64,000 nt of DNA from Acholoe squamosa (lineage: Eukaryota; Annelida; Polychaeta; Phyllodocida; Polynoidae). Position 1 is the first letter of the stretch, and each line of letters opens with the position of its first letter. Both the position numbers and the translations under genes were made by a program. The notes beneath the pieces were generated by a model, which saw only the letters and a program-made list of their open reading frames with translations, was not told the origin of the DNA and ran no database searches. This document shows positions 1 to 64,000 of the stretch, one piece after another. Where the stretch lies: the NCBI GenBank assembly GCA_949317995.1, contig OX439050.1:16756061-16820060 (forward strand), read 5' to 3'.

Positions 1-19
1 CAAAACGACGGATGAAGCA

Positions 20-2863
20 ATGGCGAATCTGGCAGAAGTTTTCAACAGGATTCGGGCATGGGGACTGAAGTTGAAACCTAAAAAGTGTCAACTTTTTAGG
101 ACTTCAGTCAAGTACCTGGGCCGAATCGTGTCTGAACAGGGTATAGAAGCCAACCCAGGGAAAATTAGCGATGTAATGACTTGGGCTAGGCCCACTACAG
201 TGAAGGAAATTCGATCCTTCATTGGTTTTTGTTCCTACTACCGAGAGTTCATCCCGGGGTTCGCGGAACTCATAAGTCCTTTACAGGACTTAGTGATCCA
301 AAAACCTAAAGGTAGTAGAGGTCGTTCCGAGGCATTCGCGTGGACGGAAAGAGCCGAACATGCCTTTGTCGAGTTAAAACGAAGTTTCAGGGAGACACCT
401 GTGCTTCGATTCCCCACACCCGACGGTCGTTTTATCTTGGACACTGACGCTAGTAATACCGCGATCGGGGCTGTTCTATCCCAAGTGCAGGATGGAGCAG
501 AGGTCCCGATCTCGTTTGCTAGCAACACTCTAAGTAAAACACAACGAAACTACTGCACCACCAAAAGGGAACTGCTGGCGGTTGTCATGTACACCAGGAA
601 GTTTAGGCACTACCTCTATGGTGGTAACTTCACTATCCGCACCGATCATTCGTCTTTGAAATGGCTCCTGAATTTCAAAGAGGCTGAAGGGATGATGGGT
701 AGGTGGCTGGCCCACCTTTCGGAGTTCGGTCTCGAAAACTCTAAGATCGAACATCGAAGTGGGGCCAAGCATCTAAACGCCGATGGTCTCAGTCGTATCC
801 CTGTGCGGCTATGCCAGAGGTCGGATTGCACAGACTGTGGCAGTCATAATGCTGTTTTGGCAGCTGTAGGTAGTTTAGTAGACAGCCGGGTGGGTGTTGC
901 ATTTTGGTCTCTCGATGAACTCATTGATGCTCAGAAAGCGGACACCGACATCAAACGAGTTGCTGAATGGCTAGTTAAGGGGGCTAAACCCACTAGGCCT
1001 GATGTATCAATCGAGAGCGCCGAGGTACGGAAATTAGTAGGGCAATGGCCTCTATTAACCTTCCGTGAAGGCTTGTTGTGTCGCTGGAAAGTCGAGGCGG
1101 GTCGAGCTAGACGCACGCTAGTACCACGCCAACTGAGGGGCGAGGTACTCTCCTTTTGCCATGGACACCGAACAGCGGCACATTTTGGTCGTAAACGAAC
1201 GCTCGAAAAAGTGAAAAGGAGATATTACTGGCCCGGAATGGGAAAGGACATAGGTCGTTGGGTTCGGCATTGTCCTACCTGTTGCCTGGTAAAGCCCGGC
1301 GAGGGCATGGGTAAGTCTCCTCTGCACCAAGAGTTGTTCGGGGTGAGATTCGGGAGGATAGCTATGGATATCATCTCGGGATTTGCACCCACGCCAAACA
1401 AGAATACTTGCATGTTAGTAATCCAGGATTACTTCACCAAGTATGTACGCGCTATTCCCCTACCAAATCACACAGCGGAGACCTGTGCAGAGGCCTTCGT
1501 GGACAAATGGGTTTTGACCTTTGAAGTCCCGTTGCTTCTGCATTCCGACCAAGGTCGAGAATTTGAGTCTCGACTCTTCTCTGAGATGTGTGAATATTTG
1601 ACGATTGTAAAACAGAGAACCAATCCGTACAGACCACAGAGCGATGGTCAGGTAGAAAGGTTCAATAGAACATTGATTCAGAGTCTGACTATGTTGGTAG
1701 ACAAACATATGGACGACTGGGATGAACAGGCGAAGTATGTGGTGTCCGCATATAACAGCTCTGAACACAGTTCTACTGGATGCAGTCCAAATATGATGGT
1801 CTTCGGGGAAGAAATTCTCATGCCAGCGGATGTGATTTTCGGCTCAATCGAGAACCCACTCGAAGTCCCTTGTTCCGTCACTTTCGTGGAACAACTTCTT
1901 GACTGATTGAGGGAGAGTTACAGCATGGTAAGAGAAAACCTAGGTAAATCTGCGGAACGCCAGAAGGTCGGGTATGACTATGGGCTAAAGCAGAGAAGAT
2001 ACTCAGTTGGGGAACAGGTGGTGAGGTACCACACCCCCCAGGCAGCTATGAAGCTTGCCCTCAACTGGGATGGGCCGTTCGTAGTGGATTCTGTCCTCTC
2101 TGAGTCGACATTATTACTTCGATCATCCCGCGGGCGGTTGCAAAAGAGCAATGTCGATAGAGTGCGCCGGTGGTTGGGCGTAGAGCTATCACAAACTGTC
2201 GAGTTGTTGCAACCACAACTTGATGATGATTCACCTTCTCGTAAGGCCACGAAAAGGGCTAAGTCTGTTTCTGGACAGGTCGAAAAAGAGATCGAAAGAT
2301 CGCGGCCGGAAGTTCAGTCTAAAAAGCAAACTACGCAGGGTCATCGAAAACGACAGCAAAAGGCTCGAAAACTGAGCGAGGTGGAGGTGTTGGATGCCAG
2401 TAAACCATCAAAGCGGCGCTGTGGTCGACCGGCCCGTCGAGATAAGTCGAAAACATCTAAACAGCCTTTGAAGGGATGTCGGAAGCCCGACCCCCCCTCG
2501 AAGGTGCGAACGACTGAACAAACTTCACATCGAAACGTTTCGATTGAAGTCAGAGATCAGTCACTCCAGTCCGGACCTATGACTCGAGCGAGGCTCAAGC
2601 GCCAAGGCTCATCAAAGGAACGGTCAACAAGTGTCGAGGATGAAAGGAAATCCAGAGCAAACACTCCAGCTCCTACATCCACACCGTCACAAGTGATGGG
2701 AGGCAGACGCCGACGGAAACGGGTTAATAGCCCGGTCGGCCCGGCCACATCAAAGGACGGCGGGCTAGGAGGGGGTGATAGTAACCCGCCCCGAGGCTCA
2801 ACACTCGTTCCTGCAGTAAAGGTTAGAATCAGGAAAAGTCCTAGATTAAACCCTACTCAGTAA
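20..2863 (+). pseudogene. pol: G1 pol: RT C-terminus, RNase H, integrase, basic tail
   Basis: Fossil polyprotein of a Ty3/gypsy element. First about 50 residues are the RT end (LKLKPKKCQLF, YLGRIVS), then the connection region (IRSFIGFCSYYREFIPGF). RNase H follows with the DAS, KRELLAVV and RTDHSSLKWLL segments carrying acidic catalytic residues. Integrase begins with an HHCC zinc domain (HGHRTAAHFGRKRT, then CPTC), and its core has AMDIISGF, HSDQGREFE and QSDGQVERFN, the D-D-E residues. Near 2070 the WDGPFVV segment matches the GPY/F module of gypsy integrases. The last about 200 residues are rich in Lys, Arg, Ser and Pro and resemble no domain I know; they may bind nucleic acid. About one break is visible. 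Confidence 0.88.
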
Positions 2864-3171
2864 TCGATGATTCGCACAATACTAAGCAGCAGCTTTACTA
2901 ACCTGTGTTTTTAATAAGGCTTTAAAATAACAGGTGCTGTTCTTGGGTAAATCTGTCTGTGGATGTGAAGCCGACGGTGAATAAAAAATTACACAACGAG
3001 AAGTCATGCGATTGCCTCTTAGTTTGAGACAACCTGATGCTAGAAACATGGAAGTGTGGGGCCTCCGACTTTTATTCTGACTGTGAGGATGGGTTCCCAG
3101 CATAGGCTGGTGGATTCTGCCCGAAGGGTAGATCCATATTGGAACCATTTTTTTAATCCCGGTAGTCTGAT
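2864..3171 (+). other. G1 3' untranslated region
   Basis: About 300 bases between the pol end and the polypurine tract. No ORF, RNA gene or repeat seen. A minus-strand ORF at 2882-3148 has no recognisable domain and is taken as chance. Confidence 0.5.
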
Positions 3172-3181
3172 GAAGGGGGGG
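3172..3181 (+). promoter_or_regulatory. G1 polypurine tract
   Basis: GAAGGGGGGG directly before a TG dinucleotide, the expected primer site for plus-strand synthesis and the boundary of the 3' LTR. Confidence 0.7.
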
Positions 3182-3515
3182 TGCCCAAATTATCCATGTT
3201 AATAGTATTGGAACCCATAGACCGCATAGGAAATAACGGCATATGCAAACATTGCGACTGGAGAACCAGAGCGTGACGGTGAGGGGAGAGTGAGTCGTTC
3301 TATTTTTTGAGCATTACCTTATTTGGTCATGGCGTGATGCGCTGTGGACCAATAGGGTTCGCCCTCCTCGGTCACGTAGGCCCTTCCTCCAATTAGAGGC
3401 GTGCGCCGCAGGGATAAAAGGCCGCGCCGCACACCACGGAGGTCACATCTGCGGCCTTCTCGTAAGAGTCGGACGCAGATTAGCTGGACTAAGCCTAGCT
3501 TATTCCAGCTGGTAT
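3182..3515 (+). repeat. G1 3' LTR (right end estimated)
   Basis: Starts with TGCCC after the polypurine tract. It holds promoter-like elements: CCAAT near 3350 and a TATA-like GATAAAAGG at 3413-3421, which would start transcripts about 3440-3450 and so run into the L leader. It does not match the L 3' LTR at 9349-9819, so it is either the G1 LTR alone or a promoter that L shares. The true right end could lie anywhere from about 3450 to 3520. Confidence 0.55.
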
Positions 3516-3533
3516 ACTCCGCCCCGGGGACTC

Positions 3534-3761
3534 CCTACCTGAGTGTAGGAGGTCTCCCCTGCCTAAGTGTCGAGGGACACGACCTGCGTGAGCGCAGGCT
3601 CGTGTTCTCTCGAGGCTCCAGTCTTCGGTCCCTCGAACCGCCTGAGTGCGGATTCGAGGTACATCGAAGGCGCCTTCGAGGCTTCGACCCGCCAGAGTGC
3701 GGATCGAAATACCTCGAAGATCCTCTTCGACGTCTCGTCCCGTCTGAGTACGGTTCGAGAC
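3534..3761 (+). ncRNA. Array of CTGAGT-loop hairpins in the L leader
   Basis: Successive stem-loops read directly from the sequence. A 3534-3549: CCTAC/GTAGG, loop CTGAGT. B about 3552-3576: imperfect, loop CTAAGT. C 3578-3604: stem CACGA.CCTGCG, loop TGAG (or GTGAGC). D 3631-3659: stem CCTCGAA+CCGC, loop CTGAGT. E 3683-3708: stem TTCGA+CCGC, loop CAGAGT. F 3732-3761: stem GTCTCG+CCGT, loop CTGAGT. Between them are two more hairpins, a perfect 16-bp palindrome at 3664-3679 and 3714-3730 (7 bp, loop TCC). Stems differ but stay complementary while loops stay alike, as in structured RNA. The array lies between the probable transcription start and the gag-like ATG at 3810. A packaging or dimerisation role is inference. 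Confidence 0.7.
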
Positions 3762-3809
3762 CCGGAGTCTTCTCTCTCCCTGGTGGAACCCAGCAGTTCA
3801 GGAAGAACC

Positions 3810-3916
3810 ATGGGGTCCTCGTCCGACGAGCAGTCAGGGTACAGTTCTTCGGCGAGCCACAAGTCGCAGAAGAAGAAGAAGTCCAAGAGGACGAGACCCG
3901 AGCAAGAGCTCGAGTC
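3810..3916 (+). pseudogene. L gag-like coding region, first part
   Basis: Begins at ATG 3810 (MGSSSDEQSGYSSSASHKSQ), Ser-rich then Lys/Arg-rich, then acidic. No family recognised. The T1 transposon abuts its right side; the coding character resumes beyond T1 at 6166. Confidence 0.45.
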
Positions 3917-3945
3917 TCACTCTCACCAGATTGGTGAAGGTCTGA
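3917..3945 (+). repeat. T1 left terminal inverted repeat
   Basis: Contains CACTCTCACCAGATTGGTG; its core CACCA-GAT-TGGTG is itself an inverted repeat. Confidence 0.85.
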
Positions 3946-4287
3946 AAATAGGGGGTTATTCATTTTGAAGAAGTGTGTAAAATTATTTTGTATCATATTT
4001 GTACATTTGTTATTTTTACCATGTCAGATAGGCTTACACCTACATGGCAAAAATAATTTCATTGTAAAACAGGTCATATTTTTTTGTTACCTAAGGTCAG
4101 AAAGGCCTAAAATGGCCTTTTTTCACGATAAGCCTTCTCCAAGCCACTGAAATCTCACAATATTATTTTTTATTGTAATATCATGTATTAATAATGTGTT
4201 CATGTGTACAAATACCTCTCTTCCCCACCCCCTGAACATTTTTATCACCTCTTAAGTCTTCTCTTTTTTTATTTCTTGCTACAAATA

Positions 4288-4530
4288 GCAAATGGTCAAA
4301 GACCCACCCTTGGGTGGCTCTTTGACCACTTACTCTGTTTGATTTCTTTTCACATTTTTAATATCTTGATTTTGAATATTCTCATATTATCCTGTATTTT
4401 TCCCAAAGAAAGGGGACACTCAGCTAGTTAAGCTCATCTTTTTAATTAGTGTTGAAGGTGATATTTTTTTTTCATGGCCTTCCAAAGTCTAGTTTTACCT
4501 TCTTCATTTAGATGGGTGGCTCTTTGACCA
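4288..4530. repeat. Dispersed GGTGGCTCTTTGACCACTT motifs, left part of T1
   Basis: Forward copies near 4304 and 4512, plus an inverted copy (TGGTCAAAGACCCACC) near 4289, so the first pair forms a hairpin. Same motif as the minisatellite at 4688. Confidence 0.7.
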
Positions 4531-4687
4531 CTTAGACAGTTTGCTCTATATTTCTGATACACTTGGTATTTAACTATAACCTTTATGTTCATTATGATAA
4601 CGATGATAGGTCCTGTCTGTTGGTTAATCATACGAAACTGAGAAATATTATGAAAATCCGCAAGGTCAAACGAAGAGGTGTTTTTTT

Positions 4688-4838
4688 GACCACTTGGGTG
4701 GCTCTTTGACCACTTGGGTGGCTCTTTGACCACTTGGGTGGCTCTTTGACCACTTGGGTGGCTTTTTGACCACTTGGGTGGCTCTTTGACCACTTGGTTG
4801 GCTCTTTGACCACTTGGGTGGCTCTTTGACCACCTGAT
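4688..4838 (+). repeat. 20-bp minisatellite in T1
   Basis: Seven contiguous copies of GACCACTTGGGTGGCTCTTT plus a partial eighth, with only one or two substitutions (a T for C near 4753, a T for G near 4798). Each unit holds GTGG...CCAC and could fold. Low divergence against the diverged 200-bp repeat beside it suggests recent expansion. The ORFs that cross it are artefacts of a period that is not a multiple of three. Confidence 0.95.
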
Positions 4839-5625
4839 ATAAATGCATGAAATTACTATAATCATGAATTATTAAGAACACCAGTTCGATATACAATGAT
4901 GTGTACAGCTTACACAGACCATTCTGACTTTTGAAAAATATATTTTGAGAGTTTTTAAAGATCGATAGGGCCTATTTGGCCATTTGGATGGCTCTTTGAC
5001 CAGCTGGGATGGCTCTTTGACCAGCTGGGGTGGCTATTTGACCAGCTGATATAAATCTATGAATTTACAATAATCATAAATGATTGAGAATGCAAATTAG
5101 ATGTGTAATGAAATGTACAGCCTTTGCACTCTATTTTGATTTTAAAAATTTATTTTGAGACTTTCTTTTGGACTACTGGGAGCCTATTTGACCATTTAGG
5201 TGGCTCTTTGACCACCTGAGGCCAGCTATGATAATGGCATGACTTCACCATAATTATGAGTAATTACAAATGCAAATTGAATGTATAATGATGTACAGAT
5301 CCCATGCCCTCTATTCTGACATCTCAAACAATATCTTTTGAACATTTTTGAGGGTATTTTGGTGGCTATTTAATCAATAGGTGGCTCTTTGACCACTAAG
5401 GGCGGCTCTTTGACCAGCTGAGATAATGCCATGACTTTACTATAATCGTGAATAATTACAAATACAAATTAGATGCATAATGATGTATATAGCCTATGAA
5501 CTATACCCTGACCGTTTGAAAATATTTTGAAACACTTTCAAGACTATTTGGGGCCTTTTTTGGCCATTTGGGTGGCTCTTTGACCACTTAGGGTGGCTCT
5601 TTGACAACCACCTGTGGCATGAATG
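4828..5625 (+). repeat. Degenerate ~200-bp tandem repeat in T1
   Basis: Four to five diverged units begin near 4828, 5040, 5208, 5412 and 5604 with GACCA(C/G)CTGA followed by an AT-rich stretch (ATGA.TTTAC.ATAATCATGAATAATTA), then a TGATGTACAG-like segment and a run of TTTTGA. Each ends in one to three copies of the TGGCTCTTTGACCA motif. Spacing is about 170-210 bp. The 20-bp minisatellite is thus the expanded tail of one larger unit. Confidence 0.75.
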
Positions 5626-6134
5626 TAAACCAATATAACTATAACAATATTTGAAAATTTACCCAGGGTATTGTATATCTTTGCAAACAATAGGCTTTAA
5701 CCAAAATGTGAAAAATGCTCAAACCCACATAAGTGACCCCAGGTACATACACAAAAACTGCAAAGTTTATAAAATGCAAAGTCCCAGAAAAAGGGCAGAA
5801 AAAATAATTAGGAGACCCATCAATTTTTTATAAGTCAATAAAATACAAATGTTTTTAAATAATATTATAGAACTTACCATAACCTTTTCTATGGTGTAAA
5901 ATAGTAAACCCTTTGTTGAAGGAAAATTGGCAAAAAAAAATATAATCAGTAGGCCTCCTAGGTGGCCAAAGAGCCACCTATAAACCACACATGGCAAAAA
6001 GACTCCATTGTTAATAATATTTAATCATATATTTAAGAAAAAAGAAATGTGTAACAAGATCCATCTATACATATATTTTCCATGTGCCAAAGGATTACAC
6101 TGAACTCCTAAATATCATTTTTCACTATCTCATA
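5626..6134. other. T1 right interior, AT-rich
   Basis: No ORF with a domain. An inverted copy of the 20-bp motif (GGTGGCCAAAGAGCCACC) lies near 5961, opposite in orientation to the bulk of the copies. Confidence 0.6.
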
Positions 6135-6163
6135 TCAGACCTGCACCAATCTGGTGAGAGTGA
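6135..6163 (-). repeat. T1 right terminal inverted repeat
   Basis: Reverse complement of the left end with one mismatch; followed by CC and then CTCGAGTC. Confidence 0.85.
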
Positions 6164-6165
6164 CC

Positions 6166-7442
6166 CTCGAGTCTACCTCGGCTAAAAGTGCAGCCCTTCT
6201 GAAGCAGATCGAGGAAGCACAGAAAGCCTTGGCCGAGTCCCAGGAGCGGGAGAAGGAGCTCCGCCGGAAGGCGAAAGAGGCATCTAAGCAGCAGAAGCGC
6301 GACTTGAAGGTCGCAGCTGCTGCCGCCTCGAGGGACTCCTCCCCCGACGAGATGGAGGTCGACGAGCCGTCGACACCTGCTCCATCGAAAAGTGCTACCC
6401 CTTCAGGTTTTAAGGGCAAGAAGCCCACTGAATCGAAGGCATCCAAGGGTACCTTGAAAGACTTCAAGATCCCTAAGGTGCCCAAGAAGGAAGGTAGCAA
6501 GAAGGAATCCGCAGCCAAGAAGGCTCCAGCCCGGGAAAGGAGTAGCGAGTCTACTGCACCACCGGAGCCTGGAACCGAGCCGTCGGAGGTCGATGCCGGT
6601 GCCGTGGAGAGCACCGTATCCTCACCCCCAGACACGGCCAAGGCTGTCGACGAGTGGAAGCGGCTGTCAGCGATCACTGCCAAACGACGTACTGAGTACG
6701 TCGATGACAGGCCACTGACCAAGCTTCAGGACTACCGCAAGAACGGTCAAGTGGTACTCCCTAGTCTCGTCGGGAAGGATGGTAGTGACAACGAGGAATG
6801 GTATTCGGACGATAGTCATGCCATTGACTGGTATGTCTCAATGATTGAGAATATCACGAATGCCTCAGACTCGTCGGGGGTGTCGCTGCCCGAGCGACAG
6901 CGGATTGGATTCGCATGGCGTATCTTCAATCCAGGGCAGCAGTGTGCTTTCGAGAACTGCACACGTAAGGGGTTCCCCCCTCACGTATACGCGACAGACG
7001 GCAGGTATGCTCGACACTTGGTTGAAGAGCATCGAGCCATCCGTCCGCAGTTCGGTTGTGTTAAGGTGGAAAAGACCATTCCACACTGATGCCCGCTTTC
7101 TATGGTGCCTACCCCGAGTTCAGGGTAGAGCAACGGAAGAAGCGGGAGGCCAGTCGTCCTCGAGACCCAGGACCGACAGCTTCTACGAGTGGGAACAAGA
7201 GGCCCCACTCTACAGAAGCTGGGAAGTCTGCCGGTTCGACTGAACCCAAGAAGCCTAAGCCGCAGGCTGCTCCCTCGAAGCCCGAAAAGGCATCGAAAGC
7301 CGCCCCGGCCCCGGCTCCTAAAAAGTCGAAGACTGCTTCGACCGGTTCGGCCAAACCAAGCACCAGTGGTGCTAAAACTGGAGGCAAGACGGTGGAATCC
7401 CAGAGTGGTCGTGATCGGCAACCCAAGGTGACCACCAACTAG
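6166..7442 (+). pseudogene. L gag-like region: coiled coil, basic linkers, C2H2-like finger
   Basis: Starts with a heptad-like Glu/Lys/Ala coiled coil (SAALLKQIEEAQKALAESQ) and a Lys-Pro-Ser-Ala linker, then a folded-looking block with WKRLSAITAKRRTEYVDD and EEWYSDDSHAIDWYVSMI. Near 6943-7040 a C-x4-C-x18-H-x4-H pattern (CAFENC ... HLVEEH) resembles a C2H2 zinc finger. A Lys/Pro/Ala-rich tail follows. No canonical gypsy gag or CCHC knuckle is present. Its position after an LTR and leader suggests a gag role (inference). The fossil has breaks. Confidence 0.5.
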
Positions 7443-7594
7443 TCTCCCCCTGTCAAACCCCCTGCGGCGGCGGAGGACAGCACCCCAGCTGCCACGCCGC
7501 GTGTCCACGTGGGAGGCGCGACACTGACCTCGGCAGCAGGAGCTAGCTTCTCCAACGTCGTGACAGGCGCCGACACCCCGACAGCAACCTTGCG

Positions 7595-8785
7595 TTGGGA
7601 GTTGGCACAGCCTGCATACGGCGATGGCGTCAGCGTGGGGTCCCGAAGACGTTCGTGGAACGTTGTAAGGGACTTCTACAGATGACGGGCAGCCCTGCTA
7701 TCAACAAATTCGGTGAGGCATTTCGTGAGAAAGCGAGTGCCTACTTGTTCGGCCTGTTTGATAGAACAAACATGGCCATCCGTAACGAGCTCCTTCCGGC
7801 TCTTAGGGATGAGGCGCGCCAGACCGTTCAGATGGAGATGGACTCTCGTCTGACCAATGTTCGAACGCGTCTCAATAACTTTAAGTCACAAGCCCAATAT
7901 GATATTATCAAGAGGGATAGTATCATAGAAGGCTGGGAGGAAATCGACCGCGAAGTCTTCGGGGTCCAACTCTCGGAATGGATGAAGGACAAGCACCATG
8001 GCGTCCGAACCCTGAAGCCCGTTCGAACCGAGCCCTCTCGCGAAGCACAGAGGTACCTCGTCGAGGGTGGAGTGGTCCCTGACGTCAGGACGCTGGCGGC
8101 TCAGACGAATCCTTTGAGAGAATTGTCTCCAAAGATGGACAGTCTGAGCTCGGCTATGACGATGTTGGGCCGAGAGCAGGTGGTGCAGGACAAGCCTGAC
8201 ACCCCGGGTAGGTCTCTCGGCGCCTCCGTCTACCCACCAGCAGCCCCGTCTTCCTCCTCGGTTCCCTTGATAACCCTCTCGGGAGCCACTGAGCCTACAC
8301 CGCCACCGGTCCAGAGAGTGGTGTCACCGATGATCCATCCGGATCTTCATGGCATCACACCTCTGGCCCCGGCGAATGTAGCCGTCTGCCCGGACCCGTC
8401 GGCTTCCGCCCAAGCAGTAGAACCTGCCGAGGCGGAACAGTCGATGGATATAGACGGGGACGTCGATGTCGTCGATCAATCTCCAACGGCTCCCCCTGAC
8501 CAGGGAGACAAGGACGACCATGAAGGTCAGGAGAGCGACGACGACGACGGAAGCGACTCAGCAGACTCGGCCGTTCTCCACTCAGATGCTGAGGGGGACT
8601 CCCGGGATGCACCCGAGACCTCTAACGAGGCTTGGAGTACGACAATGGACCGTGTGGCCCCCTTGCCGGAGTCGCCGACGTTTTCGGGCCAGCTAGCCGC
8701 CAGCGCTTCACATGAGGAGGAGCGCACTGACGGAGAGCAGGCTGAAATCGACGCCGCTACAGGGTCCATCTCGGAGGATCAGTAG
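7595..8785 (+). pseudogene. L gag-like region: helical block and acidic tail
   Basis: The middle part, about residues 30-165, is helical and charged (AINKFGEAFREKASAYLFGLF, then RNELLPALRDEARQTVQM) and could be a capsid-like domain; I recognise no family. It is followed by a Pro/Ser-rich linker and a very acidic tail (GDKDDHEGQESDDDDGSDSAD). Codons are GC-rich, unlike the AT-rich T1 transposon inside the same element. No Cys-His knuckle, protease or RT is seen. The first residues of the open frame may not be native. Confidence 0.5.
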
Positions 8786-9340
8786 TATGATACTACTGCT
8801 CCTCCCCTTCAGCTTGGATTGCTGACATCGAACAGAGTCTCGATGTCAGCACGGAACCCCCGGGAACTCGTTCCCGGACGACGGTGTACCCTCCACGAGT
8901 GGGGGTACCTCTCCAGTCCCTGGACCTTCCTGCGAAGCTGTGTGGATCCGACGCCACCCTGGTCTTAGGGCCCGGTGGTGCTACACATCCTCGGCCTCAC
9001 GGTCGAAGGACCATCATAGTAGTACTATACACTATCGATGGGCTTCCTACGCTGGAAGGAGCTTCTCAACGAGACAGGGAGGAAACGACACGACCCCGGT
9101 TGCCATACCCGGTCGTGCCTCCCTCGGATCGACCAGGAGCAGGTCGTGAAGCAGTGTTTCGACACTGGTGTCCTACGTTGGATGGAGCAACGCCTTATAA
9201 CTAACTGTGATAATAATTTTTTTTCTACAGTACAGTAGAAACTATATTTCTATATATTCATCTACTGTTTCTGTCGACTATGTCTAATTGTTTAGACTGA
9301 TCCAGGGTCTCTGAATTTTCAGAGACCTCGTTTCAGTCTA
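8780..9340 (+). ncRNA. L 3' non-coding region, dense in hairpins
   Basis: Perfect or near-perfect stem-loops in series: 8780-8798 (9 bp around one G, overlapping the stop of the preceding ORF); 8821-8850 (11 bp, loop ACAGAGTC); 8860-8877 (CCGGGAA/TTCCCGG, loop CTCG); 8886-8908 (8 bp with one G-T, loop CACGAGT); 8912-8924 (TCCAG/CTGGA); 9152-9167 (CAGTGT/ACACTG, loop TTCG); 9306-9327 (10 bp, loop TT). Two of the loops contain GAGT, as in the leader array. The only long ORFs here have no recognisable domain. Confidence 0.65.
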
Positions 9341-9348
9341 GTGGGGGG
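9293..9348 (+). promoter_or_regulatory. Two-step hairpin and polypurine tract of L
   Basis: TAGACTGA (9293-9300) pairs with TCAGTCTA (9333-9340), enclosing the perfect 10-bp hairpin 9306-9327; GTGGGGGG (9341-9348) follows at once. The TAGAC segment can also pair upstream with GTCTA at 9282-9286, so two exclusive folds are possible. Confidence 0.6.
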
Positions 9349-9819
9349 TGGTGTGGTAGTCCCGCGTCGTCTTCGAGGTACCTTCGTGGTCCTCGTGGGC
9401 GACGTCGAGAGCACCTCTATTACCCGACGCCTGGGGGCGCTGGAGTCCGGCGCCACGTCACCACTTAGTCACGTGGCCCTCGACTCCAGTGTATATAAGG
9501 CCGTTGTACGGCCTTCCTCAGGGTCAGTCCAGCCCTGACTGACCATCGTGAGCGATGGTTGGCGGCTGCCCGGCTACCATATTCTAGTACTCCTCTGTGC
9601 TGCTGCACAGAGGAGGTGTATGTGGAATATCAACTGTAGACACTAGAACGCCTAGTGTCGAACCTGTTTTAGAGTTCAAATTCTGCCACCTGTAACTGTG
9701 ATCGAGAACGGCTGATGCCTATGTGTTATTAGACAATAAAGTTTTAACTGGAACCTGAATAGTTGTTCTTCGTTGTTTATCGAAGATTCGATTGAACATC
9801 GAGGGGTAGAACACTACAC
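9349..9819 (+). repeat. L 3' LTR
   Basis: Runs from TGGTGTGG after the polypurine tract to ACACTACA at the junction with the minus-strand G2 sequence. TATA box GTATATAAGG at 9491-9500; AATAAA at 9735-9740. The R-like part holds hairpins at 9543-9558 (CCATCG/CGATGG, loop TGAG), 9591-9614 (10 bp perfect, loop TGCT) and 9639-9659 (8 bp, loop AACGC). The 5' limit could be three bases further right (TGTGG). Confidence 0.75.
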
Positions 9820-11009
9820 TTTCATTGCTAGCATCCCTATCCAGTATGAAATGCCCATCCTCGGATGGATATTGCAGTACTGGAGTACTCGTGAACAAGG
9901 CTTTTAATTTTTGGAAAGCTTGTTCTTGTTCGGTTCCCCAAGGGAACTTATCCTTTCTACTTCCAGGGGTCCATGTCGTTAAGATTTGTAAGGGATAACT
10001 TACCCGAGAATAATTCGGTATAAAGTCTCTGTAATATGAACAGAATCCCAAAAATGACCTTACTTCCTTTGGATTTTGCGGTACACCCCAGTCCGTTACT
10101 GCCTAAATTTTTTAGGATCAGGTTTTATTCCATCACCATATATTATTCGGCCCAAATAATTTATGGACGTTTTAAACAAATTACATTTCTTCGGTTTAAA
10201 CCGTTAGATATTATTCTCTCTAAAACTAGCTTGAGGTTGTGTAAGCATTCGTCAAAAGTTTTACCGAATACTATAATGTCATCAAGGTAAACTAGTCACC
10301 TTTTCCATAATAGATCGCTCAAGAGTGTCTCCATCATGGCTTCAAAGGTTGCCAGAGCATTACATAAGCCAAAAGGCATAACATTATACTGGAACAAACC
10401 TATATGACTCGAAAAGGCTGTCTTTTCCATATCATCCGGGTTCATTCCTACTTGCCAGTATCTGGACTGCAAGTCCAGGGTACAAAACCATTTATTACCT
10501 CCCAAGGAGTCAATAGTTTCATCAATCCTTGGCAATGGGTACGAATTTTCCTTCGTTAAACCACTTAGTTTCCTATAGTCTATGCAGAATCGGATAGACA
10601 CATCCTTTTTAGTCACCATACATACCGGACTACTCCAAGGACTGCTAGAGGGAATTATTACATTCCGTTCCAACATCTTAGCTATTTCGGCTTCCGCTAC
10701 CCTTTTCTTCGGTAGGGGTAGCCTCCGATACAGGATCTTGAAGGGCAGCGCCTCTCCCGTGTCAATGGTATGTAATACCTTCGTGGTCTTTCCGAGTGGT
10801 TCACCCGGTGCGGCAAACGCTTTCTGATATTTCACCATTAGTTCTTTAAGCGCTTCTATTTCGAAGGATCCTCTAAACTCGTATCCTCGTACATTTTCCC
10901 TCAAACCTTCGGTCCATCCCTGTTCAACCGTTTCAACCGGAAGGTTCAGGGAACAACTAGTCATTGTTTCAGCCAATGTAACGGTACCAAAAATGAATCC
11001 CTTTTCCAA
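9820..11009 (-). pseudogene. pol: G2 reverse transcriptase and RNase H start
   Basis: RT motifs: MVTKKDVSIRFCIDYRKLSGLT, SYPLPRIDETIDSLGG, KWFCTLDLQSRYWQV, NVMPFGLCNALATFEAMME. Left of these come the connection (MGFCSYYRDFIPNYSRVSYPLQ) and the first RNase H strand (GHFILDRDAS). Closely similar to the G3 RT. Fossil with breaks. Confidence 0.85.
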
Positions 11010-11012
11010 ATA

Positions 11013-11837
11013 TCATGTCCTGTTACCTGTGTTGGAAAACGGTATGACTGACCAAGCCCCATTGGCTACTATCGTGTCTACCGATTCCAATCCTATAGCA
11101 GCCAGCATAACCGTATTCGGCTCAATTACTGCATCCTGGTTCTTTAATTCGGAATTACCCCGAACCAGAACGTCGTATGCTACTCCCGCAGGAATCTTTA
11201 CAGTCTGGGCGGCGGACGCCACACTGCTGACTTGTCTTAATACACATTGTACTTTCACAGGATAAGGATGCTTCACACTCAGCTCACCCGTGCGCGGGTC
11301 CAAGACTGCCCCATACAGTGCCGCAAAGTCCAATCCTAATATCCCTTCATCCGCTATGCCGGCAATCGTAGTGGTTATCACATACTCGTGAGTACCCTCA
11401 AATTGCAATTTCACACACGTCTTACCATATGTTTGCATCTTACTACCGTCGGCCGTTTGGGCGTTTCCTCCCAATAGGAGAGTATCGCGCACATCCTGTA
11501 TAAGATCCGCTATCTTCCGAGAGACACAGGAATGGCTAGCTCCCATATCAACTAGGAATTCAGCAGGTCTTCCATTGATATTAAGCGAAACATACCACCG
11601 CCTTCCATGCAACATGGAAGGTACATCAGTAATTACAGAATCCTCATTATTCGCACCCGGGTCCCGTCCACATCCTTTTAAGTATTCCAGACAAGGATGG
11701 CCCAGGGGTAGGTGAGCACTACCAACTCTGGCCAACAAACAACCTCCTACCTCCAATCCGGTACCGGGTTTCCCCTGTTTTCCCTGTGCACTTGTTGTAC
11801 CGGATTCCCCAATCTTCTGAGTGGGCTCCCTTACCAC
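11013..11837 (-). pseudogene. G2 retropepsin-like protease
   Basis: About 275 residues with an aspartic-protease core: FLVDMGASHSCVSRKIADLI (active-site-like D-x-GAS), then GILGLDFAALYGAVLDP, which resembles the second conserved motif of retropepsins, and VQCVLRQVSSVASAAQTVKIPAG downstream. The same block is found in G3 at 20590-21671, so the two elements are relatives. It lies between the zinc knuckle and RT, as expected in gypsy. Confidence 0.75.
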
Positions 11838-11947
11838 CTCAGTATTGGGCGAATGTGTTACTCCATTCGGTTCTGCACCACTGCTGGTGATATCATGGCA
11901 AGTGACTTTTCTGGGACCCTGTTGCTTGCCTGTAACAGAATCCCTTT

Positions 11948-12217
11948 CTAGTTTTCCTTATCCTCTATGGTAGAAAATCTCATCCACGTTCTATACCCCG
12001 GTTTCTCTGCCACACATTCAGCAGCGAAATGTCCTAGGTCTTGGCACCTGTAGCACCGCCTCTGTGACTTAGCTACCCTTGGGCATCGCAGAGCATCCGT
12101 TATCCAAGTAACTAGATTCTCCATAAAATCACCCGGAGCAGTCGACACTTCTACCTGAGGAGTAGAGAATGTGGGTAACTGTGGCACCGGTAATTGTGTT
12201 ACCGGTTTCTGCGGCAC
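11948..12217 (-). pseudogene. gag: G2 zinc knuckle (nucleocapsid-like)
   Basis: A CCHC knuckle, CYRCQDLGHFAAEC, fits C-x2-C-x4-H-x4-C and would bind RNA. It is preceded by a Pro/Gln/Val repeat (PQLPVPQLP). Confidence 0.8.
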
Positions 12218-12337
12218 CGGTAGCTGAGGTGCTACGGGTAATGCATCTCCAATGGGTTTCTGGAAGTTTGTTTTCTTCTTTAAACCTCCCTTTCGGTACC
12301 TTTTCTGCCGATAATATTTACCGGCAATTTGTACAGA

Positions 12338-13048
12338 TCAGATATATTCTCCATTGTCATCAGAGATATATTCGTAATCGGAGTCCATTGGACTGGACTC
12401 AACCGCAGCAGTGTATTCACGTATGGGCAGATCACTTTTAACTGCCGAAGCTCTTGCAGGGGGTGCATTCGCACCTAGCAACCGCTTCTTTCTATCATAG
12501 TTCTCGATAGCCATGAACAGATCATTGAAGGAAGTATCGTCCTTCCATTCATCCCAGGCCACTGTCTTATGTTCCGAATCACGGAGTCCGGCAATGAATT
12601 GAGTGAATAACTCCTGTATCCAGCATTCATCGTCGTATTCCCAATTAGGCCTAGCTTTACTAAGCAGGTCCTGTAATTCTAGCCCAAAGACCTTATGTGA
12701 TTCTCTGGGTTTCTGTGTCCGTCTCTTAAATGTGATCCAAGGATCTTCTCGGACAATAGAACCAAATAGGTAGCAGGCACACTCTAACAATTCGTCATAG
12801 GTACCCTCAATTCCATATTCTTTTCTCCACCTGTTCAGGGCCACTTTACCTCCCTTACTAAGCCAGCAGACTAAATACGGTAATGCTTCGTCTTTAGTCC
12901 ATCCGCTACAATTTACCTCATCTACAAAGATCTGGTAATTGTCTTTCCAAGGTTCATTCGGATCGTATGGTGGAGGTATCTGAGCCATAAGACGCGCAGG
13001 ATTGGGACAGCCCTTAAGCCGGTTGGCTTCTTTCAAACTCCAGTCCAA
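12338..13048 (-). pseudogene. gag: G2 gag (capsid-like, retrotransposon gag family)
   Basis: Helical segment PWKDNYQIFVDEVNCSGWTK, LPYLVCWLSKGGKVALNRW, ESHKVFGLELQDLLSKARP and WIQELFTQFIAGLRD follows the pattern of the gypsy gag capsid domain, with a final acidic and Tyr-rich tail. It is followed by the zinc knuckle and protease. Confidence 0.75.
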
Positions 13049-13080
13049 ACTCCCGCTCCTTTACGATAGCAATCGATTCC

Positions 13081-15099
13081 TTATCCCTGAATGCATTTAC
13101 TGTTATCAAAAATTTCTTGCATTCCGGGAGACATAGAAGAACACCTGTTCATTTTCTTACGCCTTCTTCCGTCTCCTTGACTAGCACCATCTGGGGTATT
13201 ACCCCCACCCCCTGGTCCTCCCGGTGGATATCCTCCACCTCCGGATCCGCCTGATGGGTAACCTCCACCTTCGGATCCTCCTGATGGATGTCTACCACCT
13301 CCAGATCCTCCTGATGGGTAACCTCCACCTCCGGATCCTCCTGATGGGTAACCTCCACCTCCGGATCCGCCTGATGGATATCTACCACCTCCGGATCCTC
13401 CCGGTGGGTAACCTCCACCCACGGATCCTCCTGATGGATAACCTCCACCTCCGGATCCTCCTGATGGGTAACCTCCACCTCCGGATCCGTCTGATGGATA
13501 TCTACCACCTCCGGATCCTCCTGATGGATATCTACCACCTCCGGATCCTCCTGATGGATAACCTCCATCTCCTCTATAGCCTTGGCCAGCCCCTTGCCCA
13601 AAATAATTTGAATTTTGGGTATAGGTATAGCCGGTATTAATACCGTCATAGCCGTAGCTATTCGCTTGGTTTCCTCGGAAACCATGGGAGTCATTTGATG
13701 GAGGTTGATCACCACCGGTATACATCCTTGGATGTGGGCTATGTACATTTTGTACTTGGGTGTTACCTACATAAGTTGGACGAGATGGGGCATTCTGAGA
13801 ATGCATATCAGGCATTGTATTCCTTGTAGGAGGATGTGGAGTACTTGCTCCGGGACCAGGATTAGAAGGTCCCGGGACGGATTTGGGTGGGTCTGGTTGT
13901 TTCGGGTTCTTCTGCCGATGTCTATCTTGTCTACCTGAACCATCGTTATTTGGATCTAAAGGATACCCTGCTCCACCAGCGGCTGACATTATATTCGTCA
14001 AAAAGGGCAATTGGGGTACGGGTGGGGCTTTTACATTGTTTACGGGTGGAGTATTATGAAAACTACCTGTAGTAGGTGCTGTTGTTCCATTAGTTGCGGA
14101 ACCTACTCCATTTGGGGGCATATTAGGTTTATAGATACCTCCTGCCACGTGTTTATCAGCCCCATCGGTTACAAAAGGTTTATACCTCGTGGAGCCGGCC
14201 ACAGGTGTCGCACTCTGCGATCCTATGGCATTATTATCGTCTACTGCAGATCCTGCTTGTAAACGACTAGCCAATTGTACGATGATTGTATCGTCTAGTG
14301 GGCCAATTGCTTGTTGGGTTTGTTCTACATAGTCACCCAATGCAGCTGCAGTATTCTGTAAATCCTGCAGTTCGAGTAGGTAATCATCCCGATCATTCAT
14401 TAACTGCTCGTTATATCGGAGGATACCTATTCGGACAGTTTCATTATCTTCAGCCTGCTTAACACAACATTGTTTCAGGCGCTCGTATTCTGTCTGTAGC
14501 GATTGCTTTGCATTTTGGAATTGGATTTCCTCTTCATGCAACTGCTGCTTCAGAGTTTGTCTCTCATTTTCAAACTCATTTCTCATATCTCGGATATTTT
14601 CTAAAATATCCTCCTTCTTCTGAGATGCTTCATCTTTAGCTCTCGCTATCAGGTTCAGCGTTTCATTCATAGCCAGATATTGCTGGTTCATTTCATCCAT
14701 TTCCCGATTATATTTATCATGATCTGGAACGGTGAAAGTTACATTCCCAGTGGTTATCGCACTACAATCAAGTGGTGGTAATTGCCCTGGGACATCGTAA
14801 GGAAGTTCACCAAAGGTTACCTTCCTCGGCATAGGAGCCGGATGATTCGGATCATGGCTTCCTCCTGTTTCGAACAAAGAATCTGCTAATTCCAAATTAA
14901 CAGAATAATGTTGATTGACACGTTCAACCCTGTGTTTCACCAGGATTGAATCTGGGACATTCTCCTCACTATCCGCATAGTGAGGTATCGTATCCCTCCA
15001 TTGCTGGTCCCTGGAGGGCGCATTAAATTGCGCCAAGTCCTCCCGGGTCTCATTCGGATTGGCGACATACGCCAATCTTGTATTCACCTGTTTGGACAC
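13081..15099 (-). pseudogene. G2 first ORF: coiled coil plus Gly-rich repeats
   Basis: About 672 residues, starting MSKQVNTRLAYVANPNETRE some 50 bases inside the LTR. Residues about 120-260 form a long coiled coil (MNQQYLAMNETLNLIARAKD, ENERQTLKQQLHEEEIQFQN). Then a Pro/Asn/Gly-rich stretch and about 13 decapeptide repeats of type YPSGGSGGGG, then a short basic end. An ORF of this kind ahead of gag is unusual for gypsy; a particle-assembly or RNA-binding role is a guess. It looks open throughout. Confidence 0.7.
13200..13580 (-). repeat. 30-bp coding minisatellite (Tyr-Pro-Ser-Gly-Gly decapeptides)
   Basis: About 12-13 tandem copies of a 30-bp unit containing GGATCCTCCTGATGGGTAAC on the plus strand, in phase with the G2 ORF. 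Variants alternate ACCTCC and CTACCA in the middle (Gly-Tyr against Arg-Tyr), and the order of variants looks like unequal exchange of multi-unit blocks. Long ORFs in other frames here are shadows of the 30-bp period. Confidence 0.9.
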
Positions 15100-15133
15100 T
15101 ATGTGTCCGGGCTATACATGTTGCCGAACCCAC

Positions 15134-15148
15134 TGATCACGGCACCAG
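15134..15148 (-). promoter_or_regulatory. G2 primer-binding site (putative)
   Basis: On the minus strand, directly after the LTR end ATTACA and one base, TGGTGCCGTGATCAG starts with TGG as a tRNA primer site should. Nearly the same sequence follows the G3 LTR. I could not match it to a tRNA. Confidence 0.55.
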
Positions 15149-15533
15149 TGTAATGGGTTCTTCCCTCTACTCTAGTGACAGACGAGCCAACAAGAAGAGG
15201 ATTCCGGTGTATGCGAACAGGTTTTATTATGTTCCGTATGACACAACACGGCTACCCGGAGGTAGCTCGGATAGTTTCTAACAGATGCCGGATTCTCTAG
15301 TTAGGCTTTAGAGATCTCTATACAGTGGTGGTCTTACTAACTCTGACGCGGCAACTGAGCCCTGTCCTCCTTTTATAGGTAAGGACAGTGGCGCCACACC
15401 GTGCCTCTCTCACACCTCCCGAACAGATGCTGCCACCTATCCGGCAGGTGGAGGGCGAAGCCCGGGTGGCTGACTCACCCACCGCGCCAAAGGACCATAG
15501 TGTTGTTAACATGTATATATACATACCTCTACA
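15149..15533 (-). repeat. G2 5' LTR
   Basis: 385 bp, TGTAGAGG...ATTACA on the minus strand. TATAAAAG (plus-strand complement near 15370-15377) and AATAAAA (complement near 15224-15230) are in the order expected for U3-R-U5. Confidence 0.8.
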
Positions 15534-17220
15534 ATGGTAAAGAATACCCAATTTGGAATTGAGCTGGTCAATCCAAATCAGGTAAAATTTACCAACTGGC
15601 GTGTCGTGAGGACCAGACTTCATCCACTCCTCATCGTAGCTGTCACCATCCTTATTAACGGCGCCTGGGCACATGTAGTGGATCGTGTCATATGCACAAT
15701 CCGAAAAACAGCGGGGGACACGGTCTTTAAATCCCTCGGCTGCATTCTTCCACATCCATTTCTGATTTTCGTCCTTGGGGATGTCCGTGGTCATTTCTTC
15801 CCACGTCGTCATGGACTCCAAATCAGATTTGGCTGACGCGGGCAGCTCCGGGTCGCTTTCGCTTCCTGAGTCGCTGCTCGTGTAGATGCCCGCTCCTCTA
15901 GGTTGGGCTCAGCTGGTGATAGTAGTACCAGTCAAAGCCACAACCGAGGTGGTGGCGGCCGTCCCGCTGGTGGTAACAGTGGGCGCTGCAGTAACCGGGG
16001 TGGCTACTGTGGCTGTAGTGGGTTTGGAGGCCGCAGCCTTCGGGTCGCCCTTATCCCTCTTCTTGGTAGTAGAGGGTTCGGGCTCCGCCGGAGATGCTTT
16101 GGCTCCATTCTTCTTTTTCTTCCTTCCCTTGGATGGCTGTGGTGGGGCCTCGGAGCTGGAATCCGATTTACGGGACTCCTTGTCCTTAGCCCGAGTGCTC
16201 CTCCTACTACTGACTGGTGTGTCAGTGCTGGAGGTGGCACTCGCCTGGAGTTGAGCCTGCTGCTTGCGGTGCGCCTGGCGGGCAGCGGCTAGCTCCTTCT
16301 GCTGCTCGTCAAGCTTCAGCGCTTGGCTTCAACAGCAGCTTGCTGGCGAGAGATATCCTCGTCCGAGATGCCACCAGCCGCCTCAGGTATACTGGCGCCT
16401 GGCTCCTTCTTGGACTTAGACCTCTCAATCGCTATCCGAAGGTCCTCCTCCTCGAGATCAGACTCGGTCAATGGCCCCTTCGGCATAGGCTTAATGCTCA
16501 ATTTCTTGGTCCGTCCTGATTCCACCGACGACTGTGTGACAGTGGAGTCTGTATCCATTTCCGACTCAGATTCTCTGAGCTGGCTCGCCTTCCGGGTAAT
16601 CCCTTCGGACAGAAGCACAGCTCGAGCCAAGTTCTTGTCTAGCGCCATAGCCCCCCCCCCAACCGTCTATAGTTGCGGAGCCATGACACAGGCATGTTCT
16701 CGGCTAACTCGTCCGTACATGAGTCTATTACCAGAGTCTTGAAATCATCTGGGATATTCTCGGGTTGGCTGGGCACTTCCGCTAGGGGACCGCATCCAAA
16801 CATGAAAAGATGCATGGGGATGTACGTCCCCCAGCTCGTGTACACCACATCCTGGTCCTCATCCACGTGGGCGAGACGCTGGGTGCGGGTCCTGAATCCC
16901 GGAGGATACAGCGGAATGTCCATGACATCTATTCCCGGCGGACAAGACGGGTTCGCTGGACCCGATGCTGAGGGTACTGGACCCGGATTCGGTGGAGGAG
17001 GCATCCGCTCCCTGTCTGCGACCTCAGTCGACATGGCAGAGAGAGTTTGGGCGGCTTCTTCCACTTCTGGTTCTCGTCCGAGACCAGTATTAGAGGACTC
17101 CATGGTCTCCTCTACCCGAGACGAGACCGTCGGGTCCTCGCCTTCATCCAACTCAACGTTGGCAGTTTGACGCGCAGCGTCAATCGTCCCCTGTGCCATC
17201 AAAGTGAGGCGATCTTCCAA
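15534..17220 (-). pseudogene. M gag-like coding region
   Basis: Begins MEDRLTLMAQGTIDAARQTA, then an acidic block, a Pro-rich linker and a more ordered segment (DVVYTSWGTYIPMHLFMFG, DDFKTLVIDSCTDELAENMP). A charged part follows (LRIAIERSKSKKEPG), then Lys/Pro/Ala/Thr-rich low complexity near 15890-16200. Last is a Cys-containing block, WKNAAEGFKDRVPRCFSDCAYDT then IHYMCPGAV, next to the G2 LTR. No family recognised; style resembles the L polyprotein but I see no clear sequence match. Breaks are present. Confidence 0.45.
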
Positions 17221-17279
17221 TATAAAATTGGCAGTAGTTGTGTTGGACTCCTCCCGAAGGATTCGTCCAATGAAAATAA

Positions 17280-17634
17280 ATTAAAAAGACACAGCTATAA
17301 GCTGCGAGAGGGTGTAAAATAACTGGAGCAAAACCAGTGATGTCTTACCGCCACGATTCCGCCCTACTTATGAACAACATGGCGCCTGACCTCTCGTCTC
17401 GCAAAATCCCGCTATGGGCTATCCGGTGACCTAGTTCCGCGCGTTCCCGCCACCCCGGTGGCCTCACCTAGCTGACTAGAATCGAACTAAAATTCGGCTC
17501 AGTATATGGGACGCAGGTTGCTACCCGGGTGCTATCATCTGGAGCTTGGTGGTATATACATCGCTATAAAGCAAATGTACCGGTTAATCCGTCCACCGCT
17601 CACGGCTACGGCTACCCGAGGAACACGCGTTCAA
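17280..17634 (-). repeat. LTR candidate between G3 pol and M
   Basis: On the minus strand a G-rich run (GGCTGGGGG, complement at 17635-17643) precedes TGTTGAACGCG, as a polypurine tract precedes an LTR. The other end may be TTTTCA near 17273-17280, followed by TGGACGAATCC. It does not match the G3 5' LTR, so it may belong to M or to another family. Confidence 0.4.
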
Positions 17635-17683
17635 CACCCCCAGCCTACGACGGACAACACGCAGTAGCTCATTGTGTACTGAG

Positions 17684-18226
17684 TTAGGTAACGGCGGACC
17701 TCAGCCGAGGACTGCGTCTAACGCCTTGGGTTAGCATTTTATTCTTCCCGGCTCTACATACGGCCTTCTCCGGGTCGCGCCTAGCCACGGCGAGACCCTT
17801 CCCATATGTAATGCCATCACTCAGCGAGACATTTTTCCGTTTCTTACGATTAGGCCGTTTCCTGGCCGTCGTCTTCCTTTTAGAAGCTACCTTCGCCTCC
17901 GGGTGCTTCCTAGGCCGACCTCTAGGGTGTTTCTCGGGTACCGCTACGCTAGCCTTACTTAACATTGGCCTAGGGGGTTGGTATCCGAACTCCCTCTCCG
18001 CCACTTCTCGTCCCTTCCAGGGCCGAAGCTTTCCTACGTTCGTTTTCCACCTTCTACCAGTCTGGCAGTCTTCCATCATCACTGTAGACTCGGAGATGAT
18101 GCGCACAATCTTGAATGGACCCTCCAAAGGCGTTACGAGCTTCAAGCGTTCGAGTGGCTCGTAATACCTTAGTACCTTGTCCCCTATATTAAAGCGTATT
18201 CTTTTTGCATTGGTGTCATACCCCAC
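17684..18226 (-). pseudogene. pol: G3 integrase C-terminal region and basic tail
   Basis: RFNIGDKVLRYYEPLERLKL, then PLEGPFKIVRIISESTVMM is the GPY/F-type module that follows the integrase core. A Lys/Arg-rich tail (KRKTTARKRPNRKKRKNVS) parallels the G1 tail. Confidence 0.8.
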
Positions 18227-18558
18227 CTTCTGCCATTTAGCACTTTTCAGCAGTTCTTTACAAACGGCCTCCTATGCATGCTTGAATCTGTCCCGTAACG
18301 ACTCCACAAACAACACAGTGCAGGGCGCCTCCGGGTCTATCCCAACCACTCCGTACACTAAGTCGGCGGGCATAATTATGTCCTCGCGGGATACCAAGAG
18401 GTTTGGAGTGCAATTGGTAGATGAATGGACAGTGTTGTTGTAGGCGTGTACTACGAACTCGCACTGTTCATCCCATCGTCCTGGTGGGTATTAACCAGGG
18501 GTTTTAGTACTCGTATCAAAGTCCTATTGAACCTTTCCACCTGACCATCCGACTATGG

Positions 18559-19240
18559 TCAGTATGGGTTGGTTCGGGTCTTACATATTGCTAAGTAATG
18601 GCACATTTCCTGCCATAACTCTGACTCAAACTCTCTTCCTTGGTCACTGTGCATCATGGGGGGCACACCAAAATGTAGCACCCAGCCTTTCACAAATGCT
18701 TCGGCACATGTGGCGGCTTTGTGGTTTGGAAGTGGAAACACCCGAGTATACTTTGTATAGTAGTCTGTGAAGACCATCATACAGGTGTTCTCTCTAGGCG
18801 TCATTTTAAATCCACTGATGATGTCGATTGCTACTCGGGCAAATCGGACACCAAACAGTTCCTGGGACAAGGGTAGCTTGCCTAGGCCTGGTCCTGGCTT
18901 GTTTTTACAACAATCTGGGCAAGTTGCGATCCACCGAAGTAGGTCACTTCTCATACCGGGCCAGTAGTATCGTCTTTGCAGACGCTCTATGGATCTTTTC
19001 TTTCCAAAATGGCCACTCGTTTGGTGGCCATGACAATAATACATGATATCCCTTCTCATAGAGGTGGGAATCACTATAAGTTTGTAATTGCTTACTGCCG
19101 GTAGAAGTGGTCTTCCACCTACACAGTATACCATCTCGGATCTCCAGCTCGGTCCATTGAGCTATCAATCGCCTCGTCTCTCTGTCTTCCAGAGATAACA
19201 TCGGCCTTACCGGCTTAATACCTTTCCGCAAGTATTCCAT
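18559..19240 (-). pseudogene. pol: G3 integrase zinc domain and core
   Basis: HHCC domain: HGHQTSGHFGKKRS and CPDCC. Core: AIDIISGFKMTPRENTCMMV and HSDQGREFESELW carry the first two acidic residues of the D-D-E triad. Close to the G1 integrase in both sequence and order. Fossil. Confidence 0.85.
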
Positions 19241-19461
19241 TATGCGCGCAGTGGTGGGGTCCGACTGTTGGAACTTCTTGATGGTCTCCGGGGACCAATC
19301 GAGATAGCTACATACAGCCTCCTCCCAGGGGAAGGGGGGGTGGTATACACCAACCCTGCGACCACAGCATTTTGGGCCCCGCAGTCTTCACAAGTGGCAT
19401 TCTGGCACTTTCGGACAGGTCGCCTCAATAAGGCATCCGCCATAATATGCTTTGCACCCGG

Positions 19462-20565
19462 TCAGTGCTCGATCTGCTTATGGTCCAATCCGAACTCGGA
19501 TAAATGACCTAACCATCTCACAATCATCCCTTCGGCGTCCTTAAAATTAAGAAGCCACCTTAGAGACGAATGGTCAGTCCGTAAAGTGAAGTCAGTTCCC
19601 CACAGAAAGTGCTTAAACTTCTTCGTATACACCACTACTGCAAGAAGTTCTCTTTTAGTGGTACAATAGTTACGCTGGGTCTTGCTTAACGTGTTGCTAG
19701 CAAATGCTAATGGGACCATGACTCCATTCTGGACCTGAGAGAGGGCTGCACCTATAGCATCGTTGCTCGCATCGGTGTCTAGTATGAAATGCCCTTCGGG
19801 AATAGGATATTTCAATACCTGTGTATTCCTAAACAAATCTTTTATTTTGCTAAAAGATTCTTCCTGCTCGCTGGTCCATGGGAATGGCTCCCGAGCCCTA
19901 CCCGGGGTCCAGTGAGCTAAACATTGCATGGGAAAGCTTACACGGGAGTAATTTGGTATAAAATCACGGTAATAGGAACAAATTCCTAAAAATTATCTAA
20001 CCTCCTTAGCACTCGTGGGCCTTTTCCAATTTTTAACCGCCTCCAACTTTTCCGGATCTGCACTCACCCCACTAGGGGTTATGATCCTTCCCAAGTATGT
20101 AATTGTTTTCTTGAACAGGTTACATTTCTCGGGTTTAAGTTTTAGACCGTTGGATAGGATCCGGTCGAGTACCAGCTGCAGGTTCGCGTGGCATTCCTTA
20201 AACGACTTGCCAAATATGACAACGTCGTCTAGGTAGACCAAACACTTCTTCCACAGAAGGTCACTCAGCAGGGATTCCATCATGGCCTCAAATGTAGCCG
20301 GGGCGTTACACAATCCGAAGGGCAAGACAATATACTCGAATAGCCCCATATGGCTAGAGAAAGCTGTTTTCTCTATGTCATCGGGGTGCATCGGTATCTG
20401 CCAATACCCGGATTGCAAGTCCATGGTACAGAACCATTGGTTCCCACCCAAGCTATCTAAGGTCTCGTCTATCCTTGGAAGGGGATACGAGTTCTTCTTT
20501 GTCATACCGTTTAACTTTCGGTAATCCACGCAAAAGCGGATTGTACCGTCTTTCTTAGTGGTCAT
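19462..20565 (-). pseudogene. pol: G3 reverse transcriptase and RNase H
   Basis: RT: TTKKDGTIRFCVDYRKLNGM, WFCTMDLQSGYWQIPM, VLPFGLCNAPATFEAMMESL, CLVYLDDVVIFGKSF (YLDD active site), YLGRIITPSG. RNase H: HFILDTDASNDAIGAALSQ, TKRELLAVVVYTKKF, LRTDHSSLRWLL. The catalytic residues are legible. Fossil with breaks. Confidence 0.88.
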
Positions 20566-20589
20566 ACAAACGGGGCTGGACCAAGGGCT

Positions 20590-21671
20590 TCAGCTGGGCA
20601 CGATTACCCCTAGGTCCAGTTGTTTTTGTATTTCCTGTTCACATATAAACTTCTTCTTAAGAGGAAGTCTATGATACGGGATCTTGAAAGGCTTCTTGTC
20701 GCCCACATCTATAGTGTGCAACACCTCATCGGATCTACCCACGGGTCCTCCTTCCCTACCGAAAGCACTCTCGTACCTTCGCAAGAGGTCCCCCAGGCAT
20801 TCCTTGTCCTCCGTATTCTGTAAATCTGATCTATCAATCAGTTTCTTGAATTCTTCATCCAGTGGATGCTTACTAACAGGGTTTAGTGGTTTATTGAACC
20901 TGGCCTCGGCGACGTGTTCTACCGAATTCATTTCACCTACACTGTTGCCCTGCTTCAAGTAAACCACCGAACCAGTTCGGTTAGTTATGGGTAATACAGA
21001 CCATGCTGCATTAGCCACCAATGTATCCACTGAGTCCAACCCGATGCTCGATAAGTATACCGTATCGGGTTCAAAGACTCCTGCTTCACCCTTCTGGGCC
21101 ATTGATATGCCAGAAAGGACATCACAAATGGTTCCCGGAGGGATTTTCACCGTGTGTATAACCGATGCTACCGAAGACACTTGTCTCAAGACGCACTGAA
21201 CATGCAAGCCATACGGATTCGGAATGCTCATCATTCCATCCCTCGGGTCCAAGACGGCTCCGTATAAGCTTGCAAAATCCAATCCAAGGATTCCGTCATC
21301 ACTAACCTCTGCAATAGTTGGCGAAAGAACGAATTCTTTGCCTCCTATTCGGATAGGCATAAACGTCCTACCAAAAGTCCTCATAGTGCTTCCGTCAGCC
21401 GTGCAAGCATTTACCCCTGTTTGAGGTTCTCATGACTGCTGGCCACCGAGTCGAAGAATCTTTTGGACACACAGGAATGGCTAGCTCCAGTATCCACTAA
21501 GAATTCTCCTACCCGGCCTTCCACAGATATGGGTACATACCACCGTCTCCCTCCCAAGGGGGATGGGTTGCTGGTAAACTGTTGAAAGTCTCCCGAATCA
21601 CCAAGATTCAATCCGAGTCCTCTCAAAAATTCCAGACACGGATGACTTGGGGGAAGGCGTGTCCCGCACAC
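20590..21671 (-). pseudogene. G3 retropepsin-like protease and linker to RT
   Basis: FLVDTGASHSCVSKRFFDSV is the D-T-GAS active site; DGILGLDFASLYGAVLDPRD the second motif. Downstream is a DTLVANAAWSVLPITNRTGS block also found in G2, then FKIPYHRLPLKKKFICEQEI leading into RT. Confidence 0.8.
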
Positions 21672-22910
21672 TCAAATCAACTCTTTGATCCTTACTCACT
21701 GAGGGAACATTCGCATGCTCCTGTTCCTGTAAATAACTTTCCATGGCGGATTTATTCATCGTTAGGGTGGCCACGTCAGTGGTTAAGTTCCTCTGTTCCT
21801 CTCTTAGCTGTGCATTTTCTGATAAGATCTCGGATCGGATCTTCTCATTATCTGCTACAGCTCGATTCCTTTCTTCCTGGGCCGCTATTGCTTCCCTTTT
21901 CAAAGTATCTTTTAGTAAACGATAATTCTCACCCTTTTCCTTTTGAGACCTTTGGTACTCGCTGGTCTCTCTTCGGATCTCGGCTTGTTCCGAGACCAAC
22001 TTGGCTTCTGTCTCCGCTTTACGGAGCTGAAGTCTTTTCAATTTTTCCTCCATGGCATGCAATTCTGATTGTAATTTGCTTACATCCCGGGCCTTAGCAA
22101 CTTCCTCGGCTCTAGCCTTCTCAATTGCTCTTAGTCTATTGGCTTCCTCAAGTTCTAGGTCAGCCAACTTGCTATCTTTTTCTTTTTCATCCTTCTCTTT
22201 TAGTTCCAACCGATGGGCTAGAGAGAATAACCGATACTTGAGGTCGGATTCTTTTAGAATCACCTCCTGTTCGACAGAACGGAGCATTCCGATCCGTTCC
22301 TTTGTCTCATCTTCGATTTTCTTCTGGGCAGCTATGAATTGTTCATGTTGTCTCTTAGCTTGTTGCTCTACCTGTTCTTTGGCTTTCAAATAGGCCAAAG
22401 TAGTCTTATACCCGGGGCCCATCCGACGTCCATACCTCGACTTACGAGGTATCTTAATGTATCTCGAGGCCTAATTCTCATAGTGGTTGAAGAACCTTTC
22501 GGGTCTTCTTCATCCTTACCATCGTCACTCTCATGATCAGACGATGTCATCAATGGGGCCACTCCGGTTGCCCCATCTACTGCAGTGCCCATAGGGGTCA
22601 CTGTACGTTGCATCGGGCTTTGAGCTTTTGGGGTATCCAAGATGCCAGTAGAGCCCGCTGGGGTATTAGGTCCAAGCTGGCGCCTACTACTTAACACTTG
22701 GGACCAATCGCTCAAGTTTAACCTGGCGGGTTTAATTACCCCGCTAAACAACCCTGTATCCGAACCAACCTGTCGAGGTGTCGGATACAATTTAACAATC
22801 CCATCTCCAATTCTGGTGGGATCGTCTGCTAGACAAGGTGTCGAGAAAACTGTCTGGACACCTTCCGGGTTGAACACATGTTGTTGACCCGGTTTCCAGT
22901 CTAACAACAA
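21598..22910 (-). pseudogene. G3 first ORF: Pro/Ser region and long coiled coil
   Basis: First part (LLDWKPGQQHVFNPEGV) is low complexity. From about 22420 down runs one of the longest coiled coils in the window (KAKEQVEQQAKRQHEQFIAA, KLKRLQLRKAETEAKLVSEQ), about 200 residues of Glu/Lys/Gln heptads. It occupies the place of the coiled-coil ORF of G2. Fossil with breaks. Confidence 0.7.
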
Positions 22911-23023
22911 ATGCTGGGATGAGTAATCATCCTCTTCGAATCCCTCTAGCCCAGGGCTGGAGGGACCCGCATTAGGTTCCCTGAGGCTTTCGGCTGTTTG
23001 GCCGTGCTCCGCCCCCGAACCAA

Positions 23024-23038
23024 CTGGTCACGGCACCA
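23024..23038 (-). promoter_or_regulatory. G3 primer-binding site (putative)
   Basis: Minus strand TGGTGCCGTGACCAG just inside the LTR end ATTACA; shared with G2 except for one base. Confidence 0.55.
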
Positions 23039-23401
23039 GTGTAATGGTTCATATCGACTTAAATGTTGGGTGGCTTGTTGGCTCGCTTATCACTAAAGAT
23101 ACCAACACAACACGAGTAGTTCGGGTTGGGCAAAGCCCCAGACTCCCCTACCGCTCGGGTAGGCCTTTATTTATGTACTCTCTGCTTGGCATATATGTCT
23201 TGACTGGACCAGGTCCAGTCCCCTTCTGCGGATCGTCCGGCTTCTTAGTAGAAGCTGGACGCGAGGCATGGTGCTGCCCCCTCTTGTACCAAACGGGTAT
23301 CGCGAAGCAACACCTGGTTGGCATAGAAGGAACGAGCACCAGACAAGCACGTCTCTCGGATGAACCGCACTAATATATATACAACGATGCCGGCCCCTAC
23401 A
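23039..23401 (-). repeat. G3 5' LTR
   Basis: 363 bp, TGTAGGGGCC...ATTACA on the minus strand; TATATATA complement near 23372-23381 and AATAAAGG complement near 23164-23171. Only its last bases resemble the G2 LTR. Confidence 0.75.
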
Positions 23402-23459
23402 ATATTCTGTGTACTTTTTATTGTGTATTTTGTGTCTGTAACTCCACAGTGTACTGACT

Positions 23460-24437
23460 ATGGCAAAGCTACAAAAACCATCTAAAGGCTTAGGCTTAAT
23501 GCACCTCAATTGTCAAAGCTTATTACACAAAAAAGATGAAATATTTCAGCTCATGAATGAATGGGATATTGTAAGTTTTTCTGAAACTTGGTTTACCGAC
23601 AAACATGACAACTCTATGGCCTTTTGGCCAGGCAGATGTTGTTACAGATTAGATAGGCGTAAAAAGAAGGCAGGCGGCATATGCTGCTATGTACCTAATG
23701 ATCTGGCCCCATATTGTAGTCTACACAAGAAGCTAACCCTCACAGACAAAGACATAGAATGCCTTGCTGTAAACGTAAATAAGCCAAAAAAACAAACAGC
23801 TGCTAATTTGTACAATCTATAGGCCTCCTGGGGCTGACATAGACAAGTTCTGTGAGCATCTAAAACTAATTGGCGACACTGTACACTGTGAGGTCTGGCT
23901 CTGCGGAGACTTCAACATTGATTTTAAGAAAACAAATAAGCCCTGTTATAAAAAATTGATGAGAAAATTTAGACACTATGGATGGGTACCCCAGATTAAA
24001 AAACAACTAGACTCTCAGGTAAAGGTAACAGCACCATTGACAACATCATTACCAACTGTGATTCAGTGTCCTGCCAGGGCGTTTTTAATGAGCTCATCAG
24101 TGACCATCTGCCTGTCTACTGCATCCGTAAGAAAATTAAAGATAGATACATTATTAGGTCCACTCTGGGGCGCTCATACAGAGAGTTTAACGAAGCTGAT
24201 TTTGTAGAAAGCCTAATATTGGCAGATTGGGAGAAGTTCTATAAACTGGAAGACCCTGAAGAAATGTGGATTTTTATTTTACACTACATAAATCTCTGTC
24301 TTGATGATATATGCCCGATAAGAGAAATCACTTTTAAAGATTACGAAAAAGAACGGTTCAACATCGAAATCTTAGAATTGATCAGAGATAGACGCGCTGC
24401 TTTGTCCCAAAGGATCTCAGAGACCGAATCAATGTAG
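23460..24437 (+). pseudogene. LINE apurinic-like endonuclease domain
   Basis: Starts MAKLQKPSKGLGLMHLNCQS, then EWDIVSFSETWFTDKHDN, then GGICCYVPNDL. After a frame change near 23820 the reading goes on with YRPPGADIDKFCEHLKLIGD and CGDFNIDF; after another near 24060 with FNELISDHLPVYC. These give the N-Q, E-T, GDFN and SDH motifs of exonuclease-endonuclease-phosphatase enzymes that nick target DNA. At least two frameshifts, so inactive. The segment after SDH (24110-24437) links to RT. Confidence 0.8.
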
Positions 24438-26189
24438 CAGTAAAGCATGCCAAGTCACCCCTTGTTACTGACAAGCTTGACCAATATACTAAGGATCCCA
24501 ATAAATTTTGGAAGTCCCTTAACAAATTGTTGAATCCCAGGCAAACTAATGCCTCCTTCAACTTAACTGATGATGAGACAGGGGACCCAGTCCCTCCTGA
24601 AGAAACAGCTGATTGTATCAATAGTTTTTTGATACTGTTGGTGAGAATCTCTTCGCTGATAAGGTTGCTGAAGGTCTTGACCCCCGTACCACAGTATATA
24701 TAGAACCCCCCTCGACACATACACAGAAAAGACGGAAGCGATAGCGGTTAGGAAAGAAACTGTTACCAAGCTTATTCAGAGTATTAGTGAAAATAAACCT
24801 TCTGGGATACCATATGTTAATGCCAGGATACTCAAGCATGCATTGTTAGCTATTCCTGAACATGTATCACATATGTTTCAAAAATCCTTCAGTGCTAGCA
24901 CCTTTCCTAAATTGTGGGCTAAAGCATTAGTTACCCCCCTACCTAAACCTGGTGATAATTCAAAAGTCACAAACCTAAGGCCCATTAACATTCTGCCAGT
25001 TATTGGCAAGCTACAAGAGAAAATTGCTCATGATTACCTTCATGGAGAAGAATGACCTTCTCTCAAAGCACCAATATGGTTTCAGAAAGGACGCTAGCAC
25101 TGGCGAAGCGGTCTTTGATGTTGTAAATCAAATGTTTGTTAACAGAGACATGGGTAAATGTACTGCTGCTGTGTACATTGACATGCGCAAAGCATTCGAC
25201 TGTATACAACATGGTGTCCTCTTGAAGAAGTTAAGCACATTAGGGTTACACATGTCTTTCCTACGTTGGCTTGAGAGCTACCTAAGTGACAGAGTTCAGT
25301 AAACAAAGGTTGACTCCACTCTCTCAAACCCTCTGCCAGTAACCTTTGGGGTCCCCAAGGGCTCTGTGCTGGGGCCCCTGTTATCATCCTCTATGTCAAT
25401 GACATTCCTGACTGTGTTCGCTACTCAGACATTAAAATGTATGCCGACGATATTATAATATACCACAGTCACAATGACCCCAGGCTAGCCTTGCATGGCA
25501 TACAAACAGATCTTAAATCTATTGAAGAGTGGAGTCTAAAGAATAGTATGACTATAAATGCCTCCAAAACGCAAGCCATGTGGTTTGCCTCGGACAGGAT
25601 GAGGGCTACCCTCCCCCACCTTGTTCTGAAAATCAACAATCACACTCTAAAGGCTGTTGAGCAATACAAATACCTCGGGGTTACTCTTGATTCTGATCTG
25701 AATTTTTCCAAATACTTGAATGAAACCTCTTCCAGAATACATAATAGAATCTTTAAGCTCTCCAAGATTAGATACCTCATCCCTGAGCATGCAGCCATCC
25801 AAATTTATAAACAGACAATACTCCCTATCTTTGACTACTGCTGTTTCCTAGCGGACTCCACCCGCCGTGATGCTGAAAAATCCCTCCAAACTATGCAGAA
25901 CCAAGCCCTCAGAATCTGCCTACTGGTCAGGATCGATGGTATGAGTACCAATGACCTACATGCTCGGGCAGAAGTTCCCAAACTTGTTGATAGAAGAAAA
26001 GAACTTCTTCTGAGTCTCATGTACAGGAAGTCTAAAAAAATTTCCCCAATGGTTAAAGCCAGGTTTACCAGCTCTAATGGGAAATTTAATTTCCCTAAAC
26101 GCAGGCCCAGATCCCGAATGTACATGAAAGCCCCCATGTTCCGAGGCATCTCACTCTGGGAAGGTCTGAAAGTGGACACTCAGTTCTAA
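24438..26189 (+). pseudogene. LINE reverse transcriptase and C-terminal region
   Basis: Fingers: LWAKALVTPLPKPGDNSKVT then NLRPINILPVIGKLQEKI. Palm: YGFRKDASTGEAVFDVVNQM, AAVYIDMRKAFDCIQHGVLL, FGVPKGSVLGPLL and MYADDIIIYHSHND (YADD active site at 25440-25451). Thumb and end: QTMQNQALRICLLVRIDGMS and LHARAEVPKLVDRRKELLLS, a C-terminal pattern usual in jockey/CR1 LINEs. The domain is split over several frames (changes near 25050 and 25380), and there is a stop at 25300-25302. The last part, 25437-26189, is open for 250 codons. Confidence 0.85.
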
Positions 26190-27284
26190 TGTCAAAGGTC
26201 AAAGGAAGACTTACTTAAATAGGCTGAACCGAAATATTCCCCCATAGAGGATATTGTAACATCCCAATGTAACACTCCATGTTTCTACCAAGTGATACAC
26301 CTCTTAGCAGTCAATAACCTAATGTTGTCTCAACCGGTATTGTGTCCTGACCTGTTATTTATGTCAACTGTATATAGCGTTGTTCACCACCATGTTCCTT
26401 ATTCTGTGATAATCATCTGTATAGTTTCACTCTTGTTTACCACTTTAATTATGTACAAATATTGACGGATGTCATTTGCCATGCTTGATTTCTATTGTAT
26501 CTAATATCACTATGTGAGATGCAATAAACAATTAAAAAAAAAAAGAGCATTACATCCTTTACAAGGTTACACATTGACAACTGCATCAACACAACAGCTT
26601 TAAGTAAACTATCCACAGCAACTCAAAGGTACAGACTCCATGGATAGACAACCATGGAACCCCTGATGTGCCTCATAGGTGAGGGAATTAATTTTCCCAA
26701 ACTGCCTCAAGGATTCCCTACTCATAAAGAGTGGTCTACGGGGATAAGGGGAGCTTTGGCCACCTATAGGTTTTCCAATTTCTAAAATTCATTGAACAGA
26801 ACAGGAGTTTTGTCATTTTATATTTTTCTTACATATCCACAAACTCTGGGTGTGCCTTATATGCAAGGAACTATGGTGGTACAGATTTGGTTAACTCTTA
26901 TGAGCAGACTAGGTATCAATGGATAGATACATCTCAAAAGTGCCTTGGCTTTCTAAGGTACAGCCTAACTGTAGTGTCACCTTTGGTCTACTCAGATCAT
27001 AAGAAACGGGAAATCCTGCACACCAATGCTGGTGATGCCGTTTTAAAACTCAGACACAAGGTAAGCAATGATATGCCAGTTTAGGCAAGGGACGCCCTAG
27101 AGAACTGGTTGACTGGAGAAAGTGAGTGTAGGGAATCAAAATAAGAAAACCGGCAATGGCCTAACAAAGGATTACATGTGAAAGATCCATGATGAAAGGG
27201 ATGCAAAGTTTTGATCAAAGGGATTCCAAAAACCAGTCAAAGAATTATAGCCTTTGTATATTCAAGTCATAGACTATACATATG

Positions 27285-27387
27285 TAGGGGCAGTAATTCC
27301 CCATACTTGGTGGAGATACCGAGTTGTCCCGCCTTGCGAGGGGGATCTCTAGAGAGATCAGTACCAGGTAATCACTGCCCCCTAGTG
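27285..27387 (+). repeat. Foldback module, type 1
   Basis: Outer arms TAGGGGCAGTAATT and AATCACTGCCCCCTA are inverted repeats; inside is the perfect hairpin GATCTCT/AGAGATC with a 2-nt AG loop (about 27343-27361). A tRNA-like sequence follows about 50 bp downstream. The same module recurs at 51308-51411, 60304-60407 and 63195-63298. Confidence 0.7.
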
Positions 27388-27438
27388 TGTGTATCATACT
27401 GATCCAGGTGTAGTTGGAAGGTAGAGAATGTCAGGCAG

Positions 27439-27510
27439 GGGGAAGTAGCTCAGGAGTAGAGCTTCTGCTTTGAAGTTGGAGGGTCCCGGGTTCGAGTCCA
27501 GGTTTCTCCA
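27439..27510 (+). tRNA. tRNA-like sequence, class I, anticodon loop TTTGAAG
   Basis: 72 nt that fold as a cloverleaf: acceptor GGGGAAG against TTTCTCC (with wobble pairs), D arm GCTC/GAGC, T arm around TTCGAGT. Box A (TAGCTCAGGAGTAGAGC) and box B (GGTTCGAGTCC) are intact and a TTTT run lies 6 bases downstream, as Pol III needs. Read as a 7-nt loop the anticodon would be TGA (Ser), yet there is no long variable arm as in eukaryotic tRNA-Ser, and the anticodon stem has a mismatch. More likely a tRNA-derived repeat than a working tRNA gene. Confidence 0.55.
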
Positions 27511-28453
27511 TGACATTTTCCGCCGACCACTACACATACATGAATGTACTGAAAGTTGTTGTCAGAATGTCCTGCATGCTACATCATCAGAGTGAGTAAG
27601 TTCTGCATTTGGAGAAATATGTGTGTAACCTTATATCATTATACTGCAATTGGTGTAAAATCTCCAATAAAAAGCATACCAAAAGCAGTGTTTCTAGGCA
27701 TTCAAAAGCTTTAACCCCAAAGGTAAACTTATGTAAGAGACTATAGATGCCTGACTGCCTTCCAAATGCTAGATGAACCCTGTGTTGTCCAGCTTGGTTC
27801 ATCATCAGGGTGAGTAAGTACTGAAAAATGAATTCATGACCCTTACATGAGCTCTGTGAGATCCTTGATAGTACATAATCAGAGTGAGGAATTACTGTGA
27901 GTGGATATATTGGTGTGTAACGTTATCTTTCATCTTCATATTGGCATGGATGTGAAAACTTAGATCAAAGTGCCATTAAAAATCAGTGTCTGAGTGAGCC
28001 AGTGTTCTCACACATTGGAAAGTTACAGTCCTAAAGGTGTATTCAATCCATAAACTATATATTCATGAATGTGAGGGTGAAACATCCATGAACTCTGTGA
28101 TGTCCAGCAGGATACTTCATGAGATTGACATAGAACACTGTGTAGATCACTGTGTAGTTTCACAATAGATGGCATAGATGAACTATGTTGTGGTAAGTGG
28201 GAACAAAAGTGCACAGTGATATCTGTTTCCCAACCACCATGAAGGTTCTGCTGTCATGTACGTACTTCAAATTATTATGATAGTGGGCACGATCAAAATG
28301 GCACACATGCCATTCTGAACAGTCATATTCAGATATGTATAGTAACAGGAAAAGAGTTGTTTAAACACTAATCACATGTTATAGGGAAAGGCACACATTA
28401 CCAATGGACATATGACTATACATATATGAAGGAATGAATTACCCTTACATTAA

Positions 28454-29123
28454 CAGGTTCAGGACTAACCTGTTTCTTAGTACCCCCTAAGATTCAATAA
28501 TAGTCCCTGGACCATGGGTGTACTAAGAACTTAGTACACTGTTTTATCATCAAATTTCTCTAACTTCTTCATCAAAATACATAAATCTAAAGTCCCCTTA
28601 AGTGCATGGGGACTATATTTTACATATGCACTTTTTTACAGAACTAAAGTCAGAATATTCTCTAAGAAATGGCTATATGTATAAATTTCCCCTTAGTCCT
28701 GGTATAGTAAAATCTATTTGCTAATTTTTTGGTAAATTTGCTAATAAATATGAACCCACAAGATTAAAGAATAGATAAATGCCTACAAAATGACGTTTTT
28801 ATTTTAGCCAAGTGTTGTTTAGTAAGGGAGTAAATGTATCATTTAATGTAAATGTAAGTACAAAATAGTGGAGTGGTTTCACCATCCCACCTTTGACCCC
28901 AATAATGTATGCACAGGTAGGTGTCATGGTCCAGTGACCAAGGCTCTGATTGGCCCATACACCTGCAGAGGTGAGTGTCATGGTCCAGTGCACACACAAC
29001 TGTACTAAGATCCCAGTACATCCTAAGACTGTGCATGGTATCAGAATCTTAGTACAGACTAAAATCAGACTCTTGTACTATGATCGTGGTGTGTCCTAAC
29101 AAGATATTCCCATCTCTAACCTG
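28454..29123. mobile_element. 670-bp MITE-like element with ATTAA target duplication
   Basis: Begins CAGGTTCAGG and ends CTAACCTG (short inverted ends), flanked by ATTAA on both sides (28449-28453 and 29124-29128). Sister copies at about 48690, 52487 and 58593 read TTACATTAACTCTG with a single ATTAA and no element, so the empty site is known. CTTAGTAC motifs in both orientations lie near both ends (about 28477, 28530, 28992, 29048) and may be binding sites. No ORF of note. Superfamily not assigned; a TTAA core would also fit piggyBac-type target choice. Confidence 0.75.
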
Positions 29124-30112
29124 ATTAACTCTGTGATGTTATGGTACATCATCACTGTGAGTGGATAGGTTGACCAGAGTGTATTTTTACATCTTTGTTT
29201 TGACATTTTTGATCAAAAGGGCATCAAAACCCAGTGTTCCCAACATTGGAAACTTACAGCCTCGAAGGTATAATCAAGTATGCTTTAAGGTCCCAAATCT
29301 AGTGCTATAGGTCACCTGACTACCTATGAACTATAACCAGAAACCTTACGGAAGTCGCCTTAAGTGCATGGGGACTATATTTTACATATGCACTTTTTTA
29401 CAGAACTAAAGTCAGAATATTCTCTGAGAAATGGCTATATGTATAAATTTCCCCTTAGTCCTGGTATAGTAAAATCTATTTGCTAATTTTTTGTTAAATT
29501 TGCTAATAAATATGAACCCACAAGATTAAAGAATAGATAAATGCCTACAAAATGACGTTTTCATTTTAGCCAAGTGTTGTTTAGTAAGGGAGTAAATGTA
29601 TCATTTAATGTAAATGTAAGTACAAAATAGTGGAGTGGTTTCACCATCCCACCTTTGACCCCAATAATGTATGCACAGGTAGGTGTCCTGGTCCAGTGAC
29701 CAAGGCTCTGATTGGCCCATACACCTGCAGAGGTGAGTGTCATGGTCCAGTGCACACACAACTGTACTAAGATCCCAGTACATCCTAAGACTGTGCATGG
29801 TATCAGAATCTTAGTACAGACTAAAATCAGACTCTTGTACTATGATCCTGGTGTGTCCTAACAAGATATTCCCGTCTCTAACCTGATTAACTCTATGATG
29901 TTATGGTACATCATCACTGTGAGTGGATAGGTTGACCAGAGTGTATTTTTACATCTTTGTTTTGACATTTTTGATCAAAAGGGCATCAAAACCCAGTGTT
30001 CCCAACATTGGAAACTTACAGCCTCGAAGGTATAATCAAGTATGCTTTAAGGTCCCAAATCTAGTGCTATAGGTCACCTGACTACCTATGAACTATAACC
30101 AGAAACCTTACG
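28590..30112 (+). repeat. Tandem duplication, two copies of about 762 bp
   Basis: 28590-29351 and 29352-30112 agree almost base for base (a handful of substitutions). The duplicated block holds most of the MITE-like element plus flanking satellite DNA, so it arose after the insertion. The junction lies in AAGTC(G/C)CC. Confidence 0.85.
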
Positions 30113-31969
30113 GAAACCAGGTTAGAAACCCTATGGTAGATGTAGCCCCATAGTGCCAAATGTAAAATCTGGTCAAAGAGATATCAAAAACCAGTGTTCG
30201 CGCACATTGGAATTGTACGGTCTTGGAAGTGCATTCATGTAACTATGAAAAGACATTGATGAATGCAAGATGGTCCACATTTAGGGCAAGTTAGTACTGG
30301 TTTTGAATAAATCAGTGTGTAACGTTATAATTTCACACTTGCAGGAGCCAATTTCAACAGCTAAAAAAGGTTAGATATTTCTTTGAACAGTTTTGTAATG
30401 AAAATCAATCATTTCTCTACCTACAACAGATAAAAGGCATGTACCCATGGGCCAAGTTCACCAAAACTAGATATTATCGACATTAAAAATTTGAATATGT
30501 TTTGAGATCAGAAAAGGAATATATGCATATATCACTCTTATCTTGAATTTATCAGACAGATACCTAAATGATGATAATGTGGCATGCTCCAAATCCTGGA
30601 TCTGTCGCTACCCTTACCATAAATTGAATCTGTGAATGTAGTGCTCTATTGGCACATTTAAGCACTGAGGTCCCAAATAACCCCTTTGTTCTTAAATAAG
30701 TGTCGCGTAGAAGCCTATCAAAGTCAATCTTAGATATCAAACAATTATTTACAAAAGGGCAAAGGGTACAGGGATATTGAAACTACCTGGGCACTTATCC
30801 AGGTTAGGAGGTCCATTGTGTAAAATGATTTAACTGACCTATTGTAGCAACAGATTATAATAGTACACCAGACAACTAATGAAATGCAACCAGAAACTTC
30901 CTGGAAATCAAGTGAAACCCCATAGGGGCTTGACAAGGGCTAACATATATAAGATTCATGATGGAAAGGATGATAAATTCTTGTAAAATATTTATGACTA
31001 CAAAACATGCCTCTGTGATGTCCAGCAAGGTACATCAGATGAGTGAGTAGTGGTTGAAGATAAATCAGTGTTTAACTTTACAATGTTACACCTGAGGGAA
31101 CAACTTTTGAGGCTATATATTTCTTTAATGAGTATAGTGATAGATATCACTCATATCTCTACCTACCTCTCATGGAAGGACTTAGTCTTTGCAAAGAGTT
31201 TTTCACCATCCATGCAGGACAATTGGTCCTGCAGATTTCAAATTCTGTAGGCCCTGTTTTTTGCATGATCGAAACATGAGTATCTCAGGACATTTTCAAG
31301 GAAAAAAAAATATTATGAAGCAAAAATATACACATGTGTACTTTTATATCATCATTAGACTCACTCGGGTATTAAGACAAAATTCACAAAATGGTAACGT
31401 TTTTCGAATTACACTGTTAAAACTGTAAATACTGGCATGTAAGCCCAGGTCTGGGGATTTTAGTCAGATATTTGGTCCTTCTGTTAGGCAACTTTTGTTG
31501 GCCTGAGAGCCATTCTGTCGGCTATAGCCGGTGTCCTACACATATTCGAAAACGCCGTACCATGTGCACCAAAACTAGATATCATGGACACCAATACTGA
31601 AAATAAAATTGAATATTTCATCCCTTAGTAATATATGATAGTAGTTAATATAATGCTGAGAAGAAATATGTCACGACCTAAGAAAAAATGACTACATGTA
31701 TATTGCTCATATCATAAGTTTTCAGACAGATGCCTATATGGTCAATATGATGATGAACTTCATAAACATCATATTGATACAGCGTTATGGGGTCATATCT
31801 TCATCCTGAGAAAATGTAGAAAAAAATACTTTTTATCAACTTTGCGATGTTCCCAAATATACATCATAGGGGGTTCAGACAATAGCTACAGGTTCATGCA
31901 TTATAAGACTATATAAGACTCGTTAAGGCCTAAATTCTAGCACAGTAGTACAGCTGATAACATATTGTA

Positions 31970-32150
31970 GGGCCAGTAATTCCCTGTACCCGCTGGCAGA
32001 CCCCCAGGGGCGGGTCTCCGGGTAATCACTGCCCCCTAGTGTGTATCATACTGATCCAGGTGTGGTTGGGAGGTGAGAACGTCAAGCCTGGGGAAGTACC
32101 TCAGAGGTAGTATGAACTTTGAAGCGGCTCTATATTCGTGGAGAAACCGA
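31970..32150 (+). repeat. Foldback module, type 2, with decayed tRNA-like part
   Basis: Outer arms GGGCCAGTAATT...AATCACTGCCCCC as in type 1, but the inner stem is AGACCC/GGGTCT (about 31998-32017). From 32090 a decayed tRNA-like head (GGGAAGTACCTCAGAGGTAG) follows. Repeated at 44129-44310 and 50664-50840. Confidence 0.6.
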
Positions 32151-32342
32151 GCATCCTAATGCAATCATGAGATCAAAAGACGTGGGTGCCTGCCCGTATC
32201 TTAACCTGATTTTGACCAATTGAGGACTCCGGACAGGCCTGGTATGATACAGATAATGCTTCAACCTGCTAGTTGTTGTGGACTAGTTACCTACTGGCGG
32301 TTGGGTTGGAGGAGCAGGGTTTGTTGAAGGTGACGGGGAGAA

Positions 32343-32490
32343 GTGTAGGGGCAGTAATTCCCCATACCTGGTGGCAGAGGTATTACTGCCCCCTAGTGTA
32401 TATATCATACCAATCCAGGTGTAGTTGGAAGGTAGAGAATGTCAGGCCAGGGGAAGTAGCTCAGGGGTAGAGCTTCCGCTTGAAAGTTGC
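32343..32490 (+). repeat. Foldback module, type 3, with 3'-incomplete tRNA-like part
   Basis: Short form: GGGGCAGTAAT and ATTACTGCCCC are perfect 11-bp arms. The tRNA-like part (from 32450) stops after the anticodon region and is joined to unrelated sequence (GCATTTTT). The copy at 44514-44655 breaks at the same point, so both descend from one event. Confidence 0.65.
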
Positions 32491-32802
32491 ATTTTTGTGA
32501 ATGTGATTTTTTCTCAATGAACCACTTAGAAAAAATATATGCCTTTTTCAAGCCTCCATGTAACTTTTAGGAGGAAACTGAAGCTGAAGGAGGTGTGGAG
32601 AGGGATACAGGGGTACAACTTTTTTATCTGTACTTATGTGTTTACTTGCCTTTTTTTGGAGCCCAGCAATTGCCCAAAAGTATCGAGCCCGCCCCCTTGT
32701 CATTAGCCATGGCGCCTCCTTATCCAAATCCAGATTCCACCACTGCTCTGACTGTGATTTGTGAATATGGTAAAGTGTTGGCCTATTTAAGTGCTGGAGT
32801 AA

Positions 32803-32926
32803 GCTAATAGATCATGGATATGGGGGCCCTAGGGTTGTATATGCTGTATATATCCGAGCCGCGGAGCGGCGAGGGTATACACAGCATATACAGCCCGTGG
32901 GGCCCCCATATCCATGACCTAATAGG
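32803..32926. repeat. Long hairpin with ~50-bp arms
   Basis: An 18-bp perfect pairing (32812-32829 with 32900-32917, TCATGGATATGGGGGCCC) continues inward through about 25 positions with few mismatches to the GC-rich loop GAGCCGCGGAGCGGCGAG. Outside, CTAATAG and CTATTAG nearly pair as well. Confidence 0.85.
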
Positions 32927-32984
32927 TTTATACCACCATTTCCTCCATTTTGTATCAATTTCTTACCTGAAGCGATTGCGTGAA

Positions 32985-33480
32985 GCGATTGTTTTTGTTC
33001 CTTGCCGGGAGAGGTACCGCTGTGTATACAGTCACTTTTTGTATGGAATCCAGCCATGACACGTCTTCAAATTAAAACATACACATCCTTAGATATTCTA
33101 GATGAGTACTCCATGCTTGATATGTCATATATATTCGAAATAAATAAGAATCCATTGATTTTCCAAACGGGTCAGAAATTTTCGGCGTCTTCCTCGTACA
33201 GCGAGCAGATGACCTATATCTACATCCGGGCCACTGACACCCTTTCGCCGGACAAGGAGGTGGGTGGGAATGGCCATTCCGCGACTCGCTTACGATGGAA
33301 AAATCAATGGATTCTCCTTTATTTTGAATATATCGGACATAATACGTATGGAGGGATCATCTAGACTATCTAAGGATATGTATGTTTTAATTTGAAAACT
33401 TGTCATGGTTGGATTCCATACGAAAAATGAGTGTGAACACAGCGGTACCTCTCCTGGCAAGGAACAAAAACAATGGCTTC
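32985..33480. repeat. Large inverted repeat, arms ~190 bp
   Basis: The stretch starting TTGTTTTTGTTCCTTGCCGG near 32987 returns as reverse complement ending GGCAAGGAACAAAAACAA near 33473. Inner parts also pair, e.g. AATCCATTGATTTT near 33150 with AAAATCAATGGATT near 33301. The central loop is about 33175-33290. An extra partial arm follows at 33500-33640. Confidence 0.75.
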
Positions 33481-33718
33481 GCGCAGAGCTGCCACAGGCT
33501 GCGACTCGCGTACGATGCCAAAATCAATGGATTCTTATTTATATCGAAGAAAATGGAGTAAATTAGCACGCATTCCTCGTCTATGGATCGAATACTTCTT
33601 GGGATTCTAATATTATAACATGACAAGCTTGGAATCAAGATGAAAACTGAATGGAAACGTACCACTAGGACCTCAGGTTAGAATTTATTTACTTTCGCAT
33701 TGGATTTCATCACCGTTC

Positions 33719-33795
33719 AGTGTGGCGCTATGGCTAAGGCCTTCGCCTACCACCACTGCGGCCGGGGTTCAATCCTCATACGAGTTGGTACGATT
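33719..33795 (+). repeat. tRNA-derived SINE-like head
   Basis: GTGTGGCGCTATGGCTAAGG holds a box A-like segment (TGGCTAAGGCC), and GGTTCAATCC about 40 bases on is a good box B. The spacing, and the CCTACCACC text between them, are typical of animal tRNA-SINEs. The body runs to about 33940 without a clear A-tail. Confidence 0.6.
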
Positions 33796-33941
33796 TTTCA
33801 CAATGGCCCCATAATTTTCCAACTTGACCTCGAAAAAGTATATACCAAAAATTTCAAAAATGCACAAGGGTGGTATATGCAGAATAATGCACGGCTAAAC
33901 TGCATATAAACCCACAAGAAGTGCCGAAATCATGGTATAAT

Positions 33942-35252
33942 CTGAAATAACCCCTCTAGTCTTAAATGAGTGCTGGGTAAGAGTGTATCAAATTCAATCT
34001 TAAGCATTGAAAGAATATTCATAAAAGGATCATGTGTACATGGGTTTTGAAAGTGCCAGGGCACTTTAAGAGGGTACCAGATCCATTTTTATTACTGGAG
34101 GTTAAGTCATTTCAAGCAAACCTCATCACTGACCTATTTTGTAGCACAAGAGTTCCACCTGAGCTAGCAGAAATGTGAAGAGAATAAGCTACATGCCAGT
34201 ATAATTTACAGCATGAAAATGAGAATATATATGACGAGTGCAAAAACAGATTTTGACAGACCATAGTGCGGTAGGCAGAGGTAAAACTGTGTTGGAACCC
34301 ACCACTCCCACATTGATAAGATATGATCACTTCCTAGTATTCTAGTTGGTTGAGTTGCAGAATATATTACACAACGACCCATCCATGTCAAGTGATGACA
34401 CTGTAGCACAGCCAGAATAGTATGTACATGTTAATGTGTAATACTTGGCTTGCTATTATGTGGTTCATGGGCAGGTACAGATCTAAACTACTATGTATGC
34501 TAGTGCATGTACCCATGTACTTACTTTTATTCCAACCATAAATCTTCACGTTTAAGCTACACCCATAAATCAGCCACACCAACAATATAGGAAAAGGCTA
34601 TAAGAGCATGAACATTCAAACTCCAGAGCACCCCCAAGTTGAGGCAGAAGTCCATTGAATGGGAGATTTGTGTCAATAGACAATTCAGGAGCTTGGGCTT
34701 AAGCTTCCCTACTCAAAAACTGTCGGCTCTGTCATAAAAAGGAACCAATCAGAAATGCTCTGAAACATAAGGCAATATTCTCTGTTTACTGAAAATGTAC
34801 TTTGCGAGTACATGCAAACTGTTCCATAGAAAGCGATGTGTACTGGTAGAAAGCTGTGTAAATGAAATTACTCTTGGCTGAGTAATAAACCATTTAAACA
34901 AATGTTAACAAATTTCTGGAAAAGAAATCCCCACAAAAGCTTGAGATGACCAAGTAGGGAGAATGTGTTGAAGCGATTGTATTTTCAATCATAAATATTT
35001 CTTGCATATAGATCATAGTGTGTGGTTGCATTGATAGGTCTGAAATGAAAGTTGACTAAGAAACATTCTACTGGTGTCACATACAAAAGAATCAACTCTT
35101 CATATGTTCTTCACTTTTATTCCAGTTTGGAAATGCCCCTCGATGTGAATGATCAACTGAATTAAGGGTTCCTTTTGTTTGATAGAGATAGTGGTGTTCA
35201 TGCGGGATTACTAGATCATGTCCATGATCTTCCTGTCTAAATCCTCTATTAT
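33942..35252. repeat. Satellite-like unit, right part up to the Ngaro insertion
   Basis: Matches 44968-46253 closely and 46825-47726 in part. No gene seen. It ends in TCTATTATAT, the left side of the insertion point of the Ngaro-type element. Confidence 0.75.
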
Positions 35253-35254
35253 AT

Positions 35255-35462
35255 GGGTGAGACCAATCCTGATTGGTCTATGTATTGATACGGTCAGTAC
35301 CACTACTACTCACCCACCTGCTACTCCTACACACACACACACACACACTGCTACTGCTCCCTGAACATACCTGTGGGCAGTGACCCACTACTGCACCCTG
35401 CCAGCCTAAGGGCACACACACATGGGACTCTTCCACTGCTTCAATTTTTTGTTTTTTTTATG
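35255..35462 (+). repeat. Split repeat A1
   Basis: GGGTGAGACCAATCC to a T-run; contains ten AC dinucleotides at 35329-35348 (the same number as in A2). The short inverted pair CCAATC/GATTGG at 35263-35276 could mark the recombinase site. Confidence 0.9.
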
Positions 35463-37064
35463 CATCATGGTGGTTTGTTTGGTATGCCAGCAGTCATACC
35501 ATGGCAACAAAAAGCACTGCCCCAACTGTGGGGTTCTAAACCACAAACTCACGGAGGAGACCAGGAGTAATGCAGTTTTTCATGAGGAAGAAGGGGGAGA
35601 CCAAGGAGCTTCCAATATGGCCACCCCCTTGGGAGAGAGAAGGCAGAGTAATACACAACCCCCAAAGTCACCAGAAGCTATTCTCCAGGAGAAGATTGCT
35701 ATAGCAGAAGAAAAGGCAGGACTACTCAGGAAAAAAGGTGACCTCTTAGCATTAGAAGAAAGGCTAGCCTTAATTGACTTAGAGAATGCAGAACTGGAGG
35801 AAGATTACAAAAAATCTCTCAAAGACATACAGCAGAAGCAGCAGAGTGCTGCACACAAGAGGAGGGGTGCATTCGTAAATTTTCATGATTTGACTGCACC
35901 TAATAGCAGCTATTACCAGGGAGCAGCGTTTACGAACGCATCCAGGAGCAGCAGCAGATACGCTGACGACCGAGCGGAGTACACAACATTTACGAACGCA
36001 GCCAGCAGCGCCAAAGCCGAAGACGCCCGGGAGTGCAAGATGGCGTTCCTTCCGCTTTCGCCGAGGGAGACAATTTACAGCAGGAGTTTATGCATTTTTT
36101 GGCTGGAAAACAGCAAAAATTGCTCAATCAGGCCAAGCAGAACCCAGTAGGCAGTGCTCCAGTCCCAACCACAGCAGCACAGGAGGTACCACAGCTGTAT
36201 TACTTGGATGGGACACCCTACACTGGGTCTTTGCCTGACACACAACATCAACAACACAGGATCACACCACCCAAGCTTCCCCCCTCTGCTACCATCCAGG
36301 CTGGATTATCAACTGCAGGCCTGACAGCTGAGAATATGGGCGTGGAGGGGGACCTTGCCGGCTACCTGGATGCAAAGGACCAAGGTGACTTGTTATCCAC
36401 TTTATTTAAGATAGGTGAAGCTTCTAAGAAAAAGAGGTCACAACACTGGTTAAGGCCAGATTACCACATTCCCACTGACAAAGTCTACTCTGATATGACA
36501 TACAGAGAGCTAATATATGGTATGACATGTGTCCAGGAGAAGTTAGCTATTGCTAATTTACCACAGTGGTCTGCAAAAAGTTATGGTGACCATATGAGAT
36601 TCGTAGCTAGGAAGGGCCTCAATGCCACTTATACCTCGAGTGCACTAGCTAAATATGAGCATGATCTCACTACTAGAGTGATTTCAGGGGAGTTACCCGG
36701 ATTTCAGACAGCTGAGCACGCATCAGTCTCTGATAATTTGGGCTCCGATAACCTACAGGTGGTACAGGATTTGAAGGCTGAATTAGCCAGATTAAAAGCA
36801 GGTAACAAACAAGGCACTAAAGGTAAAGGCCCCTCTACTCAAAACAGAATCCATTGCCCTACGGATGTTTGTGCTTTGTTCAATTTCACTAGATGTTGGT
36901 ATAACCCATGTAACAGGCAACACGTATGCGCGGTGTGCAAGGGCCCCCACCCAGCAAAAGGGGGGTGCAAAAATCAACCAACAACCACAAGCAGTGGAGC
37001 AAACAATAATGCGGGAGGGGGGTCAGCCTTTTTCGCACCACCGATCCACTCCCGCGTATCTTGA
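35422..37064 (+). CDS. Ngaro gag-like region
   Basis: The first part has a CPNCGVLNHK cysteine motif, then a coiled coil (EAILQEKIAIAEEKAGLLRK, LALIDLENAELEEDYKKSL). The later part has DKVYSDMTYRELIYGMTCVQ, a capsid-like helical block, and ends in a Cys/His cluster (ALFNFTRCWYNPCNRQHVC then AVCKGPHPAKGGC) usual for DIRS-group gag ends. It reads in two overlapping frames. Would package element RNA in the cytoplasm (family inference). The start is uncertain: the ATG at 35422 lies inside A1. Confidence 0.7.
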
Positions 37065-37115
37065 TGTACAAATAATATTGACGGTGCCCATGATATTCCG
37101 GATTCCTACGGTTCC

Positions 37116-38849
37116 GTGGTCAATGTAACAACCGACAATTTACCAGACATTTATTGTGATAGAGACTCGCTTGTGTGTACTTCGGACATAACAGAATTAT
37201 TGTCAATTTATGTAAGCTATGCTCCATTGTGGGATATTAACTCCACCCATATCCTAAAAGGGGTCAGATCTCAAATGAAACCCGCAGGCTGGTTATCAAT
37301 GCTTAGTGGAGGCCCTTATTCAGTTTATGGTACAAATGGTTGGGATTATGACGCCGCATTCCTAATGGACGGCATAATGCACGGGTTTAAAGTAGTGGAC
37401 CCAAACACACATATTAGTGAGTATAGCACTAAGAACTATGTACCCCAAGAAGCAAGGAACTTCATTGATAACCTGCTAAAGACAGAAGTAGACCAAGGCA
37501 AATTGTCTATAGTCACAGCAGCGCCTACTTGCATCCACGCCTTAGGTGCGGTTGAGAAAAGAGATGGCGGTTATAGACCGGTAACGGACGCCAGTAGACC
37601 AGAAGGTCTATCTATTAATTCACATATGAACGAGACATTCCACCACTTTAGTTACACTAGCATCGATGATGTGACCAAGGTGCTCCGACCCGGTATGTTC
37701 ATGGCAGTCACAGACATTTCCGCAGCATACCGCTCTATTATGATTAGGCCAAGCGATAGGCAATTCCAGGGCCTACAGTGGACATTCGACTCACAGAAAG
37801 TGTATTTAGTGGACAACTTCGTGTCATTCGGCACTAGAATGGCTGCATTCCTCTTTAATAGGATTACTGACAGCATAGGTCGTTATATGAGAGCTAACGG
37901 TTATTATTGCTTTAATTATCTCGATGACTTACTTACTATGGGTAACTCATATGCGGAGTGCCAAAAAGCACAGTTGTTTCTACATAGCACGCTCCACTCG
38001 TTGGGCTTTTTCTTATCCTATAAGAAGGTCCTTTCACCTGCACAAGTTCAAATTTATCTAGGGATAGAAATTGACTCACTAGAAATGTGCCTCAGACTAC
38101 CGGAGAGCAAGATCAATAAATTGCACAGTGAGCTACGTTTCTTTGTAGGTCGCCGAAGGGCAACCAAGAAACAGCTGCGCCGTTTATGCGGGATCTTAGC
38201 ACACTGCTCTACTTTAGTCAGGGGGGGCAGGACATTCTCTCACAGAGTCATAGGCATGTTATCTGCGTTCACGAGCTCTAAAAGGTACATAACCCTCTCT
38301 ACCGGGTTCTTCAAGGACCTAGACTGGTGGCTAAGATTCGCAAAGTGGTTTAATGGCGAAGCAAAAATTGTCAGCACTCTACCGTCCACAAAAAGTGACT
38401 TATACATGGACGCATCAGACAGGGGTTACGGTGTCAGGTACGGCAAGGACTGGATATGTGCAGGTTGGGGATGCAGGATCAGTATGAACATAGACAGTCA
38501 TGGACACTGCCTCCCGCCACCTAGTCAATTCGTGCCTGAAAACATAAACATCAGGGAGCTATACCCCATCTTAATGGCGATTAATAGGTGGGGACCTTTG
38601 TGGCGCAATAGGAAAATTGTCTGTTACACGGATAACACCCATGTAGTAAGCGCACTGAATAAGGGCAAAAGTAAAAATACAAGAGCGATGGACTTCCTGA
38701 GAGAACTGTTTTGGCTTACAGCTCTTTATAACTGCCATATTGTAGCATTACATATCCCAGGACGACTTAATGTCCTTGCAGATGCTTTGTCAAGAGTGTT
38801 ATATTACCCGCATAACCTTCCTATGTATCTATGTTGTAGCGGCGGCTAA
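37116..38849 (+). CDS. Ngaro reverse transcriptase and RNase H
   Basis: 577 residues. RT: GAVEKRDGGYRPVTDASRPE, MFMAVTDISAAYRSIMIRPS, FGTRMAAFLFNRITDSI and CFNYLDDLLTMGNSY (YLDD active site). RNase H near the end: SDLYMDASDRGYGVRYG, NIRELYPILMAINRWGP, VCYTDNTHVVSALNKG and HIPGRLNVLADALSR, giving the acidic catalytic set. DIRS-group RT differs from the gypsy RTs in this window. The end overlaps the recombinase ORF by about 80 bases, an overlap usual for this group. Confidence 0.9.
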   Translation: MVNVTTDNLPDIYCDRDSLVCTSDITELLSIYVSYAPLWDINSTHILKGVRSQMKPAGWLSMLSGGPYSVYGTNGWDYDAAFLMDGIMHGFKVVDPNTHISEYSTKNYVPQEARNFIDNLLKTEVDQGKLSIVTAAPTCIHALGAVEKRDGGYRPVTDASRPEGLSINSHMNETFHHFSYTSIDDVTKVLRPGMFMAVTDISAAYRSIMIRPSDRQFQGLQWTFDSQKVYLVDNFVSFGTRMAAFLFNRITDSIGRYMRANGYYCFNYLDDLLTMGNSYAECQKAQLFLHSTLHSLGFFLSYKKVLSPAQVQIYLGIEIDSLEMCLRLPESKINKLHSELRFFVGRRRATKKQLRRLCGILAHCSTLVRGGRTFSHRVIGMLSAFTSSKRYITLSTGFFKDLDWWLRFAKWFNGEAKIVSTLPSTKSDLYMDASDRGYGVRYGKDWICAGWGCRISMNIDSHGHCLPPPSQFVPENINIRELYPILMAINRWGPLWRNRKIVCYTDNTHVVSALNKGKSKNTRAMDFLRELFWLTALYNCHIVALHIPGRLNVLADALSRVLYYPHNLPMYLCCSGG

Positions 38850-39828
38850 GCTATGCGAAGATTTGGACATGAAAGCGGCAATAGCGAGAGCGCATGCTTG
38901 GAGCGTTTCCACCTGGAAAACTAAATGCAGCCAATGGAAAAGATTTATTGTGTTCTGTACCATCTCTGCCTCTACGGTCATACCCACTTCGGTTCAGACC
39001 ATGTGTCGATATTCAGTGTACCTGTCTTCGGACTTGAAGTATAGCACTATAGACAATAACGTGAGTGCAGTGATAAGTTTAAATGCACATTATGGCTACG
39101 ACGTAGCTTGGATAAGGACAAATTTTATGTTTAAGTGTACTATGTCAGGTCTGCGCAGGATCCTCGGTGACCCTATACCCACTAGAGTCACACTGTCAGT
39201 TTCGCAACTCTTGGACATGTCTACAAAGGTGAACCTAGCAGTACCTGACCATTTAGCTATGTGGGCATGCATCGTTACTAGCTTCAGGACCCTTCTCAGG
39301 AAGAGCAACCTAGTAGTAGACAACGCAGCAAAAGCATCACCACACTTTCTAAGAAGAAAGTCTGTATCATTCACTAGCTGGGGTATGATTGTCACGGTTT
39401 CAAGCTCAAAAACAATCCAATTTGGACAGAGAGTCCACCACATCCCGGTCGTAGGAGTCCCTAACTCACCACTTTGTGCAGTATCTTTACTCAAGAGACA
39501 CTTTGACAGTACCCCCACGACAAACCCTGAAGCACCCGCCTTCCTAGTGCGCAAAGGGAATTCGCTGGTCCCATTACAATACTCAGCACTACTTAAGTTC
39601 CTGAAACACCTACTAAGTACTATTGGGATAGATACAAACAGGGCCGGAATACATTCTCTGAGACGTTCAGGCGCTGCCTTTATGCACCTGTGCGGTATCC
39701 CACTAGAGGACATCAGATACACCGGTGACTGGACAAGCTTGTCTGCTCTTTTGTACTTAGCCAAACCACTTGGTACCAGGATAGATATAGACAATATAGT
39801 CGCCACGGCACTGAAAGCTACTTTTTAG
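38770..39828 (+). CDS. Ngaro tyrosine recombinase
   Basis: 352 residues, the usual size. The N-terminal helical part (AHAWSVSTWKTKCSQWKRFI) resembles a core-binding domain. The catalytic part shows an early Arg (CIVTSFRTLLRKSNLVV), the box HSLRRSGAAFMHLCGI (H-x-x-R) and a late Tyr-rich segment (SALLYLAKPLGTRID) with a candidate nucleophile. It would join the circular DNA copy to the target with no duplication. Confidence 0.88.
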   Translation: MSLQMLCQECYITRITFLCIYVVAAAKLCEDLDMKAAIARAHAWSVSTWKTKCSQWKRFIVFCTISASTVIPTSVQTMCRYSVYLSSDLKYSTIDNNVSAVISLNAHYGYDVAWIRTNFMFKCTMSGLRRILGDPIPTRVTLSVSQLLDMSTKVNLAVPDHLAMWACIVTSFRTLLRKSNLVVDNAAKASPHFLRRKSVSFTSWGMIVTVSSSKTIQFGQRVHHIPVVGVPNSPLCAVSLLKRHFDSTPTTNPEAPAFLVRKGNSLVPLQYSALLKFLKHLLSTIGIDTNRAGIHSLRRSGAAFMHLCGIPLEDIRYTGDWTSLSALLYLAKPLGTRIDIDNIVATALKATF

Positions 39829-39875
39829 ACATACTAATGTGTAGAGTATCAGGACTATATCATTGTTCTGGTGTT

Positions 39876-39945
39876 GCCGGGTCATTTGGACTCAGTTTAG
39901 CCCAGACCGCAGCTACTCGTCCTTCATTACTGTTCCAGAATCAAT
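39876..39945 (+). repeat. Split repeat B1
   Basis: 70 bp, GCCGGGTCATTTGG to CAGAATCAAT; identical to B2 by eye. Confidence 0.9.
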
Positions 39946-40150
39946 GGGTGAGACCAATCCTGATTGGTCTATGTATTGATACGGTCAGTACCACTACTAC
40001 TCACCCACCTGCTACTCCTACACACACACACACACACACTGCTACTGCTCCCTGAACATACCTGTGGGCAGTGACCCACTACTGCACCCTGCCAGCCTAA
40101 GGGCACACACACATGGGACTCTTCCACTGCTTCAATTTTTTTTTTTTATG
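39946..40150 (+). repeat. Split repeat A2
   Basis: Same as A1 apart from the T-run. Directly joined to B1 through AT. Confidence 0.9.
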
Positions 40151-40193
40151 TAATTTCTCTGTATTAATATGTTATTACTTGTTAATAAATAGG

Positions 40194-40263
40194 GCCGGGT
40201 CATTTGGACTCAGTTTAGCCCAGACCGCAGCTACTCGTCCTTCATTACTGTTCCAGAATCAAT
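40194..40263 (+). repeat. Split repeat B2 (right end of the Ngaro element)
   Basis: Second copy of B; its final AT is followed by host AAGAAAAGATTG. Confidence 0.9.
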
Positions 40264-43200
40264 AAGAAAAGATTGTACGTGATTCAGTTTTAAACTCATT
40301 GATAAAGCTCATCACTTGTATTAAATTGATTGGCAAAATCTAACATTTTATTTCATAGTATTATGATCAGCTATCAAACCATGATTACTCATGATTACCC
40401 GTTCCTATCGACGGCATGATTACTGAGTGAATTTCACTTTCGGTAAGAATTCATTTTATGTGACTTGAACTAATTCTGAGTATGTACTGTTGAAATGAGC
40501 ACCAACCTGATAAGGAGAGAGGATGGTAATTGCAATGTGAGAGCATTACATCCTTTACAAGGTTATACATAGACAACTGCATCAACACAACAGCTTTAAG
40601 AAAACTATCCACAGCAACTCAAAGGTTCAGACTCCATGGATAGACAACCATGGATGAACCCCTGATGTGCCTCATAGGTGAGGGAATTAATTTTCCCAAA
40701 CTGCCTCAAGGATTCCCTACTCATAAAGAGGGGTCTACGGGGATAAGGGGAGCTTTTGGCCACCTATAGGTTTTCCAATTTCTAAAATCCATTGAACAGA
40801 ACAGGAGTTTTGTCATTTTATATTTTTCTTACATATCCACAAACTCTGAGGTGTGCCTCATATGCAAGGAACTATGGTGGTACAGATTCGGTTAACTCTT
40901 ATGAGCACCCTAGGTATCAATGGACAGATACATGTCAAAAGTGCCTTGGCTTTCTAAGGTACAGCCTAACTGTAGTGTCACCTATGGTCTACTCAGATCA
41001 TAAGAAATGGAAAACCCTGCACACCAATGCTAGTGACGCCGTTTTAAAACTTGGACACAAGGTAAGCAATGATATGCCAGTTTAGGCAAGGGATGCCCTA
41101 GAGAACTGGTTGACTGGAGAAAGTGAGCATGTCAAATCATCAGAGTGAGTAAGTTCTGCATTTGGAGAAATATGTGTGTAACCTTACATCATTATACTTC
41201 CATTGGTGTAAAATCTTCGATAAAAAGCATACCAAAAGCAGTTTTTTTAGGCATTTGAAAGCTTAAACGAAAGCTTAAAGGTAAACTTATGTAAGAGACT
41301 ATAGATGCGTGACTGCCTTCCAAATCCTAGATGAACCCTGTGATCACCTGCTTGGTACATCATCAGAGTGAGTAAGTACTGAAAAATGAATTCATGACCC
41401 TTACATCAGCTCTGTGATGTCCTGGATAGTACATAATCAGAGTGAGGAATTACTGTGAGTGGATATATTGGTGTGTAACTTTATCTTTCATCTTCATATT
41501 GACATGGATGTGAAAACTTAGATCAAAGTGCCATCAAAAATCAGTGTCTGAGTGAGCCAGTGTTCTCACACATTGGAAAGTTACAGTCCTAAAGGTGTAT
41601 TCAATCCATAAACTATATATTCATGAATGTGAGGCTGAACCATCCATGAACTCTGTGATGTCCAGCAGGATACTTCATGAGATTGACATAGAACACTGTG
41701 TAGATCACTGTGTAGTTTCACAATAGATGGCATAGATGAACTATGTTGTGGTAAGTGGGAACAAAAGTGCAAAGTGATATCTGTTTCCCAACCATGATGA
41801 AGGATCTGTTGTCTTGTCTCACATGATATCAGAGTAATTACTACAAATTATTATGATACTGGGCACATTCAAAATGGCACACATGCCATTCTTAACAGTC
41901 ATATTCAGATATGTATAGTAACAGGAAAAGAGTTGTTTAAACACCAATCACATGTTATAGGGAAAGGCACACATTACCAATGGACATATGACTATACATA
42001 TATGAAGGAATGGATTACCCTTACTTAACTCTGTGATGTTATGGTACATCATCACTGTGAGTGGATAGGTTGACCAGAGTGTATTTTTACATCTTTGTTT
42101 TGACATTTTTGATCAAAAGGGCATCAAAACCCAGTGTTCCCAACATTGGAAACTTACAGCCTCAAAGGTATAATCAAGTATGCTTTAAGGTCCCAAATCT
42201 AGTGCTATAGGTCACCTGACTACCTATGAACTATAACCAGAAACCTTACAGAAGCCAGGTTAGAAACCCTATGGTAGATGTAGCCCCATAGTGCCAAATG
42301 TAAGATCCATGATTGTAAGGATGTAAAATCTGGTCAAAGAGATATCAAAAACCAGTGTTCGCACACATTGGAATTGTACGGTCTTGGAAGTGCATTCATG
42401 TAACTATGAAAAGACATTGATGAATGCAAGATGGTCCACATTTAGGGCAAGTAAGTACTGACAATGAATAAATCAGTGTGTAACGTTGTAATTTCACACT
42501 TGCAGAAGCCAATTTCAACAGCTAAAAAAGGTTAGATATTTCTTTGAACAGTTTTGTAATGAAAATCAATCATTTCTCTACCTACAACAGATAAAAGGCA
42601 TGTACCCATGGGCCAAGTTCACCAAAACTAGATATTATCGACATAAAAAATTTGAATATGTTTTGACATCAGAAAAGGAATATATGCATATATCACTCTT
42701 ATCTTGAATTTATCAGACAGATACCTAAATGATGATAATGTGGCATGCTCCAAATCCTGGATCTGTCGCTACCCTTACCATAAATGGAATCTGTGAATGT
42801 AGTGCTCTATTGGCATATTTAAGCACTGAGGTCCCAAATAACCCCTTTGTTCTTAAATAAGTGTCGCGTAGAAGCCTATCAAAGTCAATCTTAGATATCA
42901 AACAATTATTTACAAAAGGGCAAGGGGTACAGGGATATTGAAACTACCTGGACACTTATCCAGGTTAGGAGGCCCATGGTGTAAACTGATTTAACTGACC
43001 TATTGTAGCAAAAGATTATAATGGTACACCAGACAACCAATGAAATGCAACCAGAAACTTCCTGGAAATCAAGTGAAACCCCATAGGGGCTTGACAAGGG
43101 CTAACATATATAAGATTCATGATGGAAAGGATGATAAATTCTTGTAAAATATTTATGACTACAAAACAGACCTATGCCTCTGTGATGTCCAGCAAGGTAC

Positions 43201-46200
43201 ATCAGATGAGTGAGTAGTGGTTGAAGATGAATCAGTGTTTAACTTTACAATGTTACACCCAAGGGAACAACTTTTGAGGCTATATATTTCTTTAATGAGT
43301 ATAGTGATATATATCACTCATATCTCTACCTACCTCTCATGGAAGGACTCAGTCTTTGCAAAGAGTTTTTCACCATCCATGCAGGACAATTGGTCCTGCA
43401 GATTTCAAATTCTGTAGGCCCTGTTTTTTGCATGATCGAAACATGATTATCTCAGGACATTTTCAAGGAAAAAAAATATTATGAAGCAAAAATATACACA
43501 TGTGTACTTTTATATCATCATAAGACTCACTCGGGTATTAAGACAAAATTCACAAAATGGTAACGTTTTTCGAATTACACTGTTAAAACTGTAAAAACTG
43601 GCATGTAAGCCCAGGTCTGGGGATTTTAGTCAGATATTTGGTCCTTCTGTTAGGCAACTTTTGTTGGCCTGAGAGCTATTCTGTCGGCTATAGCCGGTGT
43701 CCTACACATATTGCAAACACGGGACCATGTGCACCAAAACTAGATATTATGGACACCAATACTGAAAATAAAATTTAATATTTCATCCCTTAATAATATA
43801 TGATAGTAGTTAATATGATGCTGAGAAGAAATATGTCACGACCTAAGAAAAAGTAACTACATGTATCTTGCTCATATCATAAGTTTTCAGACAGATGCCT
43901 ATATGATCAATATGATGATAAACTTCATAAACATGATATTGTTACAGCGTTATGGGGTCATATCTTCATCCTGAGAAAATGTAAAAAAATACTTTTTATC
44001 AACTTTGCGATGTTCCCAAAAATACATCATACGGGGTTCAGTCAATAGCTACAGAGTCATGCATTATAAGACTAATATAAGACTCGTTAAGGCCTAAATT
44101 CTAGCACAGTAGTACAGCTGATAACATATTGTAGGGCCAGTAATTCCCCGTACCCGCTGGCAGACCCCCAGGGGCGGGTCTCCGGGTATTCACTGCCCCC
44201 TAGTGTGTATCATACCGATCCAGGTGTGGTTGGGAGGTGAGAACGTCAAGCCTTGGGAAGTACCTCAGAGGTAGTATGAACTTTGAAGCGACTCTATATT
44301 CGTGGAGAAACCAAGCATCCTAATGCAATCATGAGATCAAAAGAAGTGGGTGCCTGCCCGTATCTCAACCTGATTTCGACCAATTGAGGACTCCGGACAG
44401 GCCTGGTATGATACAGATAATGCTTCAACCTGCTAGTTGTTGTGGACTAGTTACCTACTGGCGGTTGGGTTGGAGGATCGAGGTTTGTTGAAGGTGACGG
44501 GGAGAAGTGTAGGGGCAGTAATTCCCCATACCTGGTGGCAGAGGTATCACTGCCCCCTAGTGTATATATCATACCAATCCAGGTGTAGTTGGAAGGAAGA
44601 GAATGTCAGGCCAGGGGAAGTAGCTCAGGGGTAGAGCTTCCGCTTGAAAGTTGCATTTTTGGGAATGTGATTTTTTCTCAATAAACCACTTAGAAAAAAT
44701 ATATGCCTTTTTCAAGCCTCCATGTAACTTTTAGGAGGAGACAGCAGTGGCTGAAGGAGGTGTGGAGAGGGACACAGGGGTACAACCTTTTTTTCTGTAC
44801 TTATGTGTTTACTTGCCTTTTTTTGGAGCCCAGCAATTGCCCAAAAGTATCAAGCCTGCCCCCTTGTCATTAGCCATGGCGCCTCCTTATCCAAATCCAG
44901 ATTCCACCATTGCTCTGACTGTGATTTGTGAATATGGTAAAGTGTTAGCCTATTTAAGTGCTGGAGTCTGAAATAACCCCTCTAGTCTTAAATGAGTGCT
45001 GCGTAAGAGTGTATCAAATTCAATCTTAAGCATTGAAAGAATATTCATAAAAGGATCATGTGTACAGGGGTATTAAAGTGCCAGGGCACTTTAAGAGGGT
45101 ACCAGATCCATTTTTATTACTTGAGGTTAAGTTATTTCAAGCAAACCTCATCACTGACCTATTTTGTAGCACAAGAGTTCCACCTTAGCTAACAGAAATG
45201 TGAAGAGAATTAGCTACATGCCAGTATAATTTACAGCATGAAAATGAGAATATATACGACGAGTGCAGAAACTGATTTTGACAGACCATAGTCGGGTAGG
45301 CAGAGGTAAAACTGTGTTGGAACCCACCACTCCCACATTGATGAGATATGATCACTTCCTAGTATGCTAGTTTGTTGAATATATTACACAACGACCCATC
45401 CATGTCAAGTGCTGACACTGTAGCACAGCCAGAATAGTATGTACATGTTAATGTGTAATACTCGGCTTGCTATTATGTGGTTCATGGGCAGGTACAGATC
45501 TAAACTACTATGTATGCCAGTGCATGTACCCATGTACTTACTTTTATTCCAACCATAAATCTTCGCGTTTAAGCTACACCCATGAATCAGCCACACCCCC
45601 AATATAGGAAAAGGCTATAAGAGCATGAACATTCAAACTCCAGAGCACCCCCAAGTTGAGGCCGAAGTCCATTGAATGGGAGATTTGTGTCAATAGAGAA
45701 CTCAGGAGCTTGGGCTTAAGCTTCCCTACTCAAAAACTGTCGGCTCTGTCATAAAAAGGAACCAATCAGAAATGCCCTGAAACATAAGGCAATATTCTCT
45801 GAAAATGCACTTTGCGAGTACATGCAAACTGTTCCATAGAAAGCGATGTGTACTGGTAGAAAGCTGTGTAAATGAAATTGCACATGGCTGAATAAAAACC
45901 ACTTAAACAAATGTTAACAAATTTCTGGAAAAGAAATCCCCACAAAAGCATGAGATGACCAAGTAGAGAGAAGCGATTGTATTTTCAATCATAAATATTT
46001 CTTACATATAGAACATAGTGTGTGGTTGCATTGATAGGTCTGAAATGAAAGTTGACTAAGAAACATTCTACTGGTGTCACATACAAAAGAATCAACTCTT
46101 GATATGTTCTCAACTTTTATTCCAGTTTGCCAATGCCCGTCGATGTGAATTATCAACTGAATTAAGCATTCTTTCTGTTTGATAGAGATAATGGTGTTCA

Positions 46201-46253
46201 TGAGGATTACTAGATCATGTGCATGATCTTCCTGTCTGAATGCTCTATTATAT
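40264..46253. repeat. Satellite-like array, second large unit (5.99 kb)
   Basis: Begins AAGAAAAGATTGTACGTG and returns to the same phase at 46254. Carries a type-2 foldback (44129-44200), a decayed tRNA-like head (44255), a type-3 foldback with an incomplete tRNA-like part (44514-44655) and the same monomers as the first unit. Non-coding: small ORFs repeat between copies only because the DNA does. Confidence 0.8.
44514..44655 (+). repeat. Foldback module, type 3, second copy
   Basis: Same as 32343-32490, with one arm change (ATCACTGCCCC) and the same break in the tRNA-like part (starts 44614). Confidence 0.65.
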
Positions 46254-47726
46254 AGGAAAGTATAGTATGTGATTCAGTTTAAAACTCATTGATGAAGCTC
46301 ATCACTTGTATTAAATTGATTGGCAAAATCTAATATTTTATTTCATAGTATTATGATCAGCTATCAAACCATGATTACTCATGATTACCCATTCCTATCG
46401 ACGGCATGATTACTGAGTGAATTTCATTTTCTGTAAGAATTCATTTCATGTGACTTGAACTAATTCTGAGTATGTAATGTTGAAATGAGCACCAACCTGT
46501 TAAGAAGAGAGGATGCTAATTGCAATGTGAGAGCATTACATCCTTTACAAGGTTATACATAGACAACTGCATCAACAGAACAGCTTTAAGTAAACTATCC
46601 ACAGCAACTTAAAGGTACAGACTCCATGGATAGACAACCATGGATGAACCCCTGATGTGCCTCATAGGTGAGGGAATTAATTTTCCCAAACTGCCTCAAG
46701 GATTCCCTACTCATAAAGAGTGGTCTACGGGGATAAGGGGAGCTTTTGGCCACCTATAGGTTTTGAGCCAGCATTCTCACACATTGGAAAGTTACAGTCC
46801 TAAAGGTGTATTCAATGTGGGAGTGGTGGGTAGCACAGCCAGAATAGTATGTACATGTTAATGTGTAATACATGGCTTGCTTTTATGTGGTTCATGGGCA
46901 GGTACAGATCTAAACTACTATGTATGCTAGTGCTAGTGCATGTACCCATGTACTTACTTTTATTCAAACCATAAATCTTCACGTATAAGCCACACCCATG
47001 AATCAGCCACACCCCCAATATAGGAAAAGGCTATAAGAGCATGAACATTAAAACCTTCAGTGCTGTTCTATAGATTTAAGCTCCACTTACTGCATAAGGG
47101 CAACCCCAAGTTGTGGCCGAAGTCTATTGATTGGGAGATTTGTGTCAATAGAGAACTCAGGAGCTCGAGCTTAACCTTCCCTACTCACACACTGTTGGCT
47201 CTGTCATAAAAAGGAACCAATCAGAAATGCCCTGAAACATAAGGCATAATTCTCTGTTTACTTGAAATGCACTTTGCGAGTACATGCAAACTGTTCCATA
47301 GAAGGCGATGTGTACTGGTAGAAAGCTGTGTAAATGAAATTACTCATGGCTGAGTAATAAACCACGTAAACAAATGTTAATGATTTTCTGGAAAAGAAAT
47401 CCCCACAAAAGCATGACATGACCAAGTAGAGAGAATGTGTTGAAGCAATTGTATTTTCAATCATGAATATTTGTTGCATATAAAACATAATGTGTGGTGG
47501 CATTGATAGGTCTAAAATGAAAGTTGACTAAGAAACATTCTACTTGTGTCACATACAAAAGAATCAACTCTTGATATCTTCTCAACTTTTATTCCAGTTT
47601 GCCAATGCCCGTCGATGTGAATTATCAACTGAATTAAGCGTTCCTTTTGTTTGATTGAGATAGTGGTGTTCATGAGGGATTACTAGATCATGTGCATGAT
47701 CTTCCTGTCTAAATGCTCTATTATAT
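46254..47726. repeat. Partial unit (1.47 kb) with chimeric joints
   Basis: Follows the 40264 unit to GGTTTTG at about 46766, jumps to the TGAGCCAGCATTCTCAC segment, then near 46816 jumps again to the TAGCACAGCCAGAATAG segment of 45418. Two internal deletions relative to the 6-kb unit. Confidence 0.7.
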
Positions 47727-50700
47727 AAGAAAGGATTGTATGTGATTCAGTTTTAAATTTATTGATAAGGCTCATCACTTGTATTAAATTGATTGGCAAA
47801 ATCTAATATTTTATTTCATAGTATTATGATCAGCTATCAAACCATGATTACTCATGATTACCCGTTCCTATGGACGGCATGATTACTGAGTGAATTTCAT
47901 TTTCTGTAAGAATTCATTTCATGTGACTTGAACTAATTCTGAGTATGTACTGTTGAAATGAGCACCAACCTGTTAAGAAGAGAGGATGCTAATTGCAATG
48001 TGAGAGCATTACATCCTTTACAAGGTTATACATAGACAACTGCATCAACAGAACAGCTTTAAGTAAACTATCCACAGCAACTCAAAGGTTCAGACTCCAT
48101 GGAAAGACAACCATAGATGAACCCCTGATGTGCCTCATAGGTGAGGGAATTAATTTTCCCAAACTGCCTCAAGGATTCCCTACTCATGAAGAGTGGTCTA
48201 CGGGGATAAGGGGAGCTTTTGGCCACCTATAGGTTTTGAGCCAGCATTCTCACACATTGGAAAGTTACAGTCCTAAAGGTGTATTCAATCCATAAACTAT
48301 ATATTCATGAATGTGAGGCTGAACCATCCATGAACTCTGTGATGTCCAGCAGGATACTTCATGAGACTGTGTAGATCACTTTTTAACTTCGCAATAGATG
48401 GCACACTATGTTGTGGTAAGTGGGAACAAAAGTGCACAGTGATTTCTGTTTCCCAACCATCATGAAGGTTCTGCTGTCATGTCTCACATGATATCAGAGT
48501 AAGTACTACAAATTATTATGATAGTGGGCACATTCAAAATGGCACACATGCCATTCTGAACAGTCATATTCAGATATGTATAGTAACAGGAAAAGAGTTG
48601 TTTAAACACCAATCACATGTTATAGGGAAAGGCACACATTACCAATGGACATATGACTATACATATATGAAGGAATGAATTACCCTTACATTAACTCTGT
48701 GATGTTATGGTACATCATCACTGTGAGTGGATAGGTTGGTGTGTATTTTTACATCTTCGTTTTGACATTTTTTATCAAAAGGGTATCAAAACATAAATGA
48801 ATGCATGATAGGCCCTTACATGAACTTTGTGACATTCTTCATGGTCCACATTTAGGGCAAGTAAGTACTGACAATGAATAAATCAGTGTGTAACATTGTA
48901 ATTTCACACTTACAGGAGCCAATTTGAACAATTGAAAAAGGTTAGATATTTCTTTGAACAGTTTTGTAATGAAAATCAATCATTTCTCTACCTTCAACAG
49001 ATAATAGGCATGTACCCATGGGCCAAGTTCACCAAAACTAGATATTATCGACATAAAAAATTTTGAATATATTTTGACATCAGAAAAGGAATATATTCAT
49101 ATATCACTCTTATCTTGAATTTATCAGAGAGATACCTAAATGATGATAATGTGGCACGCTCCAAATCCTGGATCTGTTGCTACCCTTACCATAAATGGAA
49201 TCTGTGAATGTAGTGCTCTATTGGCATATTTAAGCACTGAGGTCCCAAATAACCCCTTTGTTCTTAAATAAGTGTCGCGTAGAAGCATATCAAAGTCAAT
49301 CTTAAATATCAAAAAAGTATTTACAAAAGGGCAAGGGGTACAGGGATATTAAAACTACCTGGGCACTTATCCAGGTTAGGAGGTCCATGGTGTAAACTGA
49401 TTTAACTGACCTATTGTAGCAAATCAGTTCCATGTTTAAGGTTTCTCCCTCTTAGTACAACAAGCACAGCCTTTGTGGCAAAGATCCATATGGCCAAAAT
49501 TTATTAAATCATTAGAAATATGATGAAAATCATAAGACACATTTACCGAAAGATTATAATAGTACACCAGACAACCAATGAAATGCAACCAGAAACTTCC
49601 TGGAAATCAAGTGAAACCCCGTAGGGGCTTGATAAGGGCTAACATATATAAGATTCATGATGGAAAGGATGATAAATTCTTGTAAAATATTTATGACTAC
49701 AGACGTATGCCTCTGTGATGTCCAGCAAGGTACATCAGATGAGTGAGTAGTGGTTGAAGATAAATCAGTGTTTAACTTTACAATGTTACACCCAAGGGAA
49801 CAACTTTTGAGGCTATATATTTCTTTAATGAGTATAGTGATAGATATCACTCATATCTCTACCTACCTCTCCTGGAAGGACTCAGTCTTTGCAAAGAGTT
49901 TTTCACCATTCATGCAGGACAATTGGTCCTGCAGATTTCAAATTCTGTAGGCCCTGTTTTTTGCATGATCGAAACATGAGTATCTCAGGACATTTTCAAG
50001 GAAAAAAAATATTATGAAGCAAAAATATACACATGTGTACTTTTTTATCATCATTAGACTCACTCGGGTATTAAGACAAAATTCACAAAATGGTAACGTT
50101 TTTCGAATTACACTGTTAAAACTGTAAAAACTGGCATGTAACCCCAGGTCTGGGGATTTCAGTCAGATATTTGGTCCTTCTGTTAGGCAACTTTTGTTGG
50201 CCTGAGAGCCATTCTGTCGGCTATAGCCGGTGTCCTACACATATTCGCAAACACGGGACCATGTGCACCAAAACTAAATATTATGGACACAATACTGAAA
50301 ATAAAATTGAATATTTCATCCCTTAATAATATATGATAGTAGTTAATATGATGCTGAGAAGAAATATGTCACGACCTAAGAAAAAATGACTACATGTATC
50401 TTGCTTATATCATAAGTTTTCAGACAGATGCCTATATGATCAATATGGTGATAAACTTCATAAACATGATATTGATACAGCATTATGGGGTCATATCTTC
50501 ATCCTGAGAAAATGTAAAAAAATACTTTTTATCAACTTTGCGATGTTCCCAAAAATACATCACAGGGGCTTCAGACAATAGCTACAGGGTCATGCATTAT
50601 AAGACTAATATAAGACTCATTAAGGCCTAAATTCTAGCACAGTAATACAGCTGATAACATATTGTAGGGCCAGTAATTCCCCATACCCGCTGGCAGACCC

Positions 50701-53524
50701 CCAGGGGCGGGTCTCCGGGTATTCACTGCCCCCTAGTGTGTATCATACCGATCCAGGTGTGGTTGGGAGGTGAGAACGTCAAGCCTGGGGAAGTACCTCA
50801 GAGGTAGTATGAACTTTGAAGCGACTCTATATTCGTGGAGAAACCGAGCATCCTAATGCAATCAAATTTTGGGTGTGCCTTATATGCAAGGAACTGTGGT
50901 GGTACAGATACGGTTAACTCTTATGAGCACACTAGGTATCAATGGACAGATACATGTCAAAAGTGCCTTGGCTTTCTAAGGTACAGCCTTACTGTAGTGT
51001 CACCTTTGGTCTACTCAGATCATAAGAAACTGGAAATCCTGCACACCAATGCTGGTGACGCCGTTTTAAAACTCAGACACAAGGTAAGCAATGATATGCC
51101 AGTTTAGGCAAGGGACGCCCCAGAGAACTGGTTGACTGGAGAAAGTGAGTGTAGGGAATCAAAATAAGAAAACCGGCAATGCCCTAACAAAGGATTACAT
51201 GTGAAAGATCCATGATGAAAGGGATGCAAAGTTTTGATCAAAGGGATTCCAAAAACCAGTCAAAGGATTACAGCTTTTGTATATTCAAGTCATAGACTAT
51301 ACATATGTAGGGGCAGTAATTCCCCAAACTTGGTGGAGATACCGAGTTGTCCCGCCTTGCGAGGGGGATCTCTAGAGAGATCAGTACCAGGTAATCACTG
51401 CCCCCTAGTGTGTGTATCATACTGATCCAGGTGTAGTTGGAAGGTAGAGAATGTCAGGCCAGGAAAAATAGCTCAGAAGTAGAGCTTCCGCCTTGAAGTT
51501 GGAGGGTCCCGGGTTCGAGTCCCGGTTTCTCCATGACATTTTCTGCCGACCACTAAGCATACATGACTGTTCTGAAAGTCGTTGTCAGAACGTCCTGCAT
51601 GCTACATCATTAGAGTGAGTAAGTTCTGCATTCGGAGAAATATGTGTGTAACTTTACATCATTATACTACAATTGGTGTAAAATCTCTGATAAAAAGCAT
51701 ACCAAAAGCAGTGTTTCTAGGCATTCAAAAGCTTTAACCCCAAAGGTAAACTTATGTAAGAGACTATAGATGTCTGACTGCCTTCCAAATGCTAGATGAA
51801 CCCTGTGTTGTCCAGCTTGGTTCATCATCAGGGTGAGTAAGTACTGAAAAATGAATTCATGACCCTTACATGAGCTCTATGAGATACTGGATAGTACATA
51901 ATCAGAGTGAGGAATTACTGTGAGTGGATATATTGGTGTGTAACTTTATCTTTCATCTTCATATTGGCATGGATATGAAAACTTAGATCAAAGTGCCATG
52001 GAAAATCAGTGTCTGAGTGAGCCAGCATTCTCACACATTGGAAAGTTACAGTCCTAAAGGTGTATTCAATCCATAAACTATATATTCATGAATGTGAGGC
52101 TGAACCATCCATGAACTCTGTGATGTCCAGCAGGATACTTCATGAGATTGAGTTAGAACACTGTGTAGATCACTTTTTAACTTCGCAATAGATGGCATAG
52201 ATGAACTGTGTTGTAAGTGGGAACAAAAGTGCACAGTGATTTCTGTTTCCCAACCATCATGAAGGTTCTGCTGTCATGTCTCACATGATATCAGAGTAAG
52301 TACTACAAATTATTTTGATAGTGGGCACGTTCAAAATGGCACACATGCCATTCTGAACAGTCATATTCAGATATGTATAGTATCAGGAAAAGAGTTGTTT
52401 AAACACCAATCACATATTATAGGGAAAGGCACACATTACCAATGGACATATGTCTATACATATATGAAGGAATGAATTACCCTTACATTAACTCTGTGAT
52501 GTTATGGTATATCATCACTGTGAGTGGATAGGTTGACCAGAGTGTATTTTTACATCTTCGTTTTGATATTTTTTATCAAAAGGGCATCAAAACCCAGTGT
52601 TCTTAACATTGGAAACTTACAGCCTTGAAGATATAATCAAGTATGCTTTAAGGTCCCAAATCTAGTGCAATAGTTGACCTAACTACCTATGAACTATAAC
52701 CAGAAACCTTACGGAAACCAGGTTAGAAACCCTATGTAGCCCTATAGTGCCAAATGTAAGATCCATGATTGTAAGGATGTAAAATCTGGTCAAAGAGATA
52801 TCAAAAACTAGTGTTCGCACACATTGGAATTGTACGGTCTTGGAAGTGCATTCATGTAACCATGAAAAGACATTGATGAATGCAAGATGGTCCACATTTA
52901 GGGCAAGTAAGTACTGTTCTTGAATAAATCAGTGTGTAACGATGTAATTTTACACTTGCAGGAGCCAATTTCAACAGCTAAAAAAGGTTAGATATTTCTT
53001 TGAACAGTTTTGTAATAAAAATCAATCATTTCTCTACCTACAACAGATAATAGGCATGTACCCATGGGCCAAGTTCACCAAAACTAGATATTATCGACAT
53101 AAAAAATTTGAATGTTTTGACATCAGAAAAGGAATATATTCATATATCACTCTTATCTTGAATTTATCAGACAGATACCTAAATGATGATAATGTGGCAT
53201 GCTCCAAATCCTGGATCTGTCGCTACTCTTACCATAAATGGAACCTGTGAATGTGGTGCTCTATTGGCATATTTAAGCACTGAGGTCCCAAATAACCCCT
53301 TTGTTCTTAAATAAGTAGGTATCAATGGACAGATACATGTCAAAAGTGCTTTGGCTTTCTAAGGTACAGCCTTACTGTAGTGTCACCTATGGTCTACTCA
53401 GAAAACCCTGCACACCAATGCTAGTGACGCCGTTTTAAAACTTGGACACAAGGTAAGCAATGATATGCCAGTTTAGGCAAGGGATGCCCTAGAGAACTGG
53501 TTGACTGGAGAAAATGAGCATGCC
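47727..53524. repeat. Rearranged units with tRNA-like module
   Basis: Starts again in the 40264 phase, shares the GGTTTTGAGCC joint with the previous copy (48232), runs through monomers to about 50862, where it jumps back to the TGGGTGTGCC segment, then through a type-1 foldback (51308) and tRNA-like copy, and jumps again near 53313. An extra segment around 49426-49545 (TCAGTTCCATGTTTAAGG) is absent at 30850 and 43010 but present in all copies to the right. No gene seen. Confidence 0.7.
51462..51533 (+). tRNA. tRNA-like sequence, copy 2
   Basis: T arm CCGGG/CCCGG is perfect here, but the 5' acceptor strand has changed to GGAAAAA. TTTT follows within about 8 bases. Confidence 0.5.
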
Positions 53525-55476
53525 AAATTATCAGAGTGAGTAAGTTCTGCATTTGGAGAAATATGTGTGTAACCTTACATCATTATACTTCCATTGGTGT
53601 AAAATCTTCGATAAAAAGCATACCAAAAGCAGTGTTTCTAGGCATTTCAAAGCTTAAACGAAAGCTTCAAGGTAAACTTATGTAAGAGACTATACATCCA
53701 TGACTGCCTTCCAAATCATAGATGAACCCTGTGATGTCCTGCTTGGTACATCATCAGGGTGAGTAAGTACTGAAAAATGAATCCATGACCCTTACATCAG
53801 CTCTGTGATGTCCTGGATAGTACATAATCAGAGTGAGGAATTACTGTGAGTGGATATATTGGTGTGTAACTTTATCTTTCATCTTCATATTGACATGGAC
53901 GTGAAAACTTAGATCAAAGTGCCATAAAAAATCAGTGTCTGAGTAAGCCAGCATTCTCACACATTGGAAAGTTACAGTCCTAAAGGTGTATTCAATCCAT
54001 AAACTATATATTCATGAATGTGAGGCTGAACCATCCATGAACTCTGTGATGTCCAGCAGGATACTTCATGAGATTGACGTAGAACACTGTGTAGATCACT
54101 GTGTAGTTTCACAATAGATGGCATAGATGAACTATGTTGTGGTAAGTGGGAACAAAAGTGCACAGTAATATCTGTTTCCCAACCATCATGAAGGATCTGC
54201 TGTCATGTCTTACATGATATCAGAGTAAGTACTACAAATTATTATGATAGTGGGCACGATCAAAATGGCACACATGCCATTCTGAACAGTAATATTCAGA
54301 TATGTATAGAAACAGGAAAAGAGTTGTTTAAATACTAATCACATGTTATAGGGAAAGGCACACATTACCAATGGACTTATGACTATACATATATAAAGGA
54401 ATGAATTACCCTTACATTAAGTCTGTGATGTTATGGTACATCATCACTGTGAGTGGATAGGTTGACCAGAGTGTATTTTTACATCTTTGTTTAGACATTT
54501 TTGATCAAAAGGGTGTCAAAACATAAATGAATGCATGATAGGCCCTTACATGAACTTTCTGACATTCTTCATGGTCCAGATTTAGGGCAAGTAAGTACTG
54601 ACCATGAATAAATCAGTGTGTAACATTGTAATTTCACACTTGCAGGAGCCAATTTGAACAACTGAAAAAGGTTAGATATTTCTTTGAACAGTTTTGTAAT
54701 GAAAATCAATCATTTCTCTACCTACAACAGATAGTAGGCATGTACCCATGGGCAAAGGTTCACCAAAACTAGATATTATCGACATAAAAACTTTGAATAT
54801 ATTTTGACATCAGAAAAGGAATATATTCATAGATCACTCTTATCTTGAATTTATCAGACAGATACCTAAATGATGATAATGTGGCATGCTCCAAATCCTG
54901 GATCTGTCGCTACCCTTACCATAAATGGAATCTTTGAATGTAGTGCTCTATTGGCATATTTAAGCACTGAGGTCCCAAATAACCCCTTTGTTCTTAAATA
55001 AAAATTGCAAAGAAGCATATCAAAGTCAATCTTAAATATCAAACAATTATTTACAAAACGGCAAGGGGTACGGGATATTGGAACTACCTGGGCACTTATC
55101 CAGGTTAGGAGGTCCATGGTGTAAACTGATTTAACTGACCTATTGTAGCAAATCAGTTCCATGTTTAAGTATTCTCCCTCTTAATACAACAAGCACATCC
55201 TTTGTGGCAAAGATCCATAGGGCCAGAACTTATTAAATCATTAGAAATATGATGAAAATCATAAGACACATTTACCAAAAGATTATAATAGTACACCAGA
55301 CAACCAATGAAATGCAACCAGAAACTTCCTGGAATTCAAGTGAAACCCAAAAGGGGCTTGACAAGGGCTAACATATATAAGATTCTCTAGAGAGATCAGT
55401 ACCAGGTAATCACTGCCCCATAGTGTGTGTATCATACTGATCCAGGTGTACATGGAAGGTAGAGAATGTCAGGCCA

Positions 55477-55548
55477 GGGGAAGTAGCTCAGGAGTAGAGC
55501 TTCCGCTTTGAAGTTGGAGGGTCCCGGGTTCAAGTCCTGGTTTCTCCA
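55477..55548 (+). tRNA. tRNA-like sequence, copy 3
   Basis: All four arms can pair; T arm CCGGG/CCTGG with one G-T. TTTT downstream. Confidence 0.5.
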
Positions 55549-57565
55549 TCACATTTTCTGCCGACCACTAAGTATACATGACTGTTCTGAAAGTCGTTGT
55601 CAGAACGTCCTGCATGCTATATCATTAGAGTGAGTAAGTTCTGCATTCGGAGAAATATGTGTGTAACCTTACATCATTATACTACAATTGGTGTAAAATC
55701 TCCGATAAAAAGCATACCAAAAGCAGTGTTTCTAGGCATTCAAAAGCTTTAACCCCAAAGGTAAACTTATGTAAGAGACTATAGATGCCTGACTGCCTTC
55801 CAAATGCTAGATGAACCCTGTGTTGTCCAGCTTGGTTCATCATCAGGGTGAGTAAGTACTGAAAAATGAATTCATGACCCTTACATGAGCTCTGTGAGAT
55901 CCTGGATAGTACATAATCAGAGTGAGGAATTACTGTGAGTGGATATATTGGTGTGTAACTTTATCTTTCATCTTCATATTGACATGGACGTGAAAACTTA
56001 GATCAAAGTGCCATCAAAAATCAGTGTCTGAGTAAGCCAGCATTCTCACACATTGGAAAGTTACAGTCCTAAAGGTGTATTCAATCCATAAACTATATAT
56101 TCATGAATGTGAGGCTGAACCATCCATGAACTCTGTGATGTCCAGCAGGATACTTCATGAGATTGACATAGAACACTGTGTAGATCACTGTGTAGTTTCA
56201 CAATAGATGGCATAGATGAACTATGTTGTGGTAAGTGGGAACAAAAGTGCACAGTAATATCTGTTTCCCAACCATCATGAAGGATCTGCTGTCATGTCTT
56301 ACATGATATCAGAGTAAGTACTACAAATTATTATGATAGTGGGCACGATCAAAATGGCACACATGCCATTCTGAACAGTAATATTCAGATATGTATAGAA
56401 ACAGGAAAAGAGTTGTTTAAATACTAATCACATGTTATAGGGAAAGGCACACATTACCAATGGACTTATGACTATACATATATAAAGGAATGAATTACCC
56501 TTACATTAAGTCTGTGATGTTATGGTACATCATCACTGTGAGTGGATAGGTTGACCAGAGTGTATTTTTACATCTTTGTTTAGACATTTTTGATCAAAAG
56601 GGTGTCAAAACATAAATGAATGCATGATAGGCCCTTACATGAACTTTCTGACATTCTTCATGGTCCAGATTTAGGGCAAGTAAGTACTGACCATAAATAA
56701 ATCAGTGTGTAACATTGTAATTTCACACTTGCAGGAGCCAATTTGAACAACTGAAAAAGGTTAGATATTTCTTTGAACAGTTTTGTAATGAAAATCAATC
56801 ATTTCTCTACCTACAACAGATAGTAGGCATGTACCCATGGGCAAAGGTTCACCAAAACTAGATATTATCGACATAAAAACTTTGAATATGTTTTGACATC
56901 AGAAAAGGAATATATTCATAGATCACTCTTATCTTGAATTTATCAGACAGATACCTAAATGATGATAATGTGGCATGCTTCAAATCCTGGATCTGTCGCT
57001 ACCCTTACCATAAATGGAATCTTTGAATGTAGTGCTCTATTGGCATATTTAAGCACTGAGGTCCCAAATAACCCCTTTGTTCTTAAATAAAAATCGCAAA
57101 GAAGCATATCAAAGTCAATCTTAAATATCAAACAATTATTTACAAAACGGCAAGGGGTACGGGATATTGGAACTACCTGGGCACTTATCCAGGTTAGGAG
57201 GTCCATGGTGTAAACTGATTTAACTGACCTATTGTAGCAAATCAGTTCCATGTTTAAGTATTCTCCCTCTTAATACAACAAGCACATCCTTTGTGGCAAA
57301 GATCCATAGGGCCAGAACTTATTAAATCATTAGAAATATGATGAAAATCATAAGACACATTTACCAAAAGATTATAATAGTACACCAGACAACCAATGAA
57401 ATGCAACCAGAAACTTCCTGGAATTCAAGTGAAACCCAAAAGGGGCTTGACAAGGGCTAACATATATAAGATTCTCTAGAGAGATCAGTACCAGGTAATC
57501 ACTGCCCCATAGTGTGTGTATCATACTGATCCAGGTGTACATGGAAGGTAGAGAATGTCAGGCCA

Positions 57566-57637
57566 GGGGAAGTAGCTCAGGAGTAGAGCTTCCGCTTTGA
57601 AGTTGGAGGGTCCCGGGTTCAAGTCCTGGTTTCTCCA
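57566..57637 (+). tRNA. tRNA-like sequence, copy 4
   Basis: Identical by eye to copy 3, 2,089 bp away. Confidence 0.5.
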
Positions 57638-60457
57638 TCACATTTTCTGCCGACCACTAAGTATACATGACTGTTCTGAAAGTCGTTGTCAGAACGTCCT
57701 GCATGCTATATCATTAGAGTGAGTAAGTTCTGCATTCGGAGAAATATGTGTGTAACCTTACATCATTATACTACAATTGGTGTAAAATCTCCGATAAAAA
57801 GCATACCAAAAGCAGTGTTTCTAGGCATTCAAAAGCTTTAACCCCAAAGGTAAACTTATGTAAGAGACTATAGATGCCTGACTGCCTTCCAAATGCTAGA
57901 TGAACCCTGTGTTGTCCAGCTTGGTTCATCATCAGGGTGAGTAAGTACTGAAAAATGAATTCATGACCCTTACATGAGCTCTGTGAGATCCTGGATAGTA
58001 CATAATCAGAGTGAGGAATTACTGTGAGTGGATATATTGGTGTGTAACTTTATCTTTCATCTTCATATTGACATGGACGTGAAAACTTAGATCAAAGTGC
58101 CATCAAAAATCAGTGTCTGAGTAAGCCAGCATTCTCACACATTGGAAAGTTACAGTCCTAAAGGTGTATTCAATCCATAAACTATATATTCATGAATATG
58201 AGGCTGAACCATCCATGAACTCTGTGATGTCCAGCAGGATACTTCATGAGATTGACATAGAACACTGTGTAGATCACTGTGTAGTTTCACAATAGATGGC
58301 ATAGATGAACTATGTTGTGGTAAGTGGGAACAAAAGTGCACAGTGATATCCGTTTCCCAACCACCAACGAAGGTTCTGCTGTCATGTCTCACATGATATC
58401 TGAATAAGTACTACAAATTATTATGATAGTGGGCACGTTCAAAATGGCACACATGCCATTCTGAACAGTCATATTCAGATATGTATAGTAAGAGGAAAAG
58501 AGTTGTTTAAACACCAATCACATGTTATAGGGAAAGGCACACATTACCAATGGACATATGACTATACATATATAAAGGAATGAATTACCCTTACATTAAC
58601 TCTGTGATGTTATGGTACATCATCACTGTGAGTGGATAGGTTGGTGTGCATTTTTATATCTTCGTTTTGACATTTTTGATCAAAAGGGTGTCAAAACATA
58701 AATGAATGCATGATAGGCCCTTACATGAACTTTCTGACATTCTTCATGGTCCAGATTTAGGGCAAGTAAGTACTGACCATGAATAAATCAGTGTGTAACA
58801 TTGTAATTTCACACTTGCAGGAGCCAATTTGAACAACTGAAAAAGGTTAGATATTTCTTTGAACAGTTTTGTAATGAAAATCAATCATTTCTCTACTTTC
58901 AACAGATAATAGGCATGTACCCATGGGCCAAGTTCACCAAAACTAGATATTATCAACATAAAAAATTTTGAATATATTTTGACATCAGAAAAGGAATATA
59001 TTCATAGATCACTCTTATCTTGAATTTATCAGACAGATACCTAAATGATGATAATGTGGCATGCTCCAAATCCTGGATCTGTCGCTACCCTTACCATGAA
59101 TGGAATCTTTGAATGTAGTGCTCTATTGGCATATTTAAGCACTGAGGTCCCAAATAACCCCTTTGTTCTTAAATAAACATCGCAAAGAAGCATATCAAAG
59201 TCAATCTTAAATATCAAACAATTATTTACAAAACGGCAAGGGGTACGGGATATTGAAACTACCTGGGCACTTATCCAGGTTAGGAGGTCCATGGTGTAAA
59301 CTGATTTAACTGACCTATTGTAGCAAATCAGTTCCATGTTTAAGTATTCTCCCTCTTAATACAACAAGCACATCCTTTGTGGCAAAGATCCATAGGGCCA
59401 GAACTTATTAAATCATTAGAAATATGATGAAAATCATAAGACACATTTACCAAAAGATTATAATAGTACACCAGACAACCAATGAAATGCAACCAGAAAC
59501 TTCCTGGAATTCAAGTGAAACCCAAAAGGGGCTTGACAAGGGCTAACATATATAAGATTCGCGATGGAAAGGATAATAAATCTAGTCAAAGGGAAATCAA
59601 AAACCAGTGTTTCCACACATTGGATAAGTACAGTCAGATGAGTCAGTAGTGGTTGAAGATAAATCAGTGTTTTACTTTACAATGTTACAACCAAGGGAAC
59701 AACTTTTAAAGCTATATATTTCTTTAATGAGTATAGTGATAGATATCAATCATATCTCTACCTACCTCTCATGGAAGGACCATCAGTCTTTGCAAAGAGT
59801 TTTTCATCATCTATGCAGGACAATTGGTGCTGCAGATTATATTTTTCTTACATATCCACAAACTTTGGGTGTGCCTTATATGCAAGAAACTGTGGTGGTA
59901 CAGATACGGTTAACCCTTATGAGCACACTAGTTATCAATGGACAGATACATGTCAAAAGTGCCTTGGCTTTCTAAGGTACAGCCTAACTGTAGTGTCACC
60001 TTTGGTCTACTCAGATCAAAAGAAACTGGAAACCCTGCACACCAATGCTGGTGACGCCGTTTTAAAACTCAGACACAAGGTAAGCAATGATATGCCAGTT
60101 TAGGCAAGGGACGCCCTAGAGAACTGGTTGACTGGAGAAAGTGAGTGTAGGAAATCAAAATTAGAAAACCGGCAATGGCCTAACAAAGGATTACATGTAA
60201 AAGATCCATGATGAAAGGGATGCAAAGTTTTGATCAAAGGGATTCCAAAAACCAGTCAAAGGATTACAGCCTTTGTATATTCAAGTCATAGACTATACAT
60301 ATGTAGAGGCAGTAATTTCCCATACTTGGTGGAGATAACGAGTTGTCCCGCCTTGCGAGTAGGATCTCTAGAGAGATCAGTACCAGGTAATCACTGCCCC
60401 ATAGTGTGTGGATCATACTGATCCAGGTGTACATGGAAGGTAGAGAAGGTCAGGCCA

Positions 60458-60529
60458 GGGGAAGTAGCTCAAGAGTAGAGCTTCCGCTTTGAAGTTGGAG
60501 GGTCCCGGGTTCAAGTCCTGGTTTCTCCA
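60458..60529 (+). tRNA. tRNA-like sequence, copy 5
   Basis: As copy 3 but with AAG in the D loop (CTCAAGAGTAGAG); a complete type-1 foldback precedes it at 60304-60407. Confidence 0.5.
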
Positions 60530-63348
60530 TCACATTTTCTGCCGACCACTAAGTATACATGACTGTTCTGAAAGTCGTTGTCAGAACGTCCTGCATGCTA
60601 TATCATTAGAGTGAGTGAGTTCTGCATTCGGAGAAATATGTGTGTAACCTTACATCATTATACTACAATTGGTGTAAAATCTCCGATAAAAAGCATACCA
60701 AAAGCAGTGTTTCTAGGCATTCAAAAGCTTTAACCCCAAAGGTAAACTTATGTAAGAGACTATAGATGCCTGACTGCCTTCCAAATGCTAGATGAACCCT
60801 GTGTTGTCCAGCTTGGTTCATCATCAGGGTGAGTAAGTACTGGAAAATGAATTCATGACCCTTACATGAGCTCTGTGAGATCCTGGATAGTACATAATCA
60901 GAGTGAGGAATTACTGTGAGTGGATATATTGGTGTGTAACTTTATCTTTCATCTTCATATTGACATGGACGTGAAAACTTAGATCAAAGTGCCATCAAAA
61001 ATCAGTGTCTGAGTAAGCCAGCATTCTCACACATTGGAAAGTTACAGTCCTAAAGGTGTATTCAATCCATAAACTATATATTCATGAATGTGAGGCTGAA
61101 CCATCCATGAACTCTGTGATGTCCAGCAGGATACTTCATGAGATTGACATAGAACACTGTGTAGATCACTGTGTAGTTTCACAATAGATGGCATAGATGA
61201 ACTATGTTGTGGTAAGTGGGAACAAAAGTGCACAGTGATATCCGTTTCCCAACCACCAACGAAGGTTCTGCTGTCATGTCTCACATGATATCTGAATAAG
61301 TACTACAAATTATTATGATAGTGGGCACGTTCAAAATGGCACACATGCCATTCTGAACAGTCATATTCAGATATGTATAGTAAGAGGAAAAGAGTTGTTT
61401 AAACACCAATCACATGTTATAGGGAAAGGCACACATTACCAATGGACATATGACTATACATATATAAAGGAATGAATTACCCTTACATTAACTCTGTGAT
61501 GTTATGGTACATCATCACTGTGAGTGGATAGGTTGGTGTGCATTTTTACATCTTCGTTTTGACATTTTTGATCAAAAGGGTGTCAAAACATAAATGAATG
61601 CATGATAGGCCCTTACATGAACTTTCTGACATTCTTCATGGTTCACATTTAGGGCAAGTAAGTACTGACCATGAATAAATCAGTGTGTAACATTGTAATT
61701 TCACACTTGCAGGAGCCAATTTGAACAACTGAAAAAGGTTAGATATTTCTTTGAACAGTTTTGTAAAGAAAATCAATCATTTCTCTACTTTCAACAGATA
61801 ATAGGCATGTACCCATGGGCCAAGTTCACTAAAACTAGATATTATCGACATAAAAAATTTTGAATATATTTTGACATCAGAAAAAGAATATATTCATAGA
61901 TCACTCTTATCTTGAATTTATCAGACAGATACCTAAATGATGATAATGTGGCATGCTCCAAATCCTGGATCTGTCACTACCCTTACCATAAATGGAATCT
62001 TTGAATGTAGTGCTCTATTGGCATATTTAAGCACTGAGGTCCCAAATAACCCCTTTGTTCTTAAATAAACATCGCAAAGAAGCATATCAAAGTCAATCTT
62101 AAATATCAAACAATTATTTACAAACCGCAAGGGGTACGGGATATTGAAACTACCTGGGCACTTATCCAGGTTAGGAGGTCCATGGTGTAAACTGATTTAA
62201 CTGACCTATTGTAGCAAATCAGTTCCATGTTTAAGTATTCTCCCTCTTAATACAACAAGCACATCCTTTGTGGCAAAGATCCATAGGGCCAGAACTTATT
62301 AAATCATTAGAAATATGATGAAAATCATAAGACACATTTACCAAAAGATTATAATAGTACACCAGACAACCAATGAAATGCAACCAGAAACATCCTGGAA
62401 TTCAAGTGAAACCCAAAAGGGGCTTGACAAGGGCTAACATATATAAGATTCACGATGGAAAGGATAATAAATCTAGTCAAAGGGAAATCAAAAACCAGTG
62501 TTTCCACACATTGGATAAGTACAGTCAGATGAGTCAGTAGTGGTTGAAGATAAATCAGTGTTTTACTTTACAATGTTACAACCAAGGGAACAACTTTTAA
62601 AGCTATATATATCTTTAATGAGTATAGTGATAGATATCAATCATATCTCTACCTACCTCTCATGGAAGGACCATCAGTCTTTGCAAAGAGTTTTTCATCA
62701 TCTATGCAGGACAATTGGTGCTGCAGATTATATTTTTCTTACATATCCACAAACTTTGGGTGTGCCTTATATGCAAGGAACTGTGGTGGTACAGATACGG
62801 TTAACTCTTATGAGCACACTAGTTATCAATGGACAGATACATGTCAAAAGTGCCTTGGCTTTCTAAGGTACAGCCTAACTGTAGTGTCACCTTTGGTCTA
62901 CTCAGATCAAAAGAAACTGGAAACCCTGCACACCAATGCTGGTGACGCCGTTTTAAAACTCAGACACAAGGTAAGCAATGATATGCCAGTTTAGGCAAGG
63001 GACGCCCTAGAGAACTGGTTGACTGGAGAAAGTGAGTGTAGGAAATCAAAATAAGAAAACCGGCAATGGCCTAACAAAGGATTACATGTAAAAGATCCAT
63101 GATGAAAGGGATGCAAAGTTTTGATCAAAGGGATTCCAAAAACCAGTCAAAGGATTACAGCCTTTGTATATTCAAGTCATAGACTATACATATGTAGAGG
63201 CAGTAATTTCCCATACTTGGTGGAGATAACGAGTTGTCCCGCCTTGCGAGGGGGATCTCTAGAGAGATCAGTACCAGGTAATCACTGCCCCATAGTGTGT
63301 GTATCATACTGATCCAGGTGTACATGGAAGGTAGAGAAGGTCAGGCCA

Positions 63349-63420
63349 GGGGAAGTAGCTCAGGAGTAGAGCTTCCGCTTTGAAGTTGGAGGGTCCCGGG
63401 TTCAAGTCCTGGTTTCTCCA
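63349..63420 (+). tRNA. tRNA-like sequence, copy 6
   Basis: Matches copy 3; complete type-1 foldback at 63195-63298 upstream. Confidence 0.5.
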
Positions 63421-64000
63421 TCACATTTTCTGCCGACCACTAAGTATACATGACTGTTCTGAAAGTCGTTGTCAGAACGTCCTGCATGCTATATCATTAG
63501 AGTGAGTAAGTTCTGCATTCGGAGAAATATGTGTGTAACCTTACATCATTATACTACAATTGGTGTAAAATCTCCGATAAAAAGCATACCAAAAGCAGTG
63601 TTTCTAGGCATTCAAAAGCTTTAACCCCAAAGGTAAACTTATGTAAGAGACTATAGATGCCTGACTGCCTTCTAAATGCTAGATGAACCCTGTGTTGTCC
63701 AGCTTGGTTCATCATCAGGGTGAGTAAGTACTGGAAAATGAATTCATGACCCTTACATGAGCTCTGTGAGATCCTGGATAGTACATAATCAGAGTGAGGA
63801 ATTACTGTGAGTGGATATATTGGTGTGTAACTTTATCTTTCATCTTCATATTGACATGGACGTGAAAACTTAGATCAAAGTGCCATCAAAAATCAGTGTC
63901 TGAGTAAGCCAGCATTCTCACACATTGGAAAGTTACAGTCCTAAAGGTGTATTCAATCCATAAACTATATATTCATGAATGTGAGGCTGAACCATCCATG

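Follow-up and report, generated by a model that had tools for sequence, protein, structure and literature searches.

The Ty3/gypsy element and its post-integrase region

In the 64-kb window, that is, the whole stretch of DNA analysed here, Pfam RT_RNaseH, Integrase_H2C2 and rve domains were detected above cut-off at 2-1903 on the plus strand, together with an RT fragment below cut-off, and these sequences belong to a Ty3/gypsy element, hereafter gypsy A. The integrase tail of gypsy A continues at 1907-2862 after one in-frame stop and shows 39% identity over ~97 residues to that of gypsy C, another gypsy element of the window. The region containing the hairpin array (region L) lies on the same strand, directly 3' of the RNase H and integrase sequences of gypsy A and 5' of an LTR-like segment, and is most likely the post-integrase accessory region (ORF3 position) of gypsy A, not a gag element. 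Since the 5' LTR lies beyond the window, we infer that the region with the array belongs to gypsy A, which is probable. The earlier note had placed the array in the leader of a gag-like element; the position in the leader of an ORF was retained, but the host gene reads as a post-integrase accessory region and looks more like an accessory ORF3 than gag, although the absence of Pfam matches is no proof of this.

The accessory ORF, as translated, begins with a Ser/Lys-rich N-terminal piece (3810-3937, plus strand) that starts at the first ATG after a predicted transcription start, and its remaining pieces are found in more than one frame at 6139-8782 (plus strand). The latter comprise a Lys-rich part with a coiled-coil look, a C2H2-like stretch recognised by eye and a piece starting with a helix of ~90 residues, and a KKKKSKR stretch is present in the accessory product. 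Structure modelling of one piece gave this single long ~90-residue helix at the start, mostly with pLDDT >90 (overall 71.6), and a second modelled piece gave no usable model (pLDDT 38.7). A PDB sequence search with one piece returned 0 matches, and protein scans together with a DNA pattern revealed no relatives of region L in viral contigs. The post-integrase ORFs of gypsy A and gypsy C aligned with a score of 44, which was reached by 9 of 500 shuffles, and their other matches were of low complexity; homology of the two accessory genes, as judged from sequence, is suggestive only. Diverse non-envelope genes between pol and the 3' LTR are likewise reported as ORF3 of rotifer LTR retrotransposons (PMC5408684, PMC5718144), whereas the four accessory pieces scanned here, the C2H2-like stretch included, gave no Pfam match above cut-off, and the abstract on the rotifer ORF3 mentions no hairpin array (PMC5408684). 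The accessory ORF is interrupted by an AT-rich stretch of 2.2 kb (34.7% G+C), which may be an intron or an insertion. Since the ORF is interrupted and lies in more than one frame, this copy is decayed, and therefore only a past function can be argued.

Upstream of the accessory ORF, a putative promoter was predicted from sequence at 3349-3446 (plus strand), with CCAAT at 3349-3353, a TATA-like GATAAAAGG at 3413-3421 and an initiator-like TCAC at 3443-3446. A TATA-to-TCA pattern, written after these sites had been seen, had five matches in the window, namely this promoter, 9492 and 15377 (minus strand) in the LTR-like segments of gypsy A and gypsy B, and 30429 and 42590 in repeat copies, and the LTR of gypsy C gave no match to it. 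The LTR-like segment of gypsy A was delimited by sequence at about 9352-9818 (plus strand), with an approximate start preceded by a G-run (9343-9348). It contains a TATA at 9492, a hairpin with a UGAG tetraloop at 9549-9552 and AATAAA at 9735, and its end, ACTACA (9813-9818), resembles ATTACA, in which two other gypsy LTRs terminate. The stretch 3181-3830 was also considered as an LTR and was rejected, as it has no AATAAA, ATTAAA or TTACA/CTACA end and no repeat of it was found in the repeat searches.

Gypsy B and gypsy C, with LTR ends, occupy 9819-23430 on the minus strand, and each has a primer-site-like CTGGTGCCGTGA after the LTR end. The ORFs that follow the integrase of gypsy C extend as far as the LTR of gypsy B, and gypsy A appears to lie inside the RT of gypsy B. 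At the place of gag in gypsy B, an ORF (13201-13572, minus strand) contains a 30-base repeat with 12.4 copies, coding for Gly/Ser/Tyr/Pro-rich units. In the AT-rich stretch of the accessory region, a minisatellite with a 20-21-base unit similar to GGTGGCTCTTTGACCACTT was found at 4685-5618; the stretch is bracketed by a 48-base inverted repeat (3898-3945 and 6135-6181, 87.5% identical), and splice-like ends were noted by eye at its edges. Further downstream, an element that is DIRS-like by appearance (35410-39828, plus strand) has an RT matching Pfam RVT_1 and a downstream ORF with a sub-threshold match to Phage_integrase (19.9 bits vs a cut-off of 27.1), and 26500-64000 contains diverged repeats of kilobase scale, in which six tRNA-Ser(TGA) genes lie.

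Anatomy and predicted fold of the hairpin array

The array of five small hairpins with a similar exposed loop in the leader of this retrotransposon gene is a genuine feature. It extends over 3529-3773 on the plus strand and consists of one simple hairpin (H1) followed by four two-tier units (U3-U6). H1 (3530-3553) presents the loop CTGAGT (3539-3544) on a simple stem with a pair probability of 0.96-0.97. Among the two-tier units, U3 (3568-3618) carries the loop GTGAGC (3588-3593), which displays a UGAG tetraloop, while CTGAGT (3642-3647), CAGAGT (3693-3698) and CTGAGT (3744-3749) are the loops of U4 (3623-3672), U5 (3674-3722) and U6 (3725-3773), three units identified by tandem repetition, fold and pair changes. 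Each of the hexaloops is closed by 4-5 perfect pairs. The displayed loops are all of the form nnAG, with UGAG in four of the five and AGAG in one, and the outer stem of U6 is offset relative to the outer stems of U4 and U5.

When 3440-3812 was folded, the inner four pairs of H1, U3, U4, U5 and U6 had probabilities of 0.88-1.0, and the loops were unpaired with a probability of at least 0.87, with the exception of the closing G-C of U3. A further candidate with the loop CTAAGT (3563), which the earlier note had included in its set of loops, had a probability of 0.0 at all five stem pairs in this fold, so that five hairpins of the six are predicted to form. Over all six candidates, the A and the G are the only invariant loop columns.

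The leader 3440-3812 has a predicted folding energy of -182.4 kcal/mol (z -7.4), which was equalled in 0 of 100 shuffles, and the predicted transcript leader of 366 nt has one of -177.8 kcal/mol. Two hairpins preceding the array are present in the fold at 3447-3480 and 3482-3510 (plus strand). At the junction of U4 and U5, the sequence contains a 16-nt perfect palindrome (3664-3679), which could form a hairpin with the palindromic loop GGCGCC; a fold that includes junction hairpins has a less favourable energy than one without them (-71.6 vs -79.5 kcal/mol).

Divergence of the units and occurrence in the window

Tandem Repeats Finder reported a 51-base unit with 2.5 copies and 75% matches covering the three hairpins U4-U6, and since these share one tandem repeat, part of their loop identity is due to descent. 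A covariance model built from U4-U6 recovered the more diverged U3, which had been left out of the model, at E 0.0093, and with filters off it gave no match below E 1 outside the array in the 64 kb. H1 was not found by this model. The array itself was also matched three times on the minus strand, because the units are nearly self-complementary.

The stems were found to have changed on both sides while remaining complementary, as the earlier note had claimed, and to an extent beyond most shuffles. In the inner stems of the six candidates, both-sided change was observed in 3 of 5 pairs with 83.3% of cells paired (3 pairs were reached by 42 of 500 shuffles and the covariation score by 11 of 500; slid versions gave 0 pairs). 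For U4-U6, both-sided change was found in 4 of 16 pairs with 87.5% of cells paired (4 pairs were reached in 12 of 500 shuffles, the covariation score was reached in 4 of 500, and slid versions gave 0-2 pairs). In the model alignment of U3-U6, both-sided change was seen in 6 of 16 pairs, with 57 of 64 cells paired; among 5000 column shuffles, 23 reached 6 pairs and 2 reached 57 paired cells, and slid versions gave 0-3 pairs, the structure being derived from U3-U6 themselves so that the alignment leans towards it. All these counts are of covariation among the units of a single array and not among independent copies. One of the stem changes is A-T vs T-A, for which there is no route through a G-U pair alone. 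Pairing was kept while the units of the array diverged, and the evidence for pairing is stronger than in the earlier note.

Conservation of the loops was less pronounced. Over the five displayed hairpins, identity was 90% in loop columns and 76% in stem columns, and 791 of the 8008 random choices of 6 of the 16 columns were equally conserved as the loops. The proposal that loops had been held while stems changed is therefore weakly true, with a difference in the expected direction that is not significant, and loops no more conserved than the flanking bases, which had been named as grounds for refutation, are compatible with these data. A preference for the transcribed strand, as expected for RNA shape rather than DNA inverted repeats, was likewise not found, since the folding z of 3529-3768 was -6.46 on the plus strand and -7.01 on the minus strand. 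G-U pairs made up 7 of 124 pairs in the leader fold of the plus strand and 9 of 132 in that of the minus strand; with an equally good minus-strand fold and so few G-U pairs, the fold does not tell the strands apart. It is nevertheless probably RNA and not DNA that matters here. A binding site for a DNA-binding dimer, which would hold the arms and leave the spacer free, was disfavoured by reasoning only.

To describe the occurrence of such loops, all six-base loops closed by at least 4 perfect pairs on the plus strand were listed, giving 453 hexaloops in 64 kb. The motif [CG][TA][GA]AG[TC] fits 7 of them, five in the array, one at 9548 in the LTR-like segment and one at 23131, and two further hexaloops on the minus strand of the 64 kb. 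Because this motif had been picked after viewing the data, a motif-free cluster test was added, in which a cluster was defined as at least 3 hexaloops differing by no more than 1 base within 300 nt, with stems disregarded. The array is the sole such place in the 64 kb, and no cluster was found in 60 dinucleotide shuffles of the whole window or in 2000 of 3441-3812, where two such loops occurred in 33 of 2000. For loops of 4 and 5 bases, further clusters occur in the window, most of them in the minisatellite or formed by loose matches. In predicted folds, UGAG accounted for 4 of the 9 apical loops of the leader. The corresponding figures were 2 of 42 for gypsy A pol, 1 of 43 for the accessory ORF and 1 of 7 for the LTR-like segment, and UGAG was absent from the 20 apical loops of the insert and the 9 of the 3' stretch; these counts are approximate because the fold windows overlap.

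The stability of the array alone is not special, since other stretches of the first 24 kb have an equal or lower z: among 180-base windows from 1 to ~24000, several reached -6.0 to -7.3, compared with -5.81 for the best array window, and those folding better lie in gypsy genes, the minisatellite and the LTR-like segment. At the Rfam gathering score, the six tRNAs were the only matches in the window, all outside the array. Three sub-threshold Rfam matches with 3380-3830 (best E 0.045) and 3600-3780 (best E 0.018) were judged to be due to chance; a single control stretch, 9346-9800, gave weaker matches (E 2.8 and 4.1). The corresponding stretch of gypsy C contains no array and no hexaloop cluster (z -0.15 on its own minus strand and -0.48 on the other strand), indicating that the array is not general to these gypsy elements. 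In the literature searched, which mostly excluded subscription papers, no report of tandem hairpin arrays in LTR elements or of CAB boxes in retrotransposons was found.

Possible roles of the array

The array may have had no RNA function, if its inverted repeats are products of templated mutation, in which a DNA polymerase or RT switches strand or template, and its loops are shared through tandem copying. This explanation, which we consider rather unlikely, agrees with the equally good minus-strand fold, with the low folding z elsewhere in the first 24 kb and with the non-significant loop conservation, and in 12 of the 15 stretches tested, perfect hairpins of at least 7 pairs outnumbered their average over 15 shuffles, with a strong excess in LTR elements (gypsy A, 7 vs 0.93; gypsy C, 9 vs 1.8; LTR-like segment, 6 vs 0.2). 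Long perfect arms are few in the leader itself (1 vs a shuffle mean of 0.33), and its helices are interrupted, whereas copying of arms should yield runs of perfect pairing. Several of the matched changes are single pairs between unchanged ones, although the pairs 10-38, 11-37 and 12-36 adjoin, and H1 has the same loop on a stem that the unit model misses. Control of translation of the accessory ORF, in which the stable leader would hinder scanning and an IRES or a protein switch would be used, is also unlikely, and more so. No ATG lies between the predicted start and the one that opens the accessory ORF (3810), and a stable hairpin is located few bases from this predicted start; the transcription start itself is only a prediction, the lack of any ATG in 3444-3809 has a chance of 0.11 by shuffles, and control of translation would explain the stability but not the recurring loop. 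That the array stretch encodes a protein with a 17-residue repeat is highly improbable. The period of 51 is divisible by three, and an open frame of 185 codons is present at 3380-3937 (plus strand; chance 0.0085 by 2000 shuffles), but this frame has no ATG, the ATG at 3810 is in a different frame, and ungapped differences between units are spread evenly over codon positions 1/2/3 (6/7/9, 3/2/3 and 3/4/5). A coding repeat was rejected on the missing ATG and the flat codon positions.

Two other candidate roles involve a protein that reads the loops. The array would be a packaging or assembly signal if Gag or an accessory protein recognised the loops in genomic RNA, with the palindrome possibly aiding dimerisation, and this is unlikely, its probability lying between those given above for templated mutation and for control of translation. 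The packaging signals of HBV, which are read by the core protein, are described as stem-loops with an RGAG loop motif (PMC8677749), and like the array they form a set of stem-loops that belong to a reverse-transcribing element and have a purine-rich loop motif in common. They differ in occupying separate places of the genome, compared with a tandem array here, and in having R at position 1, which only the AGAG loop fits, since the other four have U (PMC8677749). Palindromes have been implicated in the dimerisation of Ty1 and Ty3 RNA (PMC4974528, PMC11381356), and a 16-nt palindrome lies inside the array. The place of the array bears on packaging in both directions: in Ty1, Ty3 and HIV-1, the sequences known to act in dimerisation and packaging are reported from the structured 5' end (PMC11381356), whereas the array lies 3' of pol, but Ty3 packaging is reported to need UTR/POL sequences (PMC4974528, PMC11381356), so that a site near pol is possible and the place is compatible with packaging. 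With the predicted internal promoter, the array would also be part of a subgenomic RNA, which argues against a classical genome-only signal. Alternatively, the array may be a series of CAB boxes, at which host WDR79/TCAB1 would bind ugAG terminal loops and take the element RNA to Cajal bodies; if so, retrotransposon RNA would use the nuclear route of telomerase RNA and scaRNAs via WDR79/TCAB1. The CAB box consensus is given as ugAG in terminal loops, and a truncated box C/D RNA that was given UGAG at the tip of a hairpin co-purified with WDR79 and accumulated in Cajal bodies, both of which were abolished when the last G was changed (PMC4041459). All five displayed loops fit nnAG and four fit UGAG, the A and the G are the invariant loop columns, and a further UGAG tetraloop hairpin lies in the LTR-like segment (9549). 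This role is nevertheless very unlikely, as the motif has four bases and was matched after the fact, and AluACA RNAs with CAB boxes are reported to bind WDR79/TCAB1 yet stay nucleoplasmic (PMC4371746). The CAB-box hairpins of box H/ACA scaRNAs share the ugAG terminal loop (PMC4041459, PMC4371746), whereas here five sites stand in a row in an mRNA or genomic RNA leader with no H/ACA RNA match at the Rfam gathering score in the window; the best sub-threshold one, a trypanosomatid H/ACA snoRNA, scored 21.7 bits vs 50 and was aligned across two units. According to unpublished data cited in PMC4041459, a CAB box by itself is not enough to tether WDR79 in vitro and its distance from the H/ACA core is important, and an array outside the H/ACA context said to be needed for WDR79 binding counts against CAB boxes.

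The explanation that we tentatively favour is that the array was a multi-site protein-docking element in the leader of the accessory gene, most plausibly serving to route the element RNA in the nucleus or to export it, although the odds of this whole reading are below even. In this mechanism, each ~50-nt unit would be a two-tier hairpin presenting an nnAG loop, mostly UGAG, the tandem copies would provide several equal sites in a row, and the accessory product or a host factor would load on the array and route or export the element RNA. That a protein reads the array loops is about an even chance; that nuclear routing or export was the purpose, argued by analogy, is possible but doubtful. Among the putative uses, nuclear routing or export is ranked first and packaging next. 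Export takes the first place because the region sits where Cer1, a gypsy-type LTR element of C. elegans, has CERV, and because a basic stretch and a long helix are present in the accessory product. The Cer1 ORF between pol and the 3' LTR is part of CERV and is without known homologues outside nematodes, and CERV is described as a nuclear protein with a KRKK signal and a leucine zipper that is needed for export of unspliced Cer1 genomic RNA (PMC10309623). The likeness to the docking element proposed here lies in an extra ORF between pol and the 3' LTR, and the comparison is one of position and analogy, not homology. CERV is made from a 5-exon mRNA sharing exons with gag, whereas an RNA array is seen here, and the passages on CERV describe no response element and no hairpin array, while Rev and NXF1 export are mentioned in the same paper (PMC10309623).

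With respect to RNA elements that act in export, the MPMV constitutive transport element (CTE) and the HIV Rev response element recruit an export factor, and the array is similar to them in being a structured RNA. The CTE presents internal loops, whereas the array presents terminal loops. To our knowledge, few RNA trafficking signals are known in animal Ty3/gypsy elements, and the array points to a possible RNA-protein contact in an animal-like element of this type. It offers an RNA of ~240 bases with built-in controls, in which changes in the loops can be compared with paired changes in the stems. Should the loops be read by a nuclear factor of the host, the array would illustrate the use of host RNA routing by an LTR element.

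In addition, hairpin-rich stretches were observed in other parts of the window. Perfect hairpins are 5 to 30 times as frequent as the shuffle mean at 1-2862, 8786-9800 and 18501-23027, which are LTR-element stretches, and 2 to 4 times elsewhere, including non-LTR repeats, with values of 1.1 for the DIRS-like element and 0.9 for the AT-rich insert. Stable hairpins attributed to gypsy A are predicted at 8820-8851 (AGAG, 12 pairs) and 9539-9562 (UGAG, 10 pairs).
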